DNA of 64,000 bases from Tetrahymena thermophila SB210 (Eukaryota; Ciliophora; Oligohymenophorea; Hymenostomatida; Tetrahymenidae). Each line of letters starts with the position of its first letter. Position 1 is the first letter of the stretch. The notes beneath the pieces are model-generated. The model made no database searches, was not told the DNA's origin, and worked only from the letters and a program-made list of their open reading frames with translations. The translations under genes were made by a program, and so were the position numbers. This document shows, piece after piece, positions 1 through 64,000 of this stretch. Location: assembly GCF_000189635.1 (NCBI RefSeq), contig NW_002476180.1, positions 62,001 through 126,000 of the forward strand, given 5' to 3'.

Positions 1-57
1 TTTAGAGGCTCTTGCAGAAATATTGGGACTAGATTTATTGGAATTTAAGAGCATCCA
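1..57. other. Possible edge of a coding exon, strand unresolved
   Basis: The first ~57 bases are less AT-rich than what follows and read sensibly in two ways. On the plus strand (frame 2) they give a leucine-rich helix-like peptide beginning LEALAEILGLDLLEF. On the minus strand an ATG at 57 opens MDALKFQQIQSQYF and runs off the window edge. Either could be the edge of a gene lying mostly outside the window. No family can be assigned from so short a piece. Confidence 0.25.
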
Positions 58-1241
58 TGGATAAAAAATAATACGTAATCATATTTATCATCCTAAGGTA
101 GAATTATAACATCACCTTTTTAGTTTACTCTTACTTTAAAGTCTTCAAACTAATTATCCATGTTAATTTTAAATTGTTTTATAGATTAGTATTTAATTTA
201 ATAGTTTTTTATGTATTTATCTCTTGAAAATAATCAGAAACAAATCAACTAAAATATAAATTTCTTACTTATTATTAAAAAAGATATTTATTACCATAAA
301 AATACTTAGAAATCAAAAAGCTTAATTGATTCAATATTTTATTGCCCCAAAATTGATGTAAAGTAAATAAGTAAAGTTCTATTTATAGCTGATTTCTTAT
401 TCAAGTTTTTTTGTTGTCTTTTGGAAAAGAAATAGTTAGATTAATTTTTAAAGAATTTACTGTATTTTATTATCATTACATCCATATCAAAGCAAAAAAA
501 TTAACAGTATCAATTGAATAAAATAGCATTTATTTATTAAAATAGCTAACTTTACAACAGAAAAAACATTTAATAATTACAGTTTATATGAGAAAAAATA
601 CTGTTTAGCATTCATATTCTTAAAACTACATTTATTAATAGATCAATAATTATCTATCAAAAGATGTTACTTATCCTTTATATATTTAACAGTAAAAATA
701 ACAAAATCTTAATTAATGTCTTTAGAAATGTTGAATCAAACTAAATAGTTACAATAAAATTATCTTACAAATTTCAAATTTTTTATAAATAGATTATATA
801 AAGAAACAAGCAAACAAAAAATCAATTAGTTATTTTTATTTGTAGACGAAGAATTATAATTAAAAGAAAATAATCAAGCACTCTTATTCCTTCCCTCTCA
901 TAAAATTGAAGGTAAGCAATTTAAATTAATAGAATAAATTCCTGTTAATTTTTATAAATGATGTCAAAAATTTACATCTAACTATCAAAGTGCTATTTTT
1001 TATTATCTATAATTGAAGGAGATAATTTAAGAGAATATATATAAAATAAAATAAATATAGTCAATTTTTTTAATAAATGGAATTAATCAATTAGCCAGAA
1101 AAGTCTTTTTATTTTAGTATTTTGTTTATTATCATTACTATTATTTTCTAAATTTAGTTAGTAAAATGAGGTCTAGGAGGTAGGTAGGATAGATTCCTTT
1201 ATCTAAATGCCTCAATCGTTAATAATAAGATTTGCTGAGAT
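58..1241. other. Intergenic, AT-rich
   Basis: Very AT-rich DNA downstream of the kinase gene, which ends at 1242 on the minus strand. No open frame with coding character was seen on either strand under the ciliate code. A short GTAG-type repeat (gtaggtagg) lies near 1180, just beyond the kinase stop. Confidence 0.5.
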
Positions 1242-3011
1242 TCATACAGAAGTGGGAATTATAGATTCTTAGAGCTCTTTAAATTTAAGCTTAATGTTGT
1301 TAATTGTAATAGCATCCTTCTTTTCTTAGATAAAGATAGAAACACAGCACATGTATATTATATCTTAGATTGGTTAGCATTTACCTTCAATATATTTCAT
1401 GTCATTTGGATAGTTTTCTTTGTGATAACGAAGAGGGTTCATAACTTCTGGTTAAGTTAGAATTTGAGTATAGATATCTTTTAGTTCATCACGTTTAACT
1501 TAACCCCAAGGTTGCTTGCCTGTGAAGAGCTCTAAAAGAATAACACCGAAACTGTAAATATCGAAACGAGGAGAAAGTTCGTGGTTAATGATAGCTGCTG
1601 GATGGGCATATTTAGCAGTAGTTCCAAGCATATTAAACGCTTCTGTTTGCTTTTCCTCAAAGACTTTAGACATAGATAAATCTGATACTATAATGTCGTC
1701 ATTTTAATCTAAAAGAATGTTTTATGGTTTAAGATCCATATGCTAAATTTTTTCTTTGTAAAAAACTTCAAGACACTCTATGATCTAAAGAGACCACTTT
1801 ATTTTAAGATCTATGGTTATTTAGTTGAAGCAATTTTTTAGCAAATGCTTCAAGCTATATTTACATAGAGGCATCCAATATCCAATAAGAACATTTTATC
1901 TTTGCATGTCTACTTAGAAAGAAATACCCTTGAGAGGCATGATACGCATGTTACGATTAAGCATAAAGCGCTGCATATTTTCTGCTTCTGAAAAAATAAT
2001 TTAAAATCTATTCATCGCAGTTTCATCATTCATTTCTATTTTACAAATTTTCAAAGCACATGTTTCTCCTTCAAGATCTATGCGATATACAACACCGAAA
2101 TTACCCTTATCGAGCTACATACGAGTTTTGACGTACATTTTTTCATGAGGAATAATTCTGATATACTATTATTGAGGTTATTACATAATTTATTATTAGT
2201 TATTGCTTGATCTAGTATCTATCTTGCTTTCTTCATCATCTTAATAACCATTTGCAATGATTTAACTATTTGTGGGTTGAATCTAAACTGGAACTGGCTA
2301 AGAGCGCATACCATTAGTGAGAGTAGGTTAGATACTTAAATTTGATCCTCCATCACGAAGAGAACTATGCACATCCATATAACGACTATTTTGTAAGTTT
2401 GATATCTTTTCTTCAATAGTCATAGTAGTCAAATTCTTATCGCGATAGTTCATTATTTCATTCAGTACCTGCTAGATATTTGTTTCTTCTAACGACGAAG
2501 CTTTAACAAAAGGGAGCTAAAGTTCTTTGCATTTTTTCACAAGTGCGTCTTCTTCAGTTTTATTACGGCATTACTTATCGGATTTTAAACCAACTATAAT
2601 AACACGGAATGAACGATTACCATGTTATCTTACGTATTCAATAATTTTTTCAAAAAAGCTATCTGAAAAACTTTGAAGTGTTTAAGCTTTTGCAAGATCT
2701 ACGCAAAGGAGAACAACTTCGATGTCTTTTAAATAAGCTTTATAGTTCATTTAGAAAAACTCAGGAGTACTTTTCTTTAAACGACGAAAAACAATAAGTT
2801 TTTAATCGTATTTCATATATTTTTCTGGCTTATCTTCTCCCAATCCTACACTGTCTCCCAATTATTAGAGTTTAGAAATAAGAGAATCCTTGCCAACTTA
2901 TTCAGCTCCTACAACGAATACATTTATTTAATTAGAATTTAAATTAGATTGAGGTTATTCAGATGTAGTACTGACATTAGTTTACTATTTATAATTGCAT
3001 AAATTTCCCAT
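1242..3011 (-). CDS. Ras-like (degenerate) GTPase-protein kinase fusion protein
   Basis: Single exon, 589 residues. The start at 3011 is the first ATG and the frame closes on TGA at 1242. Residues ~29-205 form a small-GTPase-like domain. The P-loop at 34-42 reads GAEQVGKDS, with Asp where Ser/Thr normally follows GK. The G4 motif is GLKSDK instead of NKxD, and ASS stands for SAK, so nucleotide binding may be weak or lost. After a Gln-rich linker comes a kinase domain with glycine loop DKGNFGVVY, ALK lysine, a Glu-containing helix C, catalytic loop HMDLKPQN (HRD changed to HMD) and SDLS in place of DFG. Lys, catalytic Asp, Asn and metal-binding Asp are all kept, so activity is plausible. The N-terminus MGNLC resembles a dual-acylation signal (inference). 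Domain order recalls Roco kinases, but no COR domain or LRRs were seen. Confidence is high for the kinase, moderate for the GTPase fold. Confidence 0.85.
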
Positions 3012-5976
3012 TACTTTTAAATGATTTAATTAATATATTTATTTATTTTGTCAGAGTATATTGATATTTCTTCAAGAAAAGGATATTAATTAGTAAGTTC
3101 AGTAGCAATTGCTTCTAAATTTATTTAATATTTTATTAGACAGAGCTAGTTGGAAATAGTATAAGTGTATAATTAGCTGTTTTCTCAAGTAATCTATTTT
3201 TGACTTCCGCTATTGATAATATAAATTCGAAATTTAGTTTTCAATAAGGCAATGAATTGTTTTTGTTTTGGATTGTAATTAATAATTAATCTTAATTCTG
3301 ATTTAGCTTCAAGCGACTGAGGTAATAATACTTATAGGATACTATAGCACTATGGTATATAAAATCTTAAGCCTACTTTGAGTGTTTTAGAGTAATGCTT
3401 TTGAATATAGAATAAAATGTTATGATATAATCCTCTTATTAAAATATTCTTACTGTTAAGTAAACTTTGACTCTGTTTGAGCAAAAATTATTTATTTATT
3501 AATTTATTACTTTTTGTGTATTTTGATTTATTTAAATTTTCTTTTCTTACAAATGTATTTGCAAATTAATTTTCTTTGAACAAAAATTGTTATTGTTTCT
3601 TTCTCTTGATTTTCTTTGTGTTTTTTTTTTTGATGATTACATAAAAATTTTGATTCACTACATTATTTTCTTATTCTTAATACATAAAAATTTGGTTTGG
3701 TGCTCTCCTTTATAGATATGATATATAGATAAATAAATAAATGCATACTTATAATTTCTCCCTTAATTTAATGACTCAATCAATCTCAAATAAATTATTA
3801 TCATTTTAGATAGCATATATGTTTAATATATTTTGCTGATGAAAGAAATCCTCTTTTATATATAAAAGATAAGTAATTGAATCGATCAAAAGATAAATAG
3901 ATTTTACCCTTATTTATCAAAAAATTAATAACTTGAATAGAAGTAGAAAAGTATATATGTATTTATGTATGTATATGCGAATAATCTGCTGGTATACAAA
4001 CCAAATATTTTATTTTTTAGGGGATGATAGATAATTTTTGCAGTAAAATTTTATCCTCTGCATAATCATATTTCCCTTCGTTTCTAAATCTTTTAAAATA
4101 TTATGATGGCTTAAATTAAAAATTTAAAATATTAAAATGTATTTTTTTAAAAATATTTAGCAATTTGCATCAGTTATAATAAAATCACTATTTAAATGAT
4201 AAACATACCTAATTTATTAATCCAAATGACTTAATATTATGAATAGTTAGTTTTTTCTTAAAATCATAAAAAAATAAACTAATGATGTTGTAAATATTTG
4301 ACTCCAGTAGTAAAAAATTGGAATAAAAATTAATAATCAATCATAATAATTAAATATCCATTTTTAAAATTAAATTTATTTGTGTTGCTATTTAATTTAT
4401 GAGTATATTTGATAAATTTATTTTTTTTTATGCATATCTTTTCATCACGTTTACCATTCAAATAAAGTAGGTAGGTAGGTATTTAATCAAAATATTAGGT
4501 TGTTATTTTCTGTCTCTAGTTAGAGACAAGAAAAATTTATTACGTCATGTTATACAACATAATAAAATTGATTCAATATTTTAGATGATTTTGATTTCGT
4601 CTATTCTAACTTTGAAATTGCTAGATTTGTTGATTCATATTTTAAAAATGTGTAAATTAAAACAAAATATGCAAATAACCATTAAAAATTTACGTTGTAG
4701 ATCACTAACGAATATCGCTTATAACTATGTAAATAATGGTTATTTTTAATTTTATTTTATTTAAAAAAATCTTTCAAAATTAGAAATTTTACACAAATCC
4801 ACTTTAGAGTATATCAAATTCAAGCATATAAATAATTCGAAAATTATCTACTTGATATATAAAAATGATGGAAATTCAAGCAATAGTAAAAAGCAAAGAA
4901 AGAAAACTTATATTAATTTATAAGTTAAAATTGACAAAATTAACTTTAAGATACATTTTAAAGCATATGTAAGTATTAAAATTTCTAGCTATTTAATTAA
5001 ATTTACAATGAAGCGTTTTACACTTGCATGAAAATATTCACCTTTAGTTTACAGTATGAAGCTATTATTTTCCATTAAATAACATTTCAAATTTTTTAGT
5101 ATGTAGTTTTGGCGCTTCGTACTTTGTGGCTTAACTTTTAAGATAAAATAAAAGAGTACACTTTCAACTTTGAATTAATATATTCAGTAATAGTAACAAT
5201 TTAATACTACATACCTTGTAAATATCTATACTTCAATATAAAAATTGCTATGACATGACTAACTTTAATTTTATCCTTTGAGGTATTTTAGTCAACATAA
5301 TTTATTTAATTTTAACTATAATCAATTTTATCAAATTTTACTAAATTAAAGTGTTGTCTGTTTGTCTCATTCAAAAATTAATTAATATTTTGATTCTAAT
5401 ATACTTTGCCATTATAATATATAAAATTAAATGAAACATGAAAACTCAATAAAATTAATTTAAAGTAAAAATTAAATAAGCAACTTTTAAATTTTGTTAT
5501 GAGTTTTAAAATAAATTTCATTTAGATTTTAATAAAAAATTAATTAAATATTTTTGTTACGATTTGATATTTCTTTTATGATTCATCTATTCTTCAACAA
5601 GTATTTATTTTTCGTTCTTTGAATTTCATTAAATTACTAAAAATTAAAATTAAAACTATTAAATTTTAATAAATTTGAATGAATCATTATTTAATTTAAG
5701 CTGCTATGAATTTTAAAATAAACCATAAAAAAATAAAAATTTATTTTAATCTTCTACAAAAGAAAATAAAAAGTAATTTAATAATTTAAAAAATATTTTT
5801 TATTTAAATCAAATACAACATATGTTTTAGGTATAAATATTAAAATATTTATTTTAATTAGACTTAAAAAATATTTATATATAATTTAAACTGAATAGTT
5901 ATGATAAAAAATGTAAAATGGCAATTTCCAAATTTAATTTAATAACTTAAAAATTACTAAAACTTATTTAATAATC
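3012..5976. other. Intergenic, AT-rich, no gene seen
   Basis: About 3 kb between the kinase start and the first TmcB-type gene, composed of A/T runs with no sustained coding frame. It should hold the 5' UTR and promoter of the kinase (transcribed leftwards) and the 3' UTR of the next minus-strand gene. A short gtag microsatellite occurs near 4467-4481. A slightly less AT-rich patch near 5105-5140 (ggcgcttcgtactttgtggc) could not be assigned. Confidence 0.5.
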
Positions 5977-7724
5977 TCAAATTTAATATTCATTTCTGAC
6001 ATAGTTATAGACATAAGGATTTTAGCAAATAAATTCACAAGGGAATAAACCAAATATTTATCTGGTATCAAAAAGCCTTTCTATTAAGTATCTATAATAT
6101 TTAGTCCAAAGAATTAATAATACAATATAACCCAAAATGATATTAAATATAAAGATTAATAAAAAGTATTGATTTTATAAATCACAAAATTTGTTCATCT
6201 CAGTAATCATAAAATTTCCAATCATCATTGGAACTACTCTTAAATATTAATAAACTTTTATAAACTAAGCTCCATTATTTTCTTAATATAGATAGCTAAG
6301 AGACTCAGTAAACTAATCAGTCGTTTACGAAGCTTTATACATTTGCTGAAAATCAGCTAAAATGTTAGTAAGAGATTAGAGACCTAGCAGGTATCCTTTG
6401 TTCCATATTCCGTTTTAGATTGTAGAGCAGTCTGATATATCTATTTAATGTGATGAATCTAAATATATCTATTAATAATTTAATAAAGGACTACATATAT
6501 CTTCATTCATTGTAACTTCTATAATTGATTTATGTAGATTTTAATCAAAAATTAGATTTTAATTTGATTATTTTTTTAACAATTAAACAATACTATTTGT
6601 TGTGTTTCTAATATAAATTTATGTATCTTCAAGCTATCCATCTAGGCCAGATAATATAGCATCAGGACGCATTTCATAAGTAGCTGTTTATCTAAGGAAG
6701 TTAAATGCCAAAATTAGTGGAGCTCTACCTCTCAATGAGTATAATAAACTTAGCTCATTAGAATTAAAACTAAATTCATCAATATAAGTATTTGAAATGA
6801 CAATATTTGTTATTGGATAAATAGAAAAGAAACAAAAAATGAATGAGACTAATGCTAAGATCTTATTATTTATTTTTTCAAGCTGATTTGTTGAAGATAC
6901 TGTTCTTTTTTTTATGTTATCAATTCCTTTCGTGAGTAAAATTTAATCATGGCTATCTCGAAGCATATCTTAATTTATGAAATATTCTAACATTTAAATT
7001 CTTTCTATTAACTAACTCGGCTAAAATGTGCAGAAAAGTTTGAGTATTTACTCCTTTTTGTATTAGATGTAAAAGAAAATCGGAATAACCTAAATTGCAA
7101 TCAGAAGAGTTAAAACTTCAAGCACAATTATAAAAGTTACTTAAAAAGATTTCATTTAATTAATCTTGTTATCCAATTCTTACTTTTACAGATCTGCCAT
7201 ATTTTGAAAAATCTCAATACTGTTCTTTTAGTTGTAGTGACTATTAATTTTAATTTATTTTTTTATTTACTTATTAATTTAAGAATAAAAACCTTACATA
7301 TAACGTAAATAAACATCTGTTTACTTCTGTGAATACATATAAAGATTTTCAGCCATTGAAACAAAAGAAAATATCATTTTTAGATCCTTTGTAGAAGATT
7401 CATTTCTCTGATTGAAAATAATGATATTCTAATATTAAGATCTAATATACTAACCGTACCATGTATCTCTATCATTGTTTTCAAGGTCTATAACTGTATT
7501 TTTGAAATGCTATTAAATTACTAAAGGTTCAGCTAATACAATAGCTAATTCTTATTGCTATAAAGTATTTTAAATAATACTTTTATTATACATTTTGATA
7601 TATTCTGTATGTGCTATTATAGATACAAATTCATTCATAATTTCATATCCTATTGATAATAAAAATGAATAACTTAAATTAAAATATTTATTTCTTCCAA
7701 AAAATAGCTTGTATTAATTAACAT

Positions 7725-7761
<37 letters not shown>

Positions 7762-10700
7762 ACTACCTTTTACTAGATTTGAATTTAGAGTATTCATATA
7801 ATTAAATTAAGTCTATTAGTAATTAAATAAAGCAGAAGCAAGGATAACAGTAGTGATTATTTTCAAAATACCAATTAAAAAAATTAATTTCATAGATTTA
7901 CTTTGACGCCTACTTGCAACAGCTTTTTTTAGAGTCTATTTAAATGTATGCATTTCACTTATTGAACTATTTATTGAGTTTGATTAGTTTTACTTATTAT
8001 TTAGAAATTTAAAAATTTATTATTAGCTTTACTCAATACTTTTTTTTTTATTTTTTGAAAAACCTTCAATTTTATCATGAAAATTTAATTAAATTATTTT
8101 ATTTTGAGATAAATTTTTCTAAAAAATTTCATCTTTTTAATTTTAATTTTTGTTATTTTTATTTAGAAACTCGAAAATCTGATAATTTTATTAAAATGTG
8201 TATGGAGTATTATCATCTTTGCATTCACAACTAAGAATATTTTCAATTACTCCTTCTTCATTATTTTAAGCATTATCAATTTTCTCATCCTCTAATATAG
8301 CATCATTTAATAATAACTTACTTTCTTAAAAATTGACCTATTTGTTTCTGCTTGAAGCTGGTGAACTAAATACATTAAGGTGCAAATCACATGACTATTC
8401 TGTATTAAACTCATTATTAATTAAGCATTTATCTTAGTTATTCAAAAGTTTTCTATTTGTATTTAAATACTAATTATTACTTAACTAATCACAAATGGGT
8501 TCTATTTGTTTTAACTCAATATGGTCTACGTAACTTCCAAATTCAGAATGACTCTAATAACTAAACATTTTTATTCCAGAAAGATGCGATATTTAGCTTG
8601 ATAAGCTTGGTCTTGTAACTTGACTTGGAGGGAACAAAATACTTTTAGTTTCCTTTATTTAATATTAATATATGAAATAAAATAATTTTATTAATATTAT
8701 TTACAAATAAGCTTTATTTTTAATTAAATTAGGCTAAGCTTAATATATTTTTTTAGTCTGTCTCTTATTATATAGCACACAAAGAACCATTTTATATATT
8801 AAGATCTAATTCTAATTAACAAAATTATCTGATTTTTTCAATTTAAATTTTCACTTCCTATAATAAAGCTTGAATTTCAAATTTTCTCTTTAGTTGCTTG
8901 AATTCTACTATTTAAATGAATCCCAATTCAAAATTTTTGTAAGATGTTTATAACTTACCAACTTAAAATGTTATTTCATAGAATTTAAAATCTTTACTTT
9001 CCAATTTTTTACACAAATTTATAAAATCAAAAAAGCTATTAAATGGCTGATTTTATTTATAACTTAAAACTGAAATTGCTTTTTCACTTTATGGACTTAT
9101 AAAAATTGACTTATGTTCTATATTTAGATTTTAATTTTTATTCTAAATCTAATTTAAATGTGTTTATAAAATGGGTAAAATTTTAAATAAATCTAATTTT
9201 TAGTATAATCTTTCATGACCTTAAAAAGGGAAATTCTTAAATATTTCATAGTAAATTTTTTCAGTTAAGTTAGTTATGTTTCCTGAGGTAGCAAAAATAA
9301 TAAAATCATATATTTGCTTTTATTTAAAAAAAATTAGAAATAAAAATTATGTATTGTTTGTTATTAATTAAGATTACACTATTCTATTTTGTAATAAACG
9401 CACTTGCTCCAAAGTAATTAGATTGGGGTGAATCTAACTTAATTCTTAAATTCAAAGGTATCGCAAAACCACTTTTATTGATTCCAAAAATTTGTAATTA
9501 TCCTTAAACTATTCTATTCATTTCTCCACTGCTCACAAATTTAGTTAAGATATTGCCATGAATTTAATTAAGCTGATCGGGAATCAATATATTGCAATTC
9601 TTATTTATAGAAAGATAATATATTATTTAAATGTTGAGAGTTATTTTGAGAATTACTTTGCTAATTAATTCTGAAGGACTATACCCAAATATTGACTAAC
9701 TACTAAAAGACGCATTTTTGATAATTCCAATAGGTTGAATCAAAGAAATGTTGATCACACAAGCATCTTTAGAAAATAAATTAATCTCCTTATCTATATT
9801 CTTAAATGAATTTAAATGCTATCTGCTTTGATATATTGCCTTTTTATTTTAAAAATAATTATTTAAAAAAAGTATTTTTTTCAACTTTTTACTTCTTTTT
9901 GATATTCTTGAGGGCTTTTATTTTATTGATCTAAACATTTTGAGTATATATCAGCTAATTATTCACACCATTTACTTTAAGGATAGTAGCTATACATATT
10001 TCTCATAGTTGCATGAGTTTGTTGCTTTAGAGAATATACTTATTAAATCTGCTAATTAATCTAAGAGATATCAACTTATTTTTTACTAAGATCTATTAAC
10101 ATTTTTCTCAGCTATATTAAGCTTTATTTCAAGCTCAATTGCGTATTTAAAAAAAGTTAATCAAATTTTAAAACTTTATTGAGCTAGAGCTTTTGATTGT
10201 AAATTGTAGGATTATTGAAAAAATTATAAAATATTTTTTCTCCATGATCGTAGATTTGTTAAAAAACCAGTTAATCTTTGATAGAAGATGTACTTTTTTC
10301 TGAGTTTGATATCTAAATGACTTCTGCGAGTGCCTTAGTTGGCACATTAACAACTTCAATCAAAAATGTTAAATAGTTAAAACACGCTTAGTTGTATTCC
10401 TCTTTCTAATTTAAAATAATAATTAATTTAAGAAATAGTAAAAAGTTCTTTTAAATTTAAAAAAATTGAACAAGCAACTTGATTTGCTTTTAAACAATCA
10501 GTTGATTTATTTTCTTCTATATAAGTAAACATTCAAAAAATTTTATGAAGGATTGATAATAAATATGAAAAATTTATAAAATGAAAATAATAAATACCTT
10601 AAGTGTATTATCTTTTTTTATTTAATCTAAGTAATCTGAGTACATTTATGCAAAGTATTTAGAAATAAAGGAATCTCTGTATACAAAACCTTATAGTTCT

Positions 10701-11979
10701 TCCCAAGAAAAACCATTTTCTCTCATTAATAATTCACAAAAACAGTCTTTTCTTGAGCATGTATTGTAATGGTTTTAGTAGATACTTTCATAAAGAACTG
10801 ATCTCCTTAAATCTGTATAGTCATGCATTTCTAAGTGCTTGACAATAAAATAAGCAGTTCTTATGTGCAAATTAATTTCCTATAAACTTTTATAATCTAA
10901 AATTTTAAATAAAATTAGTTTAAACCATTTTTTGTTGTTGTTCAATTAGAATTTTTTATTTTAAAATTTTAAAAAAGTAAAATAATATTTTTACTATTTT
11001 ATTTTAGAGCAAGCTGGTTAATACGGTTATAGAGAAGGTGACTTGCAATTACGTATGAAAAAGGAATTATAGCTAATATAGAAATTATTAATTGAGTTCC
11101 ATTATAGATATGTGGGAAGTTATAAGATAGACAAAATAAAATTGAATTAAAAAGGTGAATAAATTTAAAAAGTAGATGCGTCTTAATTATTAAGTTATCA
11201 TAATAAATAAGCTCAATTATCTAAAGCAATAATTTTGTTGACACAAAAGTTATATGAAGGGCTGCTATTATATTTTAGTTTAAAAATTTTGAAGAATTAA
11301 ATGCTACTACAAGAATTTAATTGAATATTAGCTCTAAATATTTTGAATGAGTATCTATTGATGCCATATAATCATCTAAAACAAAACTGAAGCTAAAATC
11401 GTGTAAATTCTAACAAAAGCTGATCAAAAGTGTCAATATCAAATTGTATGTTGAAATAACAACTTCATTAAAACTAGACTCGTTATTAAAAAAAACTTCA
11501 AAGCATGCAGTACTGAAAGCAAAATAAAAAACAAAGATGTAAACTTTTAAAATGAAACTGTTTATTGTGTCAGTTAACCTAGCAAATTTACTATTCATCA
11601 ATTTATATTTACATAGGAAGAAACGAACGATTTAGTAAACAACTATGCAGCTATTAAGGATAGCTGAAAATATTAAGAATCCAATTAATATCTAATTTTC
11701 TGAAGGATGGTCAAAAATAGAGTTAATTAACGGATAGATCCTAAAATAATGTGCAAATTTTGCAAGTAAGAGCACACTTTAGGAGTCCTAGCTCTTACAA
11801 AAGCTTTCATTTGTAATATAATCTAAAAGGTTCTAAGTCAGCTGAATTGAGATGGATTATATATTGCATATAACTATCAAAATTAACGATAAAAGCTTAC
11901 CTCTTAAATATGTAGATTGCTATCGTCCAAATTCTGAGATATAGTAAAAGTAGATCTCTTGTTTTATTTTTTAAAGCAT
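5977..11979 (-). CDS. TmcB/TmcC-like transmembrane protein with PAS domain (copy 1)
   Basis: Multi-exon minus-strand gene; the start MLQKIKQEIYFYYISEFGRQ lies at 11979 and TGA at 5977. It belongs to the large ciliate family of multi-pass proteins annotated as PAS S-box or Tiny-macrocysts (TmcB/TmcC) proteins. Visible parts, in order: several N-terminal membrane helices; a cytoplasmic helical repeat region with the landmark FLIEVVNVPTKALAEVIQ (near 10.35 kb) and FNNPTIYN; a PAS-like segment (INISLIQPIGIIKNASFSS then IFGYSPSELISK, near 9.7 kb); then C-terminal membrane segments around an extracytoplasmic domain, ending FIFNIILGYIVLLILW and the tail LFPCEFICQNPYVYNYV. The function is probably sensory or mechanosensory signalling at the membrane (family inference). 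At least six introns are implied by frame shifts between conserved blocks; one contains the AAAT microsatellite at 7730. It is a head-to-tail paralogue of copy 2. I did not verify every base, so a small lesion cannot be excluded. Confidence 0.75.
7730..7762. repeat. (AAAT)n microsatellite in an intron
   Basis: About eight copies of taaa/aaat in the intron preceding the YEIMNEF exon of copy 1. The matching intron of copy 2 (near 14.43 kb) carries an ATTA repeat instead. The intron position is conserved while its contents have diverged. Confidence 0.9.
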
Positions 11980-12656
11980 TTCTTCTAAATATTTTTTTTT
12001 ATTAGATTAATTTGAATTCTATTTTTTACAAAAATTTATTTAATATTTGTTAGCTGTATGACTTATTTTAATATCAATTTATATAAGTAAATAAATAATA
12101 TGTTCTTTTTTTTGCCTGTTTTAAAGATTAATATTTTATTTACATATTAAGTTAACGCAAATTTTGATTAAAAATCAAATATGATTAAAATTAATTATGT
12201 TTATATAATTTTAAATAAATCTTGTTTTATTAAATTTAAAAAAATAATATAAAAATTAAAAGAAAAAAAAAATAATTTTAATGTTGATATTTTTTTTTTG
12301 GCTTTTAAAGTAAATTTATTTAAAACGAAAATATTTAATATAAATACCTAATATATAATATATGATTATTATTAAAAATTATTTTGTATTTTAGTAATAT
12401 TATTTATTCATTTATCAAATTGCAATTATACCTATTATGATTCAGGCAATTCAACTTATAGTTTTTAATTATTAATATTGAAATTATTGAATTTTCGAAA
12501 TTTAAGTGAGAAAAAATTATTAACAATATTTAATGAAAATTAAATCTAATTATACATACATAAATTTCACTAAATAATTAATAAGATGAATATTATTTCT
12601 TAATTTGGAATAAATATATATCAAGTAGAAAAATAAACAAATTTAAATGACTAATT
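11980..12656. other. Intergenic between the two TmcB-type paralogues
   Basis: 677 bases of A/T-rich sequence (poly-T and poly-A runs at 12110-12300) separate the stop of copy 2 from the start of copy 1. It must contain the copy 2 3' UTR and the copy 1 promoter. No motif was recognised. Confidence 0.5.
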
Positions 12657-15600
12657 TCAAATAGAATACTCTTTTTTTACATAATTATACATATAAGGAT
12701 TTTAATAAATGAATTCATATGGGAATAAGTTATATATTTATCTTGTGTCATAAAAGCTGTTTACTAAATATCTATAATACAAATTCCAGAGAATTAAGAA
12801 TGTTATTGAAGCTACTATTACAATAAATGAAAAAATTCCTAAAGAGTATGAAGAGTATAAATTAAAAAATTAATTGGTTTCATCTATAATAAATTTTCCA
12901 ATTAATAATGGTACGATTCTGATGTACTAGTAAACTTTGATATATTATTCTCCATTATACTCTTTGTAATAAGATTAAAGAGAAGAAATAAATTCATCAT
13001 TTGTTTAAGAAACTTTGTACAATTGCTAAAAATCAATTAAGGTATTAATAAGAGATTAGAGACCAAGAAGATATCCTTTGTTCCAAATACCGTTTTAGAT
13101 TGTTGAACAATCTGATAGATCTATTTAATATTAATTATCTAAGTAATTCTTTTAGTAATTTTATAACGGACTACATATATCTTAATTCATTGAAGTTTCA
13201 ACAATTGATCTATGAAGAGTTTAATCATAAATCAGATTTTAGTTTGATGAGTCTTTCAATGATTAAACAATCTTATTTGTTGTATTTGAAATATAATTTT
13301 AAGTAATTTCTATCTACTCATCTAGCCCTTATAAAATAATATCAGGACGCTATTCATACGTTGCAGTTTATCTAAGGAAATTAAATGCCAATATTAGTGG
13401 AGCTTTACCTCTAAATGAGTAAATTAGGCTCAGCTCATTAGAAGTAAAACTGTATTCGTCAATAAATTTATTTGAAATAGTATAGTTGATTATTGGATAA
13501 ATTGAATAGAAACAAAAAATTATTAAAACTATTGAAAGCATCTTAATATTCATCTTTTATAGCTCATTTGTTGAAGATATTGTTCTCTTTTTCATACTAT
13601 GAGTATCTTATACAGTAAAAATTTAATCTTAATTATTAGATAGAACTTCTTTAGAAGCATAATATTCTATTGCTTCAATTCTTTCTACTAATTAATTAGG
13701 CTAAAAAGTGCAGAAAAGTTTAAGTATTTACTCCTTTTTATACTGGATATAGTAATAAATTGGAATAACCTAAATTGCCATCAGAAGAGTAAAAATTTCA
13801 AGAACAATTATCTATGTTACTTAGAAAGATTTTATTGTATTTATCTCACTATCCATTTCTTACTTTTACAAGTCTGCCATATTTTGAAAAATCCGAATGT
13901 TATCTTTTTAATTGTAATGGCTATTTTTATAATTTACATCCTTGTAAAATAATTAATTTAATTATAAATAAATTTTACATGTAGCGCAAAGAAGTTTCTG
14001 TTTACTACTGTGAATACATATAAAGATTTTCAGCCATAGAAACGAATGAGAAGATCATTTTTAGATCCATTGTTGAAGATATATTTCTTTGATTGAAGAC
14101 TATGATTTATTATTATTAAGATCTAATATACTACCCATACCATGTTTCGCTATCATAGTTCTCAAGATCACTCACAGTGTCTTTGAATTATTATTAAATT
14201 ACTAAGGGCTCAGCTAATACAGCATGTAACTAACTCTACTGTAAGGTATTTTATATAATTCCTTTGTTATACATTTTGATATATTCTGTATGTGCTATAA
14301 TAGATACAAATTCATTCATAATTTCATATCCTATTAGTATTATAAGTATATAATTTAAGTTTAATATTAGAAAAATTATATTATATAATAAAAAAAATAA
14401 TTAATTCATTTTATAAAATGATGAAATTAATTAATTAATTAACTACCTTTCACTAAATTCTAATTCAGTATATTAATGTAATTAAGTGTGGAATATTGGT
14501 AAGTATATAAGAAAGTAGCAAGTATAATAAGAACAATTATTTTGAAAAAGCCAGTGAAATAAAGGAATCTCAATGCTTTATTCTTATGATTTCTAGAAAT
14601 AGCTCTTAGAAGAGTTAATTTTAATGTATGAAATTCACTCATAGTACTATTCACTGAGCTTGATTAATTTTAATCATTGTTTACCAATCCATTCATCTGT
14701 TAGCTTTGATTCTTTGTATTATTTTTATTTTTCGAACATTTTCCTATCTAATTTTAAGAAAAGCTTTATAAATCCGCTTTATTTTAATATTTATACTATG
14801 TTTTTTAATACTTATCTAATTTGTTAAAATTCTTTGTTTAATTTTAAGGAACTTCATAATTAAATGAATTGTCTTATTAAGTTTCTTCAACTTCACTTTT
14901 TGTACTAAACATATTTTCTAAAATATCAGCTGGATTATCCTAATAGTCATCTTATTCCTCTGCTTCAAATATTGCTTCGTTGTTAGACTAAAAAAGTTTA
15001 CTTTCAACTAAAGTGTTGTGCTGATAATAATTTCTACTAGACATTGGTGAGCTTATAAAATTAGCTTGATACTCAACGGACTGATCTGTTAACATTTCAT
15101 GGTTATTTAAACATTTATCTTGCTAACCATTCAGAAGCTTTCTATTTGTATTTAAAAGATGATTGAATGTAAACTAATTATGAGTTGGCTCTTTTTAATT
15201 TAAAGCCTCTGCATGATCTTCACAGCTTCCAAAGTCAAATGGGCTTAGATTCTTTTAAATTCCAAACAGAGATTTCCTTGAAGTTTGGGTAGAAAAGCTC
15301 TGCCTTTTTGTATTTGTCACTACTTTAGGAGACAATATATTTTTGACAGCCTTTATTTATATATTTATTTTAAATAAAATATTTAAATATTTTTTTGTTT
15401 GAATTTTTTTACATTTTAGTCCAATTTTAAATTCTAGCTGCTTATTATTGGCGTTTTTTGAGGTGCAGCTTGTAAATTCGTCAAAGAAGTACTATTATTT
15501 AGGTTTTAAATATCCTAATCTAGCTCTAAATACTATTTGATTTTATCAAATTAGATGCTAATATCTTTTAAATGGGCTTTTATTTCTGATTTTTTCTTTA

Positions 15601-18600
15601 AAAGCTACAGATTATCTACTTAAATATACCCTAATCCAAAGCCTTTGTAGGATGTTTGCAGTTTTCCAGCTTTAAATGTAACTGAATGAAATTTGAAATC
15701 TTTATTATTAAGCTTTTTACATAGGGATAAAAAATCATAAATACTATTAAAAGGTTTATTGGATTAGTAGCATAAAGCTTTAAAACCCTTCTCATTTATA
15801 GGACTTATTAAGATTGAGTTATGTTCTATCGTTAAAGTTTAGCCTTTACTCATTTGTTAGAAATGATTCTATAGTATAGGTAAAATCTTAAATAAATCTA
15901 ATCTTTGGCATAAATTAAGTTCTGCTTCTGATATGATGCCAGAAAATAAATCAACATAAATTTTTTTTGTAAAATTAGAAATGTTTCCTTATTGAGAAAA
16001 AACTATGAACTCAGAGCTTTGCTATTTAATTTAAAAATGTTTATTTATTATTAAAAATTTACAATAAATTAATAAATACGTTATTTTGATAGGTAAAAAA
16101 TGCGCTAGCTCCGAAATCATCAGCTTGAGATTAGTCTAGCCTAATCCTTAAATTTACAGGAATTGCAAACCCATTTTAATTAATTCCAAAAACTTATAAT
16201 TGTCCTGCGTTTATGCCATTCATTTATCCACTTGTAACAAATCTATTTAATATTTTGTCATGAACAAGCTTAAGCTAATCTGGGATCAAGACATTGCAGT
16301 TCTAATTTTTGTAATAAAAAAATCTAAATTAATTCTTTTCTATTTATTTTTTCAAATTTACTTTATTCAATAATTCTTAAGAAGTATATCCAAACATTGA
16401 TTAAACACTATAGCTTGCGTTTTTTATTATTCCTATGGGCTAAATCAAAGAAATATAAACAACACAAGCTTCCTAAGAAAATATGGGAACCTCTTTATCA
16501 ATATTTGTTTGCATGTTTTGATGCTTTCTATTCCAATAAATAGCCTTTTTACATGAATAAAATGTTTATTAAAAAGTATTTTTTTTTTAGAAATATATTA
16601 CTTCTTTTTAATATTGCTGAGGTTTTTTATTATGCAAATCTAAACATTTTGAAAATATTTCTGCCAGTTATTAGCATCTAGAACTGTAAGGATTGTAACT
16701 GTACATTTTTTAAATAGTTTACTAAATCTACTCTTTTAGATCTTTGATTTTTAAAACTTGCTCGTTAATCTTAGAGATATCAACATGCTCTTTACAAAGA
16801 TTTATTAGCATTCCTCTCAATAATATTAAGCTCTATTTCAAGCTTTGTTGCGTATTTAAAAAAAGTTAATCAAATTCTAAAACTTTATTGAGTTAGAGCT
16901 TTTGATTGTAAATTGTAGGATTATTGAAAAAATTGTAAAATATTTTTTCACCATGATCATAAATTTATTAATACACCATTTAATCTTTAATTGAAGCTGT
17001 TTTTTTTTCTATGTTCGATATCTAAACCACTTCCACTAGAGCACTTGTTGGAACATTAACAACTTCAATCAAAAATGTTAAGTAATTAAAGCAAGTCTAA
17101 TTGTATTCCTTAATCTAAATATAAAAAAGTAATTATGTTTAAAAATTTGATTTTATTGACGTATTATTTATTTTTTTATTAAGATAAATTACAAAGTTGT
17201 AATTTTATTTTTTTTTGATTACAAAATTAAATTTTTAATGATACTCTAAAGTTAATTAGTAATTATTCTAGCTTTTCTGTGATGAAAAATTGAACACGAA
17301 AATTTAATTATTAACTTTTCATCTTCTATAAAATAAAGATTTTTGTCTTTAAATAATCTCTTTAGTCAATAGTTGCAAAATCCATTAAATTATTTATAAT
17401 TTTTACCTATTGTTATTTAGTTGCTTTGATTTTGTTTAAGTAATCTGAATACATTTGTGCGAAATACTAAGAGATGAACTAATCCCTATATGCAAATCCT
17501 TAAAGCTCCTCCCAAGAGAAACCATCTTCTCTGATTAATTGCTCACAAAAACAATCTTTCCTTGAGCAGGTATAATAATGATTTTAATAAATACTTTCGT
17601 AAAGAACAGATCTTCTTAGATCAGTGTAATCATGCATTTCTAGGTGTTTAACCATAAAGAAAGCAGTTCTAATATGTAAATTTATTTGTTCTAAAGTAGT
17701 GTAATCTAATTTATATAATTCAAAATAATACTTGAATTTTCAATTTTAAATATAAAAATACTCTTTTTTCTTAGAGCAAGGTCACTTATACGATGGAATA
17801 GAAGATATTTTGCCATAATATAGGAAAAAGGAAGAGTCAAAAGAATTGACACTAGTAGCTAAGTTCCATTAAACATATGAGGGAAATTAAATGAGAGACA
17901 AAAAATGATTGCGTTAAAAGCATGAATAAATTTAAATTATAAATGAGTCTATATAATCAAGTTATCATAATAGACAAGCTCGATAATCTAAAGAGAAATT
18001 TTTGTTGACACAAATGTTATATGAAGGGCTGCTATTACATTTTAGTTTATATATTTTGAAGCAGAAAAAGCAATCACCAAAATTATATTTAGTATAAGCT
18101 CAAGTTATTTCGAGTGAGTATCAGTTGAAGCCATATAATCATCTAAAACAAAACTGAAACTAAAGTCATGCCAATTTTGAACAAAACTAATTAAAAGAGT
18201 CATCAGCAATGTGATTATCGAAAATATAATCTCAGTTAGACTAGAATCGCTGCTGAAAATAGCTTAAAAGCATGCAGTATTGAATGGAAAATAGAAAACA
18301 AATACATAAACTTTTAAAATAAAGCTGTTGATAATGTCAAATAGCTTAGCAAAATTATTATTAGTTAATTTATACTTGAATAAGAAGAATCTAAATATCT
18401 AAGAGAGCAATATGAGGCTATTAAATATTGCTGCAATAATTATAAAAGCAAATAATATTTTTTTCTCTGAATATTACCCGAAAATAGCACCTATTAATGG
18501 ATAAATCCTAAAGTAATGAGCAATACTTGCGAACACATAAACGCTCTACGAATCGTTGCTTTCATTAATGTTTTCGCTTGCAATTTTATCAAGAAGATTA

Positions 18601-18746
18601 CTTGTAAGCTAAATAGAAGTAGATTAAACGTTGCAAATAACTATCAAAAGCAAAGATAAAAGTTGGCCTCTTAAATAAGCATATTGCTATCTACCAAAGT
18701 CAGAGATGTAGTATAGATATATTTCTTTTTTTAAATTTTTAAGCAT
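12657..18746 (-). CDS. TmcB/TmcC-like transmembrane protein with PAS domain (copy 2)
   Basis: Paralogue of copy 1, start at 18746 (MLKNLKKEIYLYYISDFG), TGA at 12657. Exon 1 (18746-17762) encodes about 328 residues with roughly six membrane helices. Exon 2 (17705-17407) contains the Cys-rich stretch YYTCSRKDCFCEQ. Exon 3 starts at 17114 and carries FLIEVVNVPTSALVEVVQ and FNNPTIYN, then a PAS-like segment (VVYISLIQPIGIIKNASY and MFGYTSQELLNK, about residues 640-760). Later exons encode a polar linker, a membrane helix (GFFKIIVLIILATFLYTYQY, near 14.55 kb), the exon YEIMNEFVSIIAHTEYIKMY after the intron at ~14.33-14.45 kb, and a last exon with another helix and the terminal helix IFSFIVIVASITFLILW followed by LFPYEFIYQNPYMYNYV. 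Introns are AT-rich GT..AG, and exons 1-3 close in phase. Family assignment is from these landmarks; membrane sensing is inferred. Confidence 0.8.
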
Positions 18747-21700
18747 TTGCCCAAAATTTTAAATTGTTTTCAACTTTTTTATTTATTATTTTTTTTAATT
18801 TTAGCAATTGAAAAAAAATTATTATTAAATTCTTTAATTAAATTGACGCTTTATATGATTTTTAATTGCGATAAATAACAATCTTTATCATATATTTATT
18901 TAATTACTTGTTGGCCCTTCTTTTATGTTCTTTTAATTTTTTTATTAGTTGTTAAGAAATAAAATCAAAAAAAATTGTAAAGATAATTCATTAAAACATC
19001 ATTAAAAACTTCCATGAATTTAAATAGTTGCATAGAGAAAGTAATTTTTTTAAAAATTTTTAGTTAGTAAATATGATATCTTTTTAATTATTTTTCAAGT
19101 AATTAATTATGATTTAAAAAAAAAGTAATTAACTATTTTTACTGTTTACCTTTAAAGATTTAGATTATAAAATGAGACCTCTTTACCAATTCATATTGAT
19201 TGTATATCTATCATTATTCATTTTAAAATGTATATTTTAAAAGACCTAATTATTAAAATCATTAATAAATAAGAATAACATGGAATGATACTAATTTTCT
19301 TAAAATCTATTGTTTCATAACTTAAAAAATATCTCATATTGTTACAAAAAATGATAAAAACTTTTAATCAAATTTCTAATGAATGAAAAGAAAATATAAA
19401 CAAAAGTTATTTTAATTAATTTACTATTTCCATGGATTCTATTCTCTTTAATTAATTGAAATCATATATTAAATTTGATGTTACTCCCTTTAAATTAAAA
19501 TAGCTCAAAAATTATTTTAAATAGTTAATTAAAATTTAATAAATCTACTCAATTTTAAATCTAAAATCATAGATGAAGCAAGTAAAAATAATTATTAATT
19601 TTTCAATAGATTTTCAAAACCCAATAAAAATATCAATTTAATTAATTTTTCTTAAAACTAAATATAATCTATTTATGTTGTTGTACTATTTGTGAAATAA
19701 AATTAATATCCATGTGAATTAATATTTTTTGAAATCAACTCTAAAAATGTTTAGCTAAATAAATTATAAATGAAATTAATGAAAAATAATATTTATCCTA
19801 TTAATATTTAAAAATATTTAAAAACTAAAATAACTATTATTTATTCAAAATTAATTCCCTTATAATTTTTAAGAAAGTATTTTTCGAAAACTAAGAAATT
19901 AAAGTTGATTAAAATTTACTATTTATCTTATTTTTTCCATAAACACATAAAATTTTAAAAAGAGGGCATTATTTAACACTTTTTAATAGTAAAATAATCA
20001 AAGGTTAATATATTAAAATTTAATGTTTTTTTCAAATGAAATTCATTTTTCCTTACTTATAGTACTCTATATAATATCTAATAAGATATAATTATTACCT
20101 TTATTTAAATAATGCAAATATTGAATCTATATTTTTTAGATTTGTAAAATACCAAAATATAATCAAATATTCAGATTAGATATAAGATTATTAGGCTAAA
20201 TATAAAATATTTAATAGTATTTACATAAAGCTATTAATTTTTTTGAATTAATCAATTAAAAGATAAAAGATCCAAGATTAGTAGCATTTTGTGTTAAAGT
20301 AAATATAAATTAAGTATCAATTAACTTTATTTAAATAATTGATATAATTAGCTTATTTTTCTCTTTAAAATGCTGGTTTGAAAAGGAAGATTAATGTCAA
20401 AAATAGATAAAGTTTAAATACTTAAAAAATGAGTAATTTTCATTTATAGTTTTTAGTTTAAAGAACTTATGATTTGAAAAATATTTATTTTTTTTATTTG
20501 AGTTATTTTAAGAAAATAGATTTTTGATTTTATTAAAATCAAGCAGGTTAGGGATCCATACAATCTAATGTAAGCAGAGGTTTTTTTTAAAAAAATATAA
20601 TTATTTTGAGTTTTTAATATTTCTAATATATATTTATAAGATAGAAGAGTAATAAATATTTCTTCTTTTTATAAGGTAGTATTTTTACAATTAAGTATTT
20701 GAATTTGTAATATATATTACAAGAAGCTTGAATTTCTTAAATAATGTTAAATAATAGAAATACATACCTATTTTTATTATTTGTTAGATCAATATATTCA
20801 AGCCTTTTTAATTTTACTGGACTAAGTTAGTATTTTATCACTTTCACAACCTGTATCTATAATCAATCTTTGTGAAGATAATTTCTAATTTTATAAAAAC
20901 CTACTTTTTTACTTCTATGTTTATAAACTAACTTGGTTTTTTTCATTTATTTAAGTAAGAAAGATACCTATTTCTATTAATTAAAATTTTCCTTCAGCTA
21001 ATAAAAGCGCTAACTAATAATTTTATTGAATATTCTATCATTTTATTAGACTTATAATTTATAGTTTGATACAATCCTCCAATATTTCAATATTTGATAC
21101 ATCAAAAAATGAAAAAATAGCCAAATTTTTGTAAAAAAGGAGTTATTTTTAAGAATTTTAGTGCGAATAGTTTATAATTTTTAGTTTAGTCATTTTATAT
21201 ACGTTTTGTGAATATATTTAAAAACATTTTATAAGAATTAAATCAAGCTTTTAGATAAAAAAATAAAAAATTATATTTTATTTTTAGTGATATTTATTAA
21301 TTTTAGATCTACTGCTTATTTGGCAACAAAAATAGAAAAATCATAAATGACATAAATATAAAAAATATGAAATTAAACCATTTTAAATAATTTTAGATAT
21401 TTATTGGGATACATATTTAATTTGTTAGCAGATTTATTAAAAGCTTATTACAAATAAAAATGATTGAGTCAGTAAACTCTATCAATTCGTTTTTACATAC
21501 TTGTTAGTAAAATTATACTTTTTTTATTTATTGAGAAGCGATTGGATATAAATTAACACTTTTTGCTGAAATTAAATGACAAATCACAAAATTTATTATA
21601 AATTAGTAAATAAAGTTTGTATCCAGGTTATCATGTAGAAAAAGAAAGAAAGAATGAAATGCTTTTAACTTTATTTTTAATCTAATATCATCTAAATCTA

Positions 21701-21910
21701 AGACATCTGTATATTTATTCATTTTGTTAGTTATTTATTTATTGATTGATTGATTAATTTATTCATGTTTTAATGGTGAATTGCAACTTTAAAAATTATC
21801 CACAGAAAAGTAAATTAATAAAATATATAATAAATTAATCAGCGAAAAAAAAATTATCATCTTAAAAAAAACTCACTTCATAAAGCTTTCAAAGTATTAT
21901 TATATTAGCA
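18747..21910. other. Intergenic, AT-rich, no gene seen
   Basis: Over 3 kb of A/T runs. It should include the promoter of TmcB copy 2 (leftwards) and of the alveolin-like gene (rightwards). Microsatellite-like patches include (TGAT)n at about 21742-21758. No coding frame with ciliate codon character and no RNA gene were recognised. Confidence 0.5.
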
Positions 21911-22402
21911 ATGAGCACCACAAATACCCCTGTAAAAGATGTCTTATATTCATCTAGATATTATTCTTCTCCTTACGCATCCACACTCGCATACTCAACT
22001 TACCCCTATACAAGCTCTCTTTACAGATCAGCAATTACCCCTCCTAGAACAAGCGAATGGACTGAATACTAGCCAGTTGAAAGAAAGTACATTGACTATG
22101 TACCTGAAACAAAGGTAGAATATGTTCCCGTTGAAAGAACCACTAGAGACTATGTTGAAATTAAGCATGTCACTTCATATGAGCCCTAGACAAGAGTTGA
22201 AAGAAGAACTGAATACGTTCCAGTAGAACACGTTGATGAGTATGTTGACTATTATCCTAAAAATTACTCATATGTCTCTCGTAGCCCAAGCTATGATTAC
22301 TCACCCTCTCTCACAACTTCTAGCTTGAGAACCAGCAACTACCTTCCTTACTACACTTCCAGCTACTACAGATCTCCTTATTCTTACAGATATTACTACT
22401 GA
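21911..22402 (+). CDS. Small alveolin-like / charged-repeat cytoskeletal protein
   Basis: Intronless, 163 residues, ATG 21911, TGA 22402; only two Gln are encoded by TAG. The ends are rich in Tyr, Ser and Pro (SSRYYSSPYAS; SSYYRSPYSYRYYY). The centre (about residues 53-110) is a charged Val/Tyr/Pro repeat: DYVPETKVEYVPVERTTRDY, then VEIKHVTSYEPQ, then RTEYVPVEHVDEYV. Such EYVPVE-type repeats define alveolins and related charged-repeat proteins, which form the membrane-skeleton (epiplasm) beneath the alveoli of ciliates and apicomplexans. The fairly C-rich third codon positions and low TAA/TAG use suggest a highly expressed structural protein. The repeat region is short for an alveolin, so a related epiplasmic or basal-body component is possible. 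Confidence 0.75.
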
Positions 22403-24565
22403 AATGATTATTCAAAGTTAAATCAATTGAATAAAATGTATCTCTGAATAATTTTTGTTAAATCATTTCTATACCCTCCTAAATATCTAAAATTTTATTA
22501 GTTGAATGTTAACAATTGTATTTACTTATCTATATATATAATTTATAACCTACTGTAAGTAAATTTTTCTTTCCATATTGATTTATTAATTCACTTCATC
22601 CTTTTATCAATCATACTATTATTGCAATTAAATGGAGGATAGATCATTATCCATTGTGAAAAAATAAGTAAAATACTATGAAATAAATAAAATATTTAAA
22701 ATAACAACTATTTTATAACTGCATATATCCTTGATAATCTTTGTACTTGTTTGATGTTACATAAATGAGCTCTTTTTATTTAAAAGATGGAGAAAAATCT
22801 GTTCTATTGAGCTAAATATTATTAAGCCAGCTCTTTCTAAGTTTAAAGGAGAAATAAATTTTATTTTGGAGCAAAAAAATAGATATAATTCTATAAAGAA
22901 ATATAAATAGCTGAAGAATAATAAAGAATATTGGTTATTTATTTACTTATTTTGCTCATCAATCTTAGAATTTCTTAAAAAATATTAGTTATAAATTTTA
23001 GAATGAATAAAAAAAATATTTTTAAATTTAATATTTTAAATAAATACTTAAAATTCTTATTCTAAATTTATTAATAAATATTTTTTAAAATTAATTTAAC
23101 TAAATAATTTCTAATATAATAAAAACGCATTAAAATTTAACATCATTATATAATAGCATTTATTTTCATCCATTAAAAATTATTAATAATACTATTTTTA
23201 AATATGTGAAATCATTATAATTTATTAAAAAAATATTTTCTTTAAAATGTAATAATTCATCATTCAAATAACTTTAAATTCATTCTAAATATCTTAAAAC
23301 CATTATGAAGCTATTTTCTTAATTCATTTAAAAGGTTTTTAATTAAGCATAATTCATCAAATTTCATTTTTATTTCAATTTTATCAAATATATTAACAAA
23401 AACAAAAATATTAGTTTACCTTTTTTCTTAAAGTATCTATATTGATTTAAAAGATTTTTAAATAAATATAACTAACTTATTAAATATGATTTTATTTATT
23501 ATCTTATTATTCTACTAAGAAAAATAAAGGAGTTCATTTTTTTTAAATACTACTAATTATTTTTCTTTATTAAATAAAATAAATAGAAAAAAATAGATTA
23601 AATCACTTTAGTTAAAATTGGAAACGATTTTAATTATTTTATTTTTGTGTTTATTAAAAAAATTATTATCATTTCTAAATTTAATAACCTAAAAATTAGT
23701 TTTTATAAAATACTTATTTATAAACAAAAAATATGAAAGAAGCAAAGAAATGCTAACTATGCTCACAAAAATCTAAGATAAAAACTATTTATTTAAATTT
23801 CTAGCTGAATTTAACAATATTTTTTTCAGTAACTTTCTTAGCTTACAAGTTTAAAATTATTTTATTTTTAAAACTTTAATCAATATAATTTTCATATTTT
23901 TAAGAATAAAAGAGTGAGTATTTTTAATTAATATTCATTTTTTTTAAATTATGATTTTTCTTACTTTATTTATTTAATTTTCCTTTACTCATTATTTATT
24001 TTTTTAAGCTTTAAATAATCTAGAAACATATAATAATATTGACTTAATTATCTTTAATAAATAACTCTTGATACCATTGTTTACATTTTATCTGATGTAG
24101 AAATTAAGGTTTGCTTAAATTTACTTTATTAATATTAGCAAATCTAATTTTTTTTCATAAACTCATAATATTAATTTTTAATAATTTATTCTTTTAACTA
24201 AAAATTATTTTTTGTAATAATATCATATCTTGTGCTACTAAAAAGTTTATTTATGATATTATTTATTTTATGTACTGCTTACTCTAAAAATTTATTTAAC
24301 TAAAATTGATAGAATTCCAATTAAACTTACTAATAAAATAAATTTAGTGTAGAGTAAAAATTAATTTACCAAATTAATCTATTAAAAGTTAATTAAAAAA
24401 TGATTATATCAGAGTAATTATTTATTTTTTTATGTAAATGTGATCTAAAAATACATAATACATAAAAATAAATGTGAAAATGTATGTTTGCAAGCAAATA
24501 ATAAATATTTCACTTTGAATATTTATCTATATAATAAATTGTGAAATTATTAGATTAAAGTAAGC
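22403..24565. other. Intergenic between convergent genes, no gene seen
   Basis: About 2.2 kb of A/T-rich DNA between the 3' end of the alveolin-like gene and the 3' end of the minus-strand membrane-protein gene. Only 3' UTRs are expected. No additional coding or RNA feature was recognised. Confidence 0.5.
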
Positions 24566-26103
24566 TCAGATACCTTCTACCTTCTTACCAAGAGATCTTT
24601 GGTAATATTTAACCATGTTTTTGTCCTTTTCACTCATCCAAGAGTCAAGACCAGCTTATTGATCTTGGTTGACGTCCATAGCGTGATTATAGGAAGCATA
24701 ATCAGCAAGTTAGTCATAAGTGGCAGAACCAGATAAGAAAGCCATCATATCATCTAAGCTTCTAAGAGGTCTGGTAGGAGCACCGACTCTGTTTTTGAAT
24801 AAAATTTTATCAGCAGCCATGTCGTTATCTATATTTTTAAAATTAATTTAAGTATGAATAAACTTACTAAATAAGTAGCATATTTATTTATTTATTTGTT
24901 TAAAAATGTAGATATAAATTGATCGATATTTTAAATTTAAATTTTGGAGTATTTAGCCATCTCGTTATGTGAAAAGAATTTTTTCTGTTTATTATATTGA
25001 TTTTAGCATAAATATTATTTATTGCTTTTACAATAAATTTATTTGGTGCATTACATTTTTATATCAATCAATCAATCAATTCATATCTTGTTCTAAATAA
25101 TATCTAATTTCTAAACAATAAATTTCTATTTAATTACCAAGTAAATCTTAAGCAGCACGTTTTTAAGAGCTTTCATTAATAATATAACCGTATCTTCCAT
25201 AAAGATAATTTATGATGGAGAAGCATCCAAAACCAACGAAGAACATGCAACCTCTAAGCTATTTAATTATATTCAATAAATTAGATTAATTTACATTTTT
25301 AGAAAAAATTCTTTCAAATTATAGAAATGTTCATGATTGTTATTCATCTGAATTCGTAATTATTTTTATCTAATTGTGCTTTCAAATTCTAATTTTAGCA
25401 TCAGATTATATTAATTTAATCATAATCATGATATTATCAATAATTTTCTGGAGCGAGCACATTTGTTTTTTAAATACATAGTCATTCTATTTTAGGTAAC
25501 CACTTAATTTTTATGCTTTTTCACAAACATTTTCATAATTAAAAATAATCTGCAAAACATTTCTAAAATTTGCAAGTCCTTTCCCTAAATAAACAAATAA
25601 TGTATTTGAAATAAAATTATTTTCATACAGCACCTTCAGTTCTGACTAATCTGAAACGGAAATCACCGAATCTAGCAATATACTTGGGTTGAGTCATACC
25701 AAAGTCATCTTGGTTGTATTTCAAGTTGGCCTTTCTAATTTTAAATAAAGAAACAAGTTGAATGAGATATTAATAGTAAATTATATCAAATATTCAAGCA
25801 AGCCATCAGCCAATTGCTATTTTAAAATTTTCTATTAATTGTTTTGATTTCATTTCATTTACAAACTTTAAAACTGCATCAGATTAAAGATAAATAATGG
25901 GAGCTATTGGCGCATATAATTCTAATTATCTGTTAAATTCATAAATTTTTTGTATTAAAAAGCTGTTTGTTTATTGTGAGTTGATAAAATTATTTCTAAT
26001 TGCTTGCGTATATCTTGATACGAAAATGTAAAATGTATTTTTGTATAACAAACCTCCAGACTCTGAGGTTCCAAGATTGCTTGCTAAAGTATTTATACCA
26101 CAT
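24566..26103 (-). CDS. Small single-pass membrane protein, possibly a mitochondrial respiratory-chain subunit
   Basis: Four exons: 26103-26054, 25734-25629, 25258-25138 and 24828-24566. All splice sites are GT..AG and phases close exactly to give 179 residues. The N-terminus MWYKYFSKQSWNLRVWRKAN is basic and aromatic. Residues ~53-77 form one hydrophobic segment (CMFFVGFGCFSIINYLYGRY). The rest is hydrophilic, with SLDDMMAFLSGSATYDQLAD and a basic C-terminus QRSLGKKVEGI. I do not recognise the family. A small basic one-TM protein with very few TAA/TAG glutamines and strong codon bias fits the lineage-specific supernumerary subunits of ciliate respiratory complexes or ATP synthase, but that is inference. 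The introns are long (241-371 nt) relative to the exons. An A/G-rich leader lies just upstream. Confidence 0.7.
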
Positions 26104-28243
26104 CCTCTTTGTTTAGTTATATCTTAATTAATTGATAAATTAAATATAAAAAATTTGTTTTGTTAATTTATTTTTTTTTCTTTTTTCCCTTCTTATTTTT
26201 TATTTCACAATTAATCCTCTTTCTTTTTCTTCTTTTTTCTTTATAGTCTCCCTTCAAATGATATTCTCATAATTTTTTCTTTTTCTTATCTTTGTGTGAT
26301 TTGATAACATTCTTTTGAGGCTTCATTCCTTTACTAAGAATCTTTATCTAATAAATCAAATACAATCAAAATAAAATGAATAAATTAGCTATTCAATAAA
26401 TGAATGAATTTATGTATGTATCTATCTGTCTTTCTATCGATCCCATTTTATTTGATTTATTCTTTTTAATATCTTAAAAGATTTTTTAATCCTAAAGAAT
26501 TTAGATATATGAATTAAAATTTTTATTTGCAATTACATATTTATCATGAATTCTAATACTTTATATGCTATATAATTAAATTATAAATGCAATTTTTTAA
26601 TTTGATTCATCTATTTATTTATTTTAAAATCATATTTTGATTTATCTTTTGCTAAATGAATTAAAATAAAGTTAGATAGTTACTTTAATTTTAAATTGAT
26701 AATTACTAAAATATTTTTAATAAATCTTCTAAAAATGTTTATTTATTTTTCGATTAAATTCAATGTTAAACAAAATACAGTTTAAATCAAAATTTATTTC
26801 AAAAATTAAAACTAAAAAAAATACTTTTTAAAAAGTTGGCATTTAAAGTTATTGATAATTAAATATTTTTATTTATTAAATTCAAATTTTAAGAAGATTT
26901 TGTTTCTTATTTAATGATATAGCAGATAATTGATTATTCTATTTTATATATCTTTTCAGAAAGAAAAAAATATTTGATATATCATTTAAATTTAAAAGGA
27001 TTTAATTAAGATTGTTTTTTATTGTTAATTTTGCTATAATTGTACAAATAAATACTTTCTTTTTTTAGAATAAAATTAAAAGCCAAATTTTCAAGATTAA
27101 ATTAAATTTCATGCATTTTAAATTTTAGTTTTAAAAGGTAAAATGAAATAAATATGTTAATATTATATATATATTTTCGCTGTTGAAGAATCTTTATAAG
27201 TGTTAAAATGAATGAATGAATTGTTTATTGATTGATTGATGATAGTTAGAAATGTTGTTTTATTTTAATTGACATTTTATTGGGAAGATTCAATTTTGAT
27301 TTTGTTACTTTTTGTAATATTTAAAAATTTAAACATAAAAATAGCTTTTTTATTACAAAACTAAGTTTTGAAAAGTAAATAGAGTTGATTGCAATATTAA
27401 TATTGCTGAAAAAATACAACTCAAAAATTAAAACAAAATCATAGTATTAAATTTGATTGATTGATGAGTAAGTAAGTAAATAAACTTCTTTTAAATTGCT
27501 AAAAATTGGGATTAGTTAGTAAAACCATATTTATTTATCTTAAATAAATTCTATATTTTTTGTAGATTATTCTAAGTTGCAAGGATATATTTTTTTGTTG
27601 TGTTTCTTTATGTCAATTCAACATTAAAGTAAGTAAGTAATAGGTATATTCAAAATATTTTTAATTTTGCATCTAAATATTGGTTTCTGCTTGAAGAAAT
27701 CCGAATGCAGTTTGTTTTGAGTTATTATCACCAATTTAAATTCTAACTAAATCCCTATTTTATTTAAAATACTGGAATCTATAAATGATTCATTCACCAA
27801 TTTATCTAAAAACAGTTAATCAATCAATCATCTAATAATATATTTTTGATTTAAATCAATTTATGAATATCTATTTTTTTTTGTGTCTTGCTAAATATAA
27901 AGCTAATTAGAGGCTATATTTGAGTGGATATAATGCCCATAGAGAAAACAACTGAGAAGAGACAATTAAATAATTTGAGTTGTTAAGAAGTATAAGATTT
28001 AAATACTTTTATTTAATGGATAATATAGAAATAAAAAATAGATTACACACTTAAAAAGATGTTAATTTACATTAATTCATTATATCAGTAAATGTGCTTT
28101 CTGCCATTGTTTATTGCTTGATTTAATTGGTAAAAATGGCAGTAATGATTACTAACTAACTATTTCTTTTCTAATATCCTAGATTAGAGAGAAAATCAAG
28201 AATTAATCATTAATATATATTATTTTGCTAATTATTAGGTATT
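26104..28243. other. Intergenic, with purine-rich leader of the upstream gene
   Basis: From 26104 to about 26345 the plus strand is pyrimidine-rich, so the minus-strand transcript would begin with an A/G-rich leader (AAGAAAAAG-type runs). The remaining ~1.9 kb is A/T-rich with TGAA and TTGA microsatellites (27225-27240, 27458-27480). No coding frame was recognised. Confidence 0.5.
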
Positions 28244-28711
28244 TCACTTAGCTTGTCTTTGCTTGATAGCAATTTGGGTAGCAATTCTGTTGAGTTCAGT
28301 CATACCTTCCTTGGTAATAACTCTGGAGAACTTCTTGGTAGCAGAGTTCTTGTCCTTTCTGATGATCTTCAAATCTTCAAGAGACTTAAGAGCCCATCTG
28401 AGGATCTTACCGTGGCAAGCTTGGTGCTTGTTTCTCAAGTTACCTCTGTCCTTGTTGGAACCGAAAATGTGCTTGAGGGTAGAGATACCAGTGTGGGGCT
28501 TGAGGTAAACCTTTCTGGCTAAGGCGGCAGTTCTAATATAAACCCAGTCGCTATCTTGAGGAGCCAATTCTCTAGCAACAGAGGTGGTGGTCCATTGAGT
28601 GAATTCGGGGATAGAGAGCTTGTTAGCCTTCTTGAGGTGAGAAGCATATTCTCTAATGAAGTCAGCGGCGGCGACGTCCTTGACGGTGAAGAAACTTTGG
28701 TTATTGCTCAT
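28244..28711 (-). CDS. RPS19: 40S ribosomal protein eS19
   Basis: Intronless coding region of 155 residues, the usual length for eS19. Recognisable blocks in order: FFTVKDVAAADFIREYASHL; WVYIRTAALARKVYLKP; the HIFGSNKDRGNLRNKHQ loop with RGN; and a C-terminal winged-helix-like part with ILRWALKSLEDL and ITKEGMTELNRIA. The protein is part of the small ribosomal subunit head and is needed for 18S rRNA maturation (family knowledge). Glutamines are encoded mostly by CAA rather than TAA/TAG and codons are strongly biased, as expected for a highly expressed gene. Start ATG at 28711 gives the expected N-terminus MSNNQSFFTVKDV. Confidence 0.97.
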   Translation of the reverse strand: MSNNQSFFTVKDVAAADFIREYASHLKKANKLSIPEFTQWTTTSVARELAPQDSDWVYIRTAALARKVYLKPHTGISTLKHIFGSNKDRGNLRNKHQACHGKILRWALKSLEDLKIIRKDKNSATKKFSRVITKEGMTELNRIATQIAIKQRQAK

Positions 28712-29902
28712 CTTAATATTAATTGCTTTTATTTTATTAAATTTTTTTTACTCTTTTCTTTTATCTTTTCTTATTTTGGTTTACCTCTTTTTTTTATACT
28801 AAATTAAACTCACTGTGTTTTCTGTCTTTCAATTATTTTTCTTTCCCTTATTTTTAATCCTTCTTCTTTGGCTTAAAGATTCTTCCTTCCTCTCCCTTCA
28901 TTTCTTTAGCTTCCAACTTTTTTTAATCTGTACTTAATTCTCATAAACTGCCATATTATTATTATTATTTGTAATACCCTATTATAAATTTTATCATTTT
29001 CATTATAGTTATCATTTTACTTTCTCTCCCTTCTTATCACTCTTCAATTAGCCAGCAATCAAATCTACTTCCTTTAATATTTTACCCAACCAATCAACTA
29101 AATCTTATTAAAACAATCCTCTATTATTTATTTATTTGTTTGTTTATTTTTGATGAATACCAGGAATAATGTATTTTATGTATCTATCTGCACATTACCC
29201 AAAAAATTTATTTTTCTTATTTAAAATTATTTTAAAAGAATAAATTGCTTATCAGCCAACAATCATTAAAAATAACAGCATCTCAAAATATACAATTAAT
29301 ATGTATATAACAAATTTCTTCAACATTTTTTGACTTTAAATTAAATGAAATATGGGTTTATTTTATAAGTATTTTTATCTTTAATTACAATTTTCACATT
29401 ATTTTTTTCAAAATAGAATTTTTCTTATTAAAAATAATTTTAATTTAAAAAAAGCTAAAATATTTTAAACTCTGAAAATATTTTTTCTAACTTTTTTGTT
29501 AAAGTTAGAATAATTATTTAGGCTAATAAGTTTATATGAATTTAAACTACTTTGCATTATAAAACAATGAGTTTTTTAGATGTTTATTTTGATATTTTAG
29601 GTAATATACAAAATAAAATGATTTGCATTATTTGAATAAATAAACTAAAAAATTAAAATCTTTAATGAATATTTATTTTTTTATTTTACACAATTCAAAC
29701 TTTTTACAATATGATTTTATTTTTTTACTTTTGTTGGTAATAAATAACTGATGACTTATTTGATATCAAATTTTTTTAATTTCTTCAAAATTATTAAATG
29801 TATTTGGATTATATTAATGCTAATAGCTTTTAAAATTTTGATATTTATTCAATTAATCAAAAAATTCATTTAACAAACACCACGAAAATAGTATAATAAA
29901 AA
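28712..29902. other. Divergent intergenic region; purine-rich RPS19 leader
   Basis: From 28712 to about 28960 the plus strand is C/T-rich, giving RPS19 an A/G-rich 5' leader. That leader contains at least one upstream ATG (MKGEEGRIFKPKKK) whose frame overlaps the RPS19 start under the ciliate code, and a possible GTAAAC donor near 28784. The rest is A/T-rich promoter DNA shared with the plus-strand EF-hand gene. CCAAT-type sequence occurs at about 29087-29096. Confidence 0.5.
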
Positions 29903-30759
29903 ATGAGTACCAACAATAATTAGACAAACGCAAATTCTAATTCAAACCAAGCAAGACTTTAGGATAAAAAAAGAACTCAAGCAGCTTAACCTAGAAATTA
30001 ACCTAGAAGATAAGAACAAAAAAATCAAAAACTACCTGATGAGATGGTAAATATTCTAATAATTATTATGAACAATTTTACATTTTACAAAAAGAAATTC
30101 TAAAATATTTTTAAACTAATTTTTTTCTTTGAAATTTAAAAAAAAGGAAAAAGAGGTAAAAGACGCTTTCTACTTTTATGATCCTGACAAATTAGGTTAG
30201 ATCAATAGAACATAATTGAGATCTATTTTAGGTAACTTTGCTTTTACTAGTATGAACGTTAAAGAAATAGAGGAAGAAATTAGAAAAGATTATCCTTCAA
30301 ACAAAACCTCATTTAGTCTTGAAGAGGTTTTAAGCATTATAAGTAAAAAATGGTTCTTTGGAGGTGGCAGAGAATAAGAAGCGAATGAAATTTTCAAACT
30401 TTTTGACAGAAAGTATACATTGATTATTATACCAGACAATTTAATAAAAATCAACCAATTATTTTTTATTTAGGGGTAAAAATGGTGTAAATTTGTAAGA
30501 TATTAAGAGTCTGTTTGGATAGTATTTAGATATAGTTATTAGTGATTCTGATATAATAGAATTCATATAAGAAGCAGATACAGACCATGATGGAATTCTA
30601 GATAAAAATGACTTCTGTTCAAAGTAACTTATACTTATATTTTAAAAATAACAGATTTTTTAGTTTGTGTTCATGAGTATAATTAATTCAAAACTAAGTT
30701 ATACTTATATTTAAGATGAAAATATAATTTTTTCTATAAAAAGGCTTGGATATATATGA
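29903..30759 (+). CDS. EF-hand calcium-binding protein (centrin/calmodulin-like)
   Basis: Exons 29903-30046, 30147-30412 and from 30474; the GT..AG introns close in phase. Exon 1 encodes a basic Gln/Asn/Arg-rich tail of about 48 residues, as in centrins. The body has four EF-hand-like units. The first has loop DPDKLGQINRTQ. The second is degenerate (SFSLEEVLSII). The third has loop DRKGKNGVNLQD. The fourth, DTDHDGILDKND, is the best calcium site, with Asp in place of the usual final Glu. The last exon continues in frame to TGA at 30759, giving an unusual hydrophobic tail. Alternatively a very short intron starting at the GTAACTT after FCSK would end the protein at 30676. The 3' end is therefore uncertain. 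A role in basal bodies or calcium signalling is a family-level guess. Confidence 0.75.
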
Positions 30760-31900
30760 AAATTAAAGGAATAGCAAGGTTTTTTAAAATGATTGGTGTT
30801 GACTGACTGATTGATATGTCTTCATAAAAAATTAAATAACTAATTAAATATTTGTAAAAAGTATATACACTCGTAATATCAATCGTAAAGTTAATCTTTA
30901 AATAAAAAATTGTGAGAAATTATAATTTAATTTATACCATCTTCTGTCATCAAATTTGGTTAACGTACATTATTAAATTCATTTTTTTTTTCTAAATATT
31001 CGCGGATCTGTAAATTTTCAACTGCTATTAACTGATTTATAGAAATTTTTTTAAAGTCAAGACATATTTTTTGTGAAATTAGTATAATAAATCAAAGTTT
31101 AAAAGTAATTTTTGTATTAATAAGAAATTATTCAGATTAAATCACGGGAATATTTATATCAGTAAATTCTTAAAAAAACTCAATGATTAAAATTATTTAA
31201 TTTAACAGATTTTGTAAAACTTCCTTTTAAAAGTAGTATCTTATATTCAAGTTTAGCTATTTAACCATAAAAGTAAAATTATTTGCAGAAAGATTTTGAT
31301 TGTAAATAAATACCAGCAAATCTCTAAATAAGCTTCAAACTGAAATTATTTTTTTCAATTTTACCTGAAATAACATTTAAAGCTAAGCGAAATGTTTTTT
31401 TCAAAAACCAACTAACACATAAATTGGATAGTTTATAGTATAATATACTATTCAAGTTACTTGATAGAATAAATTTAAACAAATATAAAAATATAAATCA
31501 GAGATTTATTTATTTTGGTAATTTAATTAATTGTAAAAATTATCTATATCAAATCAGTTTTTTTATTACAATTAACTCTTTGATATGAATTTTTACTAAT
31601 TAATTACTGATAATTTAAAGAATATTTTATTTATCTTTCTTTGCTTTAAAAATCATTTAGAAGTATTTAGTTCTAGGTTAAGATAAAATAACTAGTATAG
31701 ATATTTAGAAAAAATTTAAAACTTTTTTTATTAATTTAATAATTTAGCCTTTAACGCTTAATATTACAATTAATTAATAATTTTATTTACTAGTTTAAGT
31801 TCTAAACATTTGATTATTTTACTATAAAAAAAATCATCAAAAATATTCACTTATTTTTTTTAATTTATAAATAAAGATTAGATAATTATTCAACTTAATA
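30760..31900. other. Intergenic, no gene seen
   Basis: A/T-rich DNA between two plus-strand genes: the 3' UTR of the EF-hand gene and the promoter of the DHHC gene. A short tgactgactgattgat repeat occurs at about 30800. Nothing else was recognised. Confidence 0.5.
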
Positions 31901-33675
31901 ATGGTGCCTTAAGATAAAAGCATTTAATAAACTATTTAACATAACTTAGATTTTAGGTTTAAATAGCAAACAAGCACATGTTATAATAATAAGATTTACG
32001 TAGGAAATGGAAATAATTTAGTTATAGTTTTATTGCTATGGACAGTTTACATTACTCTTAGCGTATATTTTTTAGCAGTTATTTCTCCTCACACTTGGGT
32101 AGAGTACTCACCTGCAATCACAATTATTGGTATCTTTATTTCAATCCCTGGGTTATACAATGCAATTAAATGTTATTTTACAGGTAATATATATTTTAAA
32201 ATATTTTATAGGACTTTTTATAGAAAATTTCTTAAAATTTTATGCTCAATCTTATAAATTTTTTAATAGATCCTGGTGTACTCAAAAAAGGAACTCATGT
32301 AGAATAATAATAAAATGATGTAGAGAAATAATAAAATATTGAAAAAAATGCATAATTAGATCAAAACTAAACTAATAACTAAAATAATGTACTTTAAATA
32401 AATGATTAAGTTGCTAAGAATTCTTAGATACCTGCTGAAAAAAAGAATGATGAAATATTGATTGAAACTTAAAAAGTAGTAATTTGCGAAAAATCAGATG
32501 TTTAGCAGCAATAAGCAAACGAAGAAATGTAATTTGTTTATTCTTATATTTTCCATATTAAATACTTTATTTTGATATTAGAAACAAGAACATTATAAAA
32601 TTAGAAGAACCTACAAATAAGGCTATAAAAGAATAGCCTTAATTTAATGTAGAATTAAGTGAAATGAATCAAGAAATAAAAGAAAAAAATATGAATGATT
32701 GGGTAGTTTAAATGTAGACTGGATTAAGCGAAATTTAAAATGGTTTGAAAAGTTGCGACAAATAAATCAATCAGTTAACATAAAATTTATAAAATTTTGA
32801 TAACTAACAAGGATTTGACAATAAAAACATGTAGAATGTATTTATAAATCCATTCCCTCCGAAATTACCTGCAAATCTCACAGTAAAATAATATGAAGGA
32901 GGTAATCTATACGAGTCAAGATATTGCACTACCTGTAAGCTAATAAGACCACCTCTTGCATCTCATTGTATTTTATAAATATTAATATTATATGCTTATA
33001 TTTTTTATTTCAATAGGCAGTGAGTGCAATTAATGTGTCAAAAATTTCGATCATCATTGTAAATACTTTTCGATTATCAGGATATATTTAAAATTTACTT
33101 GAATTATATTAGGCTTTTTTATGGGAAATTGCATAGGATAAAGAAATCACAAGAATTTTTATTTATTCTTATGGTGCAGTTATATTTGGGTTCTCTACAT
33201 GCTTGCTTTTAGTATACTCTGCTTTGTTGATAACATCAAATAGAATAGCTTTGTATTTGTATAATTTTATCACAATTATGTCTTATTTTACTTATTTATT
33301 GCGATAACTGGCTGTCTTCTTTTATTGGCTGTCCTTAGATTAAATAAGGATTTCACTAAATTTATGGTATTTCCTTTTGTGATAATTACACTAATCTCAT
33401 TTATTTGGATTGCTTCTTATCAAGATGTTAAATTTTATAATAATCCTGTGATTCCACTTCTGGGAATGATTTTATATATAGGCTCTGCTGCAGGATTGAG
33501 TAATTTTGCTTTCTTTGACTGTTTTTTAGCATGTATAGGATCAACTTTAAAGGAAGAAACCTATAAAAATAAAATTAATTAAGAAAAACAAAAATTTACC
33601 TATGCATAAGGTTGCAAGACTTATTATAATTTTTTGACTTTTAAACCTCCTAAAAGTGAAATTTTAGATGAATGA
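31901..33675 (+). CDS. DHHC-type protein S-acyltransferase (palmitoyltransferase)
   Basis: Five exons (31901-32183, 32270-32528, 32582-32967, 33017-33058, 33113-33675) close exactly to 510 residues. Two N-terminal membrane helices (VIVLLLWTVYITLSVYFLAV and ITIIGIFISIPGLYNAI) are followed by a DPG motif. A long polar Gln/Asn/Glu-rich insert comes next, then the zinc-binding Cys-rich domain: CTTCKLIRPPLASHC, CNQCVKNFDHHC, then FFMGNCIGQRNHKNFYLF. Two more helices follow, then STLKEE, corresponding to the TTxE motif, and a C-terminal YAQGCKTYYNFL segment like the PaCCT region. DHHC enzymes attach palmitate to cytoplasmic cysteines of membrane-associated proteins. The usual Pro-Trp after DHHC is Phe-Phe here. 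Two introns interrupt Cys codons of the Cys-rich domain, including the catalytic Cys (T|GC). The insert of ~200 residues between helix 2 and the Cys-rich domain is much longer than usual. Confidence 0.93.
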
Positions 33676-34282
33676 AACCAAAAATTCTATTAATCTTATC
33701 CTCTAAAGTGTTTTTTAATGTTTAATCCTTTTAATTTGAAATAAAATTAATTATAATTATCTTTAAAAGTAATATTTTATACTAAATAATTAAAATATAA
33801 TTTATTTTATAAATAACTAACTAAGTAAGTAAATAGATTTCATCTATATATTTAATTTGTATTTGATTGCTTTTAATCTATTTTAGTTTTATGATAAAAT
33901 TATCTCAAAATATACAAAATAATTCGATAGCTACATAAAGCTATTATATTTAATTTCTCAAATAATTTTATCTTATTTTTAAAAATAATTTTTGTATTAT
34001 TTAAAAAAACAGAAAATTTACATTAAGTTGAAAAAAATATTAAATTGTTTGGCATCTAAACTTTCTAAAAGTAGTGAAAAATTAAAAGAATTATTTCAAA
34101 AAATTATGATCAAACAATTAATTATTTTTTTAATAAATACTTTTCAACTAAAATTTAAAATTTTCATAGTATATATATTGAAATTATTATTTAAAAAATT
34201 ATCTTTTTAATAAATAATTGATATTTTAATTTTTAGTATCTTAGAAAATATATATAGATAGGATAAGGTAGATGAAATTAAA
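33676..34282. other. Intergenic between convergent genes
   Basis: About 600 bases of A/T-rich DNA that should contain the two 3' UTRs. A standard-code open frame at 33992-34210 is almost pure Lys/Leu/Phe/Ile and looks like random A/T composition. Confidence 0.5.
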
Positions 34283-35700
34283 TCACAATATAACCTTTTA
34301 ATCTCTTAGTTAGTTAATTTTATTTTAAGAATATTATAATATGTCTGAGAGTACATAATCACAATGCTCATTTAATGAGGGTGGTTCAACCATTTTAGCT
34401 TTGATACCTTCACTATAGTTGATAGGATTTCTTACCAATTTAAGATTTGGATATTTTGTTGATTCAACTTCTTCTGCCATTTATAGGTGCTTGACTTATT
34501 CATCTTCAAACATTTATTAAATGTTATATATATTCCCTCCAGGTATTTTATTTTCTTCTAATAATTGAGTAAGTTATTTTGCTTCAAAATTTTGTAACGC
34601 CTTATTTATAATTTCATCAAGTTCTACTCTATTTTTAACTCTATCTGAGTTATTTTTAAATTTTTCATCTGATAGAATTTCTTCTATTCCTATGACTTTA
34701 CAAAATCTTTTGAATTAGTCATTTGTTGCTGAACCCAAAACTATGTATTCATCGTTTTTTACTTTATAGACTCCATATGGCACAATTGATGGATGATTAT
34801 TACCCATTCTTCTTCCAGCTTATCCACCATTTAAATACTAGGAAGATATATTCACTAAAGAGCCTATTGAGCTTTCTTATAAACTCGTTTTTACATGCCT
34901 AAATAAAATAAATTTATAACAAATAATAAATTTTGAATGTTATGAATAAATAATATCATAAGAATAATAAATAGCATTTACAAATGCTATCTAAAGTAAA
35001 ATTTAAATAAAATATGATAATAAAGTTTATTTGTATAAAATGAAAATGCAGTAGAAATTAAGTAAAAACATGTTTACATTCCTCTACCTGTGACCTGTCT
35101 ATAATAAAGAGCAGCTAAAATGCCATTTGCTAAGTTTAATCCTGTTAATACATCACTAACTGCAAATCCCATTTTAGTTGGTGGTCCATCTGGCTGTCCA
35201 GAGATATGCATAAACCCAGATCTGGCTTGCATAACTAAATCAAATGCTGGTGATTAAGACATAGGACCTGTGTCACCATATCCTGAAATTGAGGCATATA
35301 TAATCCTTTGGTTTATTTTGTTTAGAGTTTCATAATCTAAATTTAACTTTTGAGTGACTCCTTATGAATAGTTTTCTGCTACAATATCGCTTTTTTAAAC
35401 TAATTCATGGACTATTTTTTATCCTTCTTGTGACTTTAGGTTTAGACATATACTCTTTTTATTACGATTGACGCATAAAAAATATGAAGAGTCCTCTTTA
35501 TTTGCAAAGGGAGGACCCCATTTTCTTGTTTCATCTCCTTCAAAAGATTCAATTTTAATTACCTCAGCTCCTAAATCACTCAGATACATTGTACCAAAAG
35601 GGCCTGCCAATATTCTAGATAAATCAATTACCCTAATCCCCTTTAATAAAGGTTACTGATTAGTACTGAAGAATTTTTTAATCAGCTATGTTTAAAGCAT
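34283..35700 (-). CDS. Family III CoA-transferase (CaiB/BaiF type), probably mitochondrial
   Basis: Two exons (35700-35078 and 34898-34283) close to 412 residues, a normal size for the family. The N-terminus [17 protein letters not shown] lacks acidic residues and resembles a mitochondrial presequence. Family blocks follow: [40 protein letters not shown], then [16 protein letters not shown]. Next come [20 protein letters not shown], with the catalytic Asp in AFD, and [20 protein letters not shown]. The second exon has [19 protein letters not shown] and the C-terminal DILQYSQNKINQLRDQKVI. These enzymes move CoA between carboxylic acids. The nearest eukaryotic counterpart would be SUGCT (succinate-hydroxymethylglutarate CoA-transferase), but substrate cannot be told from sequence by eye. 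Confidence 0.93.
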
Positions 35701-37757
35701 ACAAATAACTTTAAGCTAATTTCTACTTCAATTATTTATTTATTTATGAATTAAATTTGTGAAATAATTTCTTTGTTAATGAATTAAAATTTATAAAATT
35801 TGTAGCTTTTAATTAAGAAGGATAAGGATTTTTATTACGCAAGTTTAAACATATCTTGTACGTGATAGAAAGCATAGAATATTAATTAACACTGCTCAAC
35901 ATTTTAAAAATATGAATAAGTCTTAAAAGTAAAATCAAATAGAATTAAAATTTCTGTAATTTAATAAAATAAACAATTCTAATTTTTGATTTTATTTACA
36001 ATATTTTTTAAACTTAAAATGGCAAAAGTAAGTATGTAAAAAGGACATATATAATTAATTCATTAAAGAAACTTAAAGCCAAAATAAAAAATGTTATATT
36101 AAAAATAGAAAAAAACGAGTAAAATATTTATTTGTTGGGATCGGAACGAATTAATTACAAATGGTATTGTAAATAATCAGAAAGATCTCATATTTATTTA
36201 GCTATATTTTTTAGAGAAGATAAATTATGTAGTTAATTTACTTCTCGTAAGATATAAATCTTCAACATGTTAATAATTTTCAATTGTTTCAGTGTTTAAC
36301 AATAAAAAAGTTTATGGAATAAACTATTTTACTGCCTAGTCCTCAAACTTTCAAAGCTTATCAACACATATCACTAGACTTATTCTTAAAGTTTGATATA
36401 GCATTTTTAGAATAAAATAAGCCAAATAATTATCAAAAAATTTATGTATAAAACCTAATAATTTTATCTCTAAAATAAACTGATAAACAACTTAGATTGA
36501 ATAACTTCTATGAAATTACATGTTGTTCTACATAAAAATTTAATTGTTACTAATATTTAATAGATATTTAGTGCGATTTATTTATTTTTGACATTTCTCT
36601 TAGCAGTTTTAATTAATAATTATACTTTACTAGAGTTTTCAGTTATTAATTTTTCATTACCTTGCAGGTCTTATTTGATTAAATTTTCCAATAAATAATA
36701 GGTTTAATCCATTTAAGAATGTAAAACCAAAGAATGTTTGAATACTTGCTAAAAAAGGATTTTAGTTAGAGGAGAATTTTATAAATGAATTATGTGTGAA
36801 TAAGACTTTTCCTGAAAAAAATCCACAAAAATGATACCCAAAATAATTTTGGAATTATAAATGATTATCTTAGAACTAAATTAATTGCAGTTTAAAAAAT
36901 GATTTTAAAAAGCTGATTAATAAATAATATGAATGGCTTAATGATCAACATTCTAAATGTAAATATTACCAATATGGAGCTAGCGAATCACTTCACATTA
37001 AGATAGTAAGAATAAATGTGAACCAAGAATTATGTTTATCAAAATAAGTATTTTTTTTTGTTTTTTTACTTATTAAAAACAAACAAACAAAAAATGTTTA
37101 GATTAAATCAATTTTGTTAAATATACTTCAGCAAAGTTTATTAATTAATTAGAAAACAATGAAAATCATAAAGATGATTTATACAACATTCACATAATAG
37201 AAATTTAAATATATATATTTTAAATGATGACATAAAATTTATTTAATAGGCTCAAAAATAATTTTTCTTTATGAATAAATAATAATTAATTAAAATATAT
37301 AAGAAAAATTATAATGAAGCAAAGAAATATTTGATCTTAAAAATGAAGTATGTATGTATGAATGAATGAATGTATATGAATCAATCTGTTGTTTTATCTT
37401 TAACTATGAGATTTTAATAAAGCATCAATCAATAAATAAATAAAATAAATTGCAATTTTGTTAACATTTTACATATTTGCTTGATAAATAGGCAAGTAAA
37501 CAAATATTTTATAATTTTTAGCTGTACATAAATGTGGAGGGAATAGGTGGGGGTTTCATTAGGATGACAGAGAAAGTATTATATATAATGAATGAATGAT
37601 ATTAGCTTTAAAATTTAATGGTTGTGTTATATGAAATTAATTCTTATAGATATAAAGAATCTTAGAAATTTTAATTCGATGGATTGATTAAAGATATATA
37701 AAAACTTCCTCTTAGATATTTGATAAGAGAGAGATAAATCTTATTTGGAGAGGAGAT
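35701..37757. other. Divergent intergenic region, no gene seen
   Basis: About 2 kb between the CoA-transferase (leftwards) and histone H1 (rightwards). A/T-rich with microsatellites at 37347-37380 (gtat and gaat units). A G-rich patch (gtggggg) lies near 37547. No coding frame was recognised. Confidence 0.5.
37347..37380. repeat. GTAT/GAAT tetranucleotide microsatellite
   Basis: Consecutive gtat units change into gaat units at this position in the intergenic region upstream of histone H1. No function is apparent. Confidence 0.8.
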
Positions 37758-37769
37758 TATCCAATCAGA
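37758..37769 (+). promoter_or_regulatory. Histone-gene CCAAT element TATCCAATCAGA
   Basis: TATCCAATCAGA lies about 137 bases upstream of the histone H1 ATG. It matches the conserved TATCCAATCARA element that I recall being reported upstream of Tetrahymena histone genes. Position, orientation and exact match make this the best-supported promoter element in the window. It probably takes part in S-phase histone transcription. Confidence 0.75.
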
Positions 37770-37905
37770 TTTCAGATTATTTTTAAGAGAAATTTTTGAA
37801 TTTGATATAAACCCATATCTAACGCGCGATATTATAATCTAATATACAAAATTAAATCGTTAAGAAAAAAACAAGAAAAAAAAACTAAAAAACAAATAAT
37901 ATAAA

Positions 37906-38654
37906 ATGGCTCCCAGAAGTTCAACTTCCAAGTCTGCTACCAGAGAAAAGAAGGACCACAAGAAGGCTCCCATCAAGAAAGCCATCGCCAAGAAGGATAC
38001 TAAGCCTACCCCCACCAAGGGCAAGGCTGCTTCTGCTTCCACCACCCCCGTCAAGAAGGATGTCACCCCCGTCAAGGCTGATACCAAGAAGAAGATCCAC
38101 AAAACCAAAACCATGAAGGAAACCGTCAGCGTAAGAATTTAACGATTTGTTTCTACTATTTTCATTAAATAAATTCAAAATAGAATTTTTAATTACTAAA
38201 TACTTTCTCCTCCTTTGGTTATTTATTGAAGTTTCTACTATTTTTAAGAAACATATTTTAATAGTTCTACACTTTTTTTCTCACTAAAAGAGAGTTAAAA
38301 AGTAGAATGAATGAATTAATACAAATATTATTGGGAAAAACGTTTTATTCATTTTATTGAAAATATCTTTAATTTAAAAATTAGGATGCCAAGAAGACCG
38401 TTCACGCTGCTGCTGGTGATAAGAAGCTCTCTAAAAAGAGACCCGCTAAGGAAGCTGCTAAGAAGGCTATCAACCCTGGTAAGAAGGCTGCTGCTTAACC
38501 CAAGAGCACCAAGAAGGAAGTTAAGAAGGACAATAAGACTGCCAAGAAGGAAACCAAGAAAGATCATAAGCCCGCTAAGAAGGAAGCTAAGAAGGAAACC
38601 AAGCCTGCCAAGAAAGATGCCAAGAAGAGCTCCAAGCCTGCCAAGAAGAACTGA
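37906..38654 (+). CDS. HHO1: Macronuclear linker histone H1
   Basis: Exons 37906-38130 and 38385-38654, separated by a 254-nt intron (GTAAG..TTAG), encode 164 residues. The protein is almost entirely Lys, Ala, Thr, Pro and Ser, with repeats such as KPAKKEAKKETKPAKKDAKK, and has no winged-helix globular domain. That is characteristic of Tetrahymena macronuclear H1, which compacts macronuclear chromatin. Three TPxK sites (Thr35, Thr47, Thr54) fit the known Cdc2-type phosphorylation region that modulates transcription and starvation responses. Codon use is highly biased towards C-ending codons, and a single TAA glutamine occurs (AAAQPK). The CCAAT element upstream supports cell-cycle regulation. 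I recognise it as the T. thermophila protein. Confidence 0.97.
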
Positions 38655-39763
38655 TTTTTTTGTAGTAAAGAAATTCCTCAAAATACTCACATTCACAAGA
38701 GAAGAGACTTGATATGAGCAAGTGATCAAAAGGCTTTAAAGGGAGGTAATTAAAAAAATGAATTCTCTTAGGCTGGAAGAAATCAAGTTCTATACAATAT
38801 TTTCTCAAGTGAAATGTAGAGTAGATGTTAATATAAAATATAATAATAAAAGGGTTATGAATCATCAAAAATGCACACTCAACGAGTGTAAAAATGTATA
38901 TATATCTTCTTAATCATTAAATATATTGGTATATAATAATCAACTTTTACTACTAACAAGAAGCAGATAAATCCTTTATTGACTTAAATTTATTTATGTA
39001 TATGTTCTGCATACAATGAATGTGTATTCCTTGATGATTTGATAGAGTTTATCATTAACAATACTTCCAAATTCTTTATTTATTTTTTATTTATTTATTT
39101 AGTTAGTTATTATGGTTTCTTTTTCTTTGGTGTGCTTGCTTCCCCACATTATTTTGCTTTCTATTTCTTTACTTTTTAATAAATCTATAGAAAGTATCTA
39201 AAACAATTAAAAACGCACACTTTAATCTATTTTAAAATTTACAAACTAAATCTACGTACGATTGAGTACAATTATTTGAATCAATCTTTGCAAATAAATT
39301 AATAAATAAATTATTATGTAGAGATTATTTAATTAAATTCAGATTTTTTATTATTTGTTAATAAATTTTTCAAAAGCAAATTCATTTTTTAATTAATTAA
39401 TTAATTAATTAATTAATTATTAATTTAAACTAAAACCCTTGAGCGGAGTGAGTTGCGCATTAGTATTTTTTTTATTGAGAATTATTTAAAAGTGTTAAAT
39501 AATTAAGCGAAATTACAATGATTTTTTTAGTGATTATCAATCTAAATTGATCCCAATAGAATTAAATTCTAAAACTATCTGTCAATATTTTTCTTTAAAT
39601 TAAAAAGAAAATTCTTTTGTGATTTCTTAATTAGAGACATAATATTTTTAATTTTTTATTAAAATCTAATCAATTTTCTAAATATCAAATATAGGATAGC
39701 TAACTGGTAATCCACTTTGATTCCATATTTATTCAATCAAAAAATATAGAATACAGATAAATA
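38655..39763. other. Intergenic, with TTAA repeat and a GC-richer patch
   Basis: It contains the histone H1 3' UTR and the promoter of the next plus-strand gene. A pure TTAA repeat sits at 39389-39419. It is followed by a short GC-richer stretch, cttgagcggagtgagttgcg at about 39438-39457, which stands out from its surroundings. No coding frame was recognised. Confidence 0.5.
39389..39419. repeat. (TTAA)n microsatellite
   Basis: About eight uninterrupted TTAA units in intergenic DNA upstream of the small cysteine-containing gene. The unit is its own reverse complement, so the tract is palindromic and could extrude a hairpin. Confidence 0.9.
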
Positions 39764-40087
39764 ATGTCAAATTAACAGCAATACGAGTAATAAGTAAAAA
39801 TATTAACCAAATAATATCTCCAAGATACATTATAAGAATGTAAGAAGTGTTGGGATACTGCTATGAAAGATTAATGCAGCTACAATTGCGATTAAGATTA
39901 CATATTATATTTAAGTGGAAAAAGAGTATTAAAGTAAAAATTATAAAATTGCCTCTCTTAACCTGATAAAAATGCAAAATCCTTAGACAAATGTTATGAA
40001 ACTGCCAATAAAGATATTGTTTCCTTATAAAAATTTGTACAAAGAATGAGAAATAATCAATTAGCCATAAGTCCTAAAAGCTCTTGA
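39764..40087 (+). CDS. Small cysteine-containing protein of unknown function
   Basis: Intronless frame of 107 residues (ATG 39764, TGA 40087), rich in Gln encoded by TAA. Six cysteines fall in ECKKCW, QCSYNC (a CX3C pair), NCL and KCY. The segments between them look helical and charged (SLDKCYETANKDIVSLQKFV). No signal peptide or membrane helix was seen. Spaced Cys pairs in a short helical protein recall intermembrane-space proteins of the Tim or CHCH kind, but the spacing (CX2C, then CX3C) does not match twin CX3C or CX9C. Unrecognised; coding status rests on the long TGA-free frame and plausible composition. Confidence 0.6.
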
Positions 40088-40440
40088 AAAGTTATTTTGA
40101 GATATTTTAAGTATTTATTTTACACTAAATCCTAGTAATAATTACAACCTATTAGATAAATAAATATCTTTATTGTTTTTTAGAATAATAGTTACTTAAA
40201 AAGCCATCTTTGCATTGTTTTATATTTAGAAATTAATACTTTTAAGAAAGAAAACTGTAAATAGAATATATACATATATATATATACAAACATTAATATG
40301 ATTGTAAAATAAACTTTTCTTTTATTTTATCTTTCATTTATTTATTTATTTATATCATAAGCTTAAACCAAAAAGTAGTATTTATTTATCACTACAACAT
40401 TCTTTTATTTGGAAAATATAACTGAAAATAATTTATTCAC
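40088..40440. other. Intergenic between convergent genes
   Basis: About 350 bases of A/T-rich DNA with an (AT)n-like tract near 40270-40288 and a TTTA repeat near 40335-40352. Only 3' UTRs are expected. Confidence 0.5.
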
Positions 40441-43400
40441 TCACTTCGAAGTTTTAAATGCTTAAACTAAGTATCTCTAACATTCTTTGAAACGAGGAGA
40501 TTTGTGGCAATTACTTTACATTATATTTTTATCTAATAAGGGAATCTTTTCAAAATACAAACGGGGGAGGAAATAACACTCTACTTTCTCACTTTTAGCT
40601 TTTATTCTTCCGAATCTATTTACATTTAAAGTATTAAACATAAGACTTTCTCCAAAATAATCTCCTTCACTTAGTTTATAATCAAGCTTTTTTATAAAGT
40701 TAATTTTTTTTTTTTAAATTAAAATTAAAATTAGAATAAGAATTAATTAATTATTTTATTTTTTTTAGTTATAATTTTTTATTATCAAAATTAGTTATTT
40801 TATCTGTTTGTTTTGCTTAATATTAAATAAAGAAATATAATTTTATGTATTACCCAACCTGCTGGAGTTTCTAACTCACAAATACCTTCTTTAACAATAT
40901 AAAATCCATTTATTTTTCTTTTTGTAAAGTCTAATTTAGTCATTTTGTTATTCATCCTCTCTGCCACATTCTTTGTTTTTCCTTCATTTTTCTTTAATTC
41001 AATGTATTTTATTTGCTCAGCACATTCTCCATCATTAAATATAATGTCACCTAAATAATTATTTTTGTTATAATTTAAATTAGTATTTAGTGAAAAGTTT
41101 CATTAATACCTCTGTTAAATGTTTGGGTTGTGATAATTTCAAATGCAAGACGGTAGAGTGTAAGCTCAGAAACTCCATTAAATATAGGTATTTGCTAGAT
41201 GTAATTTAATATTTATATTTTAATTAAATTAAATGAATGCTTTTTCCACAGATCTACAAAAGTGCTTTTAGGGAATGACAAAGTTTCAACTTCTGTTTGT
41301 GATGCGAACCAAATATCAGGGATTGTACACAAACCATTGTCTTTTTCTTCGAAGCCGATTATATCACCTTCACTATAGTAAGAGATAATATCAGGATGCT
41401 CAAGATTTTTTATATGGTCTTGAACTAAAATATGACCAGCTACAATAACAAGAACTTCGTTTGCTTTTGGGAATATAATTTTCTTTTTAGGAACAATGTT
41501 AAATTTCATTGTAGTTAGAATTTTCTTTAAATCGTTCTCTTCAAATCTGTTAAAGAAAGAAAGTAATTTAAGACGTTTGATTAAGAAATGAATATCAACC
41601 CACTGGTTATCCTCCCAAAAGGGCTGTAAAGCTGGAATATATTCAGAAGAAGTTATAATTTCACTGACTAAAGAATTAAATTCGCAAAACACTTTAGGTT
41701 CTACTTTAACGTTTAGGTCACGTTTATTTTTAAAAATCATTGCAAACATAAGGTGCATAAGCATATTGAAATTCGAAGGGCAAGTATACTCAATAAATTG
41801 CTAATAATCATTAGCTGCACTTTCTAATTTTTCTAATTTTTTGTTGCAAACTGCTCTTAAGTACAAATGTTCCTAGGAAGGCTCACTTGAGCATCTGATG
41901 ACCTGGTCTATATTTTCGAAACAACTCTCGTAATTTCCAAGCTTATAGTTGCATATAGCTAATCCGTATTTGGCTTAGTTAGGACTTTCATTTAATTTCA
42001 AAGCTACATCAAACCATTTTTTGCTTGTTTCATATTACCCTAAATACTCATATAAACACCCCAAGTTAAAAATTGATTTTCCATGAAGTTTATCATAAAG
42101 TAAGGTTTCTTTTAAGCATTAAACAGCTTGCATGTATGAATTTTTTTAAATTCTGCGAACAGCTTTCCAAAATGAAAATTCTACTTCAGTCATTAGATTT
42201 TTTTCTATTTTAGGAACTTCTGTAATGCACTCCACATGTTTATCAAAACTCTTTCTTTAATTTGTATCGATAATAAGTGTCTGATTATTATTTAAATTGA
42301 AGTTATTTTATTATTATTACTACTACTACTGCTATTGTTGTTAATTAGGATTTCCATTATTAAAGCTATTATTTAAACTATTATTTTATTTTTCATTTAA
42401 ACGAGGAGAAGTTTATGTCAGGCAAGTCTATCCTTTAATCTTAAACTTATCTTCATCTTTCAAAAGCATCTCAATTCTAGGAATTAAACCATGATAAACT
42501 GTTCTCAAATTTTCTCCAGAATTTTCGTTTTTCTTGGCATTGGTTGAAGAATTATTCATAAAAGTGCTATCGTTTTATTTAGAAAAATTAATATACGCAC
42601 CATTTACTCTTTACTTTAAGGTAGGAACTAAATTAATATTTCTATTAAGCTCATTAGTACTCAAATTATTGTTTCCTCCTTGTGTATTTTAATTATATGA
42701 GATATCGATTGAGCTGTTAAAGGGTTAGCCATTGCGTTTTATATTTGAGTTCTGTATATTGAAAGATTTATTGTTATCATTTGATGAAACATTTCTTTCT
42801 GCTGCATTCTGAGACAAATGAAAGCTTTTATTATTTCCTCTCAATCTAGTATGATTAAGTTATAAATGATCACTATTGGATTAATTTTGCTTATTTCTTT
42901 ATATAGGAGATTGTGAATCTTTTTTATCGATGTTTTTCAAAAATTATGAAGTATCTTTAGCAGCCTAATCATCATATGTATCCAAAAATTAACTATTTTC
43001 AAAACTTGAATTCTGGATTTTGCTTGAAATATTTTTCCAAACATTATTTTCTCTAACAACAATAGATGTTCCATTTATAGATTTAGGCTATAATTCTTTA
43101 TAACGGAAAGTTATGTTTTTTTCTGCTTCCCTTGGTCTCCTAGTAGGAAGTTGATGATGCGGTATATTATTAATCTTAGATCTATCTTCAAAATAAAGAA
43201 GTTTTTTTTCAAAATCTCTTTCTTTAGTCTTTAGCCACTTTCTATAACGCACTCTGAAGTCATTGAGTAACTTATCGGGTACGTTGAATTTCTTGTATGG
43301 ATCTAAGAAACTAATAATAGGTCTGTTTTAACTTTAAGCAATCCAATCATCTAATGCTTCTTCAGTAATTCCAATACGATTATTAGGCAACTAACTACCT

Positions 43401-43771
43401 CCCCTTTTTTAAATAACTTCATTTTGTTTATATGAGTCTCTACTTCCTCCTTTACTACTTTATCTTTTTGCGCTTTGAGCAGTATTACCTCTTGATTAAG
43501 GATTATCATTATCTAAATCTTTAGGAGGAGGAAGTTAAACACCGTTAAAATTACTTAAAGGCTAGCTTAAAGGCTTTAAAATATGAGACTGATCATTAAA
43601 TTCGTAGTTATGGCTACAAAATGCGTGATGATTACATATCTCCTAACCTTCTGAGTTGAATTAGTACTTAATTGTAGATCTATTAATTGGTGGTAGTCTA
43701 TCTTGAAATCTATTTTCATCAGCTTTAATTATCGGTGAAATTTGCATATCAGCGACCTGCTGTTGGCTCAT
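40441..43771 (-). CDS. TPR and tandem cyclic-nucleotide-binding domain protein
   Basis: Three exons (43771-41110, 41050-40854, 40686-40441) close to 1034 residues. Residues 1-470 are a disordered N-terminal half rich in Asn, Ser, Gln and Arg. A run of 12 Gln (477-488) follows. Residues ~520-670 form TPR-like repeats (SIFNLGCLYEYLGQYETSKK; AKYGLAICNYKLGNYESCFE). The C-terminal third holds two cNMP-binding-like units. The first includes LKLLSFFNRFEENDLKKILT and SEGDIIGFEEKDNG. The second starts ELTLYRLAFEIITTQTFNRG, continues FYIVKEGICELETPAG and ends LSEGDYFGESLMFN. GDYFGE resembles the phosphate-binding cassette, but the usual downstream RAA Arg is not evident, so ligand binding is uncertain. 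No kinase or channel domain accompanies these units. Similar TPR-cNBD proteins are common in ciliates; function unknown. Confidence 0.85.
42308..42343 (-). repeat. Polyglutamine tract written with four different codons
   Basis: Twelve consecutive glutamine codons in the TPR/cNMP gene: TAA, two CAA, TAG, CAG, three TAG and four TAA, followed by Asn codons. It lies at residues 477-488, in the linker between the disordered half and the TPR repeats. Confidence 0.9.
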
Positions 43772-44475
43772 AGTGATAGCTATTTATATTCTTTACTGAA
43801 TGAATTGATGAAAAGTAGATTATCTCTTTAAAATAAAATTTATGCTTGTTTTATATAAGCAATTTTAAGGAATAAGTTAGTAATAATATTTATTCTTACT
43901 CTTTAATGCTTCCTTTGATTTCTTTACCAAATTCGTATTAACTTTAATATTGAAAATAATTAATTCATATAATTTAACAAGCAAAATCACAATTAGTTTT
44001 ATCAGTATTTTTAATGAATAACTATAATACTATCTGCTAATAATCAATGAAAATTTTTAATTATTGAACAAAACTATATTTTTCAATCTAATTTACAATA
44101 AGCAAAAAATCAACTAAATATTTAAGGTCAAACTCAGAAAAATTATGATTAAATTTAATCCATTCAATCAAAGAATTATAAAGTATGCCTATTTCTCTCT
44201 TTTACAAGGTAACAATGTTAAATTCATTCAAATATTAAGATTGTAAATTAATAAAACAAATATCTCCAAATAGCCATCAAATTAAAACTAATTACTGAAT
44301 CACTAACGTAATTAGTCACAAAACTATAAAAAATAGTTTATAATAAATACCAAAAAAAACAGTAAGTAAACAAATAAATAAATAAATTCAAATCATTTTA
44401 TTTTAAATTGATTAATAAAAAAAATTAAAAAATTTAATATAAATCTTAAACAGTTTTATTAAAACAAATTTATTT
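43772..44475. other. Intergenic upstream of the TPR/cNMP gene
   Basis: About 700 bases of A/T-rich DNA between two minus-strand genes: the promoter of the TPR/cNMP gene and the 3' UTR of the Swi5-like gene. Nothing was recognised. Confidence 0.5.
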
Positions 44476-45283
44476 TCATATTTCATTATTATCCAATCCA
44501 TATTCTGAAAATACTTATTTAGTTGTTAGGTTTCTTATATTTGCTATCCTTTAAAATATACTGCCTGCTACTTCCTTTATTTATATTTAAAAATTCAAAT
44601 AAATTCTAATAATAAGTGCGCGAAATGAAAAAATATAATTGTTAAAATAGATATTAAATTTCTAAATAAAGAAAGATTCTAATAGTTTAATTCTAATTAA
44701 ATAGATATTTGTTTGTTTTAATAATTGTTGATTGATTGTACCTTCATCTCATTTCTCTCTTGGATTTTTTTTAATTTATCACTCTTTGTATTTAAGCTTT
44801 TCTTTTTTTCCTCTAGAAGCGACTTAGCAGCTATTAACTCAGCTTTATATTCTTATAGCTATTCATCGTTCAAATCCTCATGCTTTTTAGGCTCAAACTT
44901 TTTTATTTGTTAATCTACTTATTAATGAATTTCCTAATCTTAGTTTTCCTAAGACTAATTATTTTCTTATGAGTCCATTGGATGAATCTCTGTTTCTATA
45001 TATTCCATCCTAACACTGTCACATTTTACTTTTTTTGTCAAGAAAATACTTATAATATTTCTATAAAATGCAAAATATTAATTAATTAAACTGTTATCAT
45101 GAATCATGAATGAATAGATTTAGTATCAATAATTTACATCTTATTTTATTCATTCAATGAATCTATTATTTCCTTCAGTTTTTAGCTATCTACATCACTA
45201 AAGTGCTCTTGGAGCTACTTAAAAGAAAGTGGTTCTCTTAATTTTTATAGATATTCACTAATTTATTTCTATTAATCTTCCAT
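44476..45283 (-). CDS. SWI5: Swi5-like DNA recombination/repair protein
   Basis: Three exons (45283-45138, 45060-44742, 44661-44476) close to 216 residues. The last 34 residues include IKEVAGSIFQRIANIRNLTT and KQVFSEYGLDNNEI. This fits the conserved Swi5 C-terminal pattern (IKDxGQxL...A...K.V...YGL), including the spacing from IK to YGL. It is preceded by a coiled coil (LNDEQLQEYKAELIAAKSLL, KSDKLKKIQERNEMK), as in Swi5. Swi5 works with Sfr1/Mei5 as a mediator of Rad51/Dmc1 strand exchange in meiosis and repair. The N-terminal ~70 residues add a winged-helix-like segment (LREPLSFKQLQEHFSDVDSQ) and FLTKKVKCDSVRMEY. That extra part is shared with the C-terminal region of the giant gene at 53.4-62.0 kb. 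The final acceptor was chosen because it closes the frame; the first ~25 residues of exon 3 are unusually hydrophobic, so the true splice site may differ. Confidence 0.6.
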
Positions 45284-46031
45284 ATTTTATTTTTAATAAG
45301 AGCTAAGTAATGTTAATTAATATCAAGAAAACTTATTATATTTGTTGTATAATATAATTATGACTATAAAATTACATAATAATGAATCTTTAATTTACAA
45401 AACAACAATCTAATTTTGTAAAAATTAATTTTAATTAAAATAATTTATTTAAATTTTATTAATATATTTAAAAATTTTAATGTAATTTTTAGATAAAATA
45501 ATATTCTTGCAATCAATGTTAATCAAACAATTTACTTTTAAAATTGTAAATTAACTTTTTTTTAATAAAATAGAAAAATTATAGGTCAATTAATCTGATT
45601 AAATTTAATAATGTATTCAATGAATGTCATTTAAAACACTATTTTTCGTTTTTCTTTAACTTGAAAAAATCTATTTACAATTAAAATAGAAATTAGTTTT
45701 ATCAAAAAAAATTTTTTTTAGGATTTTATTTGTAATTTTAGTTCATTAATTTAATTAAATGATCATAAATTAATGTTTCTATATTGTATCATATCAAAAA
45801 ATACATCATTATTTTTGTAATTGTAATAAAAATAATATTTAATATTATGAGCTTGAATGCTTTATTTATTTATAATACATCAAAAATAATTTAATTTAAT
45901 TTGAAGGATATTATAAATTTTTTCATATAATGATGTAAGTGTGAAAAAAAAATATCATACAGTGTTTGTTTTTCTATAGAGTGATAATTTTTTTAATATA
46001 AATTTTTAATGTTTAAATAGGTTAAAGTGTT
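45284..46031. other. Intergenic, no gene seen
   Basis: About 750 bases, strongly A/T-rich, between the Swi5-like gene and dioxygenase copy A, both on the minus strand. No motif was recognised. Confidence 0.5.
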
Positions 46032-46838
46032 TCATATAATTTGTGCTTGTGTTCTATAGAGAAGTCTTCTAGAATTACCGAATCCACCCATACTTCTATG
46101 GATAACTCTAATATTGTCCCAGATAACAACATCACCCATTTCCCATCTGTGACTGTATATTTTGTAGACCTATTCAATTTCTGGAATAATATCTCTTGAA
46201 TTCAAGATTGTACCGTCTTTCAGTACAACATCATTCAAGTTGTTATAGGTAATGTTCAGTATTTTTTTACCAGAAATAGGATGAGTTGCTATGGCTGGGT
46301 GATGAGCTTCGGGATAGTGCTCCTCAGGCTTAGCACTTGAAAAATCAGAAATGTTTTAGCTTCTGATAATACTTTTAGCTCCTTCAAGCTTTTCTCTTAA
46401 ATCTGCAGGCATATCGTTCAAAATTTATTCAGAATCCACGTAACCAGTTTGACCTCCTACTTGAGCTATTTCTTTAGGAGTAAGAATGCTTAAGATGAAG
46501 TTCTCTCCTGGTTGTCTAAAGTCTCCGTCCTTATGCCAATATTCTGCATCCTTAGAATTAGGCTTGACTGTATCGTCTAATCTAACATTTCCTACCCTAA
46601 CAATAGCTGGATACTCAGGTTCTCTATTATCAAATGCATAGAATGAAGGTAGAATAACAAGCTTTCCCCATCTTTCAGTGAATGCTATCTGTTATTATGC
46701 TGTCAGATTTTGATTTTTAATGCATATAACACCATGAGTCCATAAAGCTTGTTAAATGTTTTCAAATTCTTGATCGGTGAGATTACTCAGATCTACTCCA
46801 TTAATAACGAATCCAAGTTGAGATTTACCTTCTTACAT
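46032..46838 (-). CDS. TauD/TfdA-family 2-oxoglutarate dioxygenase, copy A
   Basis: Intronless, 268 residues (ATG 46838, TGA 46032), the normal TauD length. The iron ligands are visible: His and Asp in EYWHKDGDF and the distal His in WDNIRVIHRSM. The Arg that binds 2-oxoglutarate is in GGFGNSRRLLYRTQ. The N-terminal blocks GFVINGVDL, ALWTHGVICIKNQ and FTERWGKLVILP follow the family order. TauD/TfdA enzymes are Fe(II)/2-oxoglutarate hydroxylases acting on taurine, sulfonates, alkyl sulfates or related small acids; the substrate here is unknown. There is no obvious targeting sequence, so a cytosolic location is likely. It is first of three tandem paralogues. Confidence 0.93.
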
Positions 46839-48929
46839 TTTTTTTATAATTTTATTTTTTTTAAATTTTTAATTTTTTTATGATTATAAAATAAATAAAA
46901 AAGATTTGACATAAATTTAAATTAAAAATATCTAGTATCTAATTGCTTATATGGTAATATAATTCTTTTATGTTATTAAGTTTTTTCTTACTCCTGTGAT
47001 TTAGTGATTATAATCTTACAGATTATTTTTTCTTTCTTTCTTTCGTTTTTAATAAAATTATGAAATTCACAAAAATTTTCTTATGTATTACAAAACAGAT
47101 TTTCCCTCTATTAAATTTTGGAGTTATTTCAAAAAAATAAAGAAGTTATTTCACTTTAAGTTTTTAAATATCAAACAATAATATTTTTCAACAATTTTTT
47201 GTTGATGTTAAAAATAAAAATTTACAAATTCCAATCAATTTAAAATATTTAGCAAAAAAAAATGAATATAAAAGTATATTTCTGGATTTTAATGAATATT
47301 GATGAAAAATGAACTCAATAAACATTAAAAAAAAAAATCTATTTATCTCCATGTATTTAGAATAGAGGAAAAAATTATTAAGATTTTTTCCACAAAAAAT
47401 CTGAATCAAAATATCAAAATTATACCAATTTCTATAAATCAAGTCAGCAAAGATAATTTTAATATTTTCGTTTTTTCGATCAGCAATTAATTGAAATAAA
47501 ATCAAAACCTCAATTCCTTTAGAAAATATATATTGAACAAATTTATTAATTTTGAAGGATAGAAAAGGATTTCAATGATTGCGATTAACAAAATATCGTC
47601 CAAAATAATACCTATTTTTAATTTTTTTTATTTGATTTTATAATATATTAATGAAATGCCTGCCCTCAAAAGTACATAAAATTTTATATAATTATTTATA
47701 TTAGCCTATTTTTACATGTTTTTGAAATTTAAACTCATTTCTATTATGAAATTTCATAAGAAGCTTAAAAATCAAAAAAAGTATTAAACGTCATTATATC
47801 TTCTTAACTGAATTACATAAATTTTTATAACATAAATCCTTTTATAATTAATATATATTTGCAATAAATTTAAATTATTTTTTTAATGATTCAGATCAAA
47901 GAATACTTCATCATTTTCAAAAAGGATCATACAACAACAAAGTGGAAAATTGATTGTATTTATACGTAATTTAAAAAATTAATAAAGTGCTTCATAGTTA
48001 CTTCGTTTTTAATTAAAATTGATGTAATTAAAAACAACATTAGAAAATTTGTTACATCAACTTATTTTTTAATAAAATTTGGTCTAAATCAGTAAATGGT
48101 AAATAAAAAAGTATTGCTATAAATATATATTTCTATAATTAATTTAAGATAAATATTAGAATTTACTTAAAATTGATTTATCCTTAAAACCTTAGATTAT
48201 TTACATTCAAAGTGCCTCTTTATTTTAAAATAATTTATTTTTTAATTATTATTTTACAGATTTCCTTATTACAAATTTCATGTTTACCATAGCTCAATAT
48301 ATAGTATTTTTCTCAGTTTTATTGAAGTAAACAAAAAAAAATTGGTGGGTTGTTTTTTTGTTTTTGTTATTTTTCTTGAGGATTGGCATTATTTTCAACT
48401 AAAGAAATACTGTAGTTATTTCTCTAACGGTGATGAAAAAACTTAGTTATAATAGATAATTATGTCGTATTAATAAGTATTAACATAATTTTAAAAAATT
48501 AATAACTTTCTACTAGCTAATTTATTTATCTTGTAAGGATAATGTTTAAAAACAAAAAAAACTATTTACGTTAATCAATTTATATTAAAGATTTTTCAAT
48601 TATTTGGTAAAAACGACGTGAATAATATTATTGTTCAAATAGACAATTTTCTTATCTTTGTTTAAATTATATTTTTTTTTTCTTTCGAAAATTATAAAAA
48701 ATATTGATTGAGAAAGGAAATTTTACGAAATTGATATGAAAAAGCAAAAAATAATTAATTGCTTTTAATTTTTGTTTTTATAAACAAAAAAACTAAACAG
48801 TAAAAATATATAATCAAAGTATTGTATCATAAATAAATAAATAATATTTATATTGAATTGAATAGAGATTAACTATTTTTATTTTACTATATCAATCAAT
48901 ATTTTGTTGATTTTTTATGATATTTTTAT
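46839..48929. other. Intergenic between dioxygenase copies A and B
   Basis: About 2.1 kb, very A/T-rich, separating two tandem paralogues. A frame of 105 residues at 47188-47505 (minus) is open even under the standard code, but its Phe/Ile/Lys/Asn composition is what A/T-rich DNA gives by chance. No remnant of a fourth dioxygenase was recognised. Confidence 0.5.
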
Positions 48930-49826
48930 TCAATATAAGATTTATGCTTGTGTTCTTATAAGCAATCTTCTATTATTACCAAATCCACCCATACTTTTAT
49001 GAATAACTCTAATATTGTCCCAAATTACAACATCACCCATTTCCCATTAATGGCTATATATTTTATAAGTTTTTTCAATTTCAGAAATGAATTCTTTTGA
49101 GCTCTTAACTGTGCCATCTTTAAAAAGTATATCGTTTTCAACATTTTAACAAATGTTAAAGATCTTTCTTCCAGTTATAGGATGAGATAAAAAGACTGGG
49201 TGAAATGCTTCAGGATAGTGTTCATTTTCTTTGAAATGCTAAAAATCGCCAATTGTTTAAGATCTGATGATGATTTGGGCATCTTAAAGCATTTCTTTCA
49301 GGTTTTCAGGCAAGTCTCTATATACTTATTCTGAGCAAACAAAACCTGTTTAGCCACCAACTTAAGCTATTTCATATGGGATAAGAATACTTATGAAGAA
49401 ATTTTCACCTGGCTTTTTGAAGTCTCCATCTTTATGCCAGTATTCAGTATCACTACAATTTTCTTTTATAGATCCATCGATATTTATATTGCCTACCCTA
49501 ACAATAGCTGGTTAATTTGGATCTCTTTTTGTATATGCTTGTTAAATAGGAAGGATCATAAGTTTCCCCCACTTTTGAGTGAAAGCTATTTATTAGTCCA
49601 TCGTTAATTTTTAATTTTTTATGCAAATAACTCCATGAGTCCATAAGGCATCTTTAATATCTTCAAATTATTTTGTTGTTAAATTATTAACATCTACATC
49701 ATTAATAGTATGCCCAAGCTTATACATTTCTTATGGATCCTATTATATCCTAGGAGCTGCTAATGAAATGGCTTGTTTTCTGAGATTTTAATAACTAAAT
49801 CTAGAAAGTTAAATAAAACGTCTCAT
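48930..49826 (-). CDS. TauD/TfdA-family dioxygenase, copy B, with mitochondrial-type leader
   Basis: Intronless, 298 residues (ATG 49826, TGA 48930). The catalytic body matches copies A and C: EYWHKDGDF, GDVVIWDNIRVIHKS and GGFGNNRRLLIRTQ hold the iron and 2-oxoglutarate residues. It differs in having about 33 extra N-terminal residues (MRRFIQLSRFSYQNLRKQAI, then SLAAPRIQQDP). This leader is rich in Arg, Ser and Gln and free of acidic residues until Asp31, typical of a mitochondrial presequence. The Met after the leader (MYKLGHTI) aligns with the start of the other copies. The leader frame is open and continuous with the body, so I chose the upstream ATG. Probable mitochondrial paralogue (inference). 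Confidence 0.92.
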
Positions 49827-50591
49827 TTTTTGATGAATTATAACTGAGTAGATTGTGAGTTTTTTTTTTCAAAAATGCAGTTTTAATATAGAGATTTAAT
49901 CCTATACGCACACAAAAATTATTTAATTATCAATATATGATTACTCATAAATAATTTCTTTGAATATTGCATGATCATGTGGTTAATATTAAAAATGAAT
50001 TAAACAAAGAGAATAAAAAAAATATATTTCAAAATAAAAACTATTTCCATTAAAATTAATTTTTTTTAATTGAAATAATTTTAAATTAAAATTAATATTT
50101 TAATTTTTAAAAATAATTTACTTAATAAATCAATTTAAATTTTTTATTTAAACTGTTGCTACTTTAACTAGATCAAGATTATTTTTATCAAACGATATCA
50201 AAACATGTCATTTCTTAATTAATTAAGCAAATGATTTATTGATTGATATAATTGTGATGAATATTAGAAATAATTTTACAATTAAAATGAAAATATATTC
50301 ATATTTTTAAATATTTCGTTTTTAAAATTTTAGAAGAGTAGTAAAACGGCTGTTTCTAAAACAATTGAGCAATATAATATCAAATAACATAGTAGTAATT
50401 TACATAAAGAGTTATCAAATAACTTAATATTTTTATGATATATATTATATAATATCTCAAAATAAAACATAAAACATAAATAAATACTAATCATAAATTT
50501 ATTTGTGATTTTGAAATTAAAAAATCAATTATTATAGATTAATTCACATCTTTTAATAATTTTTTTTGAGTAACTTAAAAAACTTTAATTC
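49827..50591. other. Intergenic between dioxygenase copies B and C
   Basis: About 765 bases of A/T-rich DNA that should include the promoter of copy B and the 3' UTR of copy C. No motif was recognised. Confidence 0.5.
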
Positions 50592-51401
50592 TCAATATTA
50601 AATTTATGCTTATGTTCTGAAAAGAAGTCTTCTGTTGTTTCCAAAACCTCCCATACTTCTATGGATAACTCTAATATTATCCCAAATTACTACATCGCCC
50701 ATTTCCCATTGATGTCCATGAATCTTGTAAGAGTTTTCTATTTCAGGATTAATATCCTTTGAATCAATTCTGTTTCCGTCTTTTAGGATGACGTCATTTT
50801 AATTTTTTTAAGTTATGTTAAATACTTTTCTGCCAGTAATTGGATGAGGAGCAAAAACAGGATGATGGGCTTCAGGCAAATGTTCTTCAGGCTTGGCATC
50901 TTTAAAATCTGAAATAGTCTATGTTCTTACTATAATTTGAGCACCTTCTAATTTTTCTTTAATGTTTTCAGGTAAATCTTTTAAAACTTATTCAGAGCAA
51001 GCGTATCCCGTTTATCCTCCAACCTAAGCAATCTCCTTAGGTACTAAAATACTTATTATAAAGTTTTCTCCAGGCTATCTAAAGTTTCCATCTTTGTGCC
51101 AATACTCAGCATCTTTTGAATTAGGCTTAACACTTCCATCTAGTCTTACATTTCCTACTCTAACAATAGCTGGATATTGAGGGTCTCTATTATCAAAAGC
51201 ATAGTAAGGGGGAAGAATTACCAATTTACCCCATTTTTCTGTAAATTCAATCTATTACTGAGTATCTAAGCTTTAATTTTTTATACATATCATACCATGT
51301 GTCCAAAGAGCTTCTTGAATGTTTTTGAATTGCTCCTCTGTCAAATTATTTAAGTCAACTCCAGTTATAGTGTATCCAAGTTAAGATTTTACTTCAGACA
51401 T
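50592..51401 (-). CDS. TauD/TfdA-family dioxygenase, copy C
   Basis: Intronless, 269 residues (ATG 51401, TGA 50592). Iron-binding His and Asp lie in EYWHKDGNF and the distal His in WDNIRVIHRSM; the 2-oxoglutarate Arg is in GNNRRLLFRTQ. Its sequence is closer to copy A than to B over the middle of the protein (FRQPGENFI, GQTGYACSEQ, KPEEHLPEAHHP). It has no N-terminal extension, so probably cytosolic. All catalytic residues are intact in the three copies, so none looks like a pseudogene. Confidence 0.93.
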
Positions 51402-52208
51402 TTCTATTTTTTTATATATTATTCTTGTTAAATTTTTTTTATTTTATTAAATATAATTATAAAATATAAAATATGAGAAATTTTTTTGTTCTTAAATTGG
51501 ATACCATTCAAATTCAAGAAAAAATAAATAAGATCTTTGAAATTGGTTTTATTAATATTTTGATGATAGGTATGTAAATCTATTTATAACGTACTAAAAT
51601 GCGTTTGTGAAAATTGTAAATTATTAAAATAATTTGATTAGAATTTCAGATAACTATTCTAACCAACACCAAAATATTAATCCAAATTTAGATTCAAGCT
51701 TTTTTATTTTATGGATTAAAAAGGATATGTTACTTTTCAATATTTTTGGGAAAATTTAATTTACAAACTCAAACAAAATTAGTTAAATTATTCAATTTAT
51801 TTTTAACCAAATTAACATTAATAATAAGAATTTTATTTTTCAACCATTTTTTAAAAAAAAATCACTCTTTTTATTCATATTTCTAAGATTAAATTCTTAT
51901 TTATTATCACGAGCAAAAATTAGTTAAACAAATATAAAAAGTATATCTTAATAATACATTTAATAATCTTTCATAAATGATATATTTTTTATCTATAAAT
52001 TTACAAACTACTTCCAAAAATTTCATTTTTTTTGTTATTTTTTTTAAATGGAATATTTAAAAATTTGATATTTTTTTAGTTTTATTTAAATATTTTTAAA
52101 ACTTTTAGAAGATCTTATAAAGGTTAGTTTTTAAACTAATATAATAAAATTTTAAAAATATTCATCTTGATCTATATAAATTTGTTGCTACATTTTTATT
52201 ATTGATAA

Positions 52209-52232
52209 CTTTCTTTCTTTCTTTCTTTCTTT
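52209..52232. repeat. (TTTC)n microsatellite
   Basis: Six consecutive TTTC units in the intergenic region. Confidence 0.9.
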
Positions 52233-52643
52233 ATGCAGTAATCTAAATTAAAATGGGAATGTGTCAAAGATCTATTCAATTCATGGTTTTTAAATATCAA
52301 TTTTATTAAACACTTTTACCTTTAAAATATTTGAAAAATAAATAAATATTTGGGAACTTTTAAATGCGATTGACCAATTAAAGACTTATAATTGATCATA
52401 AATTTTCGTATTAAACTAAATCAAAAATAAATAAATAACTGCGTCATTAAAAAAACTCGTGATTTTAATTGTTAAAAATAAATTTGTTTGGTAATCTATT
52501 TTTAAAAGTTCAAATTTTACAATTTGGTTTTACAAATAAAACAAATCTACTTGAAAATAACAATTAACTAATTTATTTTTATCATTAATTTTAATCAAAT
52601 AAACTACAAATATTCAAAGAATAAAGTAATTTATTTATTATAA

Positions 52644-52830
52644 TCAGCATTCAATTATTAAAGCATAAAGAAGATCTCTTTCAGAAATTTCAAGTGTTAA
52701 TGGAGTTGCTTTTAAGTCTCTCATAAAATAAACTCATTATTGTCAATATTTTTGTTATATAAACATCATCATCACTTAACTCTTAGCACTGGCAATCTTC
52801 TGCATCAATAACATTTTCTTTTATTTTTTA
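52644..52830 (-). other. Possible short coding fragment, unrecognised
   Basis: On the minus strand the less A/T-rich bases here read KENVIDAEDCQCQEL. If a 45-nt GT..AG intron starting GTGATGATG is removed, the frame continues YFMRDLKATPLTLEISERDL and LYALIIEC to a TGA at 52644. This looks more protein-like than its surroundings. However, no start codon in frame was found (a TGA lies just upstream), the intron is very short, and no family is recognised. It may be a gene remnant, the end of a gene with an undetected first exon, or chance. Confidence 0.25.
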
Positions 52831-53385
52831 TAGTTTTAAATATCAAAGTAATCAAATAATAATGTATGACAAACAATAAAATATAAATCATATATTTCAA
52901 CTACTAAATAATAATACTATGGAGATTATGAACTTTTAAATATCAAGATAAAAAGAAATGTTTGCTGATATTTATTCAAAAATTGCATATTCATTTTTTT
53001 TAATATAGGTCTTTTAGTTAATAAAATTAATTTTTTAATTAAAATAAAAAAATTAGAGATAAAATAAAAATTAAGGAGGGAATTTGTATATAAATTCACT
53101 ATTTTTTTGGAATTTTTTTTTCATTAAATCTTCTTTTTGAAATTTAAGCAAAGAATAATAAAATATACTTTTACAAGTAAAAATAAACTTTTTATTGAAA
53201 CTGAATTTTTGTGAATATACTAAATAAAAAGCTTTACATATAATAAATAATTGAAGTAAACTTAATAATAAAATAATTATTTTATTTAATATTGAGCCAA
53301 AAAAAATAAAAATTGAAGTTAAATTATTTAATTTAGTAAACAATCAAGAATATAAATTTTTATTTATTCTAAATATAAAAATTTT

Positions 53386-56300
53386 TCAAAATATATAAAT
53401 ATTGTGAAGTAATATTTAATCTTCCAAATTAATTTAGTAAAAGCTGCTTTCTTAACTCATTCTTAGTCTTATATACCATATGTTTATTTAATTTAATTAA
53501 TATTTTAGTTTTTTATTGTGGCTAATCTATTAAATAAGTTATTTCCAATATTCTTTAAATAATAAAATATAATAATTTAATATTTGAATATATTTAATAA
53601 TAAAATTATTTACCATTAATTCAATGAGCTATTCTTTCTTTTAATTTATTTAACTCATTGCATCTAATTACTTTTTCTTTTGCTCTAGGTACGCAAAATG
53701 AATACTTAAAGACTTTTTATAAGAGGACAACTCTTCTTCTTAGAGTATATTCTAATCTTTAAATTCAAAAGTTTTATCATCAACCTCTACATTTTCTTCA
53801 TTTTTATTTTGTATATTATCTTCTTAATTAGAATCACATGTACCCAAATTATTTAAAATGTGCTAATCTGTATCATAATATTCCATTCTTACACTGTGGT
53901 ATTTAAGTTTTTTATTTAAAAACATCTAAACTGTATTCCTATTTTAATTATATAATTATGTAAAAATAAAATTTTAATTAAATTATTTACAATTTCTTTT
54001 GTTGTTTCATCTCTTCTATAGTAGCCATTATTTCTTAGGGTTTATGATAAGGGAATCTGCTTTATATCATTTAAAAAGAGCAAGGTTCTCTCAAATTTAA
54101 CAAAAATTTATACAGTCTTTATTCTTCATCTTCATCAATAACATCTAGAGGGTGTTTTTATTTTTCTAGATTATATTCTTCCTCCTCATCATCATATATT
54201 GTAATTCTGCTTTGTAAATTAAAAGGATATATATTGCTAAGCTTTGACTCACCTGCTAACTATTCATAATCTTGTATTTTATTCTTTTCACTTTCAGAAA
54301 ATTCATTTAACAAATTAACTTTAATACGCTCATTTCTTTCATTATTCAAACTACTTTTATGCAATTATTCTTTTGTTTCATAATTCATTTTGTTAATACT
54401 TGATATTTTAGAAGAAATGCTTTGTTTCGATATCGACTTGCTTTAATTTAGCTTACTAACAGATTTTCTATCTACTTAACAATTATTTTCATTATTTAAT
54501 TGGTTTTCTTTGTCAAGATTTATTTCAGAAAGTAATTTCTTAATCGAAGATTTAGCAGCACTTCTTCTTGCAGATATTTTTTTAAGATGCTAGTAAAGCA
54601 GATTGTTATCTGTAATATCATCTAAATTATCATTTATTATGCTGATAGATTCATTTAGGTTTTCTTGTTCATACTTTTTGATAATTTCGATATAATTAAC
54701 TTTTTCGCCATTTTTTAAGCATAGTTGTTCCTTTTAGTCGTTATTTTCAGCTTATTCATGACTATGATCTTCTATTAATTCTTCATTTTCTTAACAGTTT
54801 GTTTTTTCTAAATTGTTTTCTATCTCATTACAATTTTATTCTTATCCTTAATCATTTTCAGGTTATTCTTGTTCAACCAAAATTTTTTATACACTATTTT
54901 TTATTAATTATTATCCTTAATCTTGATCATCAATTATGCCACTAGCAATATCTATAAAGTTATCATCATTTTGCTATTTTTTTATTGGACTAACATAAAA
55001 TCCATTTTCAAATATTTGTTCTTGGGGAGAGGGTTTGGATTTTTCATTTTCAATACAATCTAATATTTTTGAATTATTAAGAGACTCTATTTCATCTTCT
55101 AACTTTGATTTGCAACTAAACTTTTGCTCTTCTCTAGCTAATTCTTAGTTATCAATTAAACAATCTTATAAATTATTAATTTCAGGTGAATTTAATTCGT
55201 TTTATAATTATTATGTTTGCAATTGATTTTTATTTTGATGATAAAGCTAGTTATCTAAATCTTCATTTTAAATTTATTTTTTTGCACTTTCGTTTAAATC
55301 TTATACGAATATTTAATCTTAATCACAAGGTTTTTCTTACTATTGTTATTCTAATAGATTGTCTTTGCATTCAGTTTAAATTTAATTTTATTCTTCTTAT
55401 ATTTCCTCTTGAATGTTTTATTACTGTTCATTCAAACCAATTTCTTGTTAAAACTATTAATCTTCATTAATAACTTAAATATTTTATTCTAATAGTTATT
55501 AAATATTAGATGACACAACATCCTATTTTTCAAGTTGATCTTTCGATGAAACCACTTAATCAGGGTTAATATTTTAATTTTCTTATATATTATTATTTTA
55601 TTCTAATATATTATTTTCATTTTAAATAGATTTATTTGTATCACATAATTAATCAAGAGTCTATTCAATTTATTGATCGCCTTCTTTTAAATCAAAAGAA
55701 TTATTTTATATTTCTTAAATAGAATTAGTGGCCTGATAATCATCAGTTTTGTCATCATTCATTTTTTCAATTTCTTATCCTTAAAATTAGCTATCTATTA
55801 ATTATGTTAACTTTTAATCTTAATTTTCTTAAGTTATATTTTCATCTTACATTAAATGTTCATTTTAATGTAATATTTAGATATCATTTGCTGAACACAT
55901 GGTATTCAACTATGTTTCTTAGAGAATTTCATATTAGTCTTACTAATTGCTATCTATAATATTATTTTATTCATTAATAATAATATTTTTATCTATATTT
56001 TACTATTCTTTTATTAATTCTTCTTGTTCATTTAATTATTCAATTTAAATGTTTTCTTACGCCACAATTATATCAGCCATATTTTATTTTTGATCTTAAA
56101 TTTAAATCTATTCATTGATTTCTAATTATTCTTATTGACTCTCTTTTAAGGGTAAGGAGTTTTAATTAACTTATTATATTAAAATAACTTAATCTTTTTA
56201 TTCATTTTCTTCAATTTTTTATTAGTTATATTATATTTAACTTAATAATTCTGATTAAACATAATGCTATTCAGTAGTATCATCTTTGATAATCTCATTA

Positions 56301-59300
56301 TTTAAACTTTAATGAGTATATTCAATATCATTTAAGTTTAATCTATCATTTTATGTAGTTTCTTAATTATCGTTATCTTGCTCTTCTGTTTGTAACTTAT
56401 TTTCATCTAGGCTACTTTTATTAATTTCAGTTTCATTAGGTATATTTTCAGTCTAAATTTATTAATGTTCTTATTCTATATGGAGATTATGTAAAATATC
56501 CTCTTAGTTTTAAATCTATTTCTGATTTATTTATTCTTCTTCAGAATTAATAGTAATAATTTACATATCCTATGTTTATTAGCTATTTTATAGAATTTCA
56601 TTTTAATTAATTTCTTCGTCACTAATTTTTTGTGCAGTTTAATTTTCATCAAAATTTTAATTTTCAAATAATTAACTTTAATTAAACTCTTATATACTCA
56701 CTTCAAGCTGCTATTTATGGTTTGTAAGTTCATTTATAATATTTTATTCTTCATTTTGATTCATATCTGCCAACTCTTTTTAAATTTATGAAGAATTCAA
56801 TTCTTATAAGTGTTATTGTTATTCTTTTTCTTCAATTAATTAATTATTTTATGATTAATGTTTTAGATCTATTTCTTAGTTATCATCTATTTCTTACATT
56901 TTACTATTTATTATTTATTCTTGCTAGTTATCTTTAGTTTGATTCATATCTATTAATTCTTGTTAAATTTATGAACAATTTTATTCTTAAATTTACTATA
57001 TTTCTTCCTCAAGTTATTTTTCATCTTCTTATTAATTATTTTAACTGACTTCTAAATTATCATCTATTTCTTAAATATTATTATTTAATTACTAATGTAT
57101 TTCCTCTTACAAGTTATCTTAGGTTGTATTTTGATGTTCATATTATTTAGTTTGATTAAGAGTATCTTCTAAGTTAACATTTGTTATTAGTTAAATATCA
57201 TTTTCTTTTTAATGAGAGCTGTCTTAATCAGTTATATCTATTTAAATTTCTTATTTGTTTTAATTTTCAGTATTAATATTTTATTCTTCTTCTTCCAAAA
57301 TAATTTTTTCTTCCTAATTTTGTTCAAGCATACTTTAATCATTATTGCTTTAAGTATTGTGATTATTTTCTGAGGCATTTTCAGTTTAAGTTTTAGAGAA
57401 GAATTAATCATTTTATGATTAATGACTTTGATCGATTTCTTAATTATTATCTATTTCTTGCATTTTACTATTTACTATTTATTCTTGCTAGTTATCTTTA
57501 GTTTGATTAATATCTATTAATTCTTGTTAAATTTAAGAACAATTTTATTCTTAAATTTACTAAATTTCTTCTTCAAGTTATTTTTCATCTTCTTATTAAT
57601 TATTTTAACTAACTTCTAAATTATCATTTATTTCTTAAATATTAGTATTTAATTACTAATGCATTTCCTCTTACTAGTTATCTTAGGTTGTATTTTGATG
57701 TTCATAAATTTCTTATTTGTTTTAATTTTCAGTACTAATATTTTATTCTTCTTCCTAAACAATTTTTTCTTCCAAATTTTGTTCAAGCATACTTGAGTTA
57801 TGATTGTTTTAAGTATTGTGATTATTTTCTGAGGCTATTTATTAATCCTCTGTTAATTAACTTTGCGCTTTGATTGATTGATTTATATTAGAATCTACTA
57901 ACTCTGTTTCATTTTCTTTCAATTAATTTTCAGATTAAGTTTGAGAGAATAATTAATCATTAAGTTAAGCATTAGCCTCTTCACTTTATTCTAATTATTA
58001 AGCATCTAACTAATTAAAATCTCCTTTTATTATTTCCTAATTATTTTAGTTTTCTTGTAACTAAATATCTTTATTCTCTGCTTTATCTAATTGCTCTTAA
58101 TTTAAAACTTCATTAATTTCATTTTAGTTTTAATAATTATTTTGTATAGCCAAGTTCTCCTCTTATAAATTAATTTATTCAGATTTAACATTTAAAAGTT
58201 ATTATTATTAATTTGCTTCTATAATTTATTGGTTTTATTGTTGTTAATCTTACTAAATATCAGCCTTTTATTCTTAATTATTTTAATTCTCGTCTAATTC
58301 CATTGAAGTATTATCATTTTATTATTAAATAAATTCTTCTTGAATATTTTCTACTGGCTATTATACTACATCTTATTATGACTATCTATCAGTTTGGTTT
58401 TCACTATCTTCTTCTACTTCTATTTCTTCAATAATTTATGTCTGTTTCAAGTTATCATCTTAGTTAGTTTCTTCTAATTAGATATTTTATTTTAAACTAA
58501 GTTCTGAAGCTAAATTATTTCTTTATAATTCTTCAGATTGACTGTCTTCTTATTAAATTACTTCAACATGATTTTCGTTATTATTTAATTAGTTAGGTTA
58601 TTCTATTATTTATTCAACAAGATTTTGCTAAGATTCCATTTTATTTGGTGTTTCAATTATTTAAAGCTCATCAATTTATTGTTCAAAACACTCTTTATGC
58701 AATACACTATTCATTTGATCATATTCCTAACTTAAAACTTAATTACTAATATTTTATACTTCAGATTGCTATTTCTCTTAGCTAATTACATCATTTTAAT
58801 CTTCGGATGATTTTAGTTATTAAGGTTTTTCAAGTAATTATTAGTCAGTTTCTGTGTCTATTTGAATTTAATTTTAAATATTTAAAAGGTTTGTTTCATT
58901 AATGACTTATTCTTAAATTTACTATTCTTACTATTTATTAAGAATATGTTAATTATTTAAATCAGTTTATTAGTTAACCAATTCATCTTATAAATAAATA
59001 CTTTAATCAATTTCATTTTAAATTGTTTCTTCTGTTCTTTCTTCTTTTGGTATATCTTTATTTTCAGTGATTTCTGAACCATCAAATTTATGATTTTACT
59101 AATTGTCTAAAGTAATTTGTTCTGCTATTTCTTTCGTTGACATATCTCTTTCTTCTGTCATTTCTAAGTCATCAGATTGATTGCTTTACTTTTTCTCTAA
59201 AGACTCTAAATTATTTTATTATTAAGATAAAATTTATTGCATGTTTTCAAATTAATCTTTCAATTCATTATCATTGTATATAACTTATTTAAGTTCCAAC

Positions 59301-61999
59301 TAATTTTCTTAATTTTGCTAAAAATTATTATTTTAAGCAGAACTTTATTCAGATTATGAAATATCAGAATAATCTTACAAAATAGTTTAGTTGTTATTAT
59401 TTTCTAAATTGCGTTGTTTCTATTTTTCTAGGTCATCTGCTGATATATCTATTTTTTCTTTATCTTCTAAATTTTGTAAATCATTTTATAATTACTTTTA
59501 ATTACTTTCATTTATTTTATCATTTTATTAAATGTCAGCAAATTTGTTTTATTCAACAGTTTAATCAGTAATTTCATTTAGCAAAACTTATGAATTATCT
59601 ATTTCAACAGCCTATAATATTTCTTCATTTGATTTTAAATAAGTTTCTTTGCTTTCTGTTATATTTTATAATATTTCTTGCTTTTATGATTAATTTTCAT
59701 TGTTATTTGGAATGGTTTATTATTAAATGTATTCTTAACTATCTTAATTATTTTACTAATTGATTTAAACTCCTTAAAGATTTTCAGATACATAAGCTTG
59801 GATGATATTACACTCTATTTACATTTCCTCCTAAACTAATTATTTGTTTTCTTGAATATTAATTTATTCTATATTTTATTTTTATGGAGATAAAACGTTA
59901 TTATCTGTTTATTCGCTTATATTTTCTATTTCTTTCTCTATCTACATAGTTTAATCTGTTTCATGCTAATTTTGAATTTCTTCTATTTGATGAACTTAAT
60001 TTTCTTAAAAACTATTGTCCAATTTATTTTCATGAGAACTTAATATATTACTTTATTAATTGACATTATTTGTAATTATATCAAGATTGTCTTGTTATTA
60101 TCTCTAAGGACTAGCCAAGTTTTTAGAGAAATTAATTTATTCTTCACTCAAATTAATAATTTGATCTTAAATTTACTCATTAACTTAAATATTTAAAGAT
60201 TGATTTTATAAGGTTTCTTATTATTCTACATCATTTTATTAAGTATTAATCAAAAAATCATTCTAAGATAGTTAGCTAACCACATTTTAGTCTTATGATT
60301 ATATTTCTAAATTTTCATTGCTTTAAATAGTATTTTAATTATCTGCTTGGTCTATAGTTTCTTCTATTTGTATTTAATCTTTATTTTATTAGATCTCTTG
60401 AAAGGAAGAGTTAATATTATTTAAATCTTCTACTTCTTATTAAACTAAATTTAAATTTTTATTTGATTCTTCGTCATCATGCTTCATTTCGTTTTCATCT
60501 TTTCTTGACTCATTTTGTTAGTCATCTTCCATTTCTATTTAAACAACTTAGCCTGTGTTATCAATAAATTTATCCTGAGTATTATTTTCATTCTGAATGT
60601 AATTTTAATTTGTTTCTATTTTTTGAATTTATTATTCAGTTATTTCTTTTTATTTTGAATTGCTTTAACTTAAATTGCATAAATCACTTTCATTTTATAA
60701 TATTTCCTCTTAAATTTATTTTAAAGGTGATTCAATTATTTATTTTTGCTCAGTAATTTCAGTATCTTTTTCCATTTAAGCAATGTTTTCTTTTTCTATA
60801 TTTCTTTCATCAGAAAACTAATTTTAATCTAAATTTTATGTTTCTTCACATTTATCACTTTCAAGACTTTATTCAGTTTGCTTAGAAAGATTTTATTCAA
60901 AACCTGTGATATCAACTTCACTGTTAGGAGGCTAATTATTTGATAAGTTTTATTAATTATTATTTTACTATTCTGAAGTTATTTTCTCCTCACAATTTTG
61001 CAAATGATTAACATCTTAATTACTTTCTTCTTAAAAATCATTTAATTCCTAAGAATTTTCTTAATTTTTTTCTTCTGATTTACGATTATGTACCGTTTCA
61101 CTATTTTATTCTTATTCATAATCACTAAAATTAATTTTTTCTTCTAAAGTTGTTTTCATATTTTATAAATCTTGACTTTAATGTTATAATTATTCAAATA
61201 AAGAGCTATCTTCTTGGTTTTATATTTATTAACCAGAATCTTTTGATTCAATTAGTTTTGTTTCAAATTAGCTTTAATTTGGTTCAATATTTATATTTGA
61301 ATTATTTTCTTCTACTTTTTCATTAGTATTTTCACAATTAATTTATTCAACATTATTTTTTTCAATTATTTGTATCTGATTTTATTCTTCATTATTTAGT
61401 TTACCATTTTAAATCTCTACATCATATTAGACTACTTAAATTGTTTGTTCTTAGCTTGAATTACTTGTATTTAATGTTGTATTGATATCGTTTTCTATCT
61501 CAACTTGGTCATTTTTAGATTATAAACCAATTTACTATACTTCTAACTAAACAGCATCTTGCGTATTTTTTTCTTATTAATTTACCACATATGCTTCCTG
61601 TTGTCCTTATTTTTCATCCCTATTATAAATAAATTTATCTTAAATTTATAACAAAAAATATAAAATATACATAGTTTTATCTTATTTCAATGTAGAATCA
61701 CTATCTTCAGAATGAATCATAACTTCTGTTATTCCTTATTAAAAATCATGAGTAATTTACTATTATTCCTTAATTTCATTTGAAGAAATTATCTAGTCCT
61801 ATTCTTCTTCCATCTATGTTTGATTTTGTTCATTTTATTTGTCTGCAATTTAGTCATTTGAATCAGCTTCAAGATGTGTATTTTAATTATTTTCACTTTT
61901 TTATGTGCTATCTTACAAAAAAACTAAATTTGGTATATCTTCTCTACTAAAATTAGGTTATTCTTAAGATTCCTAGATGTCTTAATTCTCGATATCCAT
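53386..61999 (-). CDS. Giant Gln/Glu/Asn-rich protein with C-terminal module shared with the Swi5-like protein
   Basis: The start at 61999 (MDIENQDIQESQEQPNFSRE) opens one exon of 8009 nt (to 53991) without a TGA. Exon 2 runs 53938-53614. A third exon or read-through continues in frame to TGA at 53386. The protein is about 2,800 residues. Nearly all of it is low complexity, dominated by Gln, Glu, Asn, Ser and Ile, with many Gln from TAA/TAG. An internal duplication lies at 56.8-57.8 kb. A basic patch (LKKISARRSAAKSSIKKLLS) lies near 54.57 kb. The C-terminal ~190 residues are different: LYKFLLNLREPCSFQMIQSR, FLNKKLKYHSVRMEY, then a charged coiled coil (LEQKKKQLDAMSQI). These match the first two exons of the Swi5-like gene, with introns at the same places and phases. 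A degenerate Swi5-like tail may follow (NELRKQLLLNQFG, in another frame). Function unknown; the 3' end is uncertain. Confidence 0.75.
56847..57376 (-). repeat. Internal tandem duplication, unit A
   Basis: About 530 bases inside the giant gene that recur as unit B 564 bases further on (57411-57835). The first ~290 bases are around 90% identical by eye. Unit A has a segment of about 105 bases, near 57141-57245, that is absent from B, a multiple of three that keeps the frame. Confidence 0.85.
57411..57835 (-). repeat. Internal tandem duplication, unit B
   Basis: Second copy of the unit at 56847-57376 in the giant gene. It lacks an in-frame block of about 35 codons relative to unit A. Both copies read through in the same frame of the giant protein. 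Confidence 0.85.
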
Positions 62000-62505
62000 C
62001 TTCTAAAATAAGCTTTTTCAATATTTTCTAAATGCAAAATTTGCGGGTTTTTAATTTTAATTTTATTGATTACTGATTAAATTTGAAAATTAAAAACAGA
62101 AAAATTAGCGGTATTTTTGAAATTGAAATATCTTCAGAATTTGGAATGTTTTTTTTTGAAATCAAATATTTGACTACAGTCAAGCTTTAATGATTTGAAT
62201 CAATATTTAAATTTTTTTAATAATTTTTAAATTATAAATATTATTTATTTTAAAAAAAGATAAATGTTTTTTTTTTAAATAATTGATTATTTGCTCAAGT
62301 TTTATAAAAATATTTATTTAAACTCTTAATAATTTTATTTGGTATTCTAAAAAAAGATTAGAATGTTAAATATAGATTAGACTTTAGAATAGAGAGTTAT
62401 GCAAGAATTTTTTATATTAAATTTCATTCATATTTAGCATAATATTTTTAATAATTATCTAAAAAATATTAACTATCTTTAAATACAATCTTAGATTAAT
62501 TTAAA
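62000..62505. other. Divergent promoter region
   Basis: About 500 bases between the start of the giant gene (leftwards) and the UCH gene (rightwards). A/T-rich with long T and A runs; it must contain both promoters. No motif was recognised. Confidence 0.5.
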
Positions 62506-63222
62506 ATGTAAAAAGACCTAAGCGATAACTGGATGCCTTTAGAAAGCAATCCTGATGTGATTAATGATTATATCCAAAAAATAGGTTTCAATATAGAAAA
62601 GTATTCTTTTTAGGATTTATATGACTCAGATGAGTAATTCCTTAAGGATATGAGTGAAAATACTTTAGCAGCTTTATTGATATTCCCATTGGACGAAAAT
62701 GCTAGTGATGAACATAAAAAAGAGATTGAATAGATAAAAGAAAAAGGTTAATTCATAAATGAAAAGGTATATTATATGAAATAATACGCTGAAAATGCTT
62801 GCGGGACTATAGCTATTATGCACGCTGCTATGAATTTAATGTAAAAAGCTCCAGGTATGATTCGCGATAATTCAATCTTACACAATTTCTTCAAATAAAC
62901 TGAAAAAATGACTCCTGAATAAAGGGCTGATTATTTTATGAATGACAAATAGCTTAAAGATGAACATGTAGAAGCTGTCCATTAAGGAGAAACTGAAGTT
63001 GATCCAGAAGACGATAACGTTTTACATCATTTTATTTGCTTAGTACCAATAGAAGGTCATCTTTATGAGTTAGATGGTTGTAAACCCTTTCCAATTAACC
63101 ATGGGGAAACAACACCTAAAACACTTCTCCCTGATATTTACAAAGTATTTTAAAAATTTTTGTCAAAGAGTTAAAACCAGTACTCGTTCAGCATCTTATT
63201 ACTTTAAAAATTTGATAACTGA
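62506..63222 (+). CDS. Ubiquitin carboxyl-terminal hydrolase (UCH-L1/L3 type)
   Basis: Intronless, 238 residues (ATG 62506, TGA 63222), close to UCH-L3 length. The family signature is complete: oxyanion-hole Gln and nucleophile Cys in [19 protein letters not shown], catalytic His in [11 protein letters not shown] and Asp in [15 protein letters not shown]. The N-terminus starts [20 protein letters not shown], matching the family's opening. It is a cysteine protease that removes small adducts from the C-terminus of ubiquitin and processes ubiquitin precursors. The residues before the catalytic His ([14 protein letters not shown]) form the crossover loop region. Several Gln codons are TAA/TAG, including the one in the C-terminal LLLQKFDN. 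No targeting sequence was seen. Confidence 0.95.
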
Positions 63223-63578
63223 GAATGCATTTATTGACAATTAATTATAAATCATTAAAACCTTTTATTACAAAATATATAAATATCACATTGCATGTAA
63301 ATAACATTTTAGTTGTGAACTTTCAAATAATAAAAATTAAAATTTAATCTGAAAAATTATTTTATTAAATTTGTTTTTTTCTATTTTTTTCTAAATTTTT
63401 TCGATATTTTTTCAAAGAAAAATAATAATGATTTTATTTATTATTTATTTTATTATGTTTTTTTTAAGAACCAAAATTATTATTTAATTTTATATTTTTT
63501 AACACAAATATTTTTCATGCAAATAAATTTTAAAAATTAATTGTTTATGTTTTAATTTAATTTTTAGTTTTTGAAATA
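63223..63578. other. Intergenic between convergent genes
   Basis: About 356 bases, extremely A/T-rich, containing the two 3' UTRs. Nothing else was seen. Confidence 0.5.
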
Positions 63579-63956
63579 TCAATATGCTTCAACAGTTACT
63601 TCTTCTTCTTCAACTATTGGAACACCCCAATCACATTCCTTTTCTATACCGTTGTTATTTTTATGCATTCTAATTCTGAAGTAACCATTTTCTCCCCAGT
63701 AAGAACCCCAAGAATTTCTTGCTATCCAATATTCAACACCTGTAGCTTCATCTACACCCCAACCAACGACAGCTACTTCGTGATTAAGGGAAGTAAATAA
63801 TAGATTTTATTCAAAAATACCTCCAGAGTAGTTTTCTAGTTTTAAAGTGGCTTCAATACCGCAACCAATAGGACCTCTAGCAAATATTTCTGCTTTCATT
63901 TAATCAGCACCTTTTACATAACCATATTCTGAAATTTTCCATTTCTTAAAATTAGG
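63579..63956 (-). CDS. Papain-family cysteine protease, cathepsin Z-like (C-terminal exon, partial)
   Basis: The last 125 codons and TGA (63579) of a C1A peptidase; the rest lies beyond the window edge. An AG acceptor at 63957-63958 marks the exon start. Visible: catalytic His in [14 protein letters not shown], catalytic Asn in [20 protein letters not shown], and an upstream [12 protein letters not shown]. The Cys of GCGIEA and the closing [12 protein letters not shown] resemble cathepsin Z/X, where the enzyme is a carboxypeptidase. The nucleophile Cys lies outside the window, so the subfamily call is tentative. Such enzymes are lysosomal or secreted in ciliates. Confidence 0.9.
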
Positions 63957-64000
63957 CTAAGCCCCTTTTTTATTTAAAAATTTAATTAATCATATTTACT

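Follow-up and report, generated by a model that had tools for sequence, protein, structure and literature searches.

Tetrahymena thermophila encodes Swi5 paralogs with an added winged-helix-like domain, two of them carrying very long tails

The window analysed here comprises 64,000 nucleotides of the Tetrahymena thermophila SB210 genome and contains, both on the minus strand, two genes designated A and B, which share a protein module with a third gene, designated C, on another contig. In line with that species, a 104-residue TERT segment of the genome aligns over 102 residues, 101 of them identical, to chains named telomerase reverse transcriptase in the PDB (2r4g, 6d6v; T. thermophila). All reading used the ciliate code, in which TAA and TAG encode Gln, and the splicing of the three genes was inferred from the sequence. 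Gene A starts with the ATG at 61999 and consists largely of a giant exon (53991..61999) encoding a Gln/Asn/Glu-rich tail and then, in the same frame, a winged-helix (WH)-like three-helix part. Intron 1 (53939..53990; phase 2, 52 nt, GTAAAT...AAAATAG) is followed by exon 2 (53614..53938), which encodes a basic stretch (MFLNKKLKYHSVRMEY), an acidic linker and a coiled coil, and intron 2 (53553..53613; phase 0, 61 nt, GTAAAT...TTTAAAG) by the last exon (53457..53552), which encodes 31 residues of a Swi5-like C-terminal cap and the terminal TGA. This last exon extends the module beyond the two exons that an earlier note on this DNA had assigned to it. It was found by scanning 24 acceptors, the best of which gave a BLOSUM62 local score of 57 to the last exon of gene B, compared with 21 for the runner-up and a maximum of 39 for shuffled targets (n=500); a previous candidate at about 53480 (frame TKNELRKQ...) was rejected, as it has no properly placed stop.

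With its three exons joined, the gene A protein has 2,809 residues, and the tail, read without further splicing, accounts for the 2,619 residues upstream of the module, or 93% of the protein (Q 19.3%, N 14.1%, E 13.9%). The frame from 62017 to 53991 contains no TGA in 2,675 codons, whereas the two remaining frames contain 23 and 212, and the giant low-complexity frame is thus continuous with the module, as had been claimed. An in-frame GT...AG stretch of 51 nt at 61620-61670 is likely a small intron, judging from its sequence; it was kept in the model, and its removal would give 2,792 residues. In the last ~200 residues of the tail (~54140-54740, minus), a basic stretch (KKISARRSAAKSSIKK) is followed by an acidic one right before the WH-like part, and a similar basic-then-acidic run occurs in gene C, farther from its module. 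Upstream of gene A on the opposite strand, a ubiquitin C-terminal hydrolase-like gene (~62507-63222, plus; recognized by eye from an NACGT motif) starts ~500 bases from the gene A ATG.

Gene B, spanning 44476-45283, encodes a protein of only 187 residues. Its exon 1 (45138..45283) encodes the three-helix core of the WH-like domain, exon 2 (44742..45060) a basic stretch, a linker and the Swi5 coiled coil, and the last exon (44476..44574) the Swi5 C-terminal cap and a TGA; together with exon 2, this last exon matches the Pfam Swi5 family. Intron 1 (45061..45137) has phase 2 and 77 nt, and intron 2 (44575..44741) has phase 0 and 167 nt, far more than the 61 nt of intron 2 in both A and C. The donor of this second intron reads GTACAA; the remaining five introns of the three genes start with GTAA or GTAT. 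A continuation of gene B into the 1,071-residue frame at 40952-44167 was considered and rejected, since the stop of B at 44476 precedes that frame, which by eye looks to be a separate TPR/cyclic-nucleotide-binding-like gene. Between B and A lie three similar dioxygenase genes in tandem on the minus strand (46032-47066, 48930-49868 and 50592-51791), which we take from their motifs to be TauD/TfdA-like and which indicate a history of local duplication in this interval.

To find further copies, the genome (101 Mb, 445 contigs) was searched in six frames with B as the query, using 155 residues and leaving out the last exon. This gave four matches at E 10: two to B itself, one to exon 2 of A (1.7e-8) and one to a locus on contig C429 (5.4e-11). 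There, at 35325-38881 on the plus strand, the three module exons lie behind a Q-rich tail, and this gene C encodes 1,146 residues, 953 of them tail, with introns of 55 and 61 nt and no TGA in the 1,059 codons of its frame. Exon 1 of A is absent from the matches to B, so that its homology rests on the alignments and shuffles described below. At the same threshold, C as a query returned C and B and not A, and A returned A and B and not C; the tie between A and C therefore runs through B and the shuffle tests. It should be noted that a family size of three is a lower bound, as the genome search scores the best candidates only. Among viral contigs (600 pattern matches) and prokaryote contigs (265), no relative was confirmed, which is unsurprising for a gene of a eukaryote. 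Gene C is adjoined by a tandem pair of divergent tubulin-like genes whose C-termini are acidic and rich in Asp and Tyr (C429 ~39300-43400, minus; by eye).

The modules of A and B share ~185 residues, from the three-helix core through the basic stretch, acidic linker and coiled coil to the cap. Their alignment has 61/184 identical positions and a local score of 286, compared with 56.7 +/- 8.9 for shuffled sequences, none of which reached 286 in 1000 trials; likewise, 0/1000 shuffles reached the scores of the B–C (61/182 identical) and A–C (48/183 identical) alignments. When the exons of the three genes were compared one by one, 0/2000 shuffles reached the observed score in any of the nine exon pairs, including exon 1 (score 83) and exon 2 (score 147) of A and B; both cross-exon control pairs remained at shuffle level. 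The basic stretch, taken as the first 25 residues of exon 2, scores 72 between A and B, compared with 15.7 for shuffles (0/2000). The last exons encode 31, 32 and 31 residues in A, B and C, respectively, and all three genes have a phase-2 first intron and a phase-0 second intron, each in the identical alignment column. As judged by these alignments and intron positions, the three modules are paralogs by common descent.

The earlier note had claimed a module shared by A and B with identical intron positions, and both points were confirmed, the two modules lying at the coordinates it gave. It placed the first cut after KKL in A and KM in B; the position holds, and the KM is an unspliced reading, since the spliced codon of B is AT|A and encodes I. 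The homology of the nearby pair also stands, although not as a purely local affair: C lies on another contig and is as near to B as A is, so that local duplication of B cannot by itself account for the family.

Family membership was assessed with the Pfam Swi5 profile (PF07061, gathering cut-off 22.1 bits). The Swi5 part of B, that is, the coiled coil with the last exon, scores 61.3 bits (E 9.3e-17) and the whole B protein 56.1 bits; C scores 38.7 bits on its Swi5 part and 35.1 on its module, all above the cut-off. By their profile scores, B and C are thus members of the Swi5 family, and the proposal that the neighbour of the giant gene encodes a real Swi5 is borne out. The corresponding segment of A reaches 14.8 bits (E 0.03), below the cut-off, and a Pfam scan of the whole A module returned no row of any family. 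This segment is degenerate, and the Swi5 label of A is therefore one by descent and not by profile: on the sequence comparisons, A is a Swi5 paralog tied to the family solely through its paralogs. The suggestion that A carries a Swi5-type recombination module accordingly stands with respect to ancestry and fails with respect to the profile; moreover, it covers the coiled coil and not the WH-like domain ahead of it, which makes the module more than a Swi5. In a genome search with PF07061, the sole match was the last exon of B (25.8 bits) and C was missed, indicating that family searches under-count here. At a position where S. pombe Swi5 has YNE, B and C carry NE and A has IE. A PDB search with a whole-module profile gave no match at E 10, and with a profile of the Swi5 part S. 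pombe Swi5 ranked second of six without significance (E 0.39). The rows from NCBIfam were far below their cut-offs (RecX for B, 16.1 of 253 bits; LapG for A, 13 of 320) and were taken as chance.

The first half of the module is likely a winged helix, as judged from structure prediction and sequence. AlphaFold2 models exon 1 of B, from a two-row alignment with the exon of A as second row, as helices 2-13, 21-27 and 33-47 with a mean pLDDT of 86.6, and this model has the three-helix core expected of a winged helix. Exon 2 of B modelled alone gives a 41-residue helix (65-105, the coiled coil) and no strand, with pLDDT <50 at 2-6 and 9-33; the segment that should form the wing, FL[TNP]K[KY][VLA]K[CY]..S[VA]R[MI][ED]Y, shows strong conservation (A–B score 72 vs 15.7 over 25 residues), but no wing is formed in this exon-2-only model. 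All winged-helix matches in Pfam are below cut-off. For B, three of the six Pfam rows at E 10 are winged-helix families (TFIIE_beta, 1.3e-4; TBPIP/Hop2, 0.038; MCM4_WHD, 0.068), the sole row for the WH part of A is RNA_pol_Rpc34 (E 0.0031), and the sole row for that of C is DUF6365 (E 0.11), with no winged-helix family. A PDB search with a WH-part profile returned 42 rows, the best being bromodomains (E 0.07) and none being named a winged helix.

Judged by composition, both long tails are presumably disordered. Neither contains a Pfam domain at E 0.01, and a comparison of the two by BLASTP with a low-complexity filter gave nothing better than E 8.0. ATM/ATR-type SQ/TQ clusters were considered and show no enrichment (52 vs 53.9 expected in A, 21 vs 21.6 in C). 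Q-rich proteins are reported to be massively expanded in ciliates with reassigned stop codons (PMC10942620), and the two Gln-rich tails, which occur in a ciliate that reassigns TAA and TAG, resemble that expansion; as a difference, the tail is here joined to a recombination-type module, and the main text of that article does not include Swi5. Given this expansion, a long tail by itself surprises less than the WH-like domain does. The fusion of a Swi5-related module to a giant low-complexity tail, which the earlier note had called unusual, is supported by the open frame, and it is not unique, as the 953-residue Q-rich tail of C demonstrates.

Compared with the known Swi5/Sae3 proteins (S. pombe Swi5–Sfr1, S. 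cerevisiae Sae3–Mei5), the Tetrahymena copies have the same coiled coil and C-terminal cap, and the NE[IM][KR] pattern of the S. pombe YNEIR motif is kept as NEMK in B and C. They differ in the N-terminal WH-like domain and acidic linker, in the number of paralogs, at least three, and in the tails of 953 (C) and ~2,600 residues (A), S. pombe Swi5 being given as 85 residues long in PMC4402518. The likeness to Sfr1/Mei5 is by analogy only and consists of a long disordered N-terminal part ahead of the Swi5-pairing coiled coil at the C-terminus; unlike Sfr1/Mei5, A and C are Swi5 paralogs, and their tails are far longer. No Sfr1/Mei5 (PF10376) match was found in this genome, nor in any of 14 control genomes, which makes that search uninformative, and the Pfam scans of the three modules gave no PF10376 row.

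Several other readings of these genes have to be weighed. That the similarity of A and B reflects convergence of coiled coils and low-complexity sequence might be suspected from exon 2, much of which consists of coiled coil or acidic linker, types of sequence that often look alike by chance; yet the non-coiled parts match as well (exon 1, 83; start of exon 2, 72; 0/2000 shuffles each) with nothing in the cross-exon controls, and two introns have a common position and phase in all three genes, so that we regard convergence as barely credible and the duplication proposed earlier as upheld. A gene-model artefact, with the module at 53.5-54.1 kb being a separate small gene or the product of an internal start, would fit the in-frame Met ~82 residues upstream of the A module and the lack of a Pfam domain in the tail. 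However, tail and WH helices share one TGA-free frame and the tail–module architecture recurs in C, and we consider such an artefact improbable. Even less probable, in our estimation, is that the three genes are diverged Hop2 or Mnd1 and not Swi5. They have the layout of Hop2–Mnd1 (WH, coiled-coil rod, C-terminal cap), and B matches TBPIP/Hop2 weakly, as noted above; unlike Hop2, B remains below the TBPIP cut-off (PF07106, 14.4 of 22.8 bits), for which A and C have no row, whereas B and C exceed that of Swi5. The genome moreover contains two Hop2 loci (C108, C208; three more rows fall below cut-off) and two Mnd1 loci (C127, C327) above cut-off, in agreement with the two homologs of each reported for T. 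thermophila (PMC10136221), and A, B and C are therefore not those genes. Alignment with hhalign to the Hop2 pair of this genome gave no significant result, either with the WH part (probability 2%, E 0.021) or with the whole module (0.7%, E 0.077). An intron shared with Hop2 was considered as a sign of common origin and rejected: the C108 gene has a phase-0 intron at another codon and the C208 gene none there.

A more serious alternative concerns A in particular, namely that it has drifted away from recombination, its WH and coiled coil forming a dimerization unit for chromatin, transcription or a nuclear scaffold, and its tail being the main worker. A is the farthest of the three from the Swi5 profile (14.8 bits vs 61.3 for B and 38.7 for C) and mostly tail, and among the weak WH matches, the best ones for B and for A are to transcription factors (TFIIE beta, Rpc34). 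On the other hand, its cap has retained the same length and stop position as in B and C, and the basic stretch shared with B is strongly kept (72 vs 15.7), which, at the level of sequence, suggests constraint on the module; we therefore hold this drift of A to be possible but somewhat doubtful. The reading that we prefer, to which we would give about even chances, is that A, B and C are WH-Swi5 recombinase accessory paralogs, and that in this ciliate a paralog with a tail takes the place of Sfr1.

How such WH-Swi5 paralogs might work is suggested by the known complexes. Swi5 forms a parallel heterodimer with its Sfr1/Mei5 partner and stimulates Rad51 or Dmc1. Swi5–Sfr1 and Hop2–Mnd1 are described as kinked coiled-coil rods, for which a position in the groove of the recombinase filament was proposed (PMC4402518). 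According to the same source, Hop2–Mnd1 has a WH pair binding duplex DNA, for which the Sfr1 N-terminal domain might be the equivalent, and Kang et al. found Hop2 and Mnd1 to match Swi5 by HHpred and to have a similar rod shape; the Sfr1 N-terminus is reported to be disordered and to bind Rad51 (PMC7093153). A WH-Swi5 would combine the rod with a candidate for duplex binding. By analogy, the coiled coils of the Tetrahymena proteins would form parallel pairs, between B and A and/or C, after the pattern of Swi5 with Sfr1 and Hop2 with Mnd1; as B has no tail and the other two have one, the simplest arrangement is that B pairs with either of them. The resulting rod would sit in the Rad51/Dmc1 filament groove, the target duplex may be held by the WH-like domains, and the two tails may recruit or concentrate the recombinase in the way that Sfr1 does with its disordered N-terminal half. 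The pairing, the binding of DNA and of recombinase, and the role of the tails are all putative and drawn from these systems.

In the searched portions of the open-licence PMC literature, neither a winged-helix Swi5 nor a Tetrahymena Swi5 was found. PMC2488364 makes no mention of Swi5, Sae3 or Mei5, and a 2021 review of Tetrahymena meiosis lists HOP2, MND1 and BIME2 in a passage of its Table 1 and is not among the six papers that contain both 'Tetrahymena' and 'Swi5'. Against that literature, a Swi5 with an added WH-like domain, twice with a very long tail, would be new. A bolder interpretation, which we think unlikely but worth stating, is that WH-Swi5 is a surviving intermediate from a common WH-rod-cap helper of Swi5 and Hop2/Mnd1, the WH having been lost in most lineages and kept by ciliates; the Swi5–Sfr1 complex would here be a complex of two Swi5 paralogs, with the giant tail of either A or C serving as the functional Sfr1 half.

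The three genes provide candidate Rad51/Dmc1 helpers for Tetrahymena, a model of meiosis, and the presence of long tails on two of them suggests that Swi5 itself became the base on which the recruiting half was rebuilt. A Swi5 bearing its own WH-like domain is a prediction of a shared origin of Swi5 and Hop2–Mnd1 and makes that question testable; WH-Swi5 may thus show the relation between two ancient families of DNA-repair helpers.
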